Origin: Sphingopyxis sp. MSC1_008
GTDB taxonomy: Bacteria > Pseudomonadota > Alphaproteobacteria > Sphingomonadales > Sphingomonadaceae
Length of the DNA: 64,000 nucleotides
Direction: 5' to 3'
Assembly: GCF_023197165.1 (NCBI RefSeq)
Contig: NZ_JALPRD010000010.1
Location: 62,001 to 126,000 of the forward strand
The notes beneath the pieces were generated by a model. It saw nothing but the letters and a program-made list of their open reading frames with translations. It made no database searches and was not told the DNA's origin. Below are positions 1 to 64,000 of the stretch, one piece after another. The number at the start of each line of letters is the position of its first letter. Position 1 is the stretch's first letter. A program made the position numbers and the translations under genes.

Positions 1-37
1 CGTTGAGACCGCCAGATTCATCGCAATAAATGGTCAT
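1..37 (-). CDS. 5' end of a DUF3800-like protein (cut by window edge)
   Basis: An ATG on the minus strand at 35-37 opens a frame reading MTIYCDESGGLN up to the window edge. A short start followed by a Tyr/Phe-x-Asp-Glu-Ser-Gly stretch is how DUF3800 proteins (RNase H-like fold, function mostly unknown) usually begin. Only 12 residues are visible, so the family call is an inference. The start lies 8 nt downstream of the preceding gene's stop, so the two are probably co-transcribed. Confidence 0.4.
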   Translation of the reverse strand, partial: MTIYCDESGGLN

Positions 38-45
38 CTAGCCGA

Positions 46-531
46 TCACCGAACCCGACCGAAAAAGGCGACCGAGCGGCTTTGACCCGGGGCGATCGCA
101 TCGGGCCACAGCCAGCGGACATGCGTCACATCGGCGGCCACCGCGGGGCGGGGCGCCGCGCCGTCGACGGGCACCGTCAACGCCGCGAGCGTGCCGAACG
201 TCTTGCCGCCATCGGTCGAAACGCCGAAACCCGCCGTATCGGCGGTGTCGTCGAATAGCAGGCCTTCCGGGATCGGATTGACCAGATTGACCCCTGCCGC
301 CGGGGCGGCGCCGTTGTTCGTGAAGGTGAGGGCAACGCGGACGCGGTCGCCGGGGACGACCACATCGGGCGCAACATAGGTCTTTTTCGGCGGTTGGCCG
401 TCCGACGACGGGGTCGATTTTTCGAGTTCGATTTTGCTTGTCAGCGCGCCGGTTCCCTGCGCCGCCGCCGGCTGAACACCTGCCGCAATAAGCGCCGCCA
501 GGGCCAGAGCATTCCACGCTTTGCCGATCAT
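46..531 (-). CDS. Exported DUF11-type repeat protein
   Basis: A 161-residue protein starting MIGKAWNALALAALIAAG has a clear Sec signal peptide ending near AAAQG. The ATG at 531 is chosen because AAGGAGA lies 5 nt upstream; an upstream in-frame start would add nine residues before the signal peptide. The mature part (VALTFTNNGAAPAAGVNL, NPIPEGLLF) matches the beta-sandwich pattern of DUF11 / conserved-repeat proteins, which are usually envelope or surface proteins. One domain only, no catalytic motif seen. It probably shares a transcript with the DUF3800-like gene after it. Exported status is well supported; the role is unknown. Confidence 0.7.
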   Translation of the reverse strand: MIGKAWNALALAALIAAGVQPAAAQGTGALTSKIELEKSTPSSDGQPPKKTYVAPDVVVPGDRVRVALTFTNNGAAPAAGVNLVNPIPEGLLFDDTADTAGFGVSTDGGKTFGTLAALTVPVDGAAPRPAVAADVTHVRWLWPDAIAPGQSRSVAFFGRVR

Positions 532-568
532 CGCCGTCTCCTTTGGTCCTGATCGCACCTTTGACGCA

Positions 569-955
569 TCAAACGGGGCAGGGATAGCGTTTCTTCATCA
601 GCGCATCGAACGCCGAATAGACGCTGACCGACTTGCGTACCGGAACGGGATAGCTGCGGAGGTGGGACAGCCATTGGTCGGGGGTCAGGCTCCCCGATTC
701 AGGGGGGCAACTCGTCGTCTTGCGACCGGCGCGGCGTTCGGCGTCGATGCGCGCCTTATAGCGCTTGCCCGCGGCGACGACTTCGCCCTTGAGCTGGTTT
801 CCTTGCGGGGTCGCGAGCGCGAGCGGACCGAGCCGCTCGAGCGACGCCGCGCGCGCGAGAAACGCCGCGACGCTCATGTCGCCCGGCGCCATCGCGCAGA
901 GGAACGGAGCGGCGAGCAAGGCGGGCAAGATGCGTGCATATGTCCCTTTGGTCAT
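569..955 (-). CDS. Small exported hypothetical protein
   Basis: A 128-residue product starting MTKGTYARILPALLAAPFLCAMA has a hydrophobic N-terminus typical of a signal peptide. The start at 955 is preferred because it puts the signal peptide at the N-terminus; another in-frame start lies 24 nt upstream. The mature part has two cysteines (in TTSCPPES and near the C-terminus in RYPCPV) that could form a disulfide. I do not recognise a family. It sits 37 nt upstream of the DUF11-like gene on the same strand and may be co-transcribed with it. Confidence 0.6.
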   Translation of the reverse strand: MTKGTYARILPALLAAPFLCAMAPGDMSVAAFLARAASLERLGPLALATPQGNQLKGEVVAAGKRYKARIDAERRAGRKTTSCPPESGSLTPDQWLSHLRSYPVPVRKSVSVYSAFDALMKKRYPCPV

Positions 956-1016
956 ATGCCGCAACTCGCCCCCACCCAATGAATAGTCCCTGAATTGAAA
1001 GCGCTAGGCAGAAGGG

Positions 1017-2960
1017 CTAGGCGCCCTGCGGGTTCGCGTCGCCGAAGGGGCGCGGCTTGCGCTTGATCTGCGGGATGCCGCCGGCATGGCCCGACACCGG
1101 GGTGCCGCGCTTGCCGGCTTCGTCTTCGCGGCCGATGTCTTCGCCCTTGATCGCGCGCTTCGATTCTTCGCCCGAAAGCGTCTCATATTCAAGTAGTGCG
1201 CCCGCGAGCAGGTGAAGCTCATCGATATTGTCGGTCAGCACCTTGCGCGCGACCTTTTCGCCTTCCTCGACGAGGCGGCGAACTTCGGCGTCGATCAGCT
1301 TTGCGGTCTCTTCGGACATATTCTGCGCGCGCGACACGCTGTGGCCGAGGAACACCTCGTCCTGATTGTCGCGATAGCGCAGCCAGCCGAGCTTTTCCGA
1401 CATGCCATATTCCATGACCATCGAACGCGCCATGTCGGTCGCCTGCTGGATGTCGTTCGACGCGCCCGTGTTGAGCTCGTCCTTGCCGTAGATCAGCTGT
1501 TCGGCGATGCGGCCGCCGAAGCAGAGCGCGAGGCGCGCCTTCATCTGCTTCATGTTGGTCGAATAGCGATCGCGTTCGGGCAGGTTCCACGTCACGCCCA
1601 GCGCGCGGCCGCGCGGGATGATCGTCACCTTGTGCAGCGGGTCGCAGCCCTCGACGTGCAGCGAGACGAGCGCGTGGCCGGCCTCGTGATAGGCGGTCGA
1701 CTTCTTCTCGTCCTCGGTCATCACCATCGAACGCCGTTCGGCGCCCATCATGACCTTGTCCTTTGCCTCTTCGAACTCGTCATTGGCGATCAGGCGCTTA
1801 CCCTTGCGTGCGGCGAGCAAGGCGGCTTCGTTGCAAAGATTAGCCAGATCGGCGCCCGAGAAGCCCGGCGTCCCGCGCGCGACGCGGCGGAGGTCGACGT
1901 CGGGCGCGAGCGGTTTCTTGCGCGTGTGGACTTCGAGGATCTTCTGGCGGCCCTCGATGTCGGGGCGCGGCACGACGACTTGGCGGTCGAAACGGCCCGG
2001 ACGGAGAAGGGCGGGATCGAGCACGTCGGGGCGGTTCGTTGCCGCGACGATGATGATGCCTTCGTTCGCCTCGAAACCGTCCATTTCGACGAGCAGCTGG
2101 TTCAGCGTCTGTTCGCGCTCGTCGTTACCATTGCCGAGGCCGGCGCCGCGATGGCGGCCGACCGCGTCGATTTCGTCGATGAAGACGATGCACGGCGCGT
2201 TGCGCTTCGCCTGTTCGAACATGTCGCGGACGCGCGATGCGCCGACACCGACGAACATTTCGACAAAGTCCGAACCCGAAATGGTGAAGAAGGGAACGCC
2301 TGCCTCACCCGCGATTGCGCGGGCGAGCAGTGTCTTGCCGGTGCCGGGCGAACCGACGAGCAATGCGCCCTTCGGTATCTGGCCGCCGAGTTTCGAAAAT
2401 TTTGTGGGATCGCGCAGGAACTCGACGATTTCTTCGAGCTCTTCGCGCGCTTCGTCGATTCCCGCGACGTCGTCAAAAGTCACCTTGCCCTGCTTTTCGG
2501 TCAGCATCTTGGCGCGCGATTTGCCGAAGCCCATCGCGCCCGAGCCGTTGTTCTTCTGGACCTGGCGGAAGACGAAGAAAGCGATGCCGAGGATCAACAG
2601 GAAGGGCAGCGACTGGACGAGCATATACATCCAGAAATTCGGCGCTTCGGTCGCCTTGCCGTCATATTTTACGCCATTGTCGTTAAGCATCTTGAGCAGT
2701 TCCGGATCGCGCACGACGTTGGCGCTGAAACGGTCGCCGTTCGACAGTGTGCCCGTCACCTTGTCTTCGGACAGCACGACGTCCTTGACGGCGCCTTCTT
2801 CGACCTTTTGCCGGAACTCGGAATAGGCGAGCGGATTGCCGACAGGCTGCGACACGCCGCCGAACATCGAGGCGACGAGGAGCATGGCAAGCAGGATGCC
2901 GCTCCAGATCATCACGCTCTTCATCCAGGGGTTGCCCTGCGGTTCCTTATCGTCCTGCAT
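1017..2960 (-). CDS. ftsH: ATP-dependent zinc metalloprotease FtsH
   Basis: This 647-residue inner-membrane AAA+ protease degrades misfolded membrane proteins and short-lived regulators. Visible in order: a first membrane helix (near residues 15-35), a periplasmic segment, a second helix (about 108-131), Walker A GSPGTGKT at 203-210, Walker B ([11 protein letters not shown]), the SRH arginines (RPGRFDR), and the zinc-binding HEAGH at 425-429. The ATG at 2960 is preferred because GAGGAA lies 9 nt upstream; an upstream alternative adds 16 residues that are not typical. Length is normal for the family. It lies downstream of tilS, an arrangement common in alphaproteobacteria. Confidence 0.97.
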
Positions 2961-3042
2961 GCGGATTCGTTCCTCAACGGCGCGGTACTGCGCTCCTATC
3001 CCCCACAAGATAGGATAATCGGGTTAAATGACAATGAGGCAA

Positions 3043-4047
3043 TCAGGGCTTTTTAGGCGCTTTCCGCCGCGGCGCCGCAGAAATACGCCAAATCGTCCCT
3101 TCGAGGCCGCGCACCGCATCGATCAACAGTGCGCCGACCATCGCCCGCCGCCCTTCGTGCATCGCCGCGATCACCCCGTCGAGCGAGGCGCCGCGCAGCA
3201 CGAGCTGCGGTGCGTTGGCGCGCAGCCGCTGCGCGACGATGCGGCGAAACATCTCGGGCGGATAGCCGTCGTCGCGGATCACCGCGATGTCCGAGGCGTC
3301 GGGCCATGACGCAATCAGCCGCTCGACCGCCCAGTCGAGCGCCTCGTCGGCTTCGGCTAGCCACGCCGCCGATTTCGCTGCGGCAGCAGGGTCGAGCGCG
3401 GTTTGCGATTGCAGCGCATGGCGCAGGCGCGCCCGATCGAAGCGATTGTCACTGTTCGATGGATCGTCGACGAAGGGCAGGTCGTTTTCGAGCGCCAGAT
3501 GAACAAGTTCGCTGCGCCGCCAGTGCAACAGCGGGCGCAGGATGGCTCCGTTGCGCGCGCGGATCGCGGCAAGCCCGCCGACGCCGCTGCTGCGGTTGAG
3601 CCGCATGACGATCGTTTCCAGCTGATCGTCGGCATGGTGCGCGGTGACGATATGTTTGAGCGCCGTGGCGTCGCGCCATTGTTCGAGCAGGCGGTAGCGT
3701 TCGGTGCGCGCTGCGGCTTGCTGCGATCCCTTGATAGGCGTCGGCGGGCGCAGCGTTGAATGCGGGATATGCTCGCGCTCGCAAAAGCCCGCGACCATGC
3801 GCGCCTCGTCGTCCGAGCCCTTGCGCAGGCCATGGTCGACAGTCGCCGCCCAGACCTGTCCGGGCAGCAATGACGCCATCAGCCAGAGCAGCGCCATGCT
3901 GTCGGGCCCGCCCGAAACGGCGATGCCATAATGGAGGCGGTGCCAGTCGGACCCGACGAGCGCGGCGAGATCGCCGGCCAGCCGGTCCGCGGCGTCGCGG
4001 TCAGCAACCTGCTTTTGTTTTTGCGGCGGTAGCATCGGTCCGGACAT
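3043..4047 (-). CDS. tilS: tRNA(Ile)-lysidine synthase TilS
   Basis: TilS ligates lysine to C34 of the CAU-anticodon tRNA-Ile so that it reads AUA. The PP-loop signature SGGPDS lies near the N-terminus (YGIAVSGGPDSMALLW), followed by VDHGLR and the HHADDQLET stretch that are typical of TilS. The gene overlaps the 3' end of cpoB by about 47 nt. The start is uncertain: in-frame ATGs lie at 4068, 4047 and 4035, none with a strong ribosome-binding site, and 4047 is a compromise. At about 334 residues it is the short alphaproteobacterial form. Operon cpoB-tilS-ftsH is likely. Confidence 0.92.
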   Translation of the reverse strand: MSGPMLPPQKQKQVADRDAADRLAGDLAALVGSDWHRLHYGIAVSGGPDSMALLWLMASLLPGQVWAATVDHGLRKGSDDEARMVAGFCEREHIPHSTLRPPTPIKGSQQAAARTERYRLLEQWRDATALKHIVTAHHADDQLETIVMRLNRSSGVGGLAAIRARNGAILRPLLHWRRSELVHLALENDLPFVDDPSNSDNRFDRARLRHALQSQTALDPAAAAKSAAWLAEADEALDWAVERLIASWPDASDIAVIRDDGYPPEMFRRIVAQRLRANAPQLVLRGASLDGVIAAMHEGRRAMVGALLIDAVRGLEGTIWRISAAPRRKAPKKP

Positions 4048-4951
4048 CCTGCGGCGCCTTGTCGCCATAGACTTCTTCAAGTTCGCGGAACGCCTTGCAG
4101 GCATCGGCCTTACGGCCGAGCTTGTCGAGTGCGACGCCCATATACATCAGGCTGTGCGGCGCACGGGCGCCGCTCGGGCGATCCTTGTAATTATTGTAAA
4201 AGGCGACCGCCGCAAGGCTCGGTTTGCCCTCGTCGAGATAGGCGCGGCCGAGCAGATTCTGTGCAAAACTCGCTTGGCTGCTCTTCGGCCATTTGGTGAC
4301 GACGGTCTTCAGTTGCGCCTGCGCTTCGGGATAAAGCTTCGCTTCCCACAGGCGATAGCCATAGTCGTAGGCGTCCTTGGTATCGTTGCCGCTCGCCGGA
4401 ACTTCGACCTTTTTGACAAGCGCGAGCCGCGCGGCGTCGGTGGTCGCAGGCTTGGCCGCCGGTTTGTCGGCGGGCTTCTTAACCGGCGTAGCCGCGACCG
4501 TTGCTCCCGCTGCCGGAGGCTTCACCGTCGGGGCGAGGCTGGCGGGCGTCGCGGTCGGTGCGGCGGCCGCTGCTGCCGGATCGGCGAAACGCTTTTCCAT
4601 TTCCGCTTTGTACGCGGTGAACTGCTTTTCGAGTTCGCGCAGATTGAAGGCATTTTGTTCGGTCTGGCCGGTCAGCGTCTGCAGCTGCGATTCGAGCGCA
4701 TCGACGCGCGCGGTCAGGTCGATCACCGGAGCGTTGGTGCGGGCGCGCTCGCCGGGTGTGTTGTCGGGAGCGATTTCGCCTTCGAAAAAGGTCGGGCTGC
4801 CTCCCGGAAAGACCGAACGCTGCACCGCGCGCATTTCCTTTTCGAGCCGTTCGACCCGCTTGACGACCGTATTGTCTTGTGCCGCCACGGGCGTCGCCGC
4901 GGCGAGCGCGATCGTTGCCGCTCCAAGGAAAGTGATCTGACGCATCATCAT
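4001..4951 (-). CDS. cpoB: Cell division coordinator CpoB / Tol-Pal protein YbgF
   Basis: A 316-residue periplasmic protein: signal peptide MMMRQITFLGAATIALAAATPVAAQ, an N-terminal coiled coil (VVKRVERLEKEMRAVQ, then a second heptad stretch around FNLRELEKQFTAYKAEME), an Ala/Pro/Lys-rich linker, and a C-terminal TPR domain (DAYDYGYRLWEAKLYPEAQAQ onward) with the helix pairs seen in CpoB. In Escherichia coli CpoB links peptidoglycan synthesis to Tol-Pal outer-membrane constriction. Three consecutive ATGs make the start ambiguous by two codons. No tol or pal genes are in view, so the name rests on domain architecture. Confidence 0.88.
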   Translation of the reverse strand: MMMRQITFLGAATIALAAATPVAAQDNTVVKRVERLEKEMRAVQRSVFPGGSPTFFEGEIAPDNTPGERARTNAPVIDLTARVDALESQLQTLTGQTEQNAFNLRELEKQFTAYKAEMEKRFADPAAAAAAPTATPASLAPTVKPPAAGATVAATPVKKPADKPAAKPATTDAARLALVKKVEVPASGNDTKDAYDYGYRLWEAKLYPEAQAQLKTVVTKWPKSSQASFAQNLLGRAYLDEGKPSLAAVAFYNNYKDRPSGARAPHSLMYMGVALDKLGRKADACKAFRELEEVYGDKAPQDVRTDATAAKTKAGC

Positions 4952-5067
4952 CTGCCGTTAGGTCCTCGACTATTAACCAATTTCGCCATCCATAACGCGG
5001 CAGAGCGCCGCAGCGCAAACCCAATTCGGCGCGCTGCAGCTTCGACCGGCCCGAATGATCGGAAGGA

Positions 5068-5931
5068 TCAACCCTTGGGGCGCGGCCCTGCGGTCGAGGC
5101 TGCCGTGCTCGCTGCGCCATTGCCCTCGGCGCGCGCCACCAGATCGGCGGGCTTCAGCGAGACATTTTTGACAAGCGTATCGGCGGCGCCGATCGGCCCT
5201 ACGTCGCGGCCGCCGACGGTGACCTTGAGCGCCTGCGGAATGCTGGTGCGCAGCGTGAACTGTTCAATATATTCGGGGGGAACCTGATAGGTCTCGCCGG
5301 CATCGAGCGTACGCCAATTCTCGGTCTTGCCCTTCGCGTCGTCGAAACCGATCCAGACTTCCGAAACACCGGTCAGCACTACGGGCGCGTTGGTCGCCAC
5401 GGCCGCTGGGCCGCCGGCCTTGATTGCAGGCGTTGCCGCCGCGTCGTTCTGCGGCGCTTCGGACGCATCGGCGGCGCGGTTTTGCGCCGCGATCAGCGCC
5501 TCGTCTGGCTCGACCGAGAGGAAGCGCCATACGCCATAGGCCGACGCGAGCAGCAGGGTAACAATGACCAACGTCCAGGTCAGCCGCGCGGTGGGCAGGC
5601 GTGCCGGATCGGTCGGTTCATAAGCTTCGTAAAGCGGACGCGAGCCATAGGCGTCTTCTTCGAGTTCCTGACGGATTGCGGCACCGATTTCGGCCTCGGG
5701 AAGGTCAACGGCACGGGCGTAGGCGCGAGCGAAGCCCGTGACATAAGTCCGGCCCGGAAGTTCCGAATAATCGGACTTTTCTATCGCGCCGAGATGGCGC
5801 TGAGTGATCCGCGTGCGGGTCGCCACATCGGCAAGCGACAGCCCTGCAGCCTCCCGCGCCAGCCGGAGCCGATCGCCGGTGCGCGTGATCGCAAGCTCGC
5901 CCTGTTCCGGGGCGACGTCCTCATCTGCCAT
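5068..5931 (-). CDS. RodZ-like helix-turn-helix membrane protein (DUF4115)
   Basis: A 287-residue bitopic protein. The N-terminal Cro/C1-type HTH spans about residues 15-85 (LRLAREAAGLSLADVATRT, ITQRHLGAIEKSDYSELPG, TYVTGFARAYARAVDL), a single membrane helix lies near 115-138 (WTLVIVTLLLASAYGVWRF), and the periplasmic C-terminus fits the DUF4115 beta domain found in RodZ, ending in a low-complexity Ala/Thr tail. RodZ tethers MreB and affects cell shape. GGAGA 5 nt upstream of the ATG at 5931 supports the start. Mobile DNA begins immediately upstream, so its native promoter neighbourhood may have been altered. Confidence 0.85.
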   Translation of the reverse strand: MADEDVAPEQGELAITRTGDRLRLAREAAGLSLADVATRTRITQRHLGAIEKSDYSELPGRTYVTGFARAYARAVDLPEAEIGAAIRQELEEDAYGSRPLYEAYEPTDPARLPTARLTWTLVIVTLLLASAYGVWRFLSVEPDEALIAAQNRAADASEAPQNDAAATPAIKAGGPAAVATNAPVVLTGVSEVWIGFDDAKGKTENWRTLDAGETYQVPPEYIEQFTLRTSIPQALKVTVGGRDVGPIGAADTLVKNVSLKPADLVARAEGNGAASTAASTAGPRPKG

Positions 5932-5989
5932 TACTGTCTCCGTGCCGGCCGTTTGACCCAGATCGACCGTGTCACCCGTTCATCGCATT

Positions 5990-7600
5990 TACGGCGCGCG
6001 AAAGTCAAACGAAGTTCGGTAAACGGACGGTTTGAAAAGAAGCGGATTTTGGAGTTGGGGAAACTGGTTCTGGATCGAACTGGACCCGCAGTAAGAGTTG
6101 CCCGAGCAGGCGGGCTGGCCAAATGGGGTCAGCCTCGCACGGCTGCTTACGACCATGCGTCTGCTTTCGAGCATTCCTCGCACAGGGCGTATCCGTGAAC
6201 GCGGGGCGGCGGTTCCATGAGCGGCGCGACATAGGCCTTCCAATCTTCCATCAGCGCAGCCGCGTCTATAGGTTGGCTACATCTGATGCAGACGGGTTTT
6301 CTCGCGCGCCACGCCTCGTCCTTTGCGTCCGCTTCCTTTTTGAGCCTGCCCGGGCGCTTCCCAAAAAGCGCGCGTGCTCGGATCGATTCAAAATCATAGC
6401 CCGCGCCATAATTGTATATCCGCTTTATTGCCCCATTCCTGGCCTCGGTCGGGCCATTTGTAAGTCGCCCGTGATCGAAGAAGTTCAATATTTCTGTCCG
6501 CCAATTGTCGATCGCGCCCGCGACGCCCGCGAAAACATGCTTGTCATCGTCCGGTATGTTAGCGCGCCACTCGTTGAGGGCCGCTTCCGCGGTGGCGCGG
6601 TCATGTAAATCCCAAATGCTAAGCAGCGCCTCTTTTGCCTCGTACGTGGCATAGATCTCCTCTGATTTTGCGAGCCAGCCTCCGAGTTCGATTTCCTCGC
6701 TCCCACTTAACTCAGCCCTTCGTTTGAGAAAAATCCCGTTCACGCGTGTGAGAGCCTTTGAAAGATCAAGGTGAATTTTTCGCTGATAGCGACGGCGTGC
6801 TTCATCCATCGCTTTATTAACTTTATCGGCCATGTGCCATCGGTCGACGATGATGGCGGCCTGTGGCATCGTTCTCTTTACAGCCGTCCTATAGTAGTCG
6901 CACATATCCATCGTAACTACCTCGACTTCCCCGCGGTTGGGTAGTTTCCTAAGGAAGTTCTGCACGGACTTCAGAGTTCGATTGCGAAGTAACTCGAACG
7001 GCCAACTGTCCTCAAGATTGATCAAGATCGCCCGCATTTGTTTATCAACCAGCGCCAGTTCGTCGATTCCGATGTGGCGGGGAGCGCGTAAAGTGCGCGC
7101 ATGATGTTCGGACAACCAAGTATAATGCGCCTTGCTGATCTCTCCGATGGTTGTCTCTGACACGCCAGTGTCTTCGGCCACGTGAGCAATTGGCTTTAAC
7201 AGAGATTGTTTCTTGATATATTCAACCAGGCGCCTGGTCATGCGGCGGGTGCGGTGCATTTCCGGCAAGTGCTGCATGAACGACCCGTCGCACGTCCGAC
7301 AAGTATATTTGTTGTGCCGGACATGAATGAAGGTTTGCCGGCCATGAACCGGCGCATCTACAAACACCCTGGTTGTTGCGCCCCGCTTAACCAGTCGGCT
7401 AGTGGCTTCACATCGTCCGCACTCGGAGGGTGCGAGATCGTAGGTTGCAGTGATTTGGTAAGTGTCATTCTCGTCAACATGGACGTCGGAAACTGACCAG
7501 TCGGGCATTAAAAGAATATTTGTCATTCTCGAATTAGTGGATTGAAATTACTTAATAATATATTTATCGGCACGAGAAATTTCTGCCGATTTGGTTGCAT
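5990..7600. mobile_element. ISL3-type insertion sequence, ends not resolved
   Basis: The transposase at 6147-7526 implies an insertion sequence. I compared about 150 nt on each side for terminal inverted repeats and an 8-bp target duplication and found no convincing pair, so the limits given are only the interval that must contain the element. The AT-rich stretch at 7540-7592 upstream of the transposase is probably part of the element and may hold its promoter. Confidence 0.45.
6147..7526 (-). CDS. ISL3-family transposase
   Basis: A 459-residue transposase of normal length with no frameshift. An N-terminal ISL3 zinc finger is visible (CGRC ... CRTCDGSF), then a helix-turn-helix (HVAEDTGVSETTIGEISKAHY), then the DDE catalytic region with likely acidic residues in VVTMDMCDYYR, IIVDRWHMADKVN and TNGPTEARNGAIKRIYN. 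The C-terminus carries further cysteine pairs (CIRCSQP, ALCEECSK), likely a second zinc-binding motif. It appears intact and could still be active. It sits between the rodZ-like gene and a second transposase remnant, marking this junction as an insertion hot spot. Confidence 0.93.
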   Translation of the reverse strand: MTNILLMPDWSVSDVHVDENDTYQITATYDLAPSECGRCEATSRLVKRGATTRVFVDAPVHGRQTFIHVRHNKYTCRTCDGSFMQHLPEMHRTRRMTRRLVEYIKKQSLLKPIAHVAEDTGVSETTIGEISKAHYTWLSEHHARTLRAPRHIGIDELALVDKQMRAILINLEDSWPFELLRNRTLKSVQNFLRKLPNRGEVEVVTMDMCDYYRTAVKRTMPQAAIIVDRWHMADKVNKAMDEARRRYQRKIHLDLSKALTRVNGIFLKRRAELSGSEEIELGGWLAKSEEIYATYEAKEALLSIWDLHDRATAEAALNEWRANIPDDDKHVFAGVAGAIDNWRTEILNFFDHGRLTNGPTEARNGAIKRIYNYGAGYDFESIRARALFGKRPGRLKKEADAKDEAWRARKPVCIRCSQPIDAAALMEDWKAYVAPLMEPPPRVHGYALCEECSKADAWS

Positions 7601-7690
7601 CGGATGTGTTGTCGCGCCGGGTCGGTTGCCGGATTGTTCATTTTGCAACATTGATGACGTCTATTCAGTAGACCAAGGCCGCTAGCCATT

Positions 7691-7941
7691 GATCTGACCG
7701 ATGCCGAATGCGAGCGTTGGTCTCCTTTGATCCGCCGCCCTCGGGTACCCGCGCAAGTGGTCGCTGCGGCGGATTATCGAGGCAATGCTTTACCTGCCTT
7801 GCGGCGGGTGCCGTGGCGGATGCTACCACCAAATTTCCCGCCGTCTCGACGTCCTGTGCTGGTTTTATCTATGCGCGACGACGCCTGAAGCTCTCGCTCA
7901 ACCAAGGGTGTCGCCGGCATCGCGCGCTTGCCATCGGATGA
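7691..7941 (+). pseudogene. Frameshifted IS5-type transposase remnant
   Basis: Pieces of an IS5/DUF4096-type transposase N-terminus appear in successive frames: DLTDAECERWSPL from 7691, then DPPPSGTRAS, then RKWSLRRIIEAMLYLP, then WRMLPPNFPP, then VSTSCAGFIY and LSLNQGCRRHRALA. The family consensus has these blocks in the same order in one frame (LTDAEW..L.PL.PPP, then WRMLP..FPP), so at least three frameshifts have broken it. The rest of the gene is missing. It cannot make a working protein, and no intact copy of this element is in the window. Confidence 0.7.
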
Positions 7942-8045
7942 CGAGTTGACTGCCTCGCGCCGCCTTGCGGAGCGCCATCTAAGCCTCTGCTAAGAAATAA
8001 AAAATTTACTTCCGACGATTAGACGCAGAATGGAATGGAGGCCCA

Positions 8046-8750
8046 ATGACAGCTCTTAATTTTTCGATCACCCATGAGGGCATTTTTCTTGCGACCGATA
8101 CGCTCGTCACCCGCGATGGCCGGCCATTAACGTTTACGGCCAAGGTCTTGATGCTGCCTCACATGGACGGTTTTGTCTCTGGGACCGGTTCGATAGCTCT
8201 GTTCCAACGCTGGTCGCATGAAATCCTTAGCGAGGGCATGGCCCATATGCATGTGCTCGATGTTTCTACGCCTGACCGACTTCGGAAAATTTGGGCAGAA
8301 ATGTCGGACGTGGAGCGTGACAACGGCACCTCGGACATTTACCACCTGTACTATGATCCCAACTATGATCGGTTTGGAGGTTTCGCTTACCGCTGTTCGA
8401 ACGACTTTGAAAGCGAGCCGCTCGGCTACGGGGATTACTCCAAACCAGACTTCGGTGACGCATTCCCCATCATAGACTTTCCGGGCGATCTCATAAGAGC
8501 ATGTCGCCGTCAGCGGTTCGCGCAGGAAAAGTTGGATCCCGACGAACGTCGGCAAATTGGCGGCCAAGTCATCGCGTATATGATGCAGCGCCATGAGGCT
8601 GAAGGGAAACCCATGTCTACGCTGATGACGGCGCAGATCGCCTACGAATTCGAAGATTTCGACGATATATTTCTTGATTGCGCCGAACGAATTGGTCCCG
8701 ACGACGATGTCTGGGGCAGTGACCCTGAGACCTGTCGATCGCCCATTTGA
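8046..8750 (+). CDS. Hypothetical protein with Ntn-hydrolase-like N-terminus
   Basis: A 234-residue protein with a strong ribosome-binding site (GGAGG 5 nt before the ATG). It opens ITHEGIFLATDTLVTRDGRP and continues FTAKVLMLPHMDGFVSGTG, a pattern that resembles proteasome-like Ntn-hydrolase folds (a D[TS]L strand, then a Lys in the next strand, then a GTG turn). No signal peptide or membrane helix. A processed N-terminal nucleophile is not obvious, so activity is speculative. It lies 81 nt upstream of the lasso precursor on the same strand and could be associated with that locus, but this gene is not part of the known lasso toolkit. Confidence 0.65.
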   Translation: MTALNFSITHEGIFLATDTLVTRDGRPLTFTAKVLMLPHMDGFVSGTGSIALFQRWSHEILSEGMAHMHVLDVSTPDRLRKIWAEMSDVERDNGTSDIYHLYYDPNYDRFGGFAYRCSNDFESEPLGYGDYSKPDFGDAFPIIDFPGDLIRACRRQRFAQEKLDPDERRQIGGQVIAYMMQRHEAEGKPMSTLMTAQIAYEFEDFDDIFLDCAERIGPDDDVWGSDPETCRSPI

Positions 8751-8795
8751 TTATAAAGTGGAACGCGAATCATCTGCAGAATAGCTTTTCGGATG

Positions 8796-8811
8796 CGACT
8801 CAATTGAGTCG
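8796..8811. promoter_or_regulatory. Perfect 16-bp palindrome upstream of the lasso precursor
   Basis: CGACTCAATTGAGTCG is a perfect inverted repeat 20 nt upstream of the precursor ATG. It could be an operator for a dimeric regulator such as the GntR protein of this locus. Alternatively, it could fold as a 6-bp stem with an AATT loop followed by TATTTT, a weak terminator or attenuator. A GGAAC motif at 8760-8764, the type used as a -35 element by many ECF sigma factors, lies just upstream. No matching -10 element was established. Confidence 0.45.
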
Positions 8812-8831
8812 TATTTTGAAAGGAAAATGCG

Positions 8832-8972
8832 ATGAAAAACCTGGACAATGAGGAAATGATCGATCTCGGCGCCATCAGCGTCGAGACACGCGGCATCAAG
8901 CAACTCGGCGAGCCCGATTTCGAGGATGGCGATCATTATGGCCTTGTCGGCGCGATTAGCACCGACGATTGA
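8832..8972 (+). CDS. Lasso peptide precursor (A gene)
   Basis: A 46-residue peptide starting MKNLDNEEMIDLGAISVETR, with AGGA 7 nt before the ATG. The first 20 residues fit a lasso leader: Thr19 sits at -2 from the predicted cleavage site, as in most proteobacterial leaders. The 26-residue core starts GIKQLGEPDF and ends AISTDD. Gly1 of the core can form the macrolactam with an acidic residue at position 9 (Asp), or less likely position 7 (Glu). From memory, the core aligns without gaps with sphingopyxin I of Sphingopyxis alaskensis (same length; Gly1, Ile2, Leu5, Gly6, Asp9, His15, Tyr16 and the terminal AspAsp shared), which favours Asp9. Genes B and C follow immediately. Confidence 0.9.
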   Translation: MKNLDNEEMIDLGAISVETRGIKQLGEPDFEDGDHYGLVGAISTDD

Positions 8973-9679
8973 ATGCGATCGGCGTGCCGCCGAACGGTGG
9001 CACGCCGGCCGTAGCCGCCATCGTGCCATTGCCGACCATGCCACTTCAATTGCGCCCAGGCCTCTATCATCGTCAGATCGGAGGGAATCATATCTTCTTC
9101 GATTTGTCAGCCGACCGCTATTTCCTCCTTCCGCCCCATTTGCGCGCTGCCTTCGACAGCTATTTAAACGGAACGCCAAGTGCCCCCGCGCTTTCCGAAC
9201 TCCTTGCCGCGGGTTTGATCGGTCCGGGGCAAGCCGAAGACTCGCCGACGCCGCTCGCCTTTACGCACGCTGTCGAGAGTCTTGTGGACGGCACGCTCGG
9301 CGCGGCGTCTACGCCGCAAATCTTGCGGGCAATCTGGATGCAAGGCCGTGCCCGCGCCGAGCTTCGTCGAGACGGCATTCTCGACATCGTGGCGCGACTG
9401 GAGCGAGACCGTCCCCGAAACGCTTCGTGCGACGAGCGTGTCATCCAGAATACTGCAGCGGCATTTCTCCACAGTCGGCGCCTTGTCTCCGCCGCCGACC
9501 AATGCCTCGTGCGGGGAATTGCGATGAAGCACTTGTTGGCGCAGAGGGGCTGCGACGCAAGGCTCGTGTTCGGGGTCACGATGCCATTCTCGGCGCACTG
9601 CTGGGTGCAGGCCGACGACGTGGTTCTCACCGATACCCTCGACATCATCCGCCGCTACCAACCGATATTCGCTGTCTGA
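8969..9679 (+). CDS. Lasso peptide biosynthesis B protein (RRE fused to leader protease)
   Basis: This protein recognises and removes the precursor leader. The N-terminal part (LRPGLYHRQIGGNHIFF, DLSADRYFLLPP) is the PqqD-like RRE that binds the leader. The C-terminal part is the transglutaminase-like cysteine protease with probable catalytic Cys179 (AADQCLVRG), His210 (FSAHCWVQ) and Asp222 (LTDTLD), numbered from the first codon. RRE and protease are one chain, as in proteobacterial clusters. The start is uncertain: a TTG at 8969 overlaps the precursor stop (coupled translation), but an ATG at 9038 would begin MPLQLRPGLYHRQ, the more usual N-terminus, giving 213 residues. The stop overlaps the C-gene start by one nucleotide. 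Confidence 0.93.
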   Translation: MNAIGVPPNGGTPAVAAIVPLPTMPLQLRPGLYHRQIGGNHIFFDLSADRYFLLPPHLRAAFDSYLNGTPSAPALSELLAAGLIGPGQAEDSPTPLAFTHAVESLVDGTLGAASTPQILRAIWMQGRARAELRRDGILDIVARLERDRPRNASCDERVIQNTAAAFLHSRRLVSAADQCLVRGIAMKHLLAQRGCDARLVFGVTMPFSAHCWVQADDVVLTDTLDIIRRYQPIFAV

Positions 9680-11400
9680 TGGCTGGCGGCTTTTACATCG
9701 ACATAAATGTCACCGCCGAAAAACCTTCGTCGGGTCAGGAAATTTTCGGACGTGCTCCCGACTTCACTGCTGCGAATGTGATGCTCTGGTCGGATGAGCC
9801 AATGGTCGCGATCGATGCGAGAACTGTCATACTCGGATACCTATTCCGGAAGGGGCCGCCGAGCGTGCGTGTACGCGATTGGGCGGGGGTGGACGGGAGC
9901 GCGCTCGTTGCTGCCAATGGGCGGGAGCTGATTAATGGCTATTGGGGCGGCTATGTTTTCGTGCATGTCGCGGAAGACGGCGCGCTTTACGTGCTGCGGG
10001 ACCCATCCGGTCTATTGCCTTGCTACATCCGGCGCTCGGGGCGCGCGACGGCGCTGGCTGGCGATGTCACGGACTTGGTAGTGCCCGAACCGGGCCGAAT
10101 AGATTTTGAAGAAATCGGACGCATTCTAGCCTCGGGAGATGCGCGCGGCCGGAATACCTGTCTTGTCGGCGTCGAGGAGCTGATTGCGGGAGAGTGCCTC
10201 GTGGTCGATCGGCGGAGCGCGAGGATCGAGCGATGGTGGTCACCATGGGACCACGTGACTCCCCGCGGAATGTCCTTCGGAGAGGAAACGAGCCAGCTTC
10301 GCTGGACGATAGCCGATTGCATCGGCTCCTGGTCGAGCTGTTTTCCGTCGATCCTGCTGGGATCATCTGGCGGTCTGGATTCCTCGATCGTCGCCGTGGC
10401 GGCCACTCCGCGATCGGAAAGGCTGACGGCCCTAACGCTCGTCAGTCCAGGCGTTGCTGGCGATGAGCGACCTTATGCGCACGCCGTCGCAAGTTCGCTC
10501 GGAATCCGCCTGCGTCATGCGCCGCTCGACCTGGCTGATATCGACGTCGAGCGTGCGGTCACGCCTCACCACCCGTGGCCGATCTCCCCGATATTCAAAC
10601 AGGCGGTTGGCGCCATCCATCGGCGATTGCACTCTGAAATGCCTATCGATGCGCATTTTTCCGGGAACGGCGGCGACGGAATATTTTGCAGCATTCGCAG
10701 CGCCGTTCCGTTGCTCGATCATTTCCTGTCCAAAGGACAGCGTACCGGTCTCGGCAAAACAGTTCGGGATATCTCCAGCCTCACCGGGGCGGACATCGTG
10801 ACGGTGCTCAGGCACGCTTGGTTGCGGCACAGGCGCTCGGGCGGGGCGCATCTGCCGCGCTACAATGAGCTTGGTCTTGAAAGGGAGGTGCTGGCGCGGA
10901 TCGAAGCGCAGGGTTTTTCTCATCCATGGCTCTCGGCGCCCGCTGACGCGCTCCCGGGGAAGACGGTTCACGTCGCGTTCCTGATGCGCGCCCAGAAAAG
11001 CCTCGAGCTTTATCCGCGGCGAAGCGCGCCGCTGCACATCGCGCCTCTGCTCTCCCAGCCGATCGTCGAACTATGTCTCTCTATTCCGACTTGGCGCTGG
11101 ATAGCCGACGGACGCGACCGCGCCGTCGCCCGGGCGGCCTTCTCGAATCGGCTTCCAAAAACGATCATAGAGCGGTCGCAGAAGGGCGGTCCGGCTGAGT
11201 TCAACCTTTCGATCTATAGAACACAGCGCGATCGGCTTCACGAGATGCTCCGCGGCGGCGTCCTGGCCGCCGCCGGCATCATCGATATATCCCTCTTGGA
11301 CGAGCCCGAAGATATTTCCTGGCGGGGCAATGCGCGCGAGCAACGCATTCTTGCTTTCGCCGCGGCCGAGAGCTGGGCGCGTCACTGGAATGGCGGTTGA
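9679..11400 (+). CDS. Lasso peptide macrolactam synthetase (C protein)
   Basis: A 573-residue asparagine-synthetase B-like enzyme that adenylates the acidic side chain of the core and closes the ring with the free N-terminal Gly. The ATP-binding PP-loop is SSGGLDSS at residues 229-236. The N-terminal region (YWGGYVFVHVAEDGALYVLRD, PSGLLPCY) is the glutaminase-like fold, but the catalytic Cys2 of true asparagine synthetases is absent (it starts MAGGFY), as expected for lasso cyclases that do not hydrolyse glutamine. Its ATG overlaps the B stop (TGATG). Its stop ends one nucleotide before the stop of the convergent isopeptidase gene. Frame and length are intact. Confidence 0.95.
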   Translation: MAGGFYIDINVTAEKPSSGQEIFGRAPDFTAANVMLWSDEPMVAIDARTVILGYLFRKGPPSVRVRDWAGVDGSALVAANGRELINGYWGGYVFVHVAEDGALYVLRDPSGLLPCYIRRSGRATALAGDVTDLVVPEPGRIDFEEIGRILASGDARGRNTCLVGVEELIAGECLVVDRRSARIERWWSPWDHVTPRGMSFGEETSQLRWTIADCIGSWSSCFPSILLGSSGGLDSSIVAVAATPRSERLTALTLVSPGVAGDERPYAHAVASSLGIRLRHAPLDLADIDVERAVTPHHPWPISPIFKQAVGAIHRRLHSEMPIDAHFSGNGGDGIFCSIRSAVPLLDHFLSKGQRTGLGKTVRDISSLTGADIVTVLRHAWLRHRRSGGAHLPRYNELGLEREVLARIEAQGFSHPWLSAPADALPGKTVHVAFLMRAQKSLELYPRRSAPLHIAPLLSQPIVELCLSIPTWRWIADGRDRAVARAAFSNRLPKTIIERSQKGGPAEFNLSIYRTQRDRLHEMLRGGVLAAAGIIDISLLDEPEDISWRGNAREQRILAFAAAESWARHWNGG

Positions 11401-11401
11401 G

Positions 11402-13582
11402 CTAACGAACTGACTCGGCGATGCCGCAGCGCGGTCTACCGTTTTCAGCCATCCGATCCCACACGGCGAAGCGTTCGGGAAAAGGGGCGTCCGTATCGCG
11501 CTTGCCGCGGAGCCAATAGTCGAACCATGCCATATTCTCACGCATTGCGAGCATCCGGTTCGACGGGATATGAAAGATGTGCGTCTCGTCGGACGCCGGG
11601 CTGGTGCCAGGATAATAAGTTAGCTGGGTCGGCACTTTCGCCGCCCGCAGCGCATCGAACAGCTCGGCCTGCGACGGGGAGGCCGCTGCAACCTGTTGCA
11701 GGACGGGCGTACAGACTTTCCTGGCATTGAGGGAGGGAGCGAAGCGGCGATATTGTTCGAAATGCTCGCTCATCGGCGACCCGCCATAGACGGGGTCATA
11801 GCTCGCGGGCCATCCGGCGTAGCCGGAGGGTTCCAGGAAGCCGCCATCGCCGCTCGACGCAGCGTTGAAGATTTTGGACCGCGTGACAGCGACATTGACC
11901 ATCTGGGCGCCGCGGCTGTAGCCCGCGATGCCGACGCGGGCAGGGTCGATGAGGCCCTCATTCGCAAGGTCGTTTATCGCGTCCACGAGGCTATCGACGC
12001 CCTCAATCCAGATGAGCTGCCGCACAGTCTCCGGATCGGGAGGGCCGCTACCTCGGGACCAAGCATTGTAGGCCGCGCGCAGATCTGACGACTGAAAGGG
12101 CAGCGGATCGTTGATTAACAGCACGACATAGCCGCGCTCGGCAAAGAGTTGAGCAGGGTAGTTCCACTGGTTTTCCGCCGTGGCGAAGCGCTCATCGGCG
12201 TCAAAGCCGTGCGTGATTACGATCGCAGGATAGCGTGTGTCGGGACGAAAGTCTCGCGGGTAGAGGACATAGCCTGACGTCTTGTAACCATTGCGATTGA
12301 TCCAGGTTCTGGCGCGCGCCTGAAGCGGCATAATCTCCTCATGGCGGGGAGATACCGTCACAATGAGCTCAATGCCGCCGCGGGCAATTTCGACACGAAC
12401 AAGCCTTGGCGGCATCGAAATGCCTTCCTCCACGCAGATTGCAAAACTGATTTGATCATCGAAACTGCACTTGGAGAGGCTGGCGGCGCCGTAAATTTCG
12501 CGCACGCCGGTTCTTTGCACCAGCGCGAGGCCATAGCGCGACGTTTCGAGGCTGCGGGTACCGACGATGGCCTTCCGCCCGTCGCGGCTGGCCGCGTAAT
12601 TCCGATCGCTGATAGTGAAAGCGAATCGGCCGTAGCGGTGGCGCTCCTCACCTGGGCCGCTTTCTCTCAATTCGAGTGCGGCGCCGATGCCCGTAGTGGA
12701 GAGTGCGCCGCCCCGCGGCCCTCTGAGCATCGTCAGCGTGCGCGCGTCGCGCTCGTTCGAAACGATACGGATGCTCTTCTGCTTGCGGTCCCATGCGCGC
12801 GTCTCGAAGACGCTGCCGGGCGTGCCATCGGGCGCCTCGGTCCTGAAAAGAATCTCGTCGCCGCGCCAGATAACCTTGCCGCCCGCGTGCATCGCCATTC
12901 GATCGCTAGTCGGACGGGTGATGACCCTGTCGATGCTTCCGTCCGGCGCGCGCAGGAAAAATTCGACTTCAGCCTCAATTGATGATCGCCTGCGGCTGCG
13001 CAGTCGGGTTACTGCCTCGTCAAAGCGAACAAGCGGTTGACCGGGCTTCGCCTTAAGCTGCGAATACCAGAGCCATTCCCCGTCAGGGGACCAATCATAG
13101 GCCAGAATGCCGATCTCGTGCGGCGAGGTTCCACCGCCCATAGCTACGGAAAGGTCTGCCTTCCCGACCGAGACCAACTCGCGGTTTTTAACTACCGTAC
13201 TGATCTTGCCATCGGTCGAGATTCGGTAAAGCTGCAGTCCTTCGCCGATATCGAGAAGGGCGCTCCAGTCCTCGGTCCCTGGAATATTCTTGAACGATCT
13301 CGCGATGTCGGCGCTTTCGATACTGCGCTGTGTCCTCGCACCGATATTGACGATCCGGATCTGCGCCCGCGTGCGCTTTGCTTGAGCGTCTGCGGTTTCA
13401 GTCGCGTAAATCGCAAAGTGCCCGTTTGCCGAAAGCGCGAGTTCGTTCACCTCAGGCACCAGCAGGATATCCTCAAACGTCCAGGGTCGGCCCTTTCTCT
13501 CCCCCGCCGGGGAGGCAGGGGAGAGAGCCACGGCGGCAAGGAACACCGCGGCGAACAGGCCGGTCTTGGGGCAGTTCCGCAT
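11402..13582 (-). CDS. Atxe2-like lasso peptide isopeptidase
   Basis: A 726-residue S9-family (prolyl-oligopeptidase-like) serine hydrolase with a signal peptide (MRNCPKTGLFAAVFLAAVAL). The N-terminal half fits a beta-propeller and the C-terminal half an alpha/beta hydrolase with the nucleophile elbow AGYSRGAQ (Ser556) and DETHIFH (His668). Glu640 lies 28 residues before the His, the spacing I recall for Atxe2 (Ser527, Glu610, His638). These enzymes open the ring isopeptide bond of the cognate threaded lasso. It starts 10 nt after the receptor gene with a GTGAGG Shine-Dalgarno and shares its operon. Periplasmic location follows from the signal peptide. A broader peptidase role cannot be excluded. 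Confidence 0.9.
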   Translation of the reverse strand: MRNCPKTGLFAAVFLAAVALSPASPAGERKGRPWTFEDILLVPEVNELALSANGHFAIYATETADAQAKRTRAQIRIVNIGARTQRSIESADIARSFKNIPGTEDWSALLDIGEGLQLYRISTDGKISTVVKNRELVSVGKADLSVAMGGGTSPHEIGILAYDWSPDGEWLWYSQLKAKPGQPLVRFDEAVTRLRSRRRSSIEAEVEFFLRAPDGSIDRVITRPTSDRMAMHAGGKVIWRGDEILFRTEAPDGTPGSVFETRAWDRKQKSIRIVSNERDARTLTMLRGPRGGALSTTGIGAALELRESGPGEERHRYGRFAFTISDRNYAASRDGRKAIVGTRSLETSRYGLALVQRTGVREIYGAASLSKCSFDDQISFAICVEEGISMPPRLVRVEIARGGIELIVTVSPRHEEIMPLQARARTWINRNGYKTSGYVLYPRDFRPDTRYPAIVITHGFDADERFATAENQWNYPAQLFAERGYVVLLINDPLPFQSSDLRAAYNAWSRGSGPPDPETVRQLIWIEGVDSLVDAINDLANEGLIDPARVGIAGYSRGAQMVNVAVTRSKIFNAASSGDGGFLEPSGYAGWPASYDPVYGGSPMSEHFEQYRRFAPSLNARKVCTPVLQQVAAASPSQAELFDALRAAKVPTQLTYYPGTSPASDETHIFHIPSNRMLAMRENMAWFDYWLRGKRDTDAPFPERFAVWDRMAENGRPRCGIAESVR

Positions 13583-13592
13583 GGCCTCGCCC

Positions 13593-16133
13593 TCACCAAT
13601 CGCGGCTGATCGTCAGGGCGAGAAAACGCCCGATCGCCGAATAATTCGTCGAATCGAACGGCGTGTCGTTCGGCGCCGCCACGAGTATTTGATCGGGCTT
13701 CGCATTGAATATGTTGAGGGCGCTAACCGTGACATCGGCGACACCCGCGATCTTGATGCGGCCGGTCAGGTCGAAGGTCGCAACCGGAGAAATTTCGATT
13801 GGGACCGCGCGGCGTCGGTCCGTCACGCCGCCAGTGAAACTCGAGAAGGCCGCGAGCGTAAACCGGTCACCGTCGTAAGTCGCACCGCCGCGCGCGCGAA
13901 AATGCGGTGGGCTGAAGATATTGCCCGCGAGGTCAGTGACCGGCAGATCAGGAAGCAGACGCTGCTGGCTGTCTAGCCAAGTCGCTCCGGCGCTGAGGGT
14001 CAGTGACCGGCCCCCGCTCAGGGAAGCGCGGTAGCGGATTGCGAGATCTGCACCGCGATATCTCTGCTCGGCGATATTGCGGTCGCGCCCGTCGAGAAGA
14101 GCAACGACGTTGGCAGGGTCATAGGGGCCGGTCGTGCCGTTCGCCAGCGGGCCGGCGGCGCCCGCGATCGCGGCATCGAGTTCGGCCGCGGCCGGGTTGA
14201 AGGTCACGAGCTGCGAGTAGAGCGGGTCGGTCAGCGCTCCCAGCACCGATCTCAGTGGCGGTGCGACGCGGTCGCGATAGTCGATATGGAAAAGGCTCGT
14301 AATAATTTCGAGGCGTGATGACGGCCGGAACGTCGCGCTCAGCGTCATATTCTCCGAGCGTTCAGGACCGACCTCCGGATTGGGGCCGCCGATGTACACA
14401 AAGGTCGAACCTGCCGGAAACTGCGTGCCATAGCCGGTGACCGGCACCAAGCTTGCCGAGTATCCGGTATATTGCTGGATGAGCGTCGGCATCTTGAAGG
14501 ACCGGCCCCATGAGACACCAAGACTGAACTCCGGCACGGGTGAATAGACCAGCCCCAGCTTCGGCGTCGCAATGCTGCCCGAGTCCGAATAATCCTCCCA
14601 GCGCAAAGCCGCGGTGAAGGAGGCGCGATGGGCGAAGCCGAGGTTCTGATCCGGACTTGCCAACGGAACGAACAATTCGCCGTAAGCGAATTTATTCTCT
14701 CGCGCCGGCGTGATGTTGCGCCCGGAAAATTCTCCGTGAATGCGATTCTGACGCCAACCTCCGCCCGCTGCTAGCCGGACATCGCCCGCGGGCAGAGCGA
14801 ACAGCGGGCCCTCCGCGCCTGCCTCGATCGCGATATTGCGATTGTCGAAGATCCGGATCAGCTTGGCGGCAACGCCATTGGTGAAATTATCGGTGACGCC
14901 GTAGGTCTCGTCGGTGCCGTAGAATCCCGTCAGGCGCGTGGTCCAGTCGCCGCCAATGTCGATTTCGAGCGTCGGTGCGATGCCGAATGTCTCGAACTTA
15001 TTTACAACCCGGGTCCCGCGCGTTTCGATCGGCCTATCGACGAAAAGGCCGCGCACCGACGTCATGTCGCCGCGCTTGTAGATGAGGTCTGCCTTTAGGC
15101 GCACGCCGGCAGCGAACTGCTGGTGGGCGCTCAGGAGCACGCTATGGCGCTTCAGATCGGGATAGAAAGTAGAGGCGGGGTTGCTGCTTGACGAAAAACT
15201 GCGATCGCTGGCGCGGATCGCACTGTTGTCGAAATAGTCATAAACTGCAAGGATGCCGCCGGTTAACCATTTGGTTCCGCCAAGCAAGCTATACTGCTGC
15301 TGGAAATTGCCGCCATCGGTCGAGCCGCCAATCCGCGCAGTCGTCGTGAACCCTTCATAGTCCTTGCGCAGCAGGATATTGACCACACCAGCGACGGCGT
15401 CGGCACCGTATATCGCCGATGCACCGTCGGTGACGATCTCGATGCGCTCGACTGCGGCAACCGGAATTGCGCTCACGTCGATCACACTGTTCGTCCCGCT
15501 ATAGGCGAAGCGGTTGCCGTTCAGCAGGGTAAGGGTAGCGTTGGGACCGATGCCGCGAAGGTTGAAGGTCGACGCGCCGTTGACGTTCACATTTTCGTTT
15601 TGCGTGCCTTGGGCCGAACCGATCCCCGGGTTCTGGCCACCTCCGAAATTCTGGGGAAGGCTACGCGCTACTTCGCCAAGATCGGCCAAGCCGGCGTTCT
15701 TGATGTCCTGGTTCGTGACCGTGATGACGGGGGCGGCCGGTGGCGCGCCCTCAATGCGCGTCCCCGTTACCACTATGGCTTCCTCTGATCCTTGAACCGC
15801 GAGCGCGCCGGACCCGGATCTTCCCCTGATCAACACCGACCCGTTGTCGAACCGAGCTACCAGCGTTGTCCCTTGCAGCAGCCTTTCAACTGCCTCTTTG
15901 GCCGTAAAGTTCCCCTGCAGCGGAGGGACGGAAACACCGTTTATCTCATCCGCTGCTGCATAGAGTTCCCAATCAGCCGTTGCCGCGACGGTCCTCAACG
16001 CATCGCCCAAGTCCTGTGCCGGAATGTCGAATATGTAGCGCTCGGTTTCCTGCGCGGCCAACTCCAGTGGCGCCAACGCCAAAATTGTACCAGCCAGTAG
16101 CGCCTGTACGGTGCGTAATTTCGAAATCTTCAT
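13593..16133 (-). CDS. TonB-dependent receptor with STN signalling domain
   Basis: An outer-membrane active transporter of about 846 residues. The ATG at 16133 has GGGGAGG 6 nt upstream and begins MKISKLRTVQALLAG, a signal peptide ending at ELAAQ. Next comes an STN domain (YIFDIPAQDLGDALRTVA, EAVERLLQGTTLVARFDNG), which in Fec-type receptors contacts FecR in the periplasm. The plug follows (IVVTGTRI, ADLGEVARSLPQNFGGGQN, GASAIYGADAVAGVVNI), then a beta-barrel ending in an aromatic residue (TISRDW). Next to a lasso isopeptidase, its likely substrate is the lasso peptide itself, as proposed for other proteobacterial clusters. Iron chelate uptake is the main alternative. Confidence 0.92.
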   Translation of the reverse strand: MKISKLRTVQALLAGTILALAPLELAAQETERYIFDIPAQDLGDALRTVAATADWELYAAADEINGVSVPPLQGNFTAKEAVERLLQGTTLVARFDNGSVLIRGRSGSGALAVQGSEEAIVVTGTRIEGAPPAAPVITVTNQDIKNAGLADLGEVARSLPQNFGGGQNPGIGSAQGTQNENVNVNGASTFNLRGIGPNATLTLLNGNRFAYSGTNSVIDVSAIPVAAVERIEIVTDGASAIYGADAVAGVVNILLRKDYEGFTTTARIGGSTDGGNFQQQYSLLGGTKWLTGGILAVYDYFDNSAIRASDRSFSSSSNPASTFYPDLKRHSVLLSAHQQFAAGVRLKADLIYKRGDMTSVRGLFVDRPIETRGTRVVNKFETFGIAPTLEIDIGGDWTTRLTGFYGTDETYGVTDNFTNGVAAKLIRIFDNRNIAIEAGAEGPLFALPAGDVRLAAGGGWRQNRIHGEFSGRNITPARENKFAYGELFVPLASPDQNLGFAHRASFTAALRWEDYSDSGSIATPKLGLVYSPVPEFSLGVSWGRSFKMPTLIQQYTGYSASLVPVTGYGTQFPAGSTFVYIGGPNPEVGPERSENMTLSATFRPSSRLEIITSLFHIDYRDRVAPPLRSVLGALTDPLYSQLVTFNPAAAELDAAIAGAAGPLANGTTGPYDPANVVALLDGRDRNIAEQRYRGADLAIRYRASLSGGRSLTLSAGATWLDSQQRLLPDLPVTDLAGNIFSPPHFRARGGATYDGDRFTLAAFSSFTGGVTDRRRAVPIEISPVATFDLTGRIKIAGVADVTVSALNIFNAKPDQILVAAPNDTPFDSTNYSAIGRFLALTISRDW

Positions 16134-16198
16134 AAAGCCTCCCCTGATTGCCCGCGCCGCGCGCAGTGCCATCGGGAATGCTTCGACAAGTGTGGAGA

Positions 16199-16216
16199 GG
16201 CCGACCTTAGGCGGCC
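16199..16216 (-). promoter_or_regulatory. Inverted repeat between fecR-like and receptor genes
   Basis: The 93-nt gap between the FecR-like gene and the receptor contains GGCCG...CGGCC arms around an 8-nt centre. It may be a weak terminator of the sigma/anti-sigma unit or an operator. There is no T-tract directly after it, so a terminator call is not secure. Confidence 0.25.
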
Positions 16217-16226
16217 AGAGAATATT

Positions 16227-17234
16227 TTATTTGCTGCGGACGAATATGCCGTCCGGACGACGATGAACCGTAAGATCAAAAAGATCCGCGATCCGTTTCA
16301 GGAACATCTCCGTGTCGCTGATCTTGAAACGTCCTGATACATCACGCTTGGCAATCTTCGGATCTTCCACAACAATGGGAAGGGATGCGTACTCATTGGC
16401 TTCCGAAATCAGTTGATCCAGTGGAATCGAACGGTGCTCGGTCCAACCCGACGGCCAGTTCGCCGAATTGACACCGTACCTCGCGGTGGAACGAACTTGC
16501 GTATCGTGAAACCCGTATTGGAGCGCCGAGCGGGTTCGGAGCGATTGCGGCTCGGCGGCTGCGGAGGCCGCGCGCGATGCTGAGGCAAGATGGGCCTTTC
16601 CGCTGATCAGTTCCACCACGACTTGGCGGTCGGCGCCTATCATCACGTCGACGATGCCTTCGTTCGTCGTCACGATGCCTTGGCCAGCTGCGAGGCGGAA
16701 AGGGCGGATATCGTTGGCAACCCTCACCCGAGCCCGGCCATGTGATACGCGCACATACCGCGTGTCCGGGGATATCGATACCTCAATTCTGGTGTTGGAA
16801 TCGAGCGTCGCCATGGATCCATCTTCAAGTTCGAAACTGCGTATTTCGCCGCGTTCGGTCACCAGTGGTTCCGCAGCGTGGGCATATACGCCCGAACCCG
16901 GGATTGGAGTTCCACCGGCGCTGATCGTGATCGCAAACACGATTACCGCCGCCGCCGCCGCGCCGAACATCATCCAGCGTGTTGAAGGGCGCGTGACAAG
17001 TTTTGCCGTGGTCGCCTCACTGGTTTGCCCGGAGGATTTCAAAATCTCGGCTTGGGCTATCACGCGAGAATAGCGGTTATAAGCCTGCCTGTGGCGCGGA
17101 GATTCCGCCAGCCATTGCTCGAATTGCTCCTGAAGCTGTTCGGTCACCTCGCCGCGCATCCTGATGCTCCATGCAAGAGCATCATCTTTGCGGAGGGCGT
17201 CGCTCCCAGATTTCGCGCTGTCATCGTCATTCAT
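16227..17234 (-). CDS. FecR-family anti-sigma factor
   Basis: A 335-residue inner-membrane regulator. The cytoplasmic N-terminus has the FecR DUF4880-like pattern (DDALAWSIRMRGEVTEQLQEQFEQWLAESPRHRQAYNRYSRV), a single membrane helix lies at about residues 87-108 (WMMFGAAAAAVIVFAITISAG), then the periplasmic FecR domain (GEIRSFELEDGSMATLDSNTRIEV, GRARVRVA, PFRLAAGQGIV) and a C-terminal STN-like segment. It should hold or activate the adjacent sigma factor in response to substrate binding by the TonB receptor. Its ATG overlaps the sigma-factor stop by 8 nt, so translation is probably coupled. Confidence 0.93.
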   Translation of the reverse strand: MNDDDSAKSGSDALRKDDALAWSIRMRGEVTEQLQEQFEQWLAESPRHRQAYNRYSRVIAQAEILKSSGQTSEATTAKLVTRPSTRWMMFGAAAAAVIVFAITISAGGTPIPGSGVYAHAAEPLVTERGEIRSFELEDGSMATLDSNTRIEVSISPDTRYVRVSHGRARVRVANDIRPFRLAAGQGIVTTNEGIVDVMIGADRQVVVELISGKAHLASASRAASAAAEPQSLRTRSALQYGFHDTQVRSTARYGVNSANWPSGWTEHRSIPLDQLISEANEYASLPIVVEDPKIAKRDVSGRFKISDTEMFLKRIADLFDLTVHRRPDGIFVRSK

Positions 17235-17712
17235 CGACCGGGTCCACCACTTGTGCGATATGCGCCAGGGCCTTCATCATATGATATTCAACCGTTGCGA
17301 TGCTGATGCCCAGACGCTGATGGATCTCGCGGTAGCTAAGTTCCTCGACGCGGTGCATCAGAAAAACTCGTCTGGTCTTCTCACTGAGACCTGTAACGGC
17401 GCGCTCATAGAGCCGGAGGAGATCGGCAGCTTCCATTCCAAGTTCTTGCTCTGGCGGACTGGCAAGATCATATTCTTCCTCAAGTGGAAGAAGGACGATC
17501 TTATTGCGCCGGCTACTGATTGCGCGATTTATCAGGAGGTTTCGCGCAATGCGCTGGAGAAAGGCGGCCGGGTTGGCGAGGCGATGCCGCTGCTCGCTGC
17601 CAGCGGCACGCAAGAACACTTCCTGCATCAGATCCGGTGCGGCCTCTGGACCAACGTGTCGCCGAAGGTAGCGTAGCAAGACGGCGCCGTCATCGCGAAA
17701 GGCTCTGTCCAA
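17227..17712 (-). CDS. FecI-type ECF sigma factor
   Basis: An extracytoplasmic-function sigma factor. Region 2 is visible (LLRYLRRHVGPEAAPDLMQEVFLRA, NPAAFLQRIARNLLINRA) and region 4 (LSEKTRRVFLMHRVEELSYREIHQRLGISIATVEYHMMKAL). The frame stays open upstream to 18105, but the extra 131 residues look non-coding and match no sigma domain. I therefore prefer a TTG at 17712 with GAGGGG 8 nt before it, giving 161 residues, normal for FecI-like factors; another start near this point is possible. It likely drives the receptor/isopeptidase operon, and perhaps the lasso precursor. Confidence 0.88.
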   Translation of the reverse strand: MDRAFRDDGAVLLRYLRRHVGPEAAPDLMQEVFLRAAGSEQRHRLANPAAFLQRIARNLLINRAISSRRNKIVLLPLEEEYDLASPPEQELGMEAADLLRLYERAVTGLSEKTRRVFLMHRVEELSYREIHQRLGISIATVEYHMMKALAHIAQVVDPVDE

Positions 17713-18141
17713 GGCGGCGTTCCCCTCGTTGGGGAGCCGGGTGGCCGTCGGAATGTTAACCGGCTTTTCCGGCTCCCTGACCCGATCCGACGTTGAAGGC
17801 AGGAGTGCGCGCGCAGAACGGTCGCGACCGAATGAAGAAAATGCCACAGGACTAATCTGAAATGGCAATGCGAGCAGGCGGGTTGTCACCCGTCTACAAG
17901 TCGTTTCTCGCTTCGCCGCCGTTAAATCGCCCCGCGGCAATTTGATGGTCGGGCCACCCGTCCGGTAAGGACGAACGTTCATAATGCGTGACGGAACTTC
18001 CACGCGGCTGCTGCCAATTTGCTCGCCGCGCTGTGCCGTCATGCCGGCGGCCGTGAAAATTGGCAAGAAAAACACCGTAGGAATTCGTCTTTCGATACAA
18101 TCCATCTTTCCCGACGTGAAATTTCGGCAGCCGCGACGAAA
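17713..18141. other. 429-nt gap upstream of the sigma factor
   Basis: This gap separates the GntR gene from the ECF sigma gene. One minus-strand frame runs through it in phase with the sigma gene, but the translation resembles no known domain. It probably holds the promoter of the sigma/anti-sigma/receptor/isopeptidase unit. I could not pick a convincing -35/-10 pair. Confidence 0.5.
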
Positions 18142-18753
18142 TCAGGGCGCGCTTGGTTGATCCAAATCTGATGTCATCAGCCGAATATATTCTGCCGCCT
18201 TGGCGATACGTCGACCATGATATCCAATCATAAGTCTTTGTAATTCGTCACCTCTCGGGTCATCGTTCGCTGCTGATATAATGTCTTCCAGCTCCGAATC
18301 GGCGTCTTCAATGAGCTGAGAATCGCAACGGCGAAATGGATGAAGGCGATCATTAAGCCCTGAGATTGCTTTGATTTGTGCGCGATTAGCTGTTCGGCTA
18401 CCCAGTTGCCGGAATAGTTTCGAGACTCGGTCTGGATAGACCCCATCCGCTGAAATTGCAGACGAATCTTTCGAAGATTCGATCGCAGCGAGAATAAGAT
18501 TTTGATGGTGTTCGAAAAGATGACGCAGTTCGGCTTCATCTATCCGCGGCACATAGAATCCTTCGCCAGAGACGTACGCGACCATTTGCTCGCTTTCCAG
18601 CCGACGAAGAGCCTCGCGGACCGGCGTGATGCTGGAAAATAGCATATCGGCGATTTTTATCGGATCCAGACGTGTGCCCTGAGGCCAGAAGCCATCCATA
18701 AGAAGCTCCTTGATTGCGTGGTAGATGGGTTCGAGAACGCGCGCGGGACACAT
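18142..18753 (-). CDS. GntR-family transcriptional regulator
   Basis: A 203-residue DNA-binding protein. The N-terminal winged helix-turn-helix is typical of the GntR family: LEPIYHAIKELLMDGFWPQGTRLDPIKIADML, then TPVREALRRLESEQMVAYVSGEGFYVPRID. The C-terminal part is alpha-helical with an FCD-like beginning (EAELRHLFEHHQNLILAAIESS) but diverges later, so the effector site is unclear. FCD proteins bind small carboxylates in many cases; the ligand here is unknown. It is followed by the sigma gene on the same strand, placing it as a likely second control layer of the lasso locus. Candidate operators are the palindromes at 8796-8811 and 19011-19024. Confidence 0.88.
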   Translation of the reverse strand: MCPARVLEPIYHAIKELLMDGFWPQGTRLDPIKIADMLFSSITPVREALRRLESEQMVAYVSGEGFYVPRIDEAELRHLFEHHQNLILAAIESSKDSSAISADGVYPDRVSKLFRQLGSRTANRAQIKAISGLNDRLHPFRRCDSQLIEDADSELEDIISAANDDPRGDELQRLMIGYHGRRIAKAAEYIRLMTSDLDQPSAP

Positions 18754-18756
18754 GGA

Positions 18757-18945
18757 TCAGTGCAATCTGGCTTGCGCTAAACCACGGAGCATCGCTCCGT
18801 AAGCTTGGCGCTCGGCATCGACTGCCCCATTGCACATTGCCCCCTTGTCGTGCTGATAAATCAGATCTCGAGCGAAGACCGAGAATGACGAATGGCGAAG
18901 CGCCGATGCACTCTTGATGCGTCCGCATGTCTTGTAATTGGCCAT
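18757..18945 (-). CDS. Small protein of unknown function upstream of gntR
   Basis: A 62-residue frame starting MANYKTCGRIKSASALRHSS and ending in GLAQARLH. The ATG at 18945 has AAGGAA 9 nt upstream, a good ribosome-binding site, and the stop lies 3 nt before the GntR ATG, suggesting translational coupling. Two cysteines, basic N-terminal half, no signal peptide or membrane helix. I do not recognise it. It is not laid out like a lasso precursor: a Thr-x-Gly site with a downstream acidic ring residue is missing. Its tight coupling to gntR is the main reason to believe it is real. Confidence 0.5.
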   Translation of the reverse strand: MANYKTCGRIKSASALRHSSFSVFARDLIYQHDKGAMCNGAVDAERQAYGAMLRGLAQARLH

Positions 18946-19261
18946 TTGTACCAGTTCCTTCTTAATACCATTCTCAATTACCAAGCTCTAAGCTAGGCTA
19001 TGCGACCAATCCGACCCGAGTCGGCTTGCTGCAATGCAAATATATAGCCAATGTGTCGTAACGAGTCTATCATGCAATTTGGCTATATTAAAAAATGCAG
19101 TCTGATTGTGGCTCTGGATGTTTGTGGAACTTTATTTTGATTGAGTAACGTGGAAAGTGTAGTTGTATCATTCTGTATGTTTGTGGAAGTTTAATTTAAA
19201 TGAGCAGGTGAATCAGGATCTTTCTGGAAGATTTTACCCGACTGTTACCGCGCGCCGCTAG
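18946..19261. other. AT-rich intergenic stretch at island edge
   Basis: About 316 nt with markedly lower GC than its surroundings. It contains the likely promoter of the small ORF/gntR unit on the minus strand, an imperfect palindrome at 19011-19024 (CCGACCCGAGTCGG) and a pair of long direct repeats at 19118-19204. No gene was seen. It marks the border between the lasso locus and the decayed island. Confidence 0.55.
19118..19204 (+). repeat. Pair of 28-nt imperfect direct repeats
   Basis: Two copies, 19118-19145 and 19177-19204, share ATGTTTGTGGAA followed by an AT-rich TTTA tail and TGAG; they differ at four positions and are spaced 59 nt apart. A weaker third copy begins at 19218 (ATCTTTCTGGAAG). 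This may be an iteron-like binding site for a replication, partition or recombination protein of the adjacent island. No protein partner is evident. Confidence 0.6.
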
Positions 19262-19411
19262 CTTGAGACGGCGTCGAATATCCGTGTTGAACAACGCAAA
19301 GGACGCAAGGAACGCTATGCCATGCTCTCGCCGCAGCTAGCGGCTCTGCTCCAAATTTGGTGGCGCGAGGGCAAGCGTCGCAATGTCATGCTACCGGCGC
19401 CCGGCGCTCGG
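19262..19411 (+). pseudogene. Tyrosine recombinase (integrase) fragment
   Basis: The frame reads RVEQRKGRKERYAMLSPQ and continues LAALLQIWWREGKRRNVML. This closely matches the middle of the catalytic domain of tyrosine recombinases that travel with IS91-like elements (VEQGKGRKDRYAMLSP, then a WW motif). Only about 45 residues remain: a stop codon precedes it and the similarity ends after the WW block, so the Arg/His/Tyr catalytic C-terminus is lost. The frame stays open to 19588 but is unlike a recombinase there. It is a marker of former mobility for the following region. Confidence 0.6.
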
Positions 19412-19722
19412 AGGTCGGGTCGATATTGCGGCTTCGACGCCAATACAGCCAGAATGGTGGTTTCGACGCGGGGCCTCATGCTCGTAACCATCGCGCCAAA
19501 CGGACCCGGCTGGGGCGCATCCACCGAGAGCGCAACCAGAGGGAGACAAGTGAAGGGGAAGGGGAGAACATCAGAGATGTCCCGGTAGCAGATTTGCAAA
19601 TGTGAAAGAGGGAAGGATCGAGCGGCCGTCTGCCGATGCCTTCGATGTCGGCCGCTTCATCGATGCGGGCAGCGGCATTGACCCGTGACGGGCCTCTACG
19701 GGCAACTGCCGGAACGTAAAAA

Positions 19723-19971
19723 ATGATCTACTTCGCTCTGAAAAACCGTCGGCTCATTCGCAAGTTGGCGCGGGCACTGCGGCTGATGGCGCCGCGCGAC
19801 GGTGTCATATTCCTCGGACATTTCGTTGAAGAGGCGACCTTCTTCGAACTTGCGCGACAGCATGGCATCAGCGTTGCCGAAGTAGAAGCGGCGCTTCGTC
19901 GTGGACTTGAGATCGTGGCCGATGTCCTCGAGCCGGATCCGCCGCGGTGGTGGCGGTTTTGGCGCCGTTAG
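19723..19971 (+). CDS. Small sigma-70 region 4-like protein
   Basis: An 82-residue protein. The core LRLMAPRDGVIFLGHFVEEATFFELARQHGISVAEVEAALRRGLEIV has the layout of an ECF sigma region 4 (a leader helix, a hinge, a helix-turn-helix with GIS-VAEVE). No region 2 is present, so it cannot act as a complete sigma factor. It ends in a Trp/Arg-rich tail (PPRWWRFWRR). GGAA lies 8 nt before the ATG. Such stand-alone proteins are frequent in sphingomonad mobile islands, where their role is unknown; a DNA-binding regulator is the simplest guess. Confidence 0.65.
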   Translation: MIYFALKNRRLIRKLARALRLMAPRDGVIFLGHFVEEATFFELARQHGISVAEVEAALRRGLEIVADVLEPDPPRWWRFWRR

Positions 19972-20023
19972 GTCCGTTTGATGCTTGCCAAGCAGTAGCC
20001 AGCGGGACAGGGTGAACAGGATC

Positions 20024-20953
20024 ATGCGTACCGACCTCGATCATCTTCCCGCGAACAAGCAGCGCGAATTGGAGCGCGTTGTCCAGATCATTTTCGAGGA
20101 ATTCGAAGATGCACTGGCACTCGCTCAAAAGCAGTGGAAAAAGAAGGGGCGGATCGAAAAGATCATCCTGTATGGCAGCTACGCCCGGGGTGGCTGGGTC
20201 GATGAGCCCCATACCGCAAAGGGATATCTTTCCGACTTCGATTTGCTCATCATCGTCAACGATAAGCGCCTAACGGAACGTGTCGATTATTGGCTCAAGC
20301 TAGATGACCGGCTGATCCGTGAACTTGCGATCAACAAGAGTCTGCACACGCCAGTGAATTTCATCGTGCATACGCTGCAGGAGGTGAACGACGGGCTCGC
20401 GCACGGTCGATATTTTTTCATGGATATCGCGAAGGATGGCATCGCGCTCTACAGCTATGATGACAAGGAACTCCATACTCCAAAGCCCAAGACGCCGGAG
20501 CAGGCGTTGGCTATGGCGAAGGAGTATTTCGGGGAATGGATGCCTGCCGCATCAGGCATGCTGGAAACTGCAACATTTAGTCGCCAGCAAGGGAGGTTAA
20601 AAGACGCCGCATTTCTTACTCATCAAGCTGCAGAACGTCTCTACCATTGCGTGCTTTTGGTATGCACCTTCTACACCCCGCACGTCCATAACCTCGCTTT
20701 CCTTCGCACGCAGGCTGATCGGATTGATATGCGGTTGGTTGACGCTTGGCCTCGAGAGCGGCGTGAAGACCGTGCGCTGTTTGAAAAGCTGAAAGAGGCT
20801 TACGTGAAGGCCCGCTATTCGAAGCACTACCGTATCAGCCACGAAGAACTGTTTCGACTTAGCGAAAATGTCGATGCATTGGGGCAGGCCGTGCACGCGG
20901 TTTGCGTCGACCGAATTTCGGAGCTGGAAGCAAGGGTGCCTACCTCAAAGTAG
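20024..20953 (+). CDS. Nucleotidyltransferase-HEPN fusion protein
   Basis: A 309-residue two-domain protein. The N-terminal minimal nucleotidyltransferase has GSYARG at residues 51-56 and the metal-binding pair Asp71 and Asp73 (SDFDLLII). The C-terminal HEPN domain spans about 170-300 (FLTHQAAERLYHCVLLV, AYVKARYSKHYRIS). In separate-gene form, MNT-HEPN pairs are toxin-antitoxins in which the MNT protein modifies the HEPN RNase. Here both are in one chain, with no partner gene. The ATG at 20024 is preferred; an open extension 39 nt upstream adds 13 residues without a domain. The HEPN R-x4-6-H motif is not canonical, so RNase activity is uncertain. Confidence 0.85.
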   Translation: MRTDLDHLPANKQRELERVVQIIFEEFEDALALAQKQWKKKGRIEKIILYGSYARGGWVDEPHTAKGYLSDFDLLIIVNDKRLTERVDYWLKLDDRLIRELAINKSLHTPVNFIVHTLQEVNDGLAHGRYFFMDIAKDGIALYSYDDKELHTPKPKTPEQALAMAKEYFGEWMPAASGMLETATFSRQQGRLKDAAFLTHQAAERLYHCVLLVCTFYTPHVHNLAFLRTQADRIDMRLVDAWPRERREDRALFEKLKEAYVKARYSKHYRISHEELFRLSENVDALGQAVHAVCVDRISELEARVPTSK

Positions 20954-21214
20954 CAGGTTGCGTGCTCTCTTGTTGCGAGTTGGCCAGTGGCCTTTCAGTC
21001 TAAGGGCGCGCCCACGAGCGCGCGAAATTGGACCGTCGCCGTCCCGAAGGGCGGCCGGCGTGCGGTCGTCTGACCGGCCCGATGGAATGATCGACGCGAG
21101 GAGTAAAGCTACGGATATCATGCGGCGTCTATTCCAAGCTTGCCACATGCAAAAGCGGCGTTTCGCCGCGACCGATCGGCGACCTAGGTATTGCCCGAAC
21201 CTATTACAATAGTG

Positions 21215-21338
21215 CGGCGCGTTCCCGCGCCGAAGTTCAAACAGAAGAGAAGGCGCAGGCTGGCCCTGCGAGAAGGATGAAAAACATCTGACGCCGGGGC
21301 TGCCGAGAGCCCCGGCGCCTGGGCTCGTGCAACACGAG
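21215..21338 (+). other. Run of four hairpins in a 393-nt gap
   Basis: Within the gap 20954-21346 four perfect inverted repeats follow each other: 21215-21232 (7-bp stem, TTCC loop), 21254-21270 (6-bp stem), 21292-21317 (10-bp stem, 6-nt loop) and 21324-21338 (6-bp stem CTCGTG/CACGAG, CAA loop). The last ends 8 nt before the next ATG, which has no clear Shine-Dalgarno. None is followed by a T-tract. It could be a structured 5' leader, a small RNA, or a single-strand or transfer origin of the former mobile element. The first 260 nt of the gap show nothing recognisable. Confidence 0.5.
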
Positions 21339-21346
21339 TAAGCCCA

Positions 21347-21946
21347 ATGACGAACTTCTATCCACCGATCGGCGCAATCGATCTCATGATCGAACCGCGC
21401 CCGACAATGCTCGACCTTGTGATCAAAGGCAGCGTCCCGCTGCCGACCGCTACGCGCACCGACATCAAGCTTATGCGCTATTTGGCATCGTTGATGCACA
21501 GCCGCGCGATCCAAGATGGGCTGAAGATGGCGGGCCTTCTGGCCGAGAGCCTGTTCATCGAGACGCCCGCCGTCATCGTGAGGGCAACGGCGTGCGTCGC
21601 GCCGCTGTTTCTCGGTGAGATGGAAGCCGAGGCGATCGCAACCCGGCATCCTGCCGTGCTGCTGCGGCATTCGCAGGGGCAATCCGCGACCGATGTAACG
21701 ATCGATCTCGTCCTACCCGACGACGGCGATTTCCGGTGGCTTCAAGACTATCAGCTGTTCCGCGGCCTCTCGGGCGACAGCTGCCTGGTGCCCTCTGGCG
21801 CCGGCCCCTCGGTTCGATTGCTGCCCCACGGGCTCTTCCTGACCGAGCATTCACCGTACGCCGACGACTGGGACCGGAGGGCCGGCATCGAGCGCGCCAG
21901 CGCGCATCTCGATGCCCATTTGCATGGAGGCTGGTCATGGAGATGA
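21347..21946 (+). CDS. Conserved hypothetical island protein
   Basis: A 199-residue protein without signal peptide, membrane helix or known motif. It starts MTNFYPPIGAIDLMIEPRP and ends in an aromatic/His-rich tail (HLDAHLHGGWSWR). The start sits directly after the hairpin array and has no good ribosome-binding site, so translation may depend on that structure or on a different start. It overlaps the next gene by 10 nt, so the two are probably translated together. I do not recognise a function; its context is a decayed integrative element. Confidence 0.55.
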   Translation: MTNFYPPIGAIDLMIEPRPTMLDLVIKGSVPLPTATRTDIKLMRYLASLMHSRAIQDGLKMAGLLAESLFIETPAVIVRATACVAPLFLGEMEAEAIATRHPAVLLRHSQGQSATDVTIDLVLPDDGDFRWLQDYQLFRGLSGDSCLVPSGAGPSVRLLPHGLFLTEHSPYADDWDRRAGIERASAHLDAHLHGGWSWR

Positions 21947-22554
21947 AAAAACGACATGCGCCCGATGGCCTCGATTTCGTGCCCGTAGAGGGCGGCAGCG
22001 ATCCCAATCTCGTTTTCGGGGTTGTCCGACGCCGGATTGGAAAGGGAGCGATCCAGACCGCTCCGGCTTCCGTGCTTCGTCGTCTCTCACCGAGGCGCAA
22101 GGCCGATGTTGCCGCGCCATGGGAACCTTGCTGCTACCGCTGGGACGTCCTGCTTCCGCCGATGGCGCACGATGATTGCCTCGATCCCAAACGCCTGTGC
22201 GATAAGTATGAGGAGCAAGCCTGTGAAGGTTTGAAGGATTTGCTCGTCATGATGACGATCCGCTTTCCCGAAGCCGACCGGCTCCATGCCATCTGGGAAG
22301 ACGTACGTGCATTTGCGCGCGAGCGACTTTGCCGTGAGCGCAGTCTTGCCGTCATCGCCGCCTTCCATCTCCCGGTCCAGATTGGCTCGACCAACCCACC
22401 GCACATCCATCTGATGGCGCTTGCCAGAGAGCTCAAAAGCTACGGCTTCACCGACTTTGTTCGGCCGTTGGCGGCAGATCCCGGAAAGGCGATCTTCGCC
22501 GCAGAGTGGGCCGAATGGCAGGTGCAGCAAGGACGCGGCGCCGACGGTGCCTGA
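21937..22554 (+). CDS. Relaxase-like (MobA/MobL-type) hypothetical protein
   Basis: A 205-residue protein with TGGAGG 6 nt before the ATG at 21937. The C-terminal half has NPPHIHLMALARELKSYGF, which resembles the HxH metal-binding motif III of MobA/MobL relaxases (NPHxHLM, then a GF motif), the enzymes that nick oriT in conjugation. The N-terminal catalytic Tyr region and the long C-terminus of true relaxases are absent, and the protein is short. It may be a reduced relaxase or a member of a related family. It overlaps the previous hypothetical gene and lies near the hairpin array, which is suggestive of an oriT. Confidence 0.5.
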   Translation: MEMKKRHAPDGLDFVPVEGGSDPNLVFGVVRRRIGKGAIQTAPASVLRRLSPRRKADVAAPWEPCCYRWDVLLPPMAHDDCLDPKRLCDKYEEQACEGLKDLLVMMTIRFPEADRLHAIWEDVRAFARERLCRERSLAVIAAFHLPVQIGSTNPPHIHLMALARELKSYGFTDFVRPLAADPGKAIFAAEWAEWQVQQGRGADGA

Positions 22555-22606
22555 CGAAGCGGCATCTTGCCAGCGCGTGGCGACTGACGTCGCGAAATGC
22601 TTTGAA

Positions 22607-22633
22607 AGAAAAAAAGGTCCAGCTGTGGCTGGA
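22607..22633 (-). terminator. Terminator-like hairpin with T-tract (minus strand)
   Basis: Read on the minus strand, TCCAGC and GCTGGA form a 6-bp stem with a 4-nt loop, followed by CC and seven T. That is the layout of an intrinsic terminator, but no minus-strand gene is evident to the right, so it may be chance or a relic. Confidence 0.3.
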
Positions 22634-22689
22634 GCGAATGAAGGAAAGCAGCCGCTGCCCAGCCAGCGCTGCCAACGAATGGATTGTAC

Positions 22690-23157
22690 ATGTCAAAATA
22701 TCCCACCGCGACCGAGCGGGCCGAAGAAATGGAAACGCTGATGGCGGCGCTCGCCATCATCCAGGTCGCCGAACTCGATCTCGACGAAAAGCCGCCGATC
22801 CTGCCCGTCCAATGCGCGCATTATCTGATCGCTGCCGACGCCGATCTGCTCATCGTCCCCACCAAACCCTCGGCCGCTGGCGATCACCATGCCGTTGAAG
22901 ACATCATGTGCTTGTCGCGCTGCGACGCCCTGCTGGTCCGCGTCGCACGCCCGGGCGCCGGCGAGAAGCGAGTGCTGGTCGACATCGGGATCGACGGCCT
23001 CGTTCCCGTCTGGTGGCGCGAGTATCGGCCCTGCCTGATCGAACGCGCACTCCATTTCGTGCCCGATCAGGATGCAAGCAAGCCCGCATTCAAACTGACC
23101 AAGCACGGCCTGGAGCGGGCGGCCGACTTCGACGCCCTGAGCTCTGAGTGGCTCTGA
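22690..23157 (+). CDS. Hypothetical cytoplasmic protein
   Basis: A 155-residue acidic protein starting MSKYPTATERAEEMETLMAAL. No signal peptide, no membrane helix, no motif I recognise. A central VRVARPGAGEKRVLVDIGIDGLVPVWW and the C-terminal FKLTKHGLERAADFDAL suggest an alpha/beta fold. The ATG at 22690 is preceded two codons earlier by a possible TTG. It continues the same-strand run of island genes 132 nt after the relaxase-like gene and 47 nt before the next gene. Confidence 0.5.
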   Translation: MSKYPTATERAEEMETLMAALAIIQVAELDLDEKPPILPVQCAHYLIAADADLLIVPTKPSAAGDHHAVEDIMCLSRCDALLVRVARPGAGEKRVLVDIGIDGLVPVWWREYRPCLIERALHFVPDQDASKPAFKLTKHGLERAADFDALSSEWL

Positions 23158-23204
23158 CCCGCGAAGAGCGGGGCCGCACTGACAAATATGAAAAGGAAGA
23201 AGCT

Positions 23205-23510
23205 ATGCTGGTGGTAAATATCGAGGTCTGGCCTTGGGGCCGTGAGGAGCGGAAGTTTAAGATCGGCGAGATCACCGCCGGAAATATCGCAGGCGGCCGC
23301 ATCTCTAGCTACGAGGTCCGCGTTCAACAGGCGGCCTACGAGCCCGAAGGCGTACCCGCGATCAATGAAAAATTCCTGCTTCGCGATCACGACCGCCGCG
23401 CCGGCGCATTAGCGCTAATTCGAGACGCGCTGCTGATTGCCGTGCCACCCATCGAAAAAAGTTCCGGCGAGGCTGATGCTGGGACCGGGGCTACTTCGAA
23501 GGAGGGGTGA
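23205..23510 (+). CDS. Conserved hypothetical small island protein
   Basis: A 101-residue protein starting MLVVNIEVWPWGREERKFKIG, with GGAAGAAG a few nt before the ATG. The N-terminal pattern (VNIEVWPWG, then IGEITAGNI) recurs in small proteins on alphaproteobacterial mobile islands, but I know no function. The C-terminus is Glu/Gly-rich and probably disordered. The stop is 4 nt before the next start, so it is probably co-translated with the antitoxin-like gene. Confidence 0.55.
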   Translation: MLVVNIEVWPWGREERKFKIGEITAGNIAGGRISSYEVRVQQAAYEPEGVPAINEKFLLRDHDRRAGALALIRDALLIAVPPIEKSSGEADAGTGATSKEG

Positions 23511-23514
23511 GGCG

Positions 23515-24045
23515 ATGGATAAGCCCCCCGGTTCCCCGCGCTCTGGCTCCGCCGCCAAGACTCATATCGTACGGTTTGCGATAGCTAACCGGCGCCGACT
23601 AAGCGGGCCTGGTCTGCGCGCCTTCCTTGCCATCGCCGATCTTTGGGGACTGACCGAGGAACAGCGCCGCCTGGTCCTCGGCTATCCGGCTCGATCAACC
23701 TATCATAGCTGGGTCAAGAAAGCTCGCGACCGCCGCGACATTACGCTGAGCGTCGATGTCCTGATGCGGATTTCAGCGGTCCTCGGCATTTACAAAGGGC
23801 TTAGAATTCTCTTCGCCGACGACGATAAAGGTGTCGAATGGCTCCAGAGGCCTCATAAAGCGCGCGTTTTCGGTGGCGCGCCTCCGATCGAACTCATCAC
23901 CAGTGGAACGCAGGACGCTCTTCTCACCGTGCGTCGATTCGTGGATGCTGCGTGTGGCGGACTCTACATGGGCCCGTCGCCGGAAGAGCGCGATAGGCCG
24001 CCCTATGACGATAGCGAGATCATATTCGATGGCGCAGACGATTGA
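23515..24045 (+). CDS. Xre/MbcA/ParS-type antitoxin (DUF2384), orphan
   Basis: A 176-residue protein with GAGGGGTGAGG just before the ATG. The N-terminal Xre-like helical part (LRAFLAIADLWGLTEEQRRLVLGY, RSTYHSWVKKA) is followed by the MbcA/ParS C-terminal domain (LSVDVLMRISAVLGIYKGLRILFADD, GVEWLQRPHKARVFGGAPPIELI, VRRFVDAACGGLY). Such antitoxins normally pair with a RES-domain NAD-degrading toxin encoded immediately downstream. Here the downstream 280 nt hold no RES gene, so the system appears to have lost its toxin, or the protein has been kept as a regulator. Confidence 0.8.
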   Translation: MDKPPGSPRSGSAAKTHIVRFAIANRRRLSGPGLRAFLAIADLWGLTEEQRRLVLGYPARSTYHSWVKKARDRRDITLSVDVLMRISAVLGIYKGLRILFADDDKGVEWLQRPHKARVFGGAPPIELITSGTQDALLTVRRFVDAACGGLYMGPSPEERDRPPYDDSEIIFDGADD

Positions 24046-24084
24046 GGGCGCATCCGCAATACTGTCCCTCGTCCCCTGACCGCA

Positions 24085-24243
24085 TCATGCTGAATCGCGA
24101 CGAAGTTTTCGCGCCATCCGTTCATGTCTGATTGCAGCCTCGCGAAGCCGGGCCGCCAGAAACGGATCGTCGGTCGGGCTCGCTTTCAGGCTGACGACAC
24201 GGGCTAGCTGTTCATAATAGATGGCGTCGCGCTCGGGCTCCAT
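24085..24243 (-). CDS. Possible 52-residue protein
   Basis: An open frame opposite to its neighbours, starting MEPERDAIYYEQLARVVSL and ending in MARKLRRDSA. The composition (charged, helical, one amphipathic stretch ARLREAAIRHERMARKL) looks like real coding sequence and like small helical proteins common in sphingomonads, but the ribosome-binding site is weak. It lies just downstream of the orphan antitoxin, where a toxin would be expected, but has no toxin motif. Confidence 0.35.
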   Translation of the reverse strand: MEPERDAIYYEQLARVVSLKASPTDDPFLAARLREAAIRHERMARKLRRDSA

Positions 24244-24325
24244 ATCCAGCCTGATATCATGGTCAAATCAACAATTAGCTAAGTCGCGCGGGAATCCTCC
24301 TCATCTAAAAAACGTGAAGATTCAT

Positions 24326-24478
24326 ATGGCAAAAATTCCGCCGAACCGTCGAAAGACAGCATATAAATCTCTTCGCCAGATCGCCGAGAAGTTGGGTGTT
24401 CCCTTTATCGTTCGTCCACCGGCAACACCGCCGACGAAGGATGGGGAGCAAGGTGAACTTGCCGATCCGAAACGCTGA
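24326..24478 (+). CDS. Possible 50-residue basic protein
   Basis: A frame starting MAKIPPNRRKTAYKSLRQIA with a basic N-terminus and Pro/Thr-rich C-terminus. The ATG is preceded by GTGAAGATTCAT, a poor Shine-Dalgarno. No family recognised. It may be a remnant of a longer gene, since the frame stays open for about 100 nt upstream. Confidence 0.25.
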   Translation: MAKIPPNRRKTAYKSLRQIAEKLGVPFIVRPPATPPTKDGEQGELADPKR

Positions 24479-24795
24479 TCGAATTGGGCCGTTGTAAACG
24501 TATGCCGGTGATACGTTCAAAGGCGCACCGGGAGGGACAACGGACATGATTCTGATTTTTACCGGATGCTCATCGTCTCGCTGTAATCACCGCTCGACCC
24601 GGCTGCGCTAGCGACCCAGCGCAGCAGGGCAAGCTCAAACGAGTGTCGGCCCCTCTGGCTGTGTCGATTTTCATTTGAACCAGGGATCATCCGCTCCATC
24701 GACAACCAGTTGGTCAGCCGGATATTGCCGCATGAGAGCGATGGCCTAATACGCCGGGGCCGCCCAGCTACAAGCGTCCGAGAGACACCCGATGA
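24479..24795. other. 317-nt gap at the island/core border
   Basis: No convincing gene. A perfect 7-bp inverted repeat with a 7-nt centre (AACGTAT...ATACGTT) lies at 24497-24517; it could be a recombinase or regulator site. The region ends at the stop of hslU, and I saw no clear intrinsic terminator for that gene. Confidence 0.4.
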
Positions 24796-26097
24796 TCAAA
24801 GCACATATTTGCTGAGGTCGGTGTCGCCCACGATCTCCGAAAGCTGACGTTCGACATAGGCGGCGTCGATCTCGAGCGTCGTGCCGCCGACGTCTTCGGC
24901 GGTGAAGCTGATTTCCTCGACCAGCCGCTCCATGATCGTCTGCAAGCGGCGCGCGCCGATATTCTCGACCTTCTCGTTGACCTCGGCCGCGAGCTTCGCG
25001 ACGCGCGCGATCGCATCGTCCGTGAAGTTCAGTGTCACGCCTTCGGTGCCGAGCAACGCCACATATTGTTCGGGCAATCCGGCTTTGGTCTCACTGAGGA
25101 TGCGTACGAAATCCTCCTCGGTCAGCGCGCCGAGCTCGACGCGGATCGGCAGGCGGCCCTGCAGTTCTGGCAGCAGGTCGCTCGGCTTGGCGACATGAAA
25201 GGCGCCTGAGGCGATGAAGAGGATATGGTCGGTCTTCATCGGGCCATATTTGGTCGCGACGGTGGTGCCTTCGATCAGCGGCAGCAGGTCGCGCTGGACG
25301 CCTTCGCGGCTTACCGAACCCCCGCGCACGTCGCTGACCGCGATCTTGTCGATCTCGTCGAGGAAGACGATGCCGTTGGCCTCGGCATCGGCGAGCGCGA
25401 CGCGCGCGACATCGTCCTGGTCGAGCCGCTTATCCTGCTCCTCTTCGATGAGGCGGGTCGCGGCTTCGATTACCTTCAGCTTTCGGCGCTTCTTGGGCAG
25501 GCCGCCCATCGCCTTGCCGAGCATGTCCGAAAGGTTGATCATGCTCATCTGTCCCGGCTGACCGGGCAGTTCGAACGGCATACTCTGGGCGTCGGCGACC
25601 TCGATCTCGATCTCGCTCTCGTCGAGATGGCCCTCGCGAATGCGCTGGCGGAAACTCTGGCGCGTCGCCTCGCTGGCGCCCTTGCCGGTGAGCGCGTCGA
25701 GCAGCCGCTCCATCGCGGCCTCTTCGGCGGCAGCGCGCACCGCCTCGCGGCGGCGATCCTTTTCGAGCCGCACCGCTTCCTCGACCAGATCGCGGGCGAT
25801 CTGTTCGACGTCGCGGCCTACATAGCCAACCTCGGTAAATTTGGTCGCCTCGACCTTGATGAACGGCGCATCGGCGAGCTTCGCGAGCCGGCGCGAAATC
25901 TCGGTTTTTCCGCAGCCGGTGGGGCCGATCATCAGTATATTCTTGGGGCTCACCTCGTCGCGCAGGTCGGCTGAAAGCTGCTGGCGGCGCCAGCGGTTGC
26001 GCAGCGCCACCGCGACCGCGCGCTTGGCGGCGTCCTGGCCGATGATATGCGTATCGAGCGTAGCAACGATCGTCTTGGGAGTCAGGTCTTTGTTCAT
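24796..26097 (-). CDS. hslU: ATP-dependent protease ATPase subunit HslU
   Basis: A 433-residue AAA+ unfoldase of the HslVU (ClpYQ) protease. Walker A is GPTGCGKT at residues 58-65, Walker B is [14 protein letters not shown], and the pore/sensor regions ([48 protein letters not shown]) match the family, with the intermediate I-domain between them. The C-terminus ends SKYVL; the HslU tail inserts into HslV to activate it. The start is 5 nt after the hslV stop, a standard operon order. Confidence 0.97.
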
Positions 26098-26102
26098 TTC
26101 GA

Positions 26103-26669
26103 TTATACCTGGATTTCGATGATTTCTTGGGTGAACTGGTCGTTGGTGTAAACGCAGATATCGGCGGCAACTTCCATCGCCTTGCGAACGAGCACCGCGG
26201 GATCCTTTTCATAGTCGACGAGCGCGCGCGCCGCCGAGAGCGCGAAATTGCCCCCCGATCCGATCGCGGCGATACCGCCCTTGGGTTCGAGCACGTCGCC
26301 GTTGCCGGTGATGACGAGCGTCACTTCCTTGTCGGCGACGATCATCATCGCCTCGAGGTTGCGCAGATATTTGTCGGTGCGCCAGTCCTTGGCGAGCTCG
26401 ACCGCGGCGCGGAGGAGTTGCCCGTTGTGGCGTTCGAGTTTGGCTTCGAGCCGTTCGAAGAGGGTAAAGGCGTCGGCGGTGGCGCCAGCAAAGCCGCCGA
26501 TGACGCTGCCGTCGTGGAGGCGGCGGACCTTGCGGGCGTTGGGCTTCATCACCGTCTGGCCCATCGACACCTGGCCGTCGCCGATGATGACAACCTTATC
26601 GGCGCTGCGGGCGGAAAGGATGGTGGTTCCGTGCCAGGGCGCGGCACTTTGCGCATGGGGATTGCTCAT
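26103..26669 (-). CDS. hslV: ATP-dependent protease subunit HslV
   Basis: A 188-residue proteasome-related peptidase. The N-terminal nucleophile is expected at TTILSAR, exposed after removal of a short propeptide starting [14 protein letters not shown]. The conserved [37 protein letters not shown] and the Gly/Ser-rich [15 protein letters not shown] are present. The start at 26669 is preferred over an upstream in-frame codon because it gives the usual short propeptide. It forms a dodecamer with HslU caps and is cytoplasmic. Confidence 0.96.
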
Positions 26670-26717
26670 GCGGCGCGATATGGGAGATCGCGAGCGAGGC
26701 CGCAAGGGGAGGGGGCG

Positions 26718-27524
26718 TCAGGCGGGCCAGGTCAGGAGCGCGCGGGCGCCGTCGTCGATCTCGATCGTCGACGGGTCGGTGAGGAGCACCGCTTCGCCGA
26801 GTGTGACGCTTTCGCCCGCGACGCGGCAGCCCGCGGAGAGCGGGACGAAGGTGAGCTCTCCGGTCGCCTGTTCGATCATTGCCGGGTCGACCGGTGCGGC
26901 AAGCTGCGCAAGGTAGAAATAGGGCCCACTGACAAGCATGCGACTGGCGGCAGGATCGACTACCGTATCGCGCGGATCGTGGACTGGCCCGGCGCGCGCG
27001 ACCTCGAGACCCTCGTCGAGATGCAGCTCGCGCGGGCGGCCATAATCATAGAGGCGATAGGTGCAGTCGACATTCTGTTGAACCTCGACCACGATCAGCC
27101 CGCCACCGATCGCATGGATCGTGCCTGCGCGGTTGTAGACGAAGTCGTCGGTCTTCGACGGCCGCCAGTCGATCATATCGACGATCGATCCGTCGAACGC
27201 GGCCTCGTGCAGGGCTTCGCGCGTTGTTTCGGCGGTCAGGCCGACGCCCAGTTCGGCGCCGGGTTCGGCATCGAGGATCAGCCAGCATTCCTCCTTGCCG
27301 CGCGGGAATCCCGCCGCTTGCGCCGCTTCGTCGCCCGGATGGACCTGGATCGACAGCCGTTCGGAGGTGAAGAGAAATTTGACCATGATGGGCGCATCGT
27401 CGCCAGCTGGAGTCGAAAACCAGATCTCGCCGATCCGGCGCCCGCCGAAATCGCCGAACGCAGCAGGAATATCGGTGCGTCCCCAGGGCTTTTCGACGAC
27501 GATGGTTTCGAGACGCGTCAGCAT
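26718..27524 (-). CDS. manA: Class I mannose-6-phosphate isomerase
   Basis: A 268-residue cupin-fold enzyme that interconverts fructose-6-phosphate and mannose-6-phosphate, feeding GDP-mannose and other envelope sugars. Zinc-site motifs are visible: SIQVHPGDEAA, KEECWLILDAEPG and the AGTIHAIGGGLIVVEVQQN block. It starts at MLTRLETIVVEKPWG; an ATG seven codons earlier is less typical. It is the short, single-domain bacterial form. It sits 44 nt after the wecC stop on the same strand, consistent with a sugar-nucleotide unit. Confidence 0.9.
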   Translation of the reverse strand: MLTRLETIVVEKPWGRTDIPAAFGDFGGRRIGEIWFSTPAGDDAPIMVKFLFTSERLSIQVHPGDEAAQAAGFPRGKEECWLILDAEPGAELGVGLTAETTREALHEAAFDGSIVDMIDWRPSKTDDFVYNRAGTIHAIGGGLIVVEVQQNVDCTYRLYDYGRPRELHLDEGLEVARAGPVHDPRDTVVDPAASRMLVSGPYFYLAQLAAPVDPAMIEQATGELTFVPLSAGCRVAGESVTLGEAVLLTDPSTIEIDDGARALLTWPA

Positions 27525-27569
27525 GAAGCCAAGATGCGGAGCCACGGGCGGAGCGTCAAGCGCGCTGCG

Positions 27570-28865
27570 TCAGGCCGCTCTGTGCAGGCGATTGCCATTG
27601 CCGCTGCTCGGCTGGTCGAGCCACAGGCCGCGCGTGTCATAGACGATCTTGTCGCCGCGTTCCTCGATCGGGATCGATTTGAACAGGTCGTGGTCGACGA
27701 GGACGATCAGCACGTCGCACCCGGCAAGCGCGCTGTCGAGGTCGATCAGCTCGGCGCTCGTGCCCGCGAACTCCATCGGCAGCCCGCGCGCATAGGGCTC
27801 GACGATCTCGATCTGCTTGCCGAAGCGGCGTGCAAGCGCGGCGGCGACCTCGACCGCGGGGCTTTCGCGGAAATCGTCGATATTCGGCTTGAAGGCGAGG
27901 CCAAGGCACGCGACGCGCGCCTTCGGATGCTGCGACACGAGCATTTCGGCGGCGCCGATGACATGCGCGGTCTTGGCGAGATTCACTTCGCGCGCGGTGC
28001 GGATCAGGCGGCTGTGATCGGGCGCGCCATGGACGAGGAACCAGGGGTCGACCGCGATGCAATGGCCGCCGACGCCGGGGCCGGGCTGGAGGATGTTGAC
28101 GCGCGGATGGCGGTTCGCGAGGCGGATCACCTCCCAGACATCGACGCCCATATGCTCGGCCATCATCGACAGTTCGTTGGCAAAAGCGATGTTGACGTCG
28201 CGATAGCTGTTCTCGACCAGCTTTACCATTTCGGCGGCGCGCGCCGAGGTGGTGACGCACGCTCCGCGCACGAACTGACGGTAGAAGGTCATCGCACGGC
28301 GGGCGCAGCGCGGGGTGATGCCGCCGATGCATCGGTCGTTGTCGACGAGTTCGACGAGGATGCGGCCCGGAAGCACGCGCTCCGGGCAATAAGAAACGAA
28401 GATGTCGGCAGCGCCGGTGCAGGCGCCCGGAACCTTGAGGTCGGGGCGGAGCTCGGCGAGGAGCTGGGCGACTTTTTCGGTGGTGCCGACGGGCGAGGTT
28501 GATTCGAGAATAACCAGATTGCCAGCCTCCAGCTTCGGCGCGATCGCGCGCGCCGCCGAAAGGACATGGCTGATGTCGGGGCGATGCTCGTCGTCATGCG
28601 GCGTGGGCACCGCGATGACGAAGGTGTCGGCGGGGGCGACGTCGGTCGAAGCAACCAGCGTTCCGCGCGACACGACGCCCTGGACGAGACCGTCGAGATC
28701 GACTTCCTCGATATGCACCTTGCCGCTGTTGACCGTGTCGACGACATGTCGGCTGACGTCGACGCCGGTTACCTTGCACCCCGAGCGTGCGATCAGCGCG
28801 GCGGTGGGCAGGCCGATATAACCAAGTCCGAGGACCGTGACCTTTTGTTCGCTATCAATGGGCAC
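27570..28865 (-). CDS. wecC: UDP-N-acetyl-D-mannosamine dehydrogenase
   Basis: A 431-residue NAD-dependent UDP-sugar 6-dehydrogenase. The N-terminal Rossmann motif is VTVLGLGYIGLPTAALIA and the catalytic Cys lies in GPGVGGHCIAVDPWF, with the middle-domain VKLVENSYRDVNIAFANEL. Paired with wecB it should oxidise UDP-ManNAc to UDP-ManNAcA. I take the GTG at 28865, which overlaps the wecB stop by 11 nt; the frame is open further upstream but that part lies within wecB. A related dehydrogenase (wbpA-like) occurs at 58.8 kb, so two different uronate pathways are encoded. Confidence 0.92.
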   Translation of the reverse strand: MPIDSEQKVTVLGLGYIGLPTAALIARSGCKVTGVDVSRHVVDTVNSGKVHIEEVDLDGLVQGVVSRGTLVASTDVAPADTFVIAVPTPHDDEHRPDISHVLSAARAIAPKLEAGNLVILESTSPVGTTEKVAQLLAELRPDLKVPGACTGAADIFVSYCPERVLPGRILVELVDNDRCIGGITPRCARRAMTFYRQFVRGACVTTSARAAEMVKLVENSYRDVNIAFANELSMMAEHMGVDVWEVIRLANRHPRVNILQPGPGVGGHCIAVDPWFLVHGAPDHSRLIRTAREVNLAKTAHVIGAAEMLVSQHPKARVACLGLAFKPNIDDFRESPAVEVAAALARRFGKQIEIVEPYARGLPMEFAGTSAELIDLDSALAGCDVLIVLVDHDLFKSIPIEERGDKIVYDTRGLWLDQPSSGNGNRLHRAA

Positions 28866-29970
28866 GCGCAACAATCTCCGCAATCTGTTTTGCCGCCGTA
28901 CCGTCACCGAAGGGGTTGTGGGCACGGGCCATGGTCGAATAGGCGTCCTTGTCGTCCAAAAGCTTGAAAATTTCGGAAACAATACGCGCTTTGTCGGTTC
29001 CAACAAGCCGCGCGGTGCCGGCTTCGATGCCTTCGGGGCGTTCGGTCGTCTCGCGCATGACGAGCACGGGTTTCCCGAGCGAAGGCGCTTCTTCCTGCAC
29101 CCCGCCGCTGTCGGTCAGCACGAGTTCCGAGGCCGCCAGCAGGCGGACGAAATGCGGATAATCGAGCGGATCGATCAGCGCGACATTGCCCAGCGCGCCA
29201 AGGATAGGCTCCATCGCGCTGCGGACATGCGGGTTGGGGTGGACGGGGAAAACGACCGCCACGTCGCGCCGCGCGGCGATGGCTGCGATGGCATCGGCGA
29301 TCGCTTTCATCCCGTCGCCGAAATTCTCGCGCCGGTGCGAGGTGACGGCGATGATCCGTTTGCCGGCGAAGCGCTGTAACAGCGGGTCGAGGCCTGCCGC
29401 CAGAGAGGGTTCTTCGTCGATCCGCGCCTTGGTGGCGAGCAAGGCATCGATCACGGTGTTTCCCGTGATGTGGATGCGGTCGGCGGGAACATTCTCGGCA
29501 CGGAGCGCAGCCGCGGCCGTTTCGGTCGGCGCGAAATGCAGGTCGGCCACCGCGCCCGCGACCTTGCGGTTCACCTCTTCGGGCCAGGGATGATAGATGT
29601 TGCCGCTGCGCAGCCCGGCCTCGACATGGCCGACGGGAATCTTGCGGAAATAGGCGGAAAGCGTCGCCGCCATGGTCGTCAGCGTATCGCCATGGACGAG
29701 GATGCGGCCGGGTTTTTCGCGATCGAACGTCTCGCCGAGACCGGTGACGAGCCGGGCGAGCAGGGCGTCGAGCGACTGGTTTGGGGTCATCATGTCGAGG
29801 TCGACGTCGGGGGTAATGCGCGCGATGTCCAGAACCTGATCGAGCATTTCGCGATGCTGCGCAGTGACGCAGACACGCGTGTCGACGCCTGATTGCGTTC
29901 GAAGCGCGTGAACGACGGGAAACATCTTGATCGCTTCGGGCCGGGTTCCGAAAACCAGCATCACCTTCAT
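28855..29970 (-). CDS. wecB: UDP-N-acetylglucosamine 2-epimerase, non-hydrolysing
   Basis: A 371-residue GT-B-fold enzyme converting UDP-GlcNAc to UDP-ManNAc. Family motifs: MLVFGTRPEAIKMFPVV at the N-terminus, VHGDTLTTMAATL, GHVEAGLRSGN, TSHRRENFG and LTDSGGVQEEAPSLG. The ATG at 29970 begins right at the first beta strand; an upstream in-frame codon adds 17 atypical residues. It is followed by wecC with an overlap and is divergent from the RTX gene at 30.3 kb. Confidence 0.95.
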   Translation of the reverse strand: MKVMLVFGTRPEAIKMFPVVHALRTQSGVDTRVCVTAQHREMLDQVLDIARITPDVDLDMMTPNQSLDALLARLVTGLGETFDREKPGRILVHGDTLTTMAATLSAYFRKIPVGHVEAGLRSGNIYHPWPEEVNRKVAGAVADLHFAPTETAAAALRAENVPADRIHITGNTVIDALLATKARIDEEPSLAAGLDPLLQRFAGKRIIAVTSHRRENFGDGMKAIADAIAAIAARRDVAVVFPVHPNPHVRSAMEPILGALGNVALIDPLDYPHFVRLLAASELVLTDSGGVQEEAPSLGKPVLVMRETTERPEGIEAGTARLVGTDKARIVSEIFKLLDDKDAYSTMARAHNPFGDGTAAKQIAEIVARAH

Positions 29971-30270
29971 TCTAAAAGCTTTCCTATATTGCTGCCCGTG
30001 GAGCGCCGTGGCGACATGCATAAATGATCAAGGTTTCCGTTCCGTTAGGAACAAAGCTCTTCGCTCAATGCCGATCAATGGAATGCCGCATTCAATCCGT
30101 TTATCACCGCCGCATGCGCACCGACCGGCAAGGCCCGGCGGTTCGGCGCCTCGGGAAAGCCGCACCGGCGACAGGCGACGGAGCAGCTGTTCAGGACAGT
30201 CTTCGCAAGCTATCACATGGAGATTCGAAAATAATCCGGCGCGTTTCGTCTTTAGCCGGATCCATGAGCA
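29971..30270. promoter_or_regulatory. Divergent intergenic region between wecB and first RTX gene
   Basis: About 300 nt that must hold promoters for wecB-wecC-manA (minus) and the first RTX gene (plus). A small perfect inverted repeat, GTTCC GTTA GGAAC, lies at 30039-30052. No clear -35/-10 pair or gene seen. Confidence 0.4.
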
Positions 30271-33200
30271 ATGAGCAGGGATGCAATGGTGTATGTTTCG
30301 TTGAAGGCGCCGGCATCTGCCGACAGGTTGATGAGTTTGGACGCGACGAGCGGGGCGATCTATTCCTATTCGCTGAACGGAGCGGACTTCTCGCGCCACC
30401 AGCTTATCGCGACGGGCTTTGCCGGCTATGCGATGACCAGCGGCGACGTCGATGGCGACGGACTGGACGATCTGATCCTGTCGAACGCGAGCCGGGTATC
30501 CGTGATCTTCCAGAATGCCAACGGCAGTTTCAACCGCGTCGATCTGTATCAGGGCGGCGCGCAGGTGCATGACGTCAAGGCCGGGGATTTCGACGGCGAC
30601 GGCGTCGACGAACTGCTGGTCGCCACGTCGACAAGCGGCGGGCCACAGGTCTGGAATGCGACGCGCACGGGGTATGCGCCGTCGGCGGCGTGGAGCCCCA
30701 GCGGCTTTGGGTCGGGCGGCTGGATCACCGGCGATTTCAACGGCGATGGCCGTTCGGACGCGTTTACCTATTCGCACGGCTTTTCCGGTTCCGATATGTG
30801 GCTCAGCACCGGCAGCGCGCTGGCGTTCAATCGAATGTGGACGCAAGCGGCGCCGGCGGGCGGCGCCTGGTTGACCGGCGACTTCGACGGCAATGGTCGG
30901 ACTGATGTCATCGATCGCGGCGGACGCATCCTGTTGTCGAGCGGCACGGCTTTTGCCGATGCGGGACAGGTCGCCGTCGACGGCAAGGAAATCATAGCCG
31001 TCGACGATTTCGACAATGATGGAAAATCCGACCTCGTCTGGCGCCGCGACAACGGCGAGCTCTATTTTCAGAGCGACGTGCTCGGCACCGCCGAGACCGC
31101 GATGATCATCGCCGGCCAGTCGGAACGCCAACCCCGCCTTGCGTTCACCGGTGACGATATTATGGTTTCGGCCGATCAACTCGGACCGAGTTTTTCCTAT
31201 CGCTTCACAATGATCGGAAGCGACGGCAGCAGCGTCGAGGGTATCTGGTCGAAACTGGCGCAAGCCCGTTTCGGGCTGGAGGCGGCGGGCAAGGTTGGCG
31301 TGCTGTTGGAGGTCAGGGACGATGCGACGGGCCGGCTGGTGTCGCGGCAATATTCGGCGACGGGCACAACCGTTCGCGACCCCGCCGTGGTCGAAACGCT
31401 GCTCGATCTCAGCCGGTTTACTTTCGCGGAATATGAAGGCGATATTTCGAGCGCGGCCTCTGAACGCGATTGGCGGGCATCGATCGGATCCTTCGATGAA
31501 CTTTACGACCATGCGGCAAGCGTCGTCGCGGCGGCGGGGAGTTCGTCCGCGCAATTCTCCTCCGACATGGCCGAGGCAACGGGGTTCCTGCAATTCGTAT
31601 CGGGCATGTGGGGGCTTGGCGAATATGATGGAAGCGGCGGCGGGGTCATGGCGAACTCCGGGCTCGGGGTAACCTCGCCGGCGAATGCGAGCGTCGACAC
31701 CTATCTGGATTCAACGGTCGGGCTTTGCACCGACTATGCTGCGATCCTCGCACTCTTCCTGACCAATGCCGGCTTTGAAAATCGCGTCATTTCGGGCGCG
31801 GGCCACATCTTCAACGAGGTGCTCGTCGACGGTCAGTGGTGGGTTTTCGACGCGATGGTCGGCATAGCGTTCAAGGGCACGATGGAAGAAGTTCTCGATA
31901 CCTCGAATCCAGTCGACGTGATGGTGTTCGAAAACGCCCAGGCTGATCCGTCCAGTTCGGTTTTCCGTCCGGGCAACACCGATTCCTTCTATCTGCTGAA
32001 CTGGTATCACAACTCGGTTTCCCCTGGGAATTACCGTTACGAATCAATCGATTTCCTCCGCTCGCTTCCGTACGGCGCCATATTCAACAATTCGCTCGAT
32101 TTGTCCGGCTGGACTCCGACTCCCCGAACGGCGATCCCGGGTCACAACAACCCGGAGGGAATGGCCCTCGGCGAGTTTGTTTCGATCGTCAGCCGGCAAC
32201 GCATCGAAGTCGTCCGTGTCGAAACGAATATATCGGCGCTCGCCGCCGAAGAGGGCTGGCGGCAGGGCATTACCGATTTCGCGTCTTTCGCGGGCCGGGT
32301 GGATGAATTGCTTGCGGACTATTTCGGGGTGTCGGATGCGTCGGACGTGCCGATGGAGGATAGGGCGCGATTCTATGCTCAATTCGCTTCGGGGCTCTGG
32401 TCGGCGGTTTCCCGCGAGGATGCGACGTCGACCCCCTCGTCATGGGCTGACCTGCTCGCGGCCGAAGTCGCTGCACCAGATCAATTCGCCGCGATACTGA
32501 GCGGATTGCTCGCCAACGCCGGAATGTCGCCGCAGGTCCGCACAACCGCCAACGGCTTTGCGGTCGAGGTCCAGCTTGGCAATCAGTTGTTCGCCTTTGA
32601 CCCGGTCTCCGCCATGAACTTCATTGGCGGCTGGAACGCGGCGGTCGACACGGCACAACAGATCGGCGTCGAAACATACCACTCGGTTAACCTCCAAGGC
32701 GACAAGGCCAGCTATTCGGCTTACGCCGCGAGCTTGCGCTACGACCTGCTGACGCAGCTGGCCGGCGGGCTGGTTTCCCCGTCGCAAGGCATCTCGGGAC
32801 TTCAGTTTCTTGCGCAAGGGGAACTGGGACGCGAGTTGGGGATATTGGCCGCACTGTCTGTGTCGAGCGGTGCGAGCGGACAGATACTCGCGATCGCCGC
32901 CGATCGGCCGAGCGATGATTTCGCAGGCGCGGCGAGCGTCAGCTTCGATCTCATCGTCAGCCGCCCGGGAATGGCGCTGACGGCGAGCGACTTCGCCGTG
33001 TCGGGTTCGGGCGGGACAATTCTGTCCGTCGTCGCCATCGATACGTTGACATGGCGTGTGATCGTCGGCGCTCCTTCGGGCGGCGCCCTTGCGCCAGGGC
33101 TCTGGATCGCTCCGTCGCGATCGGGCGCGTTCAGGGCCGTCAAGCATTTTCAGGCGGACAGCGCAGGAACGGCATGGTCGCCGACATGGGCGCTGGAAAA

Positions 33201-34635
33201 TTTCGTGGGCGGCGCGGGCATCGACACGGTGGACTTTTCGGGGGTCTGGGAAAGCCCGGCCGGCGTGGATGTCGATCTTGCAACGGGTCTGGGCAAGGGC
33301 GGCGTGGCGGCCGGCGACCGTTTCGGTTCGATCGAGGTGCTGATCGGTACCAGCCATGACGATCGTCTACGCGGTTCTGCCGCGGCGGAAATGCTCGTCG
33401 GCGGGGCGGGCGGCGACCTGTTGGCCGGCGAGGCGGGCAGCGACCAATTGTTCGGCGAGGCGGGCGATGACCGCCTGGCCGGCGGCGCCAACGCGGATTT
33501 GCTTGATGGGGGCGAGGGGATCGACACAGCCGACTATACGGCGAATTACGGCGCGGTGTGGATCGACCTTGCGGCGGGCACCGGGACATGGAACTGGGCG
33601 CACGGTGATATGCTGACGGGCATCGAGAATGTCGTCGGCACCGATTACGGAGACTGGCTCTTTGGATCCGCCGCCGCAAATGCGCTCGACGGCGGAAAGG
33701 GCGAGGATCGACTTGTCGGCCGTGAGGGCGACGACCTTCTTTCGGGGGGGGCGGGGGCAGACATCCTCGATGGCGGAGCGGGCGAGGATATGGCCGATTA
33801 TGCCGGAAATTACGGTGCGGTGTGGGTTGACCTCGCCGCCGGCAAGGGAACGTGGAACTGGGCGCACGGCGACCAGTTGACGGGAATCGAGAATGTACGG
33901 GGCACGAGTTGGGGCGACTGGCTGTACGGCTCGTCGGGCACGAACAAGGTGTACGGCGAAGACGGGAACGACCGTCTCTCGGGCGGTGCGGGCGCCGACC
34001 TGCTCGACGGCGGCGCGGGTGAGGATATTGCCGATTATACGGGTAATTTCGGTGCGGTGTGGATCGACCTTGCGGCGGGCACCGGCACCTGGAACTGGGC
34101 GCATGGCGACGTGCTGACGGGCATCGAGAATGTGCGGGGCACCAGCTATGGCGACTGGCTCTACGGCTCGTCGGGCGCGAACAAGCTTTACGGCGACGAC
34201 GGGAACGACCGGCTGGTCGGCGGCGGTGGCAACGACACGCTTGATGGCGGCGCCGGCGATGACGTGGCTTATTATTCCGGGCTCAAGGACGATTATAGGA
34301 TCGATATCGGAGCGGGCCAGGTGACGGTCACCGACCTGCGGGCCGGCGTCGACGGCGACGATGGGCAGGATGTGCTGACGGGCATCGAGAGGATCCGCTT
34401 CAAGGATGGAACGGAGGTCTCGCTGACCGGGCAAGCATCCGCGTCAAATGTCGAGAGCGACAGCGCGGCGACACCGACGGCGGCGGTGGATGGGTCGACG
34501 TCGCTTGATGCAACGCTCCTTCGGATGGTTGCCGACGTCACGAGCTTCGGAGCTTTCGGCCCCGAAACGGCTTCGCTCTCCGCGGCCGGAGCGGATCGGC
34601 TCCAACTGGTGAGTCCGGGCGTGCATCTCTTCTGA
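30271..34635 (+). CDS. RTX protein 1: FG-GAP repeats, duplicated transglutaminase domains, RTX
   Basis: A 1454-residue predicted type I secretion substrate. Residues about 50-250 hold five FG-GAP-like calcium loops (SGDVDGDGLDD, AGDFDGDGVDE, TGDFNGDGRSD, TGDFDGNGRTD, VDDFDNDGKSD). Residues about 385-600 form a transglutaminase-like domain with Cys486, His512 and Asp527. A second copy at about 645-800 aligns in register, offset 250, with Pro736 and Gly762 in place of Cys and His, so it is probably inactive. An Ig-like stretch follows (SFDLIVSRPGMALTASDFAVSG). From about 980 on come RTX nonapeptides and three Trp-rich modules. No Sec signal. The ATG is ambiguous between 30271 and 30286. Confidence 0.85.
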   Translation: MSRDAMVYVSLKAPASADRLMSLDATSGAIYSYSLNGADFSRHQLIATGFAGYAMTSGDVDGDGLDDLILSNASRVSVIFQNANGSFNRVDLYQGGAQVHDVKAGDFDGDGVDELLVATSTSGGPQVWNATRTGYAPSAAWSPSGFGSGGWITGDFNGDGRSDAFTYSHGFSGSDMWLSTGSALAFNRMWTQAAPAGGAWLTGDFDGNGRTDVIDRGGRILLSSGTAFADAGQVAVDGKEIIAVDDFDNDGKSDLVWRRDNGELYFQSDVLGTAETAMIIAGQSERQPRLAFTGDDIMVSADQLGPSFSYRFTMIGSDGSSVEGIWSKLAQARFGLEAAGKVGVLLEVRDDATGRLVSRQYSATGTTVRDPAVVETLLDLSRFTFAEYEGDISSAASERDWRASIGSFDELYDHAASVVAAAGSSSAQFSSDMAEATGFLQFVSGMWGLGEYDGSGGGVMANSGLGVTSPANASVDTYLDSTVGLCTDYAAILALFLTNAGFENRVISGAGHIFNEVLVDGQWWVFDAMVGIAFKGTMEEVLDTSNPVDVMVFENAQADPSSSVFRPGNTDSFYLLNWYHNSVSPGNYRYESIDFLRSLPYGAIFNNSLDLSGWTPTPRTAIPGHNNPEGMALGEFVSIVSRQRIEVVRVETNISALAAEEGWRQGITDFASFAGRVDELLADYFGVSDASDVPMEDRARFYAQFASGLWSAVSREDATSTPSSWADLLAAEVAAPDQFAAILSGLLANAGMSPQVRTTANGFAVEVQLGNQLFAFDPVSAMNFIGGWNAAVDTAQQIGVETYHSVNLQGDKASYSAYAASLRYDLLTQLAGGLVSPSQGISGLQFLAQGELGRELGILAALSVSSGASGQILAIAADRPSDDFAGAASVSFDLIVSRPGMALTASDFAVSGSGGTILSVVAIDTLTWRVIVGAPSGGALAPGLWIAPSRSGAFRAVKHFQADSAGTAWSPTWALENFVGGAGIDTVDFSGVWESPAGVDVDLATGLGKGGVAAGDRFGSIEVLIGTSHDDRLRGSAAAEMLVGGAGGDLLAGEAGSDQLFGEAGDDRLAGGANADLLDGGEGIDTADYTANYGAVWIDLAAGTGTWNWAHGDMLTGIENVVGTDYGDWLFGSAAANALDGGKGEDRLVGREGDDLLSGGAGADILDGGAGEDMADYAGNYGAVWVDLAAGKGTWNWAHGDQLTGIENVRGTSWGDWLYGSSGTNKVYGEDGNDRLSGGAGADLLDGGAGEDIADYTGNFGAVWIDLAAGTGTWNWAHGDVLTGIENVRGTSYGDWLYGSSGANKLYGDDGNDRLVGGGGNDTLDGGAGDDVAYYSGLKDDYRIDIGAGQVTVTDLRAGVDGDDGQDVLTGIERIRFKDGTEVSLTGQASASNVESDSAATPTAAVDGSTSLDATLLRMVADVTSFGAFGPETASLSAAGADRLQLVSPGVHLF
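33878..34406 (+). repeat. 529-bp duplication, copy 1 (in RTX protein 1)
   Basis: By line-by-line comparison this stretch is identical to 40868-41396 in RTX protein 2 (offset 6990). The first differences are at 33877 and 34407. It covers the last two RTX modules and the conserved pre-C-terminal domain. Confidence 0.9.
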
Positions 34636-34835
34636 TATCGGCCATTGTTCCCGCTCGAGGGAGGCGAAAGCTCGCCAGGGACCCGGCTCTCTCCTTCCCG
34701 TCGGGACGAAGACTTCGCGTTCTTCGGGCGATGCCGAATAATGAGGCCGCCAGTTGTCATGTCCGGTTATGAATTATAGGGGGATGCAAAGGCTCGCTTC
34801 TTTTTGCGCACTATGCATTTTACAGGTCGAATTAC

Positions 34836-37013
34836 ATGGGAACATCGCCGGAGAAGGCTCCGCTGGGCGCCGCTGACGAGACCCTCGCCAGTTTCGTGGT
34901 GATTGCCCGCTTTCTAGGTGTGCTTGCCGACCCCGCCCAAATACATCATGACCGGGGGCAAGGCGACAAACCCTATGATTTCGACGATCTTCTCCGGATA
35001 GCGGGAAAGCTCGGAATCACGGCGCGGCGACGCATCGCCGATATGGCAACGCTCGCGAAATTGCCCCTCCCGGCCCTGATCGCCCGCCGCGACGGCGGGA
35101 CCGCGATCATGTTGAAGGCCGAGCGCGGGGAGGGGATGGCGCCGCGATATCTGGTTTTGACGCCGGGCGAGCCTCGACCCGAAATCTACGCCGAAGATCG
35201 TGTGGAGGCCACTTTCGTCGCCGATACGGGAGCGGTCGAACTCCTGCTGATGACCACGCGCGAACGCATGACCGGCGCCAAGCGACCGTTCGACATTTCG
35301 TGGTTCATTCCGGCGCTCGTAAAATATCGCAAACCGTTGCGCGATGTGCTGATCGCGAGCTTCTTCCTCCAGCTTTTCGCGCTCGTTTCGCCGATCTTCT
35401 TCCAACTCGTCATCGACAAGGTACTCGTCCACCGGTCGATGGGCACGCTCGACGTGCTGGCGATTGGCTTCGCCGCGATCCTGGTTTTCGAAACGCTGCT
35501 GTCGGGACTCAGAAACTGGTTGTTCGCGCACACGACCAACCGTGTCGACGCCGAACTGTCGACATCGCTGTTCAACCACCTGCTGTCATTACCCCTCTCC
35601 TATTTCGAGGCACGCCGCGTCGGCGACAGCGTTGCGCGTGTCCGCGAGCTTGAGAGCATTCGCAGCTTTCTGACCTCGAACGCGATGACGGTCGTCATCG
35701 ACCTGTTCTTCACGGTCATCTTCTTCATCGTAATGTATCTCTATTCGCCGTTGCTGACGCTGATCGTCGCGCTGACCATCCCCCTCTATGCGCTGATTTC
35801 GATATTCGTGACCCCGCCGATTCGCGCCGGGCTGGACGAGAAATTCAACCGCGGCGCCGAAAATCAGTCCTTTCTGGTTGAAACGGTCACGGGTATCGGC
35901 ACGCTGAAGGCGATGGCGGTCGAGCCACGGATGCGCGACCGGTGGGAGCGCCAGTTCGCAGGCTACATTGCGACCGGTTTTCGCGTCGCGGTGCTGTCGA
36001 TCTGGGGCAATCATGCGATCCAGCTGGTGTCGAAGCTAACAACCGTCGCGATCCTCTACGTGGGTGCCAAGGCTGTCATTGCGGGCGATATGAGCGTCGG
36101 CAGCCTTGTTGCCTTCAATATGTTCGCGGGGCGCGTGGCGCAGCCGATCCTGCGGCTGTCGCAGCTGTGGCAGGATTTCCAGCAAGTCCGGATTTCGGTC
36201 GATCGTCTTGGTGATATATTGAACGCACCCGGCGAGCCGACGCATGATACGGCGCGCGCCGCGCTGCCGCCCATCGAGGGAACGATCAGCTTTCGACGCG
36301 TCCGCTTCCGCTATCGTCCCGACACGCCCGAAGTCCTTCGCGGCATCGACCTCGACATTCCGGCGGGGGAGATGCTTGGCATCGTCGGACCATCGGGATC
36401 GGGCAAATCGACGCTGACAAAGCTCGTCCAGCGGCTTTACGTCCCCGACGAAGGGCGCGTGCTTGTCGACGGATCGGACCTGGCGCTCGCCGATCCGGCG
36501 TGGCTGAGGCGGCAGATCGGCGTCGTGCTGCAGGACAATATCCTTTTCAACCAGTCGGTGCGGGAGAATATCGCGCTGGCAAACAACACGCTGCCGATGG
36601 AGCACGTGATTGCAGCGGCGAAACTGTCGGGATCGCACGAATTCATCCTCGCGCTGCCGCAGGGTTATGACACGATCATCGAGGAGCGCGGCAGCAACCT
36701 GTCGGGCGGGCAGCGCCAACGTCTCGCGATCGCGCGCGCGCTCATCACCAATCCGCGCATCCTTATCCTCGACGAAGCAACGAGCGCGCTCGATGCCGAG
36801 AGCGAGGAAATTATCCAGAACAACCTGGCTCGCATCGCCAAGGGACGGACCGTGCTGATCATCGCCCACCGGCTGTCGGCGGTACGACGGTGCAGCCGCA
36901 TCATTACGGTCGAGGACGGCGAGGTGACCGAGATCGGCAGCCATGAGGCGTTGCTGCGCTCCGGCGGGCGCTATGCCCAGCTCCATGCGAAACAGCAGGG
37001 GTTGAGCCGGTGA
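34836..37013 (+). CDS. Type I secretion ABC transporter (HlyB/PrtD-like)
   Basis: A 725-residue inner-membrane exporter. The N-terminal 130 residues form a C39-peptidase-like domain without the catalytic Cys (the expected position reads ASFVVIARFLG), as in HlyB, where it binds substrate without cutting it. Six membrane helices follow (from about 160, ISWFIPALVKYRKPLRDVL onward), then the nucleotide-binding domain with Walker A GPSGSGKST from residue 518, signature LSGGQRQR from 622 and Walker B ILILDEATSALD. Its stop overlaps the adaptor start. The flanking RTX genes are its likely cargo. The outer-membrane TolC partner is not in the window. Confidence 0.95.
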   Translation: MGTSPEKAPLGAADETLASFVVIARFLGVLADPAQIHHDRGQGDKPYDFDDLLRIAGKLGITARRRIADMATLAKLPLPALIARRDGGTAIMLKAERGEGMAPRYLVLTPGEPRPEIYAEDRVEATFVADTGAVELLLMTTRERMTGAKRPFDISWFIPALVKYRKPLRDVLIASFFLQLFALVSPIFFQLVIDKVLVHRSMGTLDVLAIGFAAILVFETLLSGLRNWLFAHTTNRVDAELSTSLFNHLLSLPLSYFEARRVGDSVARVRELESIRSFLTSNAMTVVIDLFFTVIFFIVMYLYSPLLTLIVALTIPLYALISIFVTPPIRAGLDEKFNRGAENQSFLVETVTGIGTLKAMAVEPRMRDRWERQFAGYIATGFRVAVLSIWGNHAIQLVSKLTTVAILYVGAKAVIAGDMSVGSLVAFNMFAGRVAQPILRLSQLWQDFQQVRISVDRLGDILNAPGEPTHDTARAALPPIEGTISFRRVRFRYRPDTPEVLRGIDLDIPAGEMLGIVGPSGSGKSTLTKLVQRLYVPDEGRVLVDGSDLALADPAWLRRQIGVVLQDNILFNQSVRENIALANNTLPMEHVIAAAKLSGSHEFILALPQGYDTIIEERGSNLSGGQRQRLAIARALITNPRILILDEATSALDAESEEIIQNNLARIAKGRTVLIIAHRLSAVRRCSRIITVEDGEVTEIGSHEALLRSGGRYAQLHAKQQGLSR

Positions 37014-38497
37014 AACGTGACGAACCCCGCTTCCCTGGCCTGGCACGACATTGGTCGATCCTGCGCGACAGCTGGAAGGAGCAGAATATCGCCGACCGGC
37101 TGGCGGCTCCCCGTAGCGACCATGAATTTCTGCCCGCCGCGCTGGAGGTGATCGAAACACCGCCTAGCCCGTCGCGACGCCTGTTGATGCTGTTGATCTG
37201 CGGCTTGTTGTTCGTGGCGCTGGTCTGGTCGACCTTTGGCCGCGTTGATGTCGTGGCAGTCGCGACGGGCAAGGCGGTGCCGTCGGGCAATGTGAAAATC
37301 ATCCAGTCGGTCGAGATCGGCGCCGTGCGGGCGATCCATGTCCGCAACGGCCAGTTCGTGAAGGCCGGCGATCTGCTGCTCGAACTCGACCCCACCCTCG
37401 CGAGCGCCGAGGAGGTGCAGAGCGGCCAGAGCCTGCTTTCGGCGCAACTCGCGAAGGCGCGGAGCGCGGCGCTGTTGGCGCATGCCGGCGGGCGGTCCGG
37501 ACGCTTCGTTCCGCCCGCCGGTAGCTCGGCCGATGTGGTGCAGACTGAAAACGCCTTCGTGGCTGGTGCGATCGGGCAATATGAGGCCGACCGCTCGACG
37601 CTGCTCGGTCAGCGAGCCGAGAAGGCGGCCGAATTGCAGGGCGCCGTGGCCGAGCTCGCGAAACTGCGCGAGGCATTGCCCTTTATCGAAAAACAGCTCG
37701 ACGCGCGCGAACAACTGACGAAGAAGGGCTATTATTCGAAGCTGCGCCTTCTTGAATATCAGCAGATGCGCGCCGAACATTTGCGCAATATCGACGTGCA
37801 GAGCGCCAGTGCCGCGCGCGCACGAGCCTCGATCACCACGATCGATGCACAGCTTGTGTCGCTGCGCGAGACATTCCGGAAAACGGCCGCCACCGAACTG
37901 ACGACCGCGAACGACAAGGCTGGACTGGCTGCCGAGGACGTGCGCAAGGCCGAGCGCCTTCGCCAGTTCAAGGAACTGCGCGCGCCCGTTGACGGCGTCG
38001 TGCAGCAGCTGACGGTCAATACGATCGGCGGGGTCGTTCAGGCGGCGCAGCCGCTGATGGTCATCGTTCCCTGTCGCTCGGCGCGTGCCGAAAGCTGCCA
38101 AGCCGGGATCGAGGTCGAGGCGTTCGTCCAGAACCGCGATATCGGCTTTGTAAAGGTCGGACAGCGTGTGGCCGTCAAGCTGGAAGCGTTTAATTTTACC
38201 GAATATGGCCTGATAGAAGGCAAGGTGCGCGACATCAGTCGCGACGCTATCGATCGTGACGGCAACAACGATCGCGGCGCCGAAGCGGGCGCCGCCGATC
38301 GCTCCCGTGCAGGCCTCGTCTATGCAGCGCGGATTCGCCTCGATTGCGGATCTCCTGCGGCGCATTCGCGCCTTTGCCAGAAATTGCGACCAGGGATGGC
38401 CGCCCAAGTCGAGATCAAGACCGATCGACGGCGGATTATCCAGTATCTGCTATCGCCGATCAGCCGGACGATCGACGAGGCGGGACGCGAGCGATAA
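37010..38497 (+). CDS. HlyD-family type I secretion adaptor
   Basis: A 495-residue membrane fusion protein that spans the periplasm between the ABC transporter and TolC. It has a short cytoplasmic N-terminus, one membrane helix at about residues 58-78 (RLLMLLICGLLFVALVWSTF), a biotinyl/lipoyl half-motif (VKIIQSVEIGAVRAIHVRNGQFVKAGDLLLELD), long coiled-coil hairpin arms, the second lipoyl half (ELRAPVDGVVQQLTVNTIGGVVQ) and a beta-barrel region. It starts at GTG 37010, overlapping the ABC stop (GTGA). A Ser/Arg-rich loop near residue 420 (RDGNNDRGAEAGAADRSRAG) is an unusual insertion. Confidence 0.93.
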   Translation: MKRDEPRFPGLARHWSILRDSWKEQNIADRLAAPRSDHEFLPAALEVIETPPSPSRRLLMLLICGLLFVALVWSTFGRVDVVAVATGKAVPSGNVKIIQSVEIGAVRAIHVRNGQFVKAGDLLLELDPTLASAEEVQSGQSLLSAQLAKARSAALLAHAGGRSGRFVPPAGSSADVVQTENAFVAGAIGQYEADRSTLLGQRAEKAAELQGAVAELAKLREALPFIEKQLDAREQLTKKGYYSKLRLLEYQQMRAEHLRNIDVQSASAARARASITTIDAQLVSLRETFRKTAATELTTANDKAGLAAEDVRKAERLRQFKELRAPVDGVVQQLTVNTIGGVVQAAQPLMVIVPCRSARAESCQAGIEVEAFVQNRDIGFVKVGQRVAVKLEAFNFTEYGLIEGKVRDISRDAIDRDGNNDRGAEAGAADRSRAGLVYAARIRLDCGSPAAHSRLCQKLRPGMAAQVEIKTDRRRIIQYLLSPISRTIDEAGRER

Positions 38498-38733
38498 CAT
38501 CCGCGAAAACAGCGGGTTCCTGCTGGACATCGGGCGTTTCATATTTATTGATTGTCGTCGAAAGAGGCCGAACGACATCATAGAGGTTTCCTCGCGGCAA
38601 GGCAAAGAGGTCGCGGGAGAGGAGCTGGATCGAAGCCCGGCAGGCTATCGGCTGGCCAGGCGTCCCGGACACCGGAAGCTGAGATTTGTGAGGAGCTAGT
38701 TCGCGTGACTGATATTTTGACCGGCATTCGAGT

Positions 38734-41622
38734 ATGACAAACCAACCCAGCACGGTTCCGAATATAGGCCCGACCGGAATCATCGGTCCCGAAGCGGGCG
38801 ACATGGTCTTTGCGACGCGGGCGGAATTCGAGGCCGCGGGCTCGATCCCTCAATCATCGACCGTCTATATCGCCGAAACCGACGCGCGTTACGAATTTCG
38901 TTCCGATCCGGGCCTCTCGTCCGACGGATGGGTCGTGCTCGACGGTGGGGCGTCCGGGCATTTCGTGGCCGTTTCAGAAAGGCTGTCGATTGCGCCCGGA
39001 GGGGACGGCAGCGATGACTGGCCCCGCATGAACGAAGCCGCGAGGGCTACGGCGCTAGCCGGTATCGTGCTGGAGCTTCGGGCTGGCGAATGGAATGCCG
39101 CAAGCCAGCAGACGCTTCCGGACGGGCTGCGCCTCGTCATGAGTGAAGACGTCACGATAGTCTCGCGCCTTCAGACGGATCATTCGAAGCCGAGCGTGGC
39201 GGCGTTCTATGCGACTCCGGGGAGCCTGGAACTTTCGACCAGCGTTGCCGGCAGCAACCAGTTCGGTAGCCAGCAAATCTCCATTCAGGCCGATGTTTCG
39301 GCGGGGAGCCTGCTCCGGATCCGCGATACGGAGACCGGTTCGGGCTTTCACGGGAATACATTCACCGTCACCTCTTCGGTCGCGCAGGATGACGGCACAT
39401 GGTTGGTGACGGTCGATCGCCCGATCCAATATGATTTCGGGTCGGGCGATGCCGCCGATGTCCTCCCGCTGATGCCGACCATTCAGATATTCGGCAACGG
39501 CGCGACCGTGACCGGCTCCGGCACACGCTTCATCGAATTGATTGCCGTCCGAGACAGCCTTGTCGACGGTCTGCGGCTTATCGCGACCGAACAGCTTCCC
39601 GACTTGATGGCCTCCTTTGATGTCGGCGGATATAATAATGAATTCCGGAACATGTTTGTCGATGCGAAAGGGCATGCGATCGTTGGACTTGCGCTTGAAA
39701 GCCAGGAAGGTTCGCGCGTCGTAAACTCGACGGTGACCGGCGCGAAGAATGGCGGGATCATCGTCTATGACAATGTTGATGCCCTGATCCTCGACGCGAT
39801 CGCCTATGGTAATGCGAACGGTCTGGGCATCATGGCCGACGGCAATATTCTCGGCTCGCTCAACACGACGGTTCGAGGCGGGCAATATTACAATAACGGC
39901 AATCTGGGAATCGGTGTCCACAGCGGTTCCAGGGGGACGTTGATCGAAGGCGTTACGGCATATGGCAACGCCGACAATCTGCGGATCGGCGACGTGCCGT
40001 CCGCTGTTTCGGGAACGCGGGTGGAAGGCGGCTCCTTTGGCGGCGCTACGCGGGCGTCGATCTCCGTCATCGGCACCGCGTCCGGCACCGAACTGACGTC
40101 GGTCGAAATTACCACCTCGCCGCTCGGCCTCGATGTGTTCGAAGGGGCTGACGTGATCGTGGACGGCATGCCGCTGCCGAATTTCGGTGCGACCAATGTC
40201 GTCGGAGGAACGGCCCTCGTTGACCGCCTGCGCGGCGGCGAGGGGAATGATCTACTGGCGGGATTTGCCGGCGCCGACGAGCTTTTCGGCGGCGGCGGAA
40301 ACGACACGACAAGCTATGCCGGTAATTTCGGCGCGGTGTGGATCGACCTTGCGGCAGGCACCGGCACCTGGAACTGGGCGCACGGCGACAAGCTGACGGG
40401 AATCGAGAATATCGTCGGCACCAGCTATGGCGACTGGCTCTACGGCTCATCGGGCACGAACAGACTTTATGGCGAAGACGGGAATGACCGTCTCTCGGGT
40501 GGGGCGGGCGCCGATTTGCTCAACGGCGGTGCGGGTGAGGATATCGCCGATTATACGGGTAATTTCGGCGCGGTGTGGATCGACCTTGCGGCGGGCACCG
40601 GCACGTGGAACTGGGCGCATGGCGACCAGCTGACGGGCATCGAGAATGTACGCGGCACCAGCTATGGCGACTGGCTGTACGGGTCGTCGGGCACGAACAA
40701 GCTGTACGGCGAAGACGGGAACGACCGACTCTCGGGCGGGGCCGGCGCCGACCTGCTCGACGGCGGTGCGGGTGAGGATATCGCCGATTATACGGGTAAT
40801 TTCGGCGCGGTGTGGATCGACCTTGCGGCGGGCACCGGCACCTGGAACTGGGCGCATGGCGACCAGCTGACGGGAATCGAGAATGTACGGGGCACGAGTT
40901 GGGGCGACTGGCTGTACGGCTCGTCGGGCACGAACAAGGTGTACGGCGAAGACGGGAACGACCGTCTCTCGGGCGGTGCGGGCGCCGACCTGCTCGACGG
41001 CGGCGCGGGTGAGGATATTGCCGATTATACGGGTAATTTCGGTGCGGTGTGGATCGACCTTGCGGCGGGCACCGGCACCTGGAACTGGGCGCATGGCGAC
41101 GTGCTGACGGGCATCGAGAATGTGCGGGGCACCAGCTATGGCGACTGGCTCTACGGCTCGTCGGGCGCGAACAAGCTTTACGGCGACGACGGGAACGACC
41201 GGCTGGTCGGCGGCGGTGGCAACGACACGCTTGATGGCGGCGCCGGCGATGACGTGGCTTATTATTCCGGGCTCAAGGACGATTATAGGATCGATATCGG
41301 AGCGGGCCAGGTGACGGTCACCGACCTGCGGGCCGGCGTCGACGGCGACGATGGGCAGGATGTGCTGACGGGCATCGAGAGGATCCGCTTCAAGGACGGA
41401 GCGGAGGTCTCGCTGACCGGGCAAGCGGCCGCTTCGGCGGTCGTTGCCGGGAGCGATATGCAAATGACTGCATCGGCCTCTTCGGCGACGCTGGACCCGA
41501 CCCTTAGCCGGATGGTGAACGACATGGCGAGCTTCGCCCCCGCGGCGACCGATCACGCCGCTAGGTTCGGCGGCGGGTTGGAGCGTCCCGCGACAGGGAT
41601 GATCGGCAACGACCCATATTGA
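38734..41622 (+). CDS. RTX protein 2: beta-helix plus Trp-rich RTX modules
   Basis: A 962-residue predicted type I substrate. The N-terminal 100 residues (MVFATRAEFEAAGSIPQ, FRSDPGLSSDGWVVLDGG) are followed by a right-handed parallel beta-helix at about 120-480, seen as regular GNGA/GGYNNEF/GNANGLGI turns; such folds occur in polysaccharide lyases, epimerases and phage spike proteins, and no catalytic site is certain. Four 79-residue Trp-rich RTX modules (AVWIDLAAGTGTWNWAHGD) follow, then the terminal DDVAYYSGLKDDYRI domain and a tail with LDPTLSRMVNDMASF. The last part is identical at DNA level to RTX protein 1. It lies 236 nt after the adaptor gene. Confidence 0.85.
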   Translation: MTNQPSTVPNIGPTGIIGPEAGDMVFATRAEFEAAGSIPQSSTVYIAETDARYEFRSDPGLSSDGWVVLDGGASGHFVAVSERLSIAPGGDGSDDWPRMNEAARATALAGIVLELRAGEWNAASQQTLPDGLRLVMSEDVTIVSRLQTDHSKPSVAAFYATPGSLELSTSVAGSNQFGSQQISIQADVSAGSLLRIRDTETGSGFHGNTFTVTSSVAQDDGTWLVTVDRPIQYDFGSGDAADVLPLMPTIQIFGNGATVTGSGTRFIELIAVRDSLVDGLRLIATEQLPDLMASFDVGGYNNEFRNMFVDAKGHAIVGLALESQEGSRVVNSTVTGAKNGGIIVYDNVDALILDAIAYGNANGLGIMADGNILGSLNTTVRGGQYYNNGNLGIGVHSGSRGTLIEGVTAYGNADNLRIGDVPSAVSGTRVEGGSFGGATRASISVIGTASGTELTSVEITTSPLGLDVFEGADVIVDGMPLPNFGATNVVGGTALVDRLRGGEGNDLLAGFAGADELFGGGGNDTTSYAGNFGAVWIDLAAGTGTWNWAHGDKLTGIENIVGTSYGDWLYGSSGTNRLYGEDGNDRLSGGAGADLLNGGAGEDIADYTGNFGAVWIDLAAGTGTWNWAHGDQLTGIENVRGTSYGDWLYGSSGTNKLYGEDGNDRLSGGAGADLLDGGAGEDIADYTGNFGAVWIDLAAGTGTWNWAHGDQLTGIENVRGTSWGDWLYGSSGTNKVYGEDGNDRLSGGAGADLLDGGAGEDIADYTGNFGAVWIDLAAGTGTWNWAHGDVLTGIENVRGTSYGDWLYGSSGANKLYGDDGNDRLVGGGGNDTLDGGAGDDVAYYSGLKDDYRIDIGAGQVTVTDLRAGVDGDDGQDVLTGIERIRFKDGAEVSLTGQAAASAVVAGSDMQMTASASSATLDPTLSRMVNDMASFAPAATDHAARFGGGLERPATGMIGNDPY
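40321..41268 (+). repeat. Four tandem 237-bp RTX module repeats
   Basis: Units begin at 40321, 40558, 40795 and 41032 with GGTAATTTCGG, spaced exactly 237 nt (79 codons) apart. Units are highly similar in DNA sequence. Such tandem arrays can expand or contract by recombination, so the copy number may vary between strains. Confidence 0.85.
40868..41396 (+). repeat. 529-bp duplication, copy 2 (in RTX protein 2)
   Basis: Identical to 33878-34406 in RTX protein 1; flanked by single-base differences at 40867 and 41397. See the first copy. Confidence 0.9.
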
Positions 41623-41651
41623 ACGACCACTGAGGGCGGAAAATCTCCCTA

Positions 41652-41667
41652 GCGTCACCCGTGACGC
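41652..41667. repeat. Perfect inverted repeat between RTX genes 2 and 3
   Basis: GCGTCAC CC GTGACGC, 30 nt after the stop of RTX gene 2 and 36 nt before the next start. No T-tract follows, so it is more likely an operator or an RNA stem than a complete intrinsic terminator. Confidence 0.4.
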
Positions 41668-41702
41668 CGCTGTAAGTAAATGCAGGGAATAGGGGGATTT
41701 TC

Positions 41703-44700
41703 ATGACCAGCGTGGTTTTTGCGGCGAACGACGGCGTCAAGGGAGTCGAACTGTGGCGGCTCGATTCGGCAACCGGGACGCCCGTGCTGGTCAAGGATAT
41801 CAATCCGGGCGCGGGTCATTCGCAGATCGGCAATATCACCCAATGCGGCGATTATGCTTTCTTTACCGCGTACGACGGGCAAAGCCTCGGGCTGTATCGC
41901 ACTGACGGCACCGAAAGCGGCACCATCCGGCTGACCAGCCTCGCCAATGTCAACAACCTCGACATGGTCGCAGCGCATGGGACACTTTATTTCATCGGCC
42001 CCGGTTCCACTGCCCTGTTCAAAAGCGACGGCACGCCCGAGGGCACCGTCCAGCTGTTCGATGCCGGCGGCGCGTCCATGGACCTGGTCGGTGAAACGGC
42101 GAGCGGTCTGCTGTTCCAAACTGGCGGCTACATATGGCAAACAGATGGGACGATAGGAGCGGTAAAGCCACTGGCGGCGGTGGCCGACGTATATAGTCCG
42201 GGCATTACCGTGAACGGCGTCCGCTATTTCACCCGCGGCGATCCAGCAAACAACGCGTTATGGCGTAGCGACGGAACCGTCGGGGGCACCTATGAGATCG
42301 GCGTGCCGGGCGTTGCAGTCAATTTCGTTAACATGGGCGGCACGGTCTATTTCCTGGTTAGTGAACCGTCCGGCCTGAAGGGCGTCTGGCGTAGTGACGG
42401 AACGAACGCAGGCACGGTGAAAGTGCGCGACCTGGTTGGCGGATATATGACGCTGTACAGCGACGGCCAGCAACTCTTCATCACTGAAGGCGGCACGATC
42501 GCGACCTGGGACGGGCAGAGTGACGAGTTTAGCGTTATCGCTTCGGGTCTGCTGGGCGGGCCCTCCAATTTTCGCACAGCGAATGGCGTCACCTATTTCG
42601 ATGCCTCTCCAAATAACAATGACAATAGGGGCCGCGAACCCTGGCGTACCGATGGCACGGCCGCAGGTACATACATCCTGAAGGATATCCGCCCTGGAAC
42701 GAGGACCTCGAATCCCGTCGGCGGCGTGGCATTTGACGGAAAGTTCCTCTTCGGGGCCAACGACGGCATTTATGGCCAGGAATTGTGGATCAGCGACGGC
42801 ACGACGGGTGGTACGGTACTGAAATCGGATATTGGCGCGATCAATCGCCTCGACCCGTCCTCGATCGTCCAACCTGCCAGCATCGTGACGTTCCAGAATG
42901 TCAGCGGGCAGACTGAAACGGTTTTTGTCGCCGCTGAGGAACCGGCCAACGGAAGCGGCCCGGGTAGCAGGGCGCTTTATTATAGCGTCGGCAACGGCCT
43001 GGCCACGCGGCTTGGCGATATTGCCAGCGGTACAATCCGTGATGCCGATGCCGTGGGAACATCGGTCTTCTTTTGGGTGGGTGGCGACCTTTTCCGATAC
43101 ACAGGAAACGGAGCCCCGGCCGAGCTCGTCAAGTCGGGCGTCAACGGCAACTTCGGCACGGCGTTCAACGGGCAATATTATTTCGCGTCAAATAGCGAGT
43201 TGTGGAAAAGCGATGGCACATCGTCAGGGACCACCGTCGTCAAGGCTCTTAACGCACCGATCAGCGGACTCGCGATCAACAATGGGAAGCTATATCTCAA
43301 TGCTGGCTACGATTCGGGGAACCTGTGGGTAACCGACGGGACGACAGCGGGCACCATCCTGCTGCGAGAGACACCGCATACCGAATTTATGAGTTATGGC
43401 GCGCGCGAACTGACAGCGGCCGGAAACCTTGTATTCTTTGTTTCAAGCTCGGTACCCAATGCGCAGGGGTATGACCGCGAACTTTTTGCAACCGATGGCA
43501 CCACGGTCTTTCGTGTGAAGGATATCTGGCGCGGATTCCAGCCGGGCGGCGGCAATGTGTATCTGGCCAATTCCGATCCGGCGCAACTGAGGGCTATCGG
43601 CAATACGCTGTATTTCACCGCCAACAATGGGGTGAACGGGCGCGAGCTGTGGAAGAGCGACGGGACCGACGCCGGGACGGTGATGGTCAAGGATATCACG
43701 TCCGACCAGACGAGCGATGTAGGACCGACCAACCTGACAGTAGGAGGCGACAAGCTTTTCTTCCAGCAGGCCGAACCCTTTGAGGGCACGCGCCTTTGGG
43801 TCAGCGACGGGACCGCTGCGGGGACGACCAAGGTCGCCGCTGTCACCGGCCCGGTTTCGAACCTGACCAGTGCGGGTGACCGGGTTGTCTTTACCTATAA
43901 CAACGGTACGAACGGTCTGGAGCTGTGGAGCTCTGACGGGACGAGCGCGGGCACTTTCATGGTGGCCGACTTGACGCCCGGCGCCGGCAGCACGACTCTG
44001 ATCGAGTGGCTCGGCAAAGACGGTATCGTCTATTTCTCCTTCGCCAACCCCGTGCACGGTAAAGAGCTGTGGCGCACCGATGGAACGACAGCAGGAACAT
44101 TTCAGGTCACGAGCGCACAGGCGGCCGGCGACGGCAACCCTTATGGTTTCACGCTGATCGAGGCCAATCTTCCGAATATTGCCGGGACCGAAGGAAATGA
44201 CCGGCTGGTGGGCACGAGCCAGGCTGACTGGATTGCGGCACTCGGCGGCAACGATGCGCTTGTCGGCGGCGCGGGGGGCGACCGACTCGACGGTGGCGCC
44301 GACATCGACACAGCGGACTATACGGACAATTTCGGGGCGATCTGGGTCGATCTGGCCACGGGCATCGGCAAATGGAACTATGCAGAGGGTGACCGCTTGA
44401 CATCGATCGAGAATGTCACGGGAACGGATTTCGGTGACAGATTATATGGTGACGACGGCATCAACGTCTTGCGGGGCGGCAAGGGAAACGACATCGTCCT
44501 GGGGCGCGGCGGCAATGACGTGATCAACGGCGGCCTAGGCGCCGACGAACTCGACGGCGGCGCTGGTGTCTACGATACGGTGGATTACACCGGCGACGAA
44601 GGTGCGGTCTGGGTCGACCTGCAGGCGGGGCTGGGGCAGTGGAACTCCGCCGACGGCGACATATTGCGCAATTTCGAGAATATTGTCGGCACCGATTTTG

Positions 44701-46475
44701 GCGATCGCCTGACCGGCGACGGCGGCGCAAATTATATCGCGGGCGGCAAAGGCGAGGACATGGTCACCGGCGGCGGCGGCGATGATGTCTTGGCCGGTGG
44801 TCGGGGTGCGGACGTTCTCGACGGAGGCGCGGGAACCGACACCGCCGATTACAGGGGCAATTACGGGGCGGTGTGGGTCAATTTGGCCACGGGCATCGGC
44901 AAATGGAACTACGCCGAAGGTGAAACCTATGTCGGCATTGAAAATGTCGCAGGCACGGAATTCAACGATCGTATCGAGGGTAACGCCGGGGCCAACGCCA
45001 TAACCGGCAGCGGCGGTGACGACCGGATCGCCGGCGGCGGCGGAGACGACAATCTCGATGGCGGCGCTGGCGCTGATAGGCTGGATGGCGGCGCGGGTAT
45101 GGACACTGTTTATTATGGGGGCAATCCTGGGGCAGTTTGGGTCAACCTGGCAACTGGTATCGGCCAATGGAACTGGGCCGAGGGCGACGTCCTGACGAGC
45201 ATCGAGAATGTTTTTGGGACCAGCTATGACGACCGGCTCGATGGTTCGGCGGTCGCAAACAGGCTATATGGTGGAGAAGGTGCAGATTTGATCGGGGGCG
45301 GTGCAGGAGCCGACTTGCTCGCCGGCGGTGCCGGCGCGGATACGCTGGATGGCGGCGCTGACGAAGACACCGCAGATTATGGCGGCAATTCGGGCGCGGT
45401 TTGGGTCGACCTGACGATGGGCATCGGCAAATGGGGCGCGGCCGAGGGCGATGTCCTGACAGGCATCGAGAATGTCATCGGCACCAGCGATGACGACCGG
45501 CTCTACGGATCGTCGGGCATCAACCAGCTCCACGGCCAAAACGGCAACGACCGCCTGTCCGGCGCCGCCGGCGCTGATCTGCTCGATGGCGGTATAGGTG
45601 AGGATATCGCCGATTATACAGGCAATTTCGGCGCTGTGTGGATCGATCTTGCGGCGGGCACCGGCACCTGGAACTGGGCGCATGGCGATGTTCTGACGAG
45701 CATCGAGAATGTCGTCGGCACCGATTACGGAGACTGGCTCTACGGCTCCGCCGCGGCAAATGCGCTCCACGGCGGCAAGGGCGAGGACCGGCTTGTCGGC
45801 CGCGAGGGCAACGACCTTCTTTCAGGCGGTGCCGGTGCCGATCTGCTCGACGGCGGGGCGGACGAGGATATCGCCGATTATGCCGGCAATTACGGCGCGG
45901 TGTGGGTCGACCTTGCGACGGGCAAGGGCACTTGGAACTGGGCGCATGGCGACACGCTGACTGGCGTGGAGAATGTCCGCGGCACGAGCTGGGGCGACTG
46001 GCTCTACGGTTCGGCAGGGGCGAACAAGCTGTACGGCGAGGACGGCAATGACCGGCTGGTCGGCGGCGGCGGGAACGATACGCTCGATGGCGGCGCGGGC
46101 GATGACGTGGCCTATTATTCCGGGCTCAAGGACGATTACTGGATCGAAATCGCGAACGGGCAAGCGACCGTCACCGACCTGCGGACCAACATCGATGGCG
46201 ACGACGGACAGGACGTGCTGACGGGCATTGAGAGCATCCGGTTCAAGGACGGAACGCTGGTATCGCTGACGGAACAGTCGCTCGCGTCAAGGGCCAGTTC
46301 CGGGAGCGAGGCGGGGGCGGCCGCCTTGACCGCGTCGGCGACCCTGGACCCGGCCCTAAGCCGGATGGTGAACGATATGGCGAGCTTCGTAGGCGCGGCG
46401 TTCGATCGCGTCGCAGCGTTCGACAGAGCGCTGGGCCGGCCCGGGGCGGGCACGATCGGCAACGAATTATATTGA
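41703..46475 (+). CDS. RTX protein 3: ELWxxDGT repeats plus RTX modules
   Basis: A 1590-residue predicted type I substrate with AGGGGGA 6 nt before the ATG. Residues about 1-810 carry around 15 ELWxxDGT-type repeats (for example VWRSDGTNAGT, ELWISDGTTGGT, ELWKSDGTDAGT, ELWRTDGTTAGT), each preceded by a GxxxYF strand, consistent with beta-propellers. From about 820 come RTX nonapeptides and seven modules of the AVWVDLATGIGKWNYAEGD kind. The terminal YYSGLKDDYWIEI domain and the tail LDPALSRMVNDMASF match RTX protein 2. No enzyme motif seen; adhesion or surface-layer roles are plausible but unproven. Confidence 0.87.
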   Translation: MTSVVFAANDGVKGVELWRLDSATGTPVLVKDINPGAGHSQIGNITQCGDYAFFTAYDGQSLGLYRTDGTESGTIRLTSLANVNNLDMVAAHGTLYFIGPGSTALFKSDGTPEGTVQLFDAGGASMDLVGETASGLLFQTGGYIWQTDGTIGAVKPLAAVADVYSPGITVNGVRYFTRGDPANNALWRSDGTVGGTYEIGVPGVAVNFVNMGGTVYFLVSEPSGLKGVWRSDGTNAGTVKVRDLVGGYMTLYSDGQQLFITEGGTIATWDGQSDEFSVIASGLLGGPSNFRTANGVTYFDASPNNNDNRGREPWRTDGTAAGTYILKDIRPGTRTSNPVGGVAFDGKFLFGANDGIYGQELWISDGTTGGTVLKSDIGAINRLDPSSIVQPASIVTFQNVSGQTETVFVAAEEPANGSGPGSRALYYSVGNGLATRLGDIASGTIRDADAVGTSVFFWVGGDLFRYTGNGAPAELVKSGVNGNFGTAFNGQYYFASNSELWKSDGTSSGTTVVKALNAPISGLAINNGKLYLNAGYDSGNLWVTDGTTAGTILLRETPHTEFMSYGARELTAAGNLVFFVSSSVPNAQGYDRELFATDGTTVFRVKDIWRGFQPGGGNVYLANSDPAQLRAIGNTLYFTANNGVNGRELWKSDGTDAGTVMVKDITSDQTSDVGPTNLTVGGDKLFFQQAEPFEGTRLWVSDGTAAGTTKVAAVTGPVSNLTSAGDRVVFTYNNGTNGLELWSSDGTSAGTFMVADLTPGAGSTTLIEWLGKDGIVYFSFANPVHGKELWRTDGTTAGTFQVTSAQAAGDGNPYGFTLIEANLPNIAGTEGNDRLVGTSQADWIAALGGNDALVGGAGGDRLDGGADIDTADYTDNFGAIWVDLATGIGKWNYAEGDRLTSIENVTGTDFGDRLYGDDGINVLRGGKGNDIVLGRGGNDVINGGLGADELDGGAGVYDTVDYTGDEGAVWVDLQAGLGQWNSADGDILRNFENIVGTDFGDRLTGDGGANYIAGGKGEDMVTGGGGDDVLAGGRGADVLDGGAGTDTADYRGNYGAVWVNLATGIGKWNYAEGETYVGIENVAGTEFNDRIEGNAGANAITGSGGDDRIAGGGGDDNLDGGAGADRLDGGAGMDTVYYGGNPGAVWVNLATGIGQWNWAEGDVLTSIENVFGTSYDDRLDGSAVANRLYGGEGADLIGGGAGADLLAGGAGADTLDGGADEDTADYGGNSGAVWVDLTMGIGKWGAAEGDVLTGIENVIGTSDDDRLYGSSGINQLHGQNGNDRLSGAAGADLLDGGIGEDIADYTGNFGAVWIDLAAGTGTWNWAHGDVLTSIENVVGTDYGDWLYGSAAANALHGGKGEDRLVGREGNDLLSGGAGADLLDGGADEDIADYAGNYGAVWVDLATGKGTWNWAHGDTLTGVENVRGTSWGDWLYGSAGANKLYGEDGNDRLVGGGGNDTLDGGAGDDVAYYSGLKDDYWIEIANGQATVTDLRTNIDGDDGQDVLTGIESIRFKDGTLVSLTEQSLASRASSGSEAGAAALTASATLDPALSRMVNDMASFVGAAFDRVAAFDRALGRPGAGTIGNELY

Positions 46476-46489
46476 TGGGCGCCGGTCAG

Positions 46490-46516
46490 ACCCGTTGGGT
46501 TTATCCACCCGGGTTT
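46490..46516 (+). terminator. Weak terminator-like hairpin after RTX gene 3
   Basis: GGGT TTATCC ACCC forms a short stem followed by GGGTTTTCCC. The stem is only 4 bp and the T-run is short, so this is a tentative call for the end of the RTX gene transcript. Confidence 0.25.
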
Positions 46517-46771
46517 TCCCGCGAAATGATGGGCCCCTTGGCATGGGATTGCGCGCAGCGACGGCGACGCGCGGGATAATGGCCGCGTTCGTGGCAGGTC
46601 TCGCGGCACTTCGGGATGATATGGGCCCGGCTTCGCTGCCCGCTCCATATCGTTTGCAAGGCTGAACGCTCAGGGTTCCGTCTATATTGTCAATCCTGAT
46701 GCGTGCGACTAGGAGCGGCGGAACTCGCGGCGCAGCCGAGCGTTTGCCCGCATCCGGTCCCTGTCCTAAGA

Positions 46772-47560
46772 ATGGTTGTCTCGATGTTCTGGAAACGCCG
46801 GCCTAAGTCCGCGAACCCGGCAAACCGCGAATTTTCGGTGCCTTCGGGACAGCGGGTCTATGCGGTCGGCGACATTCACGGTCGCGACGATCTGTTCGCC
46901 GCGCTGCTTGAGCAAATTGAACGGGACAGCGCGGCGCGGGGCCCCTTGCCGACGACGCTTATTCTCCTTGGCGACCTAGTCGATCGGGGCCCGGAATCGG
47001 CCGCGGTGGTTGAGCGCGCGCGCCAGCAGGACGGGCGCTGGGACGAATTCCACTGGATCACGGGCAACCATGAAGAAGCATTTCTTCGCGCGCTTTCGGG
47101 CGACCTCGAAGCGCTGAAGTTTTTCTGCCGTTATGGCGGCGAAGAGACGATCGTCAGTTACGGCCTCGATAGGGACGTTCTCCGCCGAATGGACTATGCC
47201 GAGTTGGCGCTTGTCCTTCCGACGCTTGTGCCGCCCGAGCATCTGGCTTTTCTCGACAGCGGAAACCCCTGGGTTCGGCGCGGCGACTATCTGTTCGTTC
47301 ATGCCGGTATCCGGCCCGGCGTCGATATCGAGGAGCAGAAATTGTCGGACCTGCGCTGGATCCGGCAGCCGTTCCTCGATGACGGACGCGATCATGGCAT
47401 GTGCGTCGTCCACGGACATACGATTACCGATGCGCCAGAGCATCGAGGAAACCGCCTTGGCATCGATACGGGCGCTTATGCCTCGAACCGCCTTACAGCG
47501 GTCGGGCTTGAAGGGAGCCAACTCTGGTTCTGCACGGCTGAACCGGAACGCGAGGGATGA
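46772..47560 (+). CDS. Serine/threonine-type metallophosphoesterase
   Basis: A 262-residue calcineurin-like phosphatase. Metal-binding motifs appear in order: GDIHGR, GDLVDRGPES, GNHEEAF, FVHAGIRPG and VVHGHT, matching the bacterial PrpA/PPP-type family. Starts at 46772 and 46784 are both possible; no strong Shine-Dalgarno supports either. No signal peptide. Its place just ahead of an exopolysaccharide cluster that includes a tyrosine autokinase makes a regulatory dephosphorylation role conceivable, but PPP phosphatases mostly act on Ser/Thr or small nucleotides, so the link is only positional. Confidence 0.85.
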   Translation: MVVSMFWKRRPKSANPANREFSVPSGQRVYAVGDIHGRDDLFAALLEQIERDSAARGPLPTTLILLGDLVDRGPESAAVVERARQQDGRWDEFHWITGNHEEAFLRALSGDLEALKFFCRYGGEETIVSYGLDRDVLRRMDYAELALVLPTLVPPEHLAFLDSGNPWVRRGDYLFVHAGIRPGVDIEEQKLSDLRWIRQPFLDDGRDHGMCVVHGHTITDAPEHRGNRLGIDTGAYASNRLTAVGLEGSQLWFCTAEPEREG

Positions 47561-47687
47561 TACGGAGGCCCCGCTTGCCGCGCGGTCGGTGCGCCGATAA
47601 GGCCAAGACGGCTTTTCGTTGCGAAATAGGGGTTTCGGGCGCAAAGTTGCGGCGCCGAAACGGTTAATACGATAAAGGTTTCCGCCA

Positions 47688-49655
47688 ATGCACTTCTCCC
47701 GCGTTGCCAAAATCGCCGAACGGCAATTCCGTCAACTCGACCGCGTCGTAACACGCTTGTTGCTGGCCTTCGCACATATGCCGCGCTCGCGCCGCCGGTG
47801 GGTGGCGATCGCGATGGACGCGATCATCGGTGCCATCGCCGTCTGGGGCGCATTGTTCCTGCGGACCGGGGATCCTTTTTGGGGCTGGAAGCCGTATCTG
47901 ATTCTGACGGTCACCGGCCTGTCGATCTGGTTCCTCATCGCGGTGCCGCGCAAGACCTACATGACGCTGCTGCGGTTTGCAGGCGGGCGGACGATGATGG
48001 GGCTGGGGGTTTCGGTCGCCATTATGGCGGTTCCGATGACGCTCTTGTTCATGATCGTCTCGATTCCGGGCGTTCCCCGTACGATGGGGTTGCTTTTCCC
48101 TGTCATCTTTCTTTCACTTCTGTGTCTTAGTCGCCTGCTCATCCGCTTTGCGCTCGTCGACATACTTGCCGGAGGCCGGCCGCTACTCGGAACCTATCGC
48201 CGCGTCGCCATCTATGGCGCCGGACGGGCGGGGCAGCAGCTCGCCATGGGGTTGCGCCATGAGTCGCAGTTGAAGGTGGTCGCTTTCATCGACGACGACG
48301 CGCGTCTCGACGAGCAATTGCTCGACGGCATTCCCGTCTTTGCGGCAAGCAAGCACGAAAATATCATCGACGATTTCGCAATTCAGGAAATCCTGCTCGC
48401 CATTCCCAGCGCGACCCGCGCGCGGCGACGCGAGATTGTCGAATTCCTGTCGACACAGAGCGTCGCGGTACGAACCCTGCCCAGCGTCGGGCATATCGTC
48501 GAAGGCCGCGTTGCGATCAGCGACCTTCGCGACGTGCAGATCGAGGAGTTGCTGGGCCGGGATCCTGTTCCGCCGAACGAATTGCTGATGGGCCGGAACA
48601 TCGCCGGCAGGGTCGTGCTGGTGACGGGGGCCGGTGGATCGATCGGAAGCGAGCTTTGCCGCCAGATCATTGGTTGCCGGCCAAGCCGCCTGATCCTGGT
48701 AGAGCAGAGCGAGTTCGCTCTTTATCAGATCGATCGCGAGCTGGTCGAAATCGCAAGGCGCATGGGCTTTGCGACCGTGATTGTACCCGAACTTTGCGAC
48801 GTCGCCGACCAGGCGTCGATCGGCCGGGTGTTGAGGCGCTACCAGCCGGAGACGCTGTTCCATGCCGCGGCGTACAAGCATGTTCCACTGGTCGAGAGCA
48901 ACCCGATCGCGGGACTTCGCAACAATGTGATGGGGACGCTCAATACGGTGCTGGCGGCGGAAGGGGCCGGCGTCGGGCACTTCATTCTGGTCAGCACCGA
49001 CAAGGCGGTGCGCCCGACGAATGTGATGGGTGCTTCGAAGCGCATTTGCGAGCTGATATTGCAGGCCCGCGCCGCGGAAAAGGGTGGCTGCAACCTTTCA
49101 ATGGTGCGGTTTGGCAATGTGCTGGGTTCGAGCGGCTCGGTCGTGCCGCTCTTCAAGCAGCAGATCGCTTCAGGCGGCCCCGTGACGATTACCGATAGGC
49201 GGGTGACCCGCTATTTCATGACGATCCCCGAGGCCGCGCAGCTTGTCATCCAGGCCGGCTCGATGGCTCGTGGAGGCGAAGTCTTCATGCTCGAAATGGG
49301 GCAGCCGGTCCGTATCTATGATCTGGCTGCGACGATGATTCGGCTGAGCGGTCTTAGCGAGCGCACCCCTGACAATCCCGAAGGCGACATCGAATTGCGC
49401 GAAATTGGCCTGCGTCCGGGCGAAAAGCTTTATGAGGAGCTTCTGCTGGGGAATAACCCGCGTCGGACCAAGCACGAACGAATCGTCATGGCGGAGGAGG
49501 TTTTTCTTGCTTGGGCCGAGTTGGAAAAGCGGCTTTCCGACCTTGCGGCCTTCCTGGAAGCCGGGGATTCGGATCGTGCGAAAATCCTTATGGCCGAGCT
49601 CGTCCCCGAATACCATCTGAACGAGGATGCTGCACGAGAATCGGTTGCTGGCTGA
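47688..49655 (+). CDS. WbpM/CapD-like membrane nucleotide-sugar 4,6-dehydratase
   Basis: A 655-residue polysaccharide protein. Four membrane helices occupy about residues 35-165, then two Rossmann domains: the first begins VAIYGAGRAGQQLAMGL, the second VVLVTGAGGSIGSELCRQI. The catalytic region reads LVSTDKAVRPTNVMGASKR, with Met in place of the Tyr of classic short-chain epimerases, as in WbpM, which makes UDP-4-keto-6-deoxy sugars from UDP-GlcNAc. It probably starts the route to a deoxy-amino sugar such as QuiNAc or FucNAc. An aminotransferase at the window end may use its product. Confidence 0.92.
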   Translation: MHFSRVAKIAERQFRQLDRVVTRLLLAFAHMPRSRRRWVAIAMDAIIGAIAVWGALFLRTGDPFWGWKPYLILTVTGLSIWFLIAVPRKTYMTLLRFAGGRTMMGLGVSVAIMAVPMTLLFMIVSIPGVPRTMGLLFPVIFLSLLCLSRLLIRFALVDILAGGRPLLGTYRRVAIYGAGRAGQQLAMGLRHESQLKVVAFIDDDARLDEQLLDGIPVFAASKHENIIDDFAIQEILLAIPSATRARRREIVEFLSTQSVAVRTLPSVGHIVEGRVAISDLRDVQIEELLGRDPVPPNELLMGRNIAGRVVLVTGAGGSIGSELCRQIIGCRPSRLILVEQSEFALYQIDRELVEIARRMGFATVIVPELCDVADQASIGRVLRRYQPETLFHAAAYKHVPLVESNPIAGLRNNVMGTLNTVLAAEGAGVGHFILVSTDKAVRPTNVMGASKRICELILQARAAEKGGCNLSMVRFGNVLGSSGSVVPLFKQQIASGGPVTITDRRVTRYFMTIPEAAQLVIQAGSMARGGEVFMLEMGQPVRIYDLAATMIRLSGLSERTPDNPEGDIELREIGLRPGEKLYEELLLGNNPRRTKHERIVMAEEVFLAWAELEKRLSDLAAFLEAGDSDRAKILMAELVPEYHLNEDAARESVAG

Positions 49656-49823
49656 GGTCTCGAAAACGGCCTCGACGCGTCTGCGGCGCGGTTGACTTTG
49701 CCCAAGGGACTGCTTACCCGCCGCTATCGCTTTCGGCCTCTCCGTCCGTACGTGTCTGAAGTCGACGCGGGCGGGGTCGGGCCCGGCTCCACTATCACCC
49801 CCGTTCTGGACTATTTCTCCTAG

Positions 49824-51233
49824 ATGCAAACACATCGCAATGCCGAATGGTCCCCGTTCCGTTGGCTGAAGCCTGAATGGCTGCTGGGTGCATTCATCCT
49901 GTTCGTTTTCCTGCTGGGCGGCGGAGCGCGTAACGATCTTGTCTCGCTGCCGTTTCTGCGCGGCGTGTCCGCGGTTTTGCTGGTGGTCCTTCTGGCCGGA
50001 TGCAGTGAGCGGATCGTCGAGGCGCGCCGGCCGTTTGTGGTGATCGGCGTGATCGCTGCCTTTCTGCTGATCGAGCTTGTTCCGCTTCCGCACGGTTTGT
50101 GGACGATGTTCCCGGGGCGCGACATTATCGAAACGGTCGACAAGACCGCCGGACTCGGGGCAATTGCACGATCTTGGGCGATCGAGCCCTATTTTGCCTG
50201 GAACGCGCTTTTCTCGCTCGTCGTACCCGCCGCGGCACTCGCCTGTCTGGCGCTGGCTGGTGACACCGCCGGGCGCGGACTTGTGACGCTGCTGCTCGTA
50301 ATCGCTGCCGTCGCGGCGGCGCTCGGTATTCTCCAGCTCGTTGGCAGCAGCAACAGCATTACCTATCTTTATCGGATCACCAATCGCGATTCGTCGGTCG
50401 GGTTGATGGCGAACCGTAACCATCATGCCCTGTTGCTGGCATGCGCGATGCCGCTCATCGCGCTGTGGATGTCGCACTGGCGCGGCCGTGCACGGTCATT
50501 CGCGGGAGCGCAGATCACGGCGGGCTTGGCTCTGGCGCTCCTGTTCCCACTCATCGTGCTTACCGGAAGTCGCGCGGGTCTGGTGCTGGGCGCCATGGGG
50601 TTCGTCGCCGCGCTGTGCCTTTACAGGATGCCGGAGTATACGAAATCGCGGCGCGATGTGCGCACGCTCTATTTCGACGTCCGGATCATGTGGGTGCTGA
50701 TGGTGGTGGCTCTGATTGCCGCCTCGCTCTTCGCTGGGCGCGCCACATCGTTCGATCGCTTGGCCGCGACGGGAGAAGGCGAGATCGATCGCCTCGGCAT
50801 GTTCCCTGTCTTGTGGCGCATGATGATCGACCATTTCCCTCTCGGTATGGGAGCGGGGTCGTTTGTTCCCTTGTTCAAGCTATATGAACCGGACAGTTTC
50901 CTGAATCCCAGCTATTATAACCATGCGCACAATGATTTCATGGAACTGTTGATCGATCACGGAATATTCGGCGCTGCAGCGATCGCCGCCGCCGGATTGG
51001 CCTGGTTGGGCGGCGCGGTGTCGATTTGGCGCGCGGACGAAACCGAGCGCCGTAGCTTTCGCTGGCGTGCCGGTGCCACGGGCTTGTGGATCATCCTGCT
51101 CTGCGCCGTCGCAAGTATCGTTGATTATCCGCTGCGCGTCCCCTCTATCCAGGTGCTGGCAATGATCAGTGTCTTTTGGATTATCCGGGCGAAGCGCGCG
51201 GCGGACGATATATCGCGGTCGTCCGCCGACTAG
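49824..51233 (+). CDS. O-antigen ligase / polymerase-type membrane protein (WaaL/Wzy)
   Basis: A 469-residue protein with about ten to twelve hydrophobic helices. The diagnostic periplasmic loop carries GRATSFDRLAATGEGEIDRLGM and the motif NPSYYNHAHNDFMELLIDHG; the H-x-x-x-x-E/L pattern is typical of the Wzy_C/O-antigen ligase family. It would join lipid-linked oligosaccharide units to a chain or to lipid A, facing the periplasm. Ligase and polymerase cannot be separated by sequence alone. Its position beside wza-like and kinase genes favours a Wzy-dependent exopolysaccharide pathway. Confidence 0.87.
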   Translation: MQTHRNAEWSPFRWLKPEWLLGAFILFVFLLGGGARNDLVSLPFLRGVSAVLLVVLLAGCSERIVEARRPFVVIGVIAAFLLIELVPLPHGLWTMFPGRDIIETVDKTAGLGAIARSWAIEPYFAWNALFSLVVPAAALACLALAGDTAGRGLVTLLLVIAAVAAALGILQLVGSSNSITYLYRITNRDSSVGLMANRNHHALLLACAMPLIALWMSHWRGRARSFAGAQITAGLALALLFPLIVLTGSRAGLVLGAMGFVAALCLYRMPEYTKSRRDVRTLYFDVRIMWVLMVVALIAASLFAGRATSFDRLAATGEGEIDRLGMFPVLWRMMIDHFPLGMGAGSFVPLFKLYEPDSFLNPSYYNHAHNDFMELLIDHGIFGAAAIAAAGLAWLGGAVSIWRADETERRSFRWRAGATGLWIILLCAVASIVDYPLRVPSIQVLAMISVFWIIRAKRAADDISRSSAD

Positions 51234-51308
51234 TCGCTGGCCTGAAGCAGTGACACCTGATAGGTGCCGCCTATCGCACTCGAACAAGCAAGTTCGCGAG
51301 GAGTTTTG

Positions 51309-52025
51309 ATGCGCCGAATGTTTTTGACCGGGGCTTTGATGATGGTGGCGCTGAGCGCCTGCGCGGGGCAAAGGGAGCTGGGCGGGAGTCCTGCAATCAG
51401 CGTGGTGAACGAAAGGAGCCTCCGTGCGCCCGACGGAAGCCCGGCGGAAACCGCCGACCGGACGTACCGCGTCGGTGCGCGCGACAAGCTGCTCGTCGAC
51501 GTTTTCGGTATCGAGGAGCTTAAGGCGCGCGATTTCGAGACTGACGGCACGGGCCAGCTCGCTCTGCCTCTCGCTGGCCGCATCGATGCGAACAACAGGA
51601 CGCTGGCCGAACTGGAAGCCGAAGTCGTACAGCGGTTGCGGCTAGCCCATGTCCGTAACCCTCAGGTCAGCATCAACGTGCGCGAGATCAACAGCCGCAC
51701 GGTGACGCTCGACGGCAGCGTGCGCGAGCCTGGCTCCTATCCCGCAGTTTCAGACCTGACGCTGATGCGCGCCGTGGCGCGTGCCAAGGGTGTTACGGAA
51801 TATGCGAAGCTGGATGACGTGGTCGTTTTTCGCACCGTAGAGGGCCGGCAGATGGTTGCGCTTTACAATCTCGGCGCGATCCGCCGGGGCGCTTATGAAG
51901 ATCCGCCGCTGTTTGCGAATGACGTCGTTGTCGTGGGGGAATCCCAGGGGCGCCGTCTGTTCCAGAGCATCGTTCAGGCCGGCGCGCTGGTTACGGCGCC
52001 CATTGTGGCCTTGCTGCAAAGATAA
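51309..52025 (+). CDS. Polysaccharide export lipoprotein (Wza-like)
   Basis: A 238-residue outer-membrane export protein. GAGGAG lies 5 nt before the ATG. The signal sequence ends in a lipobox, VALSAC, with Cys as the lipidated residue. The Poly_export domain follows (YRVGARDKLLVDVFGIEELKARDF, GQLALPLAGRIDANNRTLAELEAEVVQRL), then one SLBB domain (TVTLDGSVREPGSYPAVSDLTLMRAVARAKG). It lacks the long C-terminus of E. coli Wza, as is usual in alphaproteobacteria. It is 13 nt ahead of the kinase gene, forming a transport pair. Confidence 0.93.
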   Translation: MRRMFLTGALMMVALSACAGQRELGGSPAISVVNERSLRAPDGSPAETADRTYRVGARDKLLVDVFGIEELKARDFETDGTGQLALPLAGRIDANNRTLAELEAEVVQRLRLAHVRNPQVSINVREINSRTVTLDGSVREPGSYPAVSDLTLMRAVARAKGVTEYAKLDDVVVFRTVEGRQMVALYNLGAIRRGAYEDPPLFANDVVVVGESQGRRLFQSIVQAGALVTAPIVALLQR

Positions 52026-52038
52026 TCGGACTTAGTTG

Positions 52039-54288
52039 ATGGCAAACAATGCAATTGTGCAGGCCGGGATGGAACCGGACGCTGTTTCGGATAAAAACGA
52101 CGGCGAGAGCAACGGGCACAGCGTGCCCATATTGCTGCAATATTGGAATATTCTGTGGCGCCGACGGTTAATCGTCCTCGGCGCGCTGGGATTAAGCCTG
52201 CTAGCGGGAGCGATTGCGACCGGGATGGCGACGCCTATCTATACGGCGGTCACCAAGATTGAAATCTCGCGCGAACAGGCGCGCGTCACGAATGTCGAAG
52301 GGCTCGAGAGTGAGCGCGCGGGCCAGACGCAGGAATTTTATTCAACGCAATACGAGCTCCTGCGATCCCGCACGCTCGCTGAACGCGTGGTTCGCAAGCT
52401 CGGGCTGGCGCGTTCGAACGAATTCTTTGCGCTGCATGGCGCCGATGTCGATGGCAGCGGCACGGCAGCGACCAAGGTCGGCCTTTCGCCGGCCGAGGCG
52501 AAGGCGCGCGAGCAACGAGCCGTAGCGCTGATCCAAGCCAATATCGAAGTCCAGCCGGTTCGCGGATCGGCGCTGGTAACGATCGCATATTCGAGCCCCG
52601 ATCCGGTTTGGTCCTCAAGGGTTGCCAATACCTGGGCGTCGGAGTTCATTCAGAACAGCCTCGACCGTCGTTTTGCCTCGACTGCGGAGGCGAGGGCGTT
52701 TCTGGAAAAGCGGCTTCAGGACCTTCGCCAGCGGCTCGACCAATCGGAGCGCGAGCTCGTGGATTATGCTGTGAGCCGAAACATCATCACGCTGAAGGAA
52801 GCTAAGGGTGAAGGCGGGGTAACTCAGATCGTCCAGACATTGACCGGCGCAGATCTGGAAGCGCTGAATCAGCAATTGACGGAAGCGACGGTCGATCGCG
52901 TGAAGGCCGAGGCGAACGCGTCCGCGCTTTCGCGGCGCCGCGATAATATGCAATCTGTCGAAAATGCAGCGATCGGTCGGCTTCGCGAACGCCGAGCGCA
53001 ACTCAACGGCGAACTGGCGGCGTTACTCGTTACATTCGAACGTGATTATCCGCCCGCGCAGGCGCTGCAGGAACAGATCAACGCGATCGACCAGTCGATC
53101 CGAACCGAACAGGGTCGTTTCAATAATGCTGCCGCGGCGGAACTCGAATCAGCGCGGACGCGCGAAAGCAATCTGCGCGCAAAGGTGGATAAGCTCCTGA
53201 GCACGCTGACCGAAGAAGAACGGAACGGCATCCGATACGGTATTCTCCAGCGAGAGGTCGACACCAATCGCCAGCTTTATGACGCGTTGTTGCAGCGTTA
53301 CAAGGAGATCGGGATTGCGGGTGTGGGTGCGAACAACGTCTCGATCGTCGATACCGCCGTTGCGCCTGGCGCGCCCTCTTCACCGAACCTGCTGATCAAC
53401 CTTATCCTCGCGATGGTGGCGGGTCTGGGCTTGGCTGGTGCGCTAGTGCTGATTCTCGAAAATATCGATCAGGGTATTCGCGATCCGGCGATCATCGAGC
53501 AAAAGCTCGGTGTGCCGCTGCTGGGCGTGATTCCAGAAACTTCGGCCGACGAGCCGCTCGACGAGGTCGCTGATCCGAAATCCTTTGTTTCGGAAGCCTA
53601 TGTCACGGTGTTGTCGAACCTTGCCTTCTCGACGGACCATGGCGTGCCGCGCCTGTTCATGTTGACGAGTACTGGACAAGCCGAAGGGAAGTCGACGTCG
53701 GCGCTCGCACTTGCTGCCGGGCTGGCCCGTTCGGGCAAGTCGGTCGTCGTGGTCGACGCCGACATGCGTATTCCGACGATTGACAAGCGGATCGAGAAGC
53801 GCGGGACTGACGGTCTGAGCAACTATCTGGCCGGTGACGACAACCTCGACGCGATGATCCATCCGCTCGACTTCGGGAACCTTCGTGTCCTGCCATCGGG
53901 ACCGATCCCGCCGAGCGCACCCGATCTGCTCAGCGGCGAGCGCATGGGCATGCTGGTGCGCGAACTGCTAAACCGCTTCGACCATGTCGTGATCGACGCA
54001 CCGCCGATCCTCGGCCTTGCCGATGCGACACTGATCGCCCGCAATGTCGAAGGCGTCGTGTTCATCGCGGAAGCCGAGCGGGGCGCGATCCGGGCGATTT
54101 CGGATGCCATCGGCCGTCTGCGTACGGCCAAGGCGCGCGTCTTCGGCCTCGTACTGACCAAATATTCGGCGAAAAGCCTTGGCTACGGATATAACTACGG
54201 CGCAGCATATTCGTACAATTATGGTGGCAAGGACCGCGGCGAAAGCGATCCCGAAGACCGGTCGACGGGTCTGCGCGGGAACGACTGA
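52039..54288 (+). CDS. Polysaccharide co-polymerase tyrosine autokinase (GumC/ExoP/Wzc type)
   Basis: A 749-residue inner-membrane protein. The Wzz domain with flanking membrane helices (WRRRLIVLGALGLSLLAGAIATGM, and NLLINLILAMVAGLGLAGALVLI) encloses long coiled coils. The cytoplasmic BY-kinase domain has a P-loop TSTGQAEGKSTSA (Lys551), Walker A' VVVVDADMR and a Tyr-rich C-terminal cluster (GYGYNYGAAYSYNYGG) where autophosphorylation occurs. It controls chain length and export together with the Wza-like lipoprotein. The second codon ATG at 52039 is used; a TTG lies just before it. Confidence 0.94.
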   Translation: MANNAIVQAGMEPDAVSDKNDGESNGHSVPILLQYWNILWRRRLIVLGALGLSLLAGAIATGMATPIYTAVTKIEISREQARVTNVEGLESERAGQTQEFYSTQYELLRSRTLAERVVRKLGLARSNEFFALHGADVDGSGTAATKVGLSPAEAKAREQRAVALIQANIEVQPVRGSALVTIAYSSPDPVWSSRVANTWASEFIQNSLDRRFASTAEARAFLEKRLQDLRQRLDQSERELVDYAVSRNIITLKEAKGEGGVTQIVQTLTGADLEALNQQLTEATVDRVKAEANASALSRRRDNMQSVENAAIGRLRERRAQLNGELAALLVTFERDYPPAQALQEQINAIDQSIRTEQGRFNNAAAAELESARTRESNLRAKVDKLLSTLTEEERNGIRYGILQREVDTNRQLYDALLQRYKEIGIAGVGANNVSIVDTAVAPGAPSSPNLLINLILAMVAGLGLAGALVLILENIDQGIRDPAIIEQKLGVPLLGVIPETSADEPLDEVADPKSFVSEAYVTVLSNLAFSTDHGVPRLFMLTSTGQAEGKSTSALALAAGLARSGKSVVVVDADMRIPTIDKRIEKRGTDGLSNYLAGDDNLDAMIHPLDFGNLRVLPSGPIPPSAPDLLSGERMGMLVRELLNRFDHVVIDAPPILGLADATLIARNVEGVVFIAEAERGAIRAISDAIGRLRTAKARVFGLVLTKYSAKSLGYGYNYGAAYSYNYGGKDRGESDPEDRSTGLRGND

Positions 54289-54291
54289 TCC

Positions 54292-55572
54292 ATGGCACGC
54301 AAACATCGCCGGTCACTTGTGTCGCGCGGCGACATCGCGCCGTTCCTGAAAAGCTATGCCTTCGTCGGCATTGGTGCATTGGTCTGCGGCGCGCTGACGT
54401 TTTCCCAGGCACTGGCGGGACTGGACGCGACGGGACGCAATCCGATGGTCGCGTCGCCGTTCCGTAACCCGGTGGCACCGCTCAACATGATTCGCGTGGG
54501 AGCGTCAGAGGACAAGAAGCGCATCGAGGTTTCAAACCCGAAGCGCGCAGCCAGGATTGCGCGTGAGAGCCTCGAGCGTTCGCCGGTCAACCCCAATGCG
54601 CTGCACATGCTGGCACTCGTTGCCGAAACGCGGGGCGAGGGCAAAAAGTCGGCGCAATATGTCGCGCTTGCGGAAAAACTGTCTCGTCGTCACGCCGGAA
54701 GTCAGATGCTGCTGGCAGGGCAGGCGATGCAGGCGAAGCACTATGCGGTGGCAATCGAGCATATCGATCGCGCGCTACGGACCGAGCCCGAAATTACCCC
54801 ACAGGTATTTCCGATCCTGGCGGACGCGCTGCGCTTCCCGGATTTTCGCAAATATCTGTCGATTGCGCTGCGGCGCAAGGCGCCCTGGCGGGACAGCTTT
54901 TTCGCTTATGCCGCCGCCCAGCCTTATGCCCAATCGGGTACCGCGCAGCTGATGCTGGGTCTTTCCGGTCTCAAGGATAGCACCGATATGAGAGTGGCGG
55001 TCGCGCTGCTCGCGCAGGGCCTTACGGCGAGCCGTGAGACCGACCTGCTCAAGCGGCTCTACATGCACGTCCCGCCGACATCGATCGGTCTGCGTAACCG
55101 GCCGACCGAGGCGACCTTCCGTGACCTCACGCTGCTGGACGGAGTACCGCCTGTGGCATGGGGCGTGAACGAGGACACGACCAACGGCGCACTTGTCGCG
55201 GCGGGGAAAATGCCTGGGACCGTCAACATCAACGGCTGGGCCGAAGCGGGATATGGCAGCGTGGTCGCAAAAAAGCTGTTGTGGCTGCCGACCGGTCGTT
55301 GGAACCTGCTTTATAGCGGTAGAGGAAATGTCGGTGGTGCCGGGGCCCGATCCAATTGGGAAGTGCGCTGTGTTAGGCCCTTGGCTGATACGTCGCTCAC
55401 CTCGTCGGTCAACATCTTCACTGCGGGCAGCGGCACGAAATCGCTCGGCTTTACCGTTCCGGCCAATTGTCCGGTTGTCCTCGTCGAGCTGTCGGTGCGC
55501 GGTTCGCTGTCGGGCGGCGCATCGCAGATCGACCTCACCGATGTCCGGCTTGTCCGCGGCGCGACGAACTGA
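54292..55572 (+). CDS. Exopolysaccharide-cluster membrane protein of unknown function
   Basis: A 426-residue protein starting 3 nt after the kinase stop. One N-terminal membrane helix (SYAFVGIGALVCGALTFSQALAG), then a TPR-like helical region (AARIARESLERSPVNPNALHMLALVAETRG, LAGQAMQAKHYAVAIEHIDRALRTEP), then a C-terminal beta domain with two cysteines (WEVRCVRP, VPANCPVV). This suggests a periplasmic, membrane-anchored scaffold. It has no enzymatic motif that I can identify. Strict linkage to the kinase suggests a part in assembly or export of the polymer. Confidence 0.7.
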   Translation: MARKHRRSLVSRGDIAPFLKSYAFVGIGALVCGALTFSQALAGLDATGRNPMVASPFRNPVAPLNMIRVGASEDKKRIEVSNPKRAARIARESLERSPVNPNALHMLALVAETRGEGKKSAQYVALAEKLSRRHAGSQMLLAGQAMQAKHYAVAIEHIDRALRTEPEITPQVFPILADALRFPDFRKYLSIALRRKAPWRDSFFAYAAAQPYAQSGTAQLMLGLSGLKDSTDMRVAVALLAQGLTASRETDLLKRLYMHVPPTSIGLRNRPTEATFRDLTLLDGVPPVAWGVNEDTTNGALVAAGKMPGTVNINGWAEAGYGSVVAKKLLWLPTGRWNLLYSGRGNVGGAGARSNWEVRCVRPLADTSLTSSVNIFTAGSGTKSLGFTVPANCPVVLVELSVRGSLSGGASQIDLTDVRLVRGATN

Positions 55573-55623
55573 CCGGGCGGGGCATCGGGCGGCCTCGGAG
55601 ATTCAGCAAGACCTGAAGGTGGC

Positions 55624-57048
55624 TTGTACAAGAGGATGCAATATCAGGATTTCCTGACCCGCCTTGATGGCATTGTCGATCCGCGTGCGGTCGTTCCGCC
55701 TGCGGATTGGGAGACCTTTACCAATGGTCTTCGCTGCGCGGGCGGCAAACCACTCGCCGTTCTCTCACCCGCAAGCGTCGATGAATTGCGCGCGATCGTG
55801 CGCGTCTGCGTGGGCTTGGGATTGCGGGTTGTTCCGCAGGGCGCAAACAGCGGCCTTGTCGGAGCTGCGGTGCCCGACGGCACCGGGCGGCAGGTTGTCC
55901 TTTTGACCCGGCACCTCAATAGCATCCGGCAATTGGCGATCGCGGACGCAGTGGCGGTCGTGGAAGCCGGCGTGCGACTATCGCAGCTCAACGGCGCACT
56001 GGAGCCACACGGCTTGCAACTTGGCGTCGATCTTGGCGCCGACCCCAGTATCGGCGGTATGGTGGCGACAAATACGGGCGGGAGCCGGATGATGCGCTAT
56101 GGTGACATGCGCCGCCACATTCTGGGGCTCGAAGTCGTTCTCGCCGATCGCGATGCGACGCTGGTTTCCAGCCTTCGATTGACGCGCAAGGACAATAGTC
56201 GGCTCGGCTGGGCGCCGCTGGTCAGCGGAGCGGGAGGCGCGCTCGGTATCGTTACCGCTGCCGCAATCGAGCTTGATCCCTTGCCGCAGCAGAGCGCGAC
56301 GATGCTCCTGGCGCTCGGCGGCATCAATGAGATACCTGCCCTCGTCACCGAGTTGCGGCGCATGTTTGGCGAATTTCTGTCAGCGTGCGAGATCATGTCG
56401 AAAGCTGCCATGGAGGTCGCGCTGCGTCACAATCCGGGCTTAAAGAACCCGTTCCGAGCACTTCCCGAACAGGCAGTGCTCGTCGAGGTGTCTACGGGCC
56501 TCGACAATTCGGTGGTCGATGCCGACGGCGCCCTGCTTGGCGCTGCCGAGAAGCTGTTCGCGCGCGAAGCGCTTGGCATCGAGGATGCGCTTGTCGTGCC
56601 GCCATCCATCGCCTGGGCGCTACGACATGCCATCAGCGACTCGCTCAAAAAGGAAGGCGAGGTGATCGGGCTCGACATCGGGCTCCCGCTTGCAGCACTT
56701 CCGACGTTCCGGGCCGAAGCCGTCGCGATGCTGGCAGCCCGCTATCCTTGGTTCAAGTTGTGCGATTTCGGTCATTGCGGCGATGGTGGCGTGCATTTCA
56801 ACCTTGTTTGGCCGCCAGGATCGGGACCGGCCGATCGCGAGCCGGCGCGCGGCGACGTTCGAATGCGTATTTACGAGGCGGTGGTCGCGCTGGGAGGCAG
56901 CTTCAGTGCGGAACATGGGCTCGGGCCGTCGAATGCCGCTGCCCTGCGGAAATTTACCCCGCCGGAGGAGATGCGGCTGGCGCAGGGACTTCGCCAAATT
57001 TTCGACCCGCAGGAGATACTTGCTCGCGCGTTACCGTCAATCGAATGA
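55624..57048 (+). CDS. FAD-linked oxidase (GlcD-like / D-2-hydroxy acid dehydrogenase)
   Basis: A 474-residue flavoprotein of the vanillyl-alcohol oxidase superfamily. The FAD-binding PP-fold is visible (VDELRAIVRVCVGLGLRVVPQGANSGLVGAAVP, GVDLGADPSIGGMVATNTGGSRMMRYGDMRRHILGLEVV), then a FAD-oxidase C domain with FGHCGDGGVHFNL and a C-terminal AEHGLGPSN. Such enzymes oxidise D-lactate, D-2-hydroxyglutarate or similar. WbpB-type dehydrogenases release D-2-hydroxyglutarate when recycling NADH, so a paired D-2HG dehydrogenase here would make sense; that link is inference. The start is either TTG 55624 or ATG 55636. Confidence 0.88.
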   Translation: MYKRMQYQDFLTRLDGIVDPRAVVPPADWETFTNGLRCAGGKPLAVLSPASVDELRAIVRVCVGLGLRVVPQGANSGLVGAAVPDGTGRQVVLLTRHLNSIRQLAIADAVAVVEAGVRLSQLNGALEPHGLQLGVDLGADPSIGGMVATNTGGSRMMRYGDMRRHILGLEVVLADRDATLVSSLRLTRKDNSRLGWAPLVSGAGGALGIVTAAAIELDPLPQQSATMLLALGGINEIPALVTELRRMFGEFLSACEIMSKAAMEVALRHNPGLKNPFRALPEQAVLVEVSTGLDNSVVDADGALLGAAEKLFAREALGIEDALVVPPSIAWALRHAISDSLKKEGEVIGLDIGLPLAALPTFRAEAVAMLAARYPWFKLCDFGHCGDGGVHFNLVWPPGSGPADREPARGDVRMRIYEAVVALGGSFSAEHGLGPSNAAALRKFTPPEEMRLAQGLRQIFDPQEILARALPSIE

Positions 57049-57165
57049 AATGATAACAGTTTGTGATACATAGTTTTTTTCAATAGAGCAGGAAATTGGC
57101 CACGGGTTTACACCAGCGACTGACCCGTGTAGTTGCCCCGCGATCCGTCAGAGGAATATTCACTA

Positions 57166-58116
57166 ATGCAACGTTTTGCACTTGTCGGGGCTGCCGGTTA
57201 CATTGCGCCCCGCCACCTTCAGGCCATTCGCGACACGGGAAACAAACTGGTCGTTGCTTATGACATTAACGACAGCGTCGGGATCATGGACAGCTTCTTC
57301 CCCGACGCGGCTTTCTTCACCGTGGCGGAAAAGTTCGAGAGCTTTCTGGACGGCGAAGCCGTCGCGGGCCGCAAGCTTGACTATATCAGCATCTGTTCGC
57401 CGAACGACCTACACGCGCCGCACATGCGCGCCGCGCTGCGCCACGGAGCCGATGCGATCTGCGAAAAGCCGCTCGTGCTCGATGCGACGGACCTCGATGC
57501 GTTGCGCGTCGTCGAGCGCGAGACGGGCAAGAAGATCTACACGATCCTTCAGTTGCGCCTCCACGACAGCGTGATCGCGCTTAAGGCCAAAATCGATGCT
57601 GAGCTCGCGGCGAATCCCGACAAGCGGTTTGCGGTCGACCTTACCTACCTTACGTCGCGCGGTGCCTGGTATTTTACCTCGTGGAAGGGCGACTTGCGGC
57701 GGTCAGGCGGGATCGCGACCAACATCGGCATCCATTTCTTCGACATGCTGAGCTTTCTGTTCGGCAATGTGGTCGAAAACCGCGTTCACGCCAGCAACGA
57801 CGCCGCCGCGGCAGGTGTGCTCAGCTTCCGCAGCGCCGATGTGCGCTGGTTCCTTTCGATCAATGAGGCATATCTGCCCGATGCCGCGCGCGCGGCAGGC
57901 AAGCGCACCTTTCGTTCGATCCAGTTCGACGGCGAGGAGTTCGAATTTTCGGAAGGCTTCACTGACCTGCATACACGCAGTTATGAGGCCGTGCTCGGCG
58001 GGAAGGGCTTCGGTCTAGATGTAGCCGAGCCCAGCGTCCTGCTGGCAAATGACATCCGCCGCATGCCCCTCGCTCCGCTCGCCGGTGACTATCATCCGCT
58101 GGCGCGAAAGCTCTGA
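57166..58116 (+). CDS. wbpB: UDP-GlcNAcA 3-dehydrogenase (WbpB/WlbA-like)
   Basis: A 316-residue Gfo/Idh/MocA oxidoreductase that oxidises C3 of UDP-GlcNAc uronic acid. Rossmann start [19 protein letters not shown], then the family motif CEKPLVLD and a His-containing [15 protein letters not shown] near the active site. GAGGAA lies upstream of the ATG at 57166. In Pseudomonas and Bordetella the enzyme acts with a WbpE aminotransferase and recycles NADH using 2-oxoglutarate. Four other genes of the route follow on the same strand. Confidence 0.9.
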
Positions 58117-58120
58117 ATCG

Positions 58121-58708
58121 ATGACCGCTATGGTCCATCCTTCGGCGATCGTCGACGAGGGCGCCGTGATCGGCGCCGAAACGCGGATATGGCATTTCGT
58201 CCATGTTTGCGGCGGCGCGGTAATCGGTGAACGGTGTAGCCTCGGCCAGAATGTCTTCGTCGGTAACCGCGCCCGGATCGGCAATGGCGTGAAGGTCCAG
58301 AACAACGTGTCGCTCTATGACGACGTGATCCTGGACGATGACGTCTTTTGCGGACCTAGCGCGGTGTTCACCAACGTCGTCAATCCGCGCGCGCATGTCG
58401 AGCGCAAGACCGAATATCGTCCGACGCGAGTGGGCCGGGGGGCCTCACTCGGTGCCAATTGCACCATTGTGTGCGGTGCGACGCTGGGCGAATACAGCTT
58501 CGTCGGGGCGGGCGCGGTGGTCACCGGTGACGTGCCCGACTTCGCGCTGGTCGTAGGCGTGCCCGCGCGGCATATCGGATGGATGAGCGCCTATGGCGAG
58601 CGGCTGCAACTGCCTCTCACTGGCGAAGCGAATGTCCAATGCCCGAACGACGGGTCGCGCTACCGTTTGCGGGGCGATCGCGTTACGCGTGAATTGACCG
58701 ATAACTGA
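58121..58708 (+). CDS. wbpD: UDP-2-acetamido-3-amino-glucuronate N-acetyltransferase (WbpD-like)
   Basis: A 195-residue left-handed beta-helix acetyltransferase built of hexapeptide repeats ([73 protein letters not shown]). It adds the 3-N-acetyl group from acetyl-CoA to give UDP-diNAcGlcA. The start at 58121 is 4 nt after the wbpB stop; a longer open frame upstream overlaps wbpB and is rejected. Confidence 0.92.
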
Positions 58709-58752
58709 TCCATATTACGCGCGCCCAGACGGGCGCGTGCTCCCCTGATTTC

Positions 58753-60069
58753 ATGGAGTTTCAAGTGCAGCAGGCTCTCATCAAAAAGCTGGAAGACAAG
58801 AGCGCGGTGATCGGAGTCGTCGGGCTGGGTTATGTCGGCCTGCCGCTCGTCCTGCGCTTCACCGAGGTCGGCTATCGCGTGATCGGCCTCGACATCGACA
58901 GCCGCAAGACCGAACGCCTCAACCGGGGTGAAAGCTATATCGACCATATCGCGCACGCCGACGTCGCAAAGGCGCATGCGGCGGGTTTCGAGGCGACGAC
59001 GGATTTTGCGCGCGCCGGTGATTGCGACGCGCTGATCATCTGTGTTCCCACGCCGCTTGGTCGCCATCGCGAGCCGGATCTCAGCTTCGTCACCGACACG
59101 ACCGATGCGCTGCTGCCCTATTTGCGTCCCGGCCAGGTGCTTTCGCTTGAAAGCACGACCTATCCGGGCACGACCGAGGAAGAGCTGTTGCCGCGCGTCG
59201 AAAGCACGGGCCGCAAGGTCGGCGAGGACTTCTTCCTCGTATATTCTCCCGAGCGCGAGGACCCGGGCAACATCAGCTTTACGACGCGCACCATCCCGAA
59301 GGTGTGTGGTGGCCACACTGCGACTTGCCTCGACGTCGGCCTCGCGCTGTATGGCCATGTGATCGACAAGGTCGTGCCGGTCAGCTCGACCAAGGTTGCC
59401 GAGCTCACAAAACTGCTCGAGAATATTCACCGCGCGGTGAACATCGGCCTCGTCAACGAGATGAAGGTCGTCGCCGACAAGCTCGACATCGACATTCACG
59501 AGGTGATCCGCGCGGCCGCTACCAAGCCCTTTGGCTTCGTTCCCTACTATCCGGGGCCTGGCCTCGGCGGTCATTGTATCCCGATCGACCCTTTCTACCT
59601 GACATGGAAGGCGCACGAGGTCGGGGTGCATACGCGCTTCATCGAGCTTGCCGGTGAGGTGAACAACAGCATGCCCGACTATGTCGTCGGCAAGGTGTCG
59701 CTCGCGCTCAACCGTCGGCGGAAAGCGCTGAACGGCAGCCGCGTCCTCGTGCTCGGCATCGCGTACAAGAAGAATGTCGACGATATGCGCGAGTCTCCTT
59801 CGGTGCTGCTGATGGAGCGGCTCGAGACTCTTGGCGCGCATATCGATTATAGCGATCCCTATTTCCCTAGCTTCCCCGAGATGCGCGAGCACAGCTTCAC
59901 GCTCGACAGCGTTTCGCTGACGCCTGAAAGCATCGCCGGCTATGACTGCGTGCTGGTCGCGACCGATCACGACGGCTTTGATTATGATATGATCCTCGAA
60001 AATGCGTCGCTGGTGGTCGATACCCGCGGGCGCTACCTCGACCCGCACGAAAAGGTCATCAAGGCGTAA
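58753..60069 (+). CDS. wbpA: UDP-N-acetyl-D-glucosamine 6-dehydrogenase (WbpA-like)
   Basis: A 438-residue NAD-dependent dehydrogenase that makes UDP-GlcNAcA, the first step of the UDP-ManNAc(3NAc)A route. NAD motif [18 protein letters not shown], middle domain [22 protein letters not shown], catalytic Cys in [19 protein letters not shown]. Two starts are possible: the ATG at 58753 without a Shine-Dalgarno, or a GTG at 58765 preceded by GGAG 6 nt upstream. It is clearly a different subfamily from the wecC-like gene at 27.6 kb. Confidence 0.93.
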
Positions 60070-60088
60070 GCGGACAGGGGTGAAGTAT

Positions 60089-61201
60089 ATGCAGTTCATC
60101 GATCTTGGCGCCCAGCAGCAGCGCATCCGCCGGTCGCTCGACGCGCGAATGGCCGCGGTCCTTGCACACGGGCAATATATCCTGGGTCCCGAAGTGGCCG
60201 AGCTTGAAACCGCGCTCGCTGCGCGCGCGGGCGTCAAGCATTGCATCGGCGTCGCGAATGGCACCGATGCCCTGCAACTGGCGCTGATGGCACTCGGCAT
60301 CGGGCGCGGCGACGAGGTGATCACGCCGGCGTTCAGCTATGTCGCCGCCGCCGAAGTGATTGCGTTACTCGGCGCCACGCCGGTTCTCGTCGATGTCGAT
60401 CCGGTGAGCTTCAACGTCGACCCTGCGGCGGTTCGCGCTGCGATTACCGACCGGACCCGCGCGATTATCGCGGTCGACTTGTTCGGCCAGTGTGCCGATT
60501 ATGATGCGCTCGCTGAAATCGCGGCCGGGCGCAACATCGCGGTGATCGAGGATGCCGCGCAAAGCTTTGGCGCCACATTCCGCGGCCGCACCGCCTGCTC
60601 GCTGGGCATGATCGCGACCACCAGCTTTTTCCCGAGCAAGCCGCTCGGCTGTTACGGCGACGGCGGTGCCTGTTTCACCGACGACGACGATCTCGCTGCG
60701 CTGTTGCGCAGCATCCGCGCGCACGGGCAGGCCGAGCGCTATCATCATGTGCGCGTTGGGGTGAATGCCCGGCTTGACACGCTGCAGGCGGCGATCCTGC
60801 TCGCCAAGCTCGAGGTGTTTGACGCGGAAGTGGAGCTTCGTGAAAGTGCCGCGCTGCGCTATCATACGTTGATCGCCGAGGCGGGGTTGGCGGAGGCGGG
60901 TATCGTGGCGCCGACGGTCGAGCAGGGAAGCACGAGCGTTTGGGCGCAATATACGATCCGGGTGCCGAACCGCGCGGTTGTCGTCGCGGAAATGAAGGCC
61001 GCCGGGGTACCGACCACCATTCATTATCCACGCGCGCTGCACCAGCAGGACGCGTTCGACGGGACCGCGGTGCTGGCCGTTCCCGTGCCGCATAGCGAAA
61101 AGGCGGCGGCGGAAGTTCTCAGCCTGCCGATGCATCCCTACTTGACCGAAGCCGACCAGGCGAAGGTCGTCGCCGCGCTCGCCGCGGCGGTACGGGGCTG
61201 A
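60089..61201 (+). CDS. wbpE: UDP-3-oxo-sugar aminotransferase (WbpE-like)
   Basis: A 370-residue PLP-dependent DegT/DnrJ/EryC1/StrS aminotransferase that transfers an amino group from Glu to C3. Motifs: ANGTDALQLALMALGIGRGDEVITPAFSYVA (cofactor ring stacking), VIEDAAQSFGATF (PLP-pyridine Asp) and SFFPSKPLGCYGDGG, where Lys forms the Schiff base. It starts MQFIDLGAQQQRIR at 60089, preceded by GGGGTGAAG. It lies 19 nt after wbpA and 4 nt before the epimerase gene. Confidence 0.93.
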   Translation: MQFIDLGAQQQRIRRSLDARMAAVLAHGQYILGPEVAELETALAARAGVKHCIGVANGTDALQLALMALGIGRGDEVITPAFSYVAAAEVIALLGATPVLVDVDPVSFNVDPAAVRAAITDRTRAIIAVDLFGQCADYDALAEIAAGRNIAVIEDAAQSFGATFRGRTACSLGMIATTSFFPSKPLGCYGDGGACFTDDDDLAALLRSIRAHGQAERYHHVRVGVNARLDTLQAAILLAKLEVFDAEVELRESAALRYHTLIAEAGLAEAGIVAPTVEQGSTSVWAQYTIRVPNRAVVVAEMKAAGVPTTIHYPRALHQQDAFDGTAVLAVPVPHSEKAAAEVLSLPMHPYLTEADQAKVVAALAAAVRG

Positions 61202-61205
61202 GCCG

Positions 61206-62891
61206 ATGAAGATCCTGACCATCGTCGGCAACCGGCCGCAATTCATCAAGCTGGGCGTCACGGCGCGCCGTTTGCGCGAACTCGGCGACAAGGCGCCCTT
61301 TGCGAGCGTTGTCGTCAATACCGGTCAGCATTATGACGAGATGCTGAGCGACGTCTTTTTCACCGAGCTGGAGATCGAAGCGCCGCACTATAATCTCGGC
61401 ATGGGTTCGGGGCATATCGTCGACCAGATCGGCCGCATGATGGCGCCGCTGCGCGAGGTTTTCGACGCGGAAAGGCCCGATGCGTTGCTCGTCTATGGCG
61501 ACACCAATTCGACCGTCGCGGGGGCGCTGGTTGCGGCGCACCTTGGCGTGCCGGTGATGCATGTCGAGGGCGGCGAGCGACTTTACCGCCGCGTGGCGAT
61601 GCCCGAAGAGACGAACCGCATCGTCACCGACCATCTGTCGGACATGTGCCTCGTCAGCTCGCGCAAGGCGATGCGCTATCTGGCGCGTGAGGGTTTCGGT
61701 GCCGATCGGCTGCGCTTCGTCGGCGACCCGATGTACGATATCTTCAAGCTGTCGGGCGAGATGCTGCAAAGTCGCGAGGCGGCGCAGCCCGCCGATTTCA
61801 GGCTGACCGCGGGCGACTATGGCATCTGCACGATCCACCGCGCTGAGAATACCGACGACCGCGACACCTGCCTCGGCCTGCTCGGCGCGCTCGACGGCGC
61901 GCCGTTCCCGGTGCTGTTGCCCGCGCACCCGCGCCTGCAACACCGCTTGCAGAACTGGGGCTGGTCACCGCAGACCAATCTGCGGCTGATCGACCCGCTT
62001 GGCTATTTCGATTTCCAGTCGCTGCTGCGTCAGAGCCGGCTCGTCATCACCGATTCCGGCGGGGTCGGGCGCGAGGCTTTTTTTGCGGGCAAGCCAGCGA
62101 TCGTGCCGCTCGAAAGCAGCGCATGGATCGAAGCGGTCGAGGCGGGACTAGCGGTGATGACCGGCCGCTCGCCCGATCGACTGGCGGCGGCGCTCGCCGC
62201 GATCGCGCCGCCGGCGAACGTCACCGCGCTGGTCGAGGAAAATTTTGGCGCCGGCGACGCGGGAACGCAGATCGTGGACGAAATCGCGGCCTTCGTGACC
62301 GCACGGCAGGGCTGGGACGAAGGGGCGTGGCATCCGCTCGGCCGCTTCGAGCAATTGCCGAAGGCGGTGGACAGCGCCGCGCTGTCGCATGCGGCGTTTA
62401 CCGATGTCGCGCGCTACGCAGCCTTGAACGGCTGGCAGGCAGGTCAGCTTCTGATCGATGTGACGCGCGGTTTCGATGGCGCGCAGGATCTGCTGGCGAT
62501 CGCCAGAGCCGAAGACTTCCGCCCGACGCTGCTTCTCGATCTGGCGAGCGCCCGCTTCAATCCATTGTCGGCCGCCGCAGGCGCGCAATTCGAGGGGCTG
62601 GCGGGGCTGGCAGATTTAGCCGCGACCGATGTAGCTGGCGCCGCATTGCTTTCGCAGGCCCTCGGTCGCGAGGTTGGCGTGGCCGATCCGGCTGGTGCGA
62701 CGGCCGACCGCGATGCCCGAGGCGCACCGGTCGACCTTAATGCTGCCGCAAAAGCGGGCGCGACCCGGCTGCACGTCCAGCCGTGGCTGTGGGCGGCGAC
62801 GCCTGTCAGCCCGTTCGAATCCGCGCTGCGTCTGGTCGACGCCGACAATTGCGCGGCCCAGGCCGACCTGACACGGATCTGGCTGGTCTGA
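61206..62891 (+). CDS. wbpI: UDP-diNAcGlcA 2-epimerase (WbpI-like) with an extra C-terminal domain
   Basis: A 561-residue protein. Residues 1 to about 366 are a WbpI-type non-hydrolysing 2-epimerase: MKILTIVGNRPQFIKLG, LVYGDTNSTVAGAL, HVEGGERLYRR, TIHRAENTDDRDT and ITDSGGVGREAFFAGKPAIV. It would turn UDP-diNAcGlcA into UDP-ManNAc(3NAc)A, completing the pathway. Known WbpI proteins end near 355-370 residues; here about 195 more follow (from RQGWDEGAWHPLGRFEQLP to the stop) with an Ala-rich alpha/beta pattern I cannot place. The frame is open throughout, so this is a fusion and not a misread stop. The fused part may be a second sugar enzyme or an interaction domain. Confidence 0.9.
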   Translation: MKILTIVGNRPQFIKLGVTARRLRELGDKAPFASVVVNTGQHYDEMLSDVFFTELEIEAPHYNLGMGSGHIVDQIGRMMAPLREVFDAERPDALLVYGDTNSTVAGALVAAHLGVPVMHVEGGERLYRRVAMPEETNRIVTDHLSDMCLVSSRKAMRYLAREGFGADRLRFVGDPMYDIFKLSGEMLQSREAAQPADFRLTAGDYGICTIHRAENTDDRDTCLGLLGALDGAPFPVLLPAHPRLQHRLQNWGWSPQTNLRLIDPLGYFDFQSLLRQSRLVITDSGGVGREAFFAGKPAIVPLESSAWIEAVEAGLAVMTGRSPDRLAAALAAIAPPANVTALVEENFGAGDAGTQIVDEIAAFVTARQGWDEGAWHPLGRFEQLPKAVDSAALSHAAFTDVARYAALNGWQAGQLLIDVTRGFDGAQDLLAIARAEDFRPTLLLDLASARFNPLSAAAGAQFEGLAGLADLAATDVAGAALLSQALGREVGVADPAGATADRDARGAPVDLNAAAKAGATRLHVQPWLWAATPVSPFESALRLVDADNCAAQADLTRIWLV

Positions 62892-62897
62892 GCGGCG

Positions 62898-63479
62898 ATG
62901 GGCGCGGTCCAATTCTATCACCTCGACGGCCGCGACTGGCAGGGCGAAACGCGCCTTGCCGACGCGCGTCGGTCAGATGAGTATACCGCGTCCTTCTGGC
63001 AGCCGTCGTTCGGCACGCCGTTTCCCCCGGGGCGCCGCGATCCGCGAATCCTGAGCTATAGCGCGATGCACGCGCTCGGCATGTTCCGCAGCCGCGACTA
63101 TGCGATGGTGATGCTGCGCGACAGCGCCAGCACGATCGCGCACAGTTCGATGGTGATGCCGGGGTTTGTGCGCTTTCCCTTCATGGACGCGACGGACCTG
63201 CAGATCGGGGCGACCGAAAGCCGCCCCGAACATCGCGGCAAGGGGCTGGCGGTTCGCGCGATTGATGAGATTATCGCACGTTTCGGACGGGCGCGCGGTT
63301 ATTGGTACCTGACCGAAGCCCAGAATGAGGCGTCGGTCGCCGTGATCCGCAAGGCCGGCTTCCGTTATGCAGGAACCGGTGACAAATGCCCGCGTTTCGG
63401 TCTACGGGCTTTTGGCTTCTACGCGATCACCCATCCTGCCGACACATTTCCCCCTACGCCAGAAAGCAAGGCCCCATGA
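62898..63479 (+). CDS. GNAT-family N-acetyltransferase
   Basis: A 193-residue protein whose C-terminal half has the GNAT acetyl-CoA pyrophosphate-binding pattern: QIGATESRPEHRGKGLAVRAIDEIIA, then YWYLTEAQNEASVAVIRKAGFRYAGTG. The first 100 residues are less typical. It starts 6 nt after the epimerase stop, and its own stop overlaps the next gene's start (ATGA). The pairing with an aminotransferase suggests acetylation of a newly made amino sugar, but the substrate cannot be told from sequence. Confidence 0.85.
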   Translation: MGAVQFYHLDGRDWQGETRLADARRSDEYTASFWQPSFGTPFPPGRRDPRILSYSAMHALGMFRSRDYAMVMLRDSASTIAHSSMVMPGFVRFPFMDATDLQIGATESRPEHRGKGLAVRAIDEIIARFGRARGYWYLTEAQNEASVAVIRKAGFRYAGTGDKCPRFGLRAFGFYAITHPADTFPPTPESKAP

Positions 63480-64000
63480 CCGAACGCAACGTTCCCTTCT
63501 TCAACTATCCGGCGCTGTTCGCCGAGCGCGGCGACGAATATGTCGATACGCTGCGCGAGGTGATGGCGCGCGGTGCCTATATCATGCAGAAGGATCTGAT
63601 CCAGTTCGAGGAAGAACTGGCCGATTTCCTGGGCGCGAAGCATGTCATCGGCGTCGCCGACGGCACCGTCGCGCTGACGATGTCGCTGAAGGCGTCGGGG
63701 ATCGGCGCGGGCGACGAGGTCATCGTCTCGTCGCACACCTTTGTCGCGACCGCCGCCGCCGTGCATCATGTCGGCGCGATCCCGGTTATCTGCGACTGCC
63801 TGCCCGACAGCATGATGGACCCGGCGAGCGCCGCGAGCATGATCAGCGAAAAGACGCGCGCGATCATGCCGACGCAACTCAACGGCCGCACCAGCGACAT
63901 GAACGCGATCGGCGCGATCGCGAAGGAACATGGGCTGAAGATCGTAGAGGACAGCTGTCAGGCGCTGGGCGCTTCGTTCGGCGGCACCAAGGCGGGATTG
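63476..64000 (+). CDS. DegT/DnrJ/EryC1/StrS sugar aminotransferase, 3' truncated by window
   Basis: The first 175 residues of a second PLP-dependent sugar aminotransferase, starting MTERNVPFFNYPALFAERGD. Motifs: VIGVADGTVALTMSLKASGIGAGDEVIVSSHTFVATAAAV and KIVEDSCQALGASFGG (PLP-binding Asp); the Schiff-base Lys lies beyond the window edge. It differs from WbpE in sequence. Coupled to the GNAT gene, it could aminate the 4-keto sugar made by the WbpM-like dehydratase. Confidence 0.88.
   Translation, partial: MTERNVPFFNYPALFAERGDEYVDTLREVMARGAYIMQKDLIQFEEELADFLGAKHVIGVADGTVALTMSLKASGIGAGDEVIVSSHTFVATAAAVHHVGAIPVICDCLPDSMMDPASAASMISEKTRAIMPTQLNGRTSDMNAIGAIAKEHGLKIVEDSCQALGASFGGTKAGL

Follow-up and report, generated by a model that had tools for sequence, protein, structure and literature searches.

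Gene content and arrangement of the locus

The window, by which we mean the whole 64,000-nucleotide stretch analysed, carries a chromosomal lasso peptide locus of eight genes, all present and open in the reading frames and in Pfam and NCBIfam profile searches of the window (Table 1). The precursor (A), B and the cyclase (C) lie on the plus strand, as the initial annotation had it, and both coordinates and family scores bear this out. B starts with TTG and overlaps the stop of A, and the ATG of C overlaps the stop of B. Precursor A is the only Subterisin-type precursor that a profile search found in the whole genome, and it scores just below the cut-off of the NCBIfam benenodin family (31.9 against 33). 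B had been described as an RRE-protease fusion; the protease half is supported by its family score, and the RRE half is assigned by eye from sequence resemblance, with no Pfam domain called there. C carries the ATP-site motif SGGLDS, starting at residue 230, and falls below the NCBIfam cut-offs NF033561 (83.4 against 300) and NF033535 (46.7 against 525), as does the sphingopyxin I cyclase, with 80.9 and 51.1. Neither B (searched at E up to 1) nor C (E up to 0.01) matched any PDB sequence. Together, A, B and C make up a lasso peptide biosynthetic cluster, with the leader-binding half of B recognised by eye.

On the minus strand, profile matches confirm the GntR, FecI, FecR and STN-containing TonB receptor genes of the initial annotation. 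The probable true start of the receptor, with a signal peptide, is at 16133, and its STN domain scores 30.2 bits (cut-off 28.4). The STN-bearing receptor, FecR and the ECF sigma factor form a complete cell-surface signalling gene set. The locus has no ABC exporter gene. An Rfam search of positions 8000–19500 (E up to 5) returned one match, far under its cut-off.

Table 1. Features of the lasso peptide locus, in window positions
Feature	Position	Strand	Remarks
GATTATAA box, candidate GntR operator	8749–8756	+	Single remaining copy; up to three in relatives
Hairpin core GCGACTCAATTGAGTCGT, precursor mRNA leader	8795–8812, stem to about 8791–8816	+	Comparison of leaders
Lasso precursor A	8832–8972	+	46 aa; Pfam Subterisin 40.5 bits, cut-off 27
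B, leader-binding (RRE-like) and leader protease	8969–9679	+	lasso_biosyn_B2 69.4, cut-off 33
C, macrolactam (isopeptide-forming) cyclase	9679–11400	+	Asn_synthase 79.5, cut-off 21
E, SpI-IsoP-type lasso isopeptidase, S9 peptidase	11402–13582	-	Ser556, His668
TonB-dependent receptor (N-terminal STN signalling domain, Plug, barrel)	13593–16172	-	Profile search
FecR-type anti-sigma factor	16227–17234	-	FecR 41.8, cut-off 24
FecI-type ECF sigma factor	17227 to about 17772 (start uncertain; open frame to 18105)	-	Sigma70_r4_2 53.2, cut-off 25.7
GntR-type regulator	18142–18753	-	Winged helix; helical C-terminal part with no named domain

For comparison, 60 stretches with a Subterisin match were fetched, SpI type first; four of them (L102, L103, L109 and L110) have no isopeptidase match and stand outside both counts used below (33 and 25 loci). 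The same eight genes occur in the same order in 30 of the 33 loci with an SpI-type isopeptidase, which were picked for having a precursor and an SpI-type enzyme, with near-copies counted; SpI-type enzymes lacking a nearby precursor match (for example G006:C17, G025:C2, G026:C15 and G065:C11) were left out. This arrangement is far beyond chance. Because the loci are related and include near-copies among the 33 and the 25, shuffles and chance figures overstate their independence.

An ISL3 element lies at 6147–7526, and recent mobility through it was considered and rejected: it is single-copy in the genome, and long flanking matches are common to the window, L001–L004 and L096. The locus therefore looks settled.

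The isopeptidase belongs to the SpI-IsoP branch

The S9 enzyme matches PDB entry 5jrk with 968 bits over residues 5–724 (59.3% identity over 707 residues), and shares 25% identity over 350 residues with AtxE2. In a tree built by a quick method, which like the GntR tree omits the same six near-duplicate loci, it sits in the 5jrk branch (31 rows, SH-aLRT 99); the AtxE2 branch is separate. The enzyme had been called Atxe2-like; by sequence it is instead a whole-length homologue within the SpI-IsoP branch, with lasso peptide cleavage as its predicted activity. Its score against the NCBIfam Atxe2 family isopeptidase model (NF033523) is 161.4 bits, below the cut-off of 400, and the enzyme of locus L087, which is identical to 5jrk over 722 residues (100%), also falls below it (166.7), so that the SpI type lies outside the range of this model. 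Two other readings, an ordinary peptidase (prompted by the score under the Atxe2 cut-off) and a separate new isopeptidase class, were rejected on the 5jrk match and the tree placement. Ser556 and His668 are invariant across 34 aligned sequences, in which column invariance did not place a third catalytic residue. With A, B and C in lasso families and an S9 enzyme closely homologous to a solved lasso isopeptidase, the assignment of a lasso peptide locus is supported.

Conservation of the core peptide and its receptor

The predicted core of A is GIKQLGEPDFEDGDHYGLVGAISTDD, 26 residues long, following a leader that ends in ETR and with a predicted ring from Gly1 to Asp9. This core is identical in six loci, the window and its five closest, which differ by 0 to 6 silent changes. 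The receptor is 91–96% identical to those of the same five loci, and ranks first in protein conservation in four of the five comparisons.

TonB receptors are a killing route for other lasso peptides, and the peptide could be an antibacterial directed at relatives, with receptor and isopeptidase serving as immunity; the isopeptidase would, we reason, shield the maker. We regard this as improbable, as the core is unchanged in six loci rather than diversifying (though that of L078, in the lux-less group, differs at five residues), the locus has no exporter gene, and a review describes isopeptidase-type lasso peptides as without antimicrobial activity (PMC9266682). In the related loci L085 and L092, A, B, C, E and the receptor are present, and the fetched stretch showed no FecI, FecR or GntR, which indicates that sensing is not indispensable.

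Linkage to quorum-sensing genes

Across 80 genomes of the genus Sphingopyxis, to which the window's genome belongs, 83 of the 126 luxI genes lie less than 15 kb from a lasso precursor, where under three would be expected; 119 lasso loci were typed from the precursor list, from which about ten second precursors had been removed by hand. Quorum-sensing genes are linked to 40 of 58 lasso loci, and in 23 of the 33 SpI-type loci GntR adjoins genes of a luxR-luxI-phyH module. The lux-linked counts of 23 and 14 loci include three with a partial module (L075 with phyH alone, L100 with luxR and luxI, and L127 with luxI alone).

The window itself has no luxR-luxI-phyH genes beside gntR: no lux or phyH frame was matched in it, tblastn gave chance-level matches only (E above 0.1), and its whole subclade is without lux and phyH. 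The genome has a single luxI, on another contig (C15) together with luxR, and the surrounding 19.9 kb gave no match to phyH, gntR or a lasso gene. These patterns suggest that such clusters are usually tied to quorum sensing and that the window's cluster has lost the tie. A limited literature search turned up no paper that connects lasso clusters with lux genes.

The GntR gene and its candidate operators

GntR lies beyond FecI, on the sigma side, in 30 of the 33 SpI-type loci, and upstream of A in none of the 33. Of the distinct class II and intermediate leaders, 28 of 33 contain box GATTATAA, against 0 of 22 class I leaders and 0.4% of random 120-nt windows; five second-precursor leaders were omitted from this comparison and from that of the hairpins. 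Most SpI-type loci have such boxes upstream of A, and outside genes a single box was seen upstream of FecI, in L112. GntR type and a box upstream of A co-occur, and three loci that have an AtxE2-type enzyme follow this pattern too. Judged by gene order and by this co-occurrence, GntR is part of the locus, which the initial annotation had offered as an inference; the lux-linked sets in the two comparisons bearing on its membership comprised 13 chosen loci and eight loci. GntR most likely controls the precursor promoter through the GATTATAATC boxes, its candidate operators. Boxes about 2 kb beyond GntR were rejected as operators, as all 11 examined lie inside luxR frames and not in a promoter. 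No motif common to the sigma-side and precursor-side promoters was shown.

The GntR proteins of the window's subclade evolve fast (48–74% identity to that of the window), with the frame cut short in L003, and the boxes upstream of the precursor are fading there while GntR drifts. The lux-linked locus L083 does not fit a tie between box and regulator, since its GntR frame is shortened (132 aa) and two boxes remain. The fast evolution and the shortened frames of L003 and L083 speak for GntR as an unrelated neighbour that adjoins the cluster by chance, a reading we consider highly improbable given its sigma-side position in 30 of 33 loci, including the subclade without lux and phyH, and the tracking of GntR type with the box even in the three AtxE2-type loci. 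An AlphaFold model of this GntR, which we take as a member of the locus, has a mean pLDDT of 59.8 and is reliable for the winged helix alone.

A candidate hairpin in the precursor leader

In nearly all loci, a hairpin lies ahead of the precursor start. Among class II leaders, we counted four double changes, in few sequences and two of them in L096. For class I, pairs with a double change (2 against 1.7 on shuffling) and pair types (6 against 5.9) are both at chance level, and slid structures still reach up to 65% pairing; this count omits four of 25 leaders, namely L115, L116 and L119 (class II-like stems) and L129 (a different leader). Receptor leaders fold well too (mean z -1.40). That the hairpin masks the ribosome-binding site is not supported, as computed openness is 0.42 for A leaders, within the 0.39–0.48 of controls.

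Proposed mechanism and role

The window very probably holds a chromosomal isopeptidase-type lasso locus of the sphingopyxin I kind, whose peptide would be re-imported, self-sensed through FecI and FecR and linearised, with GntR as a module remnant. By analogy with known families, B would cut the leader after ETR, C would close the ring between Gly1 and Asp9 of a 26-residue lasso, and the isopeptidase would open the imported peptide. The steps between are predicted from the parts: the peptide would leave the cell by a route other than a locus-encoded ABC exporter and re-enter through its own STN-bearing TonB receptor, and its binding would signal via FecR to the FecI sigma factor, which may raise expression of receptor and isopeptidase. 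GntR would be what is left of a luxR-luxI-phyH-gntR module that stands beside the lasso genes in most related loci.

The TonB-FecI-FecR layout is also that of ferric citrate uptake, and the peptide might be a siderophore-like scavenging carrier, secreted to bind metal or organic cargo, returned through the receptor and cut for release, with sensing secondary. To our knowledge no cargo has been found, no gene for processing a cargo was conspicuous in the loci examined, and the lux linkage of 40 of 58 loci and the unchanged core fit a signal at least equally. Cargo release by the isopeptidase has been proposed (PMC9266682, PMC11006600), and we hold the carrier reading to be rather unlikely.

A broader and tentative proposal, somewhat less likely than not, is that isopeptidase-type lasso peptides of Sphingopyxis form a quorum-sensing layer. 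The luxR-luxI-phyH-gntR module lies beside the cluster, at one or the other of its two ends; GntR would read the GATTATAATC boxes and the mRNA hairpin would be a second control; the window would be a natural knock-out of the quorum-sensing input, with lux and phyH gone, GntR and boxes drifting, and peptide and receptor held constant as the signal. For its genus, the cluster as such is an ordinary one. A review calls the role of isopeptidase-type lasso peptides enigmatic (PMC9266682), and the quorum-sensing module beside most loci of the genus, the candidate regulator-operator pair and the candidate RNA hairpin give handles on it. The window adds a natural variant, with the module gone, the peptide unchanged and the receptor well conserved.

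Comparison with known systems

On sequence evidence, the cluster is an additional sphingopyxin I-type member and a near relative of the characterised Sphingopyxis cluster, which we recognise as L087 from its 5jrk-identical E and whose peptide has been produced in E. coli (PMC7549694). L087 (5jrk/5jrl) and the window share A-B-C followed by the convergent order E-T-R-S-G, the predicted ring residue Asp9, and similar NCBIfam scores (L087/window: B 70.2/69.4, C 80.9/83.4, E 166.7/161.4). The L087 core, GIEPLGPVDEDQGEHYLFAGGITADD, shares GI..LG..D...G.HY...G.I..DD with that of the window (12 of 26 residues; 14 differ). L087 has luxR-luxI-phyH before gntR, whereas lux and phyH are absent from the window. 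L087 also has a possible second precursor between its C and E, whereas the window's genome gave one match.

Clusters of the astexin/AtxE2 type are described in a review as comprising A-B-C, isopeptidase, TonB receptor, FecI/FecR and GntR, with no ABC exporter (PMC9266682), a gene set also present in the window. The window isopeptidase lies in another branch (25% identity over 350 residues), and its GntR is beyond FecI, unlike the review's layout, in which GntR precedes the precursor (PMC9266682), a position at odds with the SpI-type loci studied here. The luxR-luxI-phyH loci reported from sphingomonads (PMC3704786, PMC4288048, PMC5012321), in whose main texts the word lasso does not appear, differ from the window, which is without lux and phyH. 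One Novosphingobium locus is reported to carry gntR after phyH (PMC5012321), an order that resembles the lux-linked lasso loci.

Gene content of the lasso peptide locus

Using the window proteins as queries, we annotated 60 fetched stretches of the genus Sphingopyxis (L001 and so on), four named loci and the window itself, counting once each of three pairs that represent the same places (L001/L091, L002/L084 and L004/L095). All eight genes named in the initial annotation were found as described, strands included, with the precursor (A), leader protease (B) and cyclase (C) genes overlapping or abutting. Known lasso rules place a Thr at the last-but-one leader position and an Asp at core position 9, and the window precursor, MKNLDNEEMIDLGAISVETR-GIKQLGEPDFEDGDHYGLVGAISTDD (hyphen, predicted cut), agrees with them through its penultimate leader Thr and its core Asp at position 9. 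No ABC exporter was found inside the window cluster. An ABC/HlyD pair elsewhere in the window is surrounded by large RTX proteins and more likely goes with these than with the lasso cluster; the RTX region, with three very large repeat proteins around this type I secretion pair, is followed by polysaccharide synthesis genes up to about 63 kb of the window.

A 234-aa open frame matches no Pfam family at cut-off, and it is conserved in relatives, immediately preceding the precursor in L001, L002 and L096 and lying on the opposite side of the locus in L078. A single-copy ISL3 transposase has homologues in the same place in L001, L002, L003 and L096, and in reversed direction in L004; given these matching places in relatives, the element is probably an old resident.

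Coordinates of the features discussed (window positions unless another sequence is named)
Feature	Position	Strand	Remark
ISL3 transposase	6147-7526
234-aa open frame	8046-8750
Candidate operator box	8749-8756		single copy
Predicted hairpin	8795-8812		just before ribosome-binding site of A
A	stop 8972	plus
B	start 8969	plus
C	start 9679	plus
Isopeptidase, TonB receptor, FecR, FecI, GntR		minus
Stretch with a nucleotidyltransferase gene	19757-20682		flank common to window and L094
RTX region	30271-46475
ABC/HlyD pair	34836-38497
luxR-luxI-phyH-gntR module	L087:4115-7083
Possible second precursor	L087:13763-14098		between C and isopeptidase
SpI-type isopeptidase homologue	NZ_CP016458.1 147333-149417		Blastomonas plasmid
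SpI-type isopeptidase homologue	NZ_CP076395.1 128333-130402		Sphingopyxis indica plasmid

The isopeptidase is of the sphingopyxin I type

The isopeptidase had been called Atxe2-like, which proved incorrect. The window enzyme matches PDB 5jrk, which we take to be the sphingopyxin I isopeptidase of Fage et al. 2016, with 968 bits over nearly its entire length, compared with 69 bits to AtxE2 over the C-terminal half only. In a 62-row tree, built by a quick method and with long outgroup branches, the window enzyme and 5jrk share one branch of 31 rows, and two further isopeptidase branches are separate, with AtxE2 in one of them. The 5jrk sequence is encoded by L087 (100% over 722 residues), which identifies this as the sphingopyxin I locus; its precursor core is GIEPLGPVDEDQGEHYLFAGGITADD. 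The NCBIfam Atxe2 model (cut-off 400) scores this 5jrk-identical enzyme at 166.7 and therefore does not take in the sphingopyxin I (SpI) type; the window enzyme scores 161.4. Homologues on Blastomonas and S. indica plasmids (44% and 42% identity, respectively, each over 95%) indicate that the SpI type travels on plasmids too.

Two layouts in the genus

A review (PMC9266682) describes isopeptidase clusters as near-constant in architecture, with GntR ahead of the precursor. SpI-type loci, among them the sphingopyxin I locus, do not follow that layout: GntR lies on the minus side beyond FecI in 30 of 33 and before A in none, and no GntR was found in L085, L092 or the cut-off L093. On the AtxE2 side, GntR is upstream of A and on its strand in 22 of 25 loci, the exceptions (L115, L116 and L119) having it on the sigma side. 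Core position 9 is Asp or Glu in every SpI-type precursor compared; in the others, Asp/Glu is at position 8 in 23 of 25 and at 9 in L122 and L123.

Several loci were incomplete. In the SpI-type L085 and L092, isopeptidase and receptor are present, and neither FecI nor FecR was detected. L102, L103 and L110, apparently decaying or rearranged, retain A and B with a shortened C frame, and their isopeptidase, receptor, FecR, FecI and GntR were unmatched in the fetched stretch. Possible second precursors occur in L087 (core GLEPVGPVEEDTGSRYIPFAGIGEYD, Subterisin score just below cut-off), L071, L088, L093 and L094.

A quorum-sensing module adjoins the lasso genes

In the sphingopyxin I locus, a PhyH-type dioxygenase gene overlaps gntR and is preceded by luxI and luxR. 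Genes of this module adjoin lasso genes in 40 of 58 loci (23/33 SpI-type, 14/22 GntR-before-A and 3/3 intermediate), with luxR, luxI and phyH all matched in 37; depending on the layout, the module precedes either A or FecI. Among 80 Sphingopyxis genomes, a lasso precursor is found within 15 kb of 83 of the 126 luxI genes, and of 119 lasso loci 80 have a luxI no further away than this. Under random placement, the number of luxI genes expected within 20 kb is about 2.7; these figures ignore relatedness. The luxR-luxI-phyH order is already known in sphingomonads from PMC3704786, PMC4288048 and PMC5012321, one of which mentions gntR after phyH. The word 'lasso' is absent from the main texts of these papers and of PMC11024222, and no report of a lasso-lux link was found among the papers listed from the mainly open-access literature searched.

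The compared stretches of the window and of the six loci nearest to it (L091, L084, L003, L096, L095 and L078) show no lux or phyH gene; L094, the next relative in the GntR and isopeptidase trees, has both. GntR is 1.0 kb from the common nucleotidyltransferase flank in the window versus 5.4 kb in L094, where phyH, luxI and luxR intervene. As lux-linked loci occur on both sides of the isopeptidase tree, loss in the window subclade is a simpler reading than gain elsewhere. Among the six lux-less loci (15 pairs), conservation is lowest for GntR, with a median identity of 49.7% against 82.4% for the isopeptidase; the order is reversed in 13 chosen lux-linked SpI-type loci (73.5% and 46.7%; 78 pairs), with GntR identity the higher in 57 pairs. 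The DNA-reading part of GntR is 88% identical among eight chosen lux-linked loci (28 pairs) versus 42% among the lux-less loci (15 pairs).

Elements upstream of the precursor

A candidate operator box with the pattern GATTATAATC precedes A, either singly or as two or three copies at a spacing of 11 bp. Of 33 distinct leaders belonging to SpI-type or intermediate loci, 28 have the core GATWATWA, compared with 0 of 22 from other loci and 0.4% of random windows; the three intermediate loci combine an AtxE2-type isopeptidase with the boxes and a GntR that groups with the SpI side. Five leaders are without a box; three of them (L084, L095 and L003) come from the window subclade, which is drifting, and GntR has a changed reading helix in L084 and L095 and a shortened frame in L003; the window retains its box. 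Pairing of box and GntR fits poorly with L101 and L093, whose leaders have no exact box core, and with L083, which keeps two boxes despite a short GntR frame.

Nearly every A leader also has a potential stem located after the promoter region and before the ribosome-binding site; SpI-type stems read GCGAC/GTCGC, and the others read GCCGC/GCGGC or GCTGC/GCAGC. When 29 SpI-type leaders are aligned without regard to structure, pairing holds in 96.1% of cells versus 26-35% when slid, and double changes occur in four of seven pairs, a level reached by 1 of 500 shuffles and comprising four cells only. For 21 other leaders, 93.7% of cells pair versus 13-65% when slid, with double changes in two of six pairs, no more than chance, and six double-changed cells versus 2.7 when shuffled. 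The mean folding z-score was -2.12 for 55 A leaders and -1.40 for receptor leaders, with the other leaders at -0.42 (FecI), 0.15 (FecR), -0.40 (GntR) and -0.61 (isopeptidase). Variable loop length and some G-U pairs favour an RNA hairpin over a DNA operator as the reading of this stem.

Conservation of the peptide and its receptor

The mature peptide is identical (26/26) across the window and its five closest loci, whose core codons carry 0, 4, 4, 4 and 6 silent changes relative to the window; in the more distant L078 it differs at five residues. Identity to the window across the five is 91-96% for the receptor, 72-97% for B, 85-97% for C and 48-74% for GntR. A constant ligand and a well conserved receptor fit a peptide acting as signal or carrier better than one acting as a weapon. 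The interest of the window locus lies in its relatives' hints about control and in the window as a natural exception; the locus itself is real and complete, and an ordinary representative of the sphingopyxin I kind.
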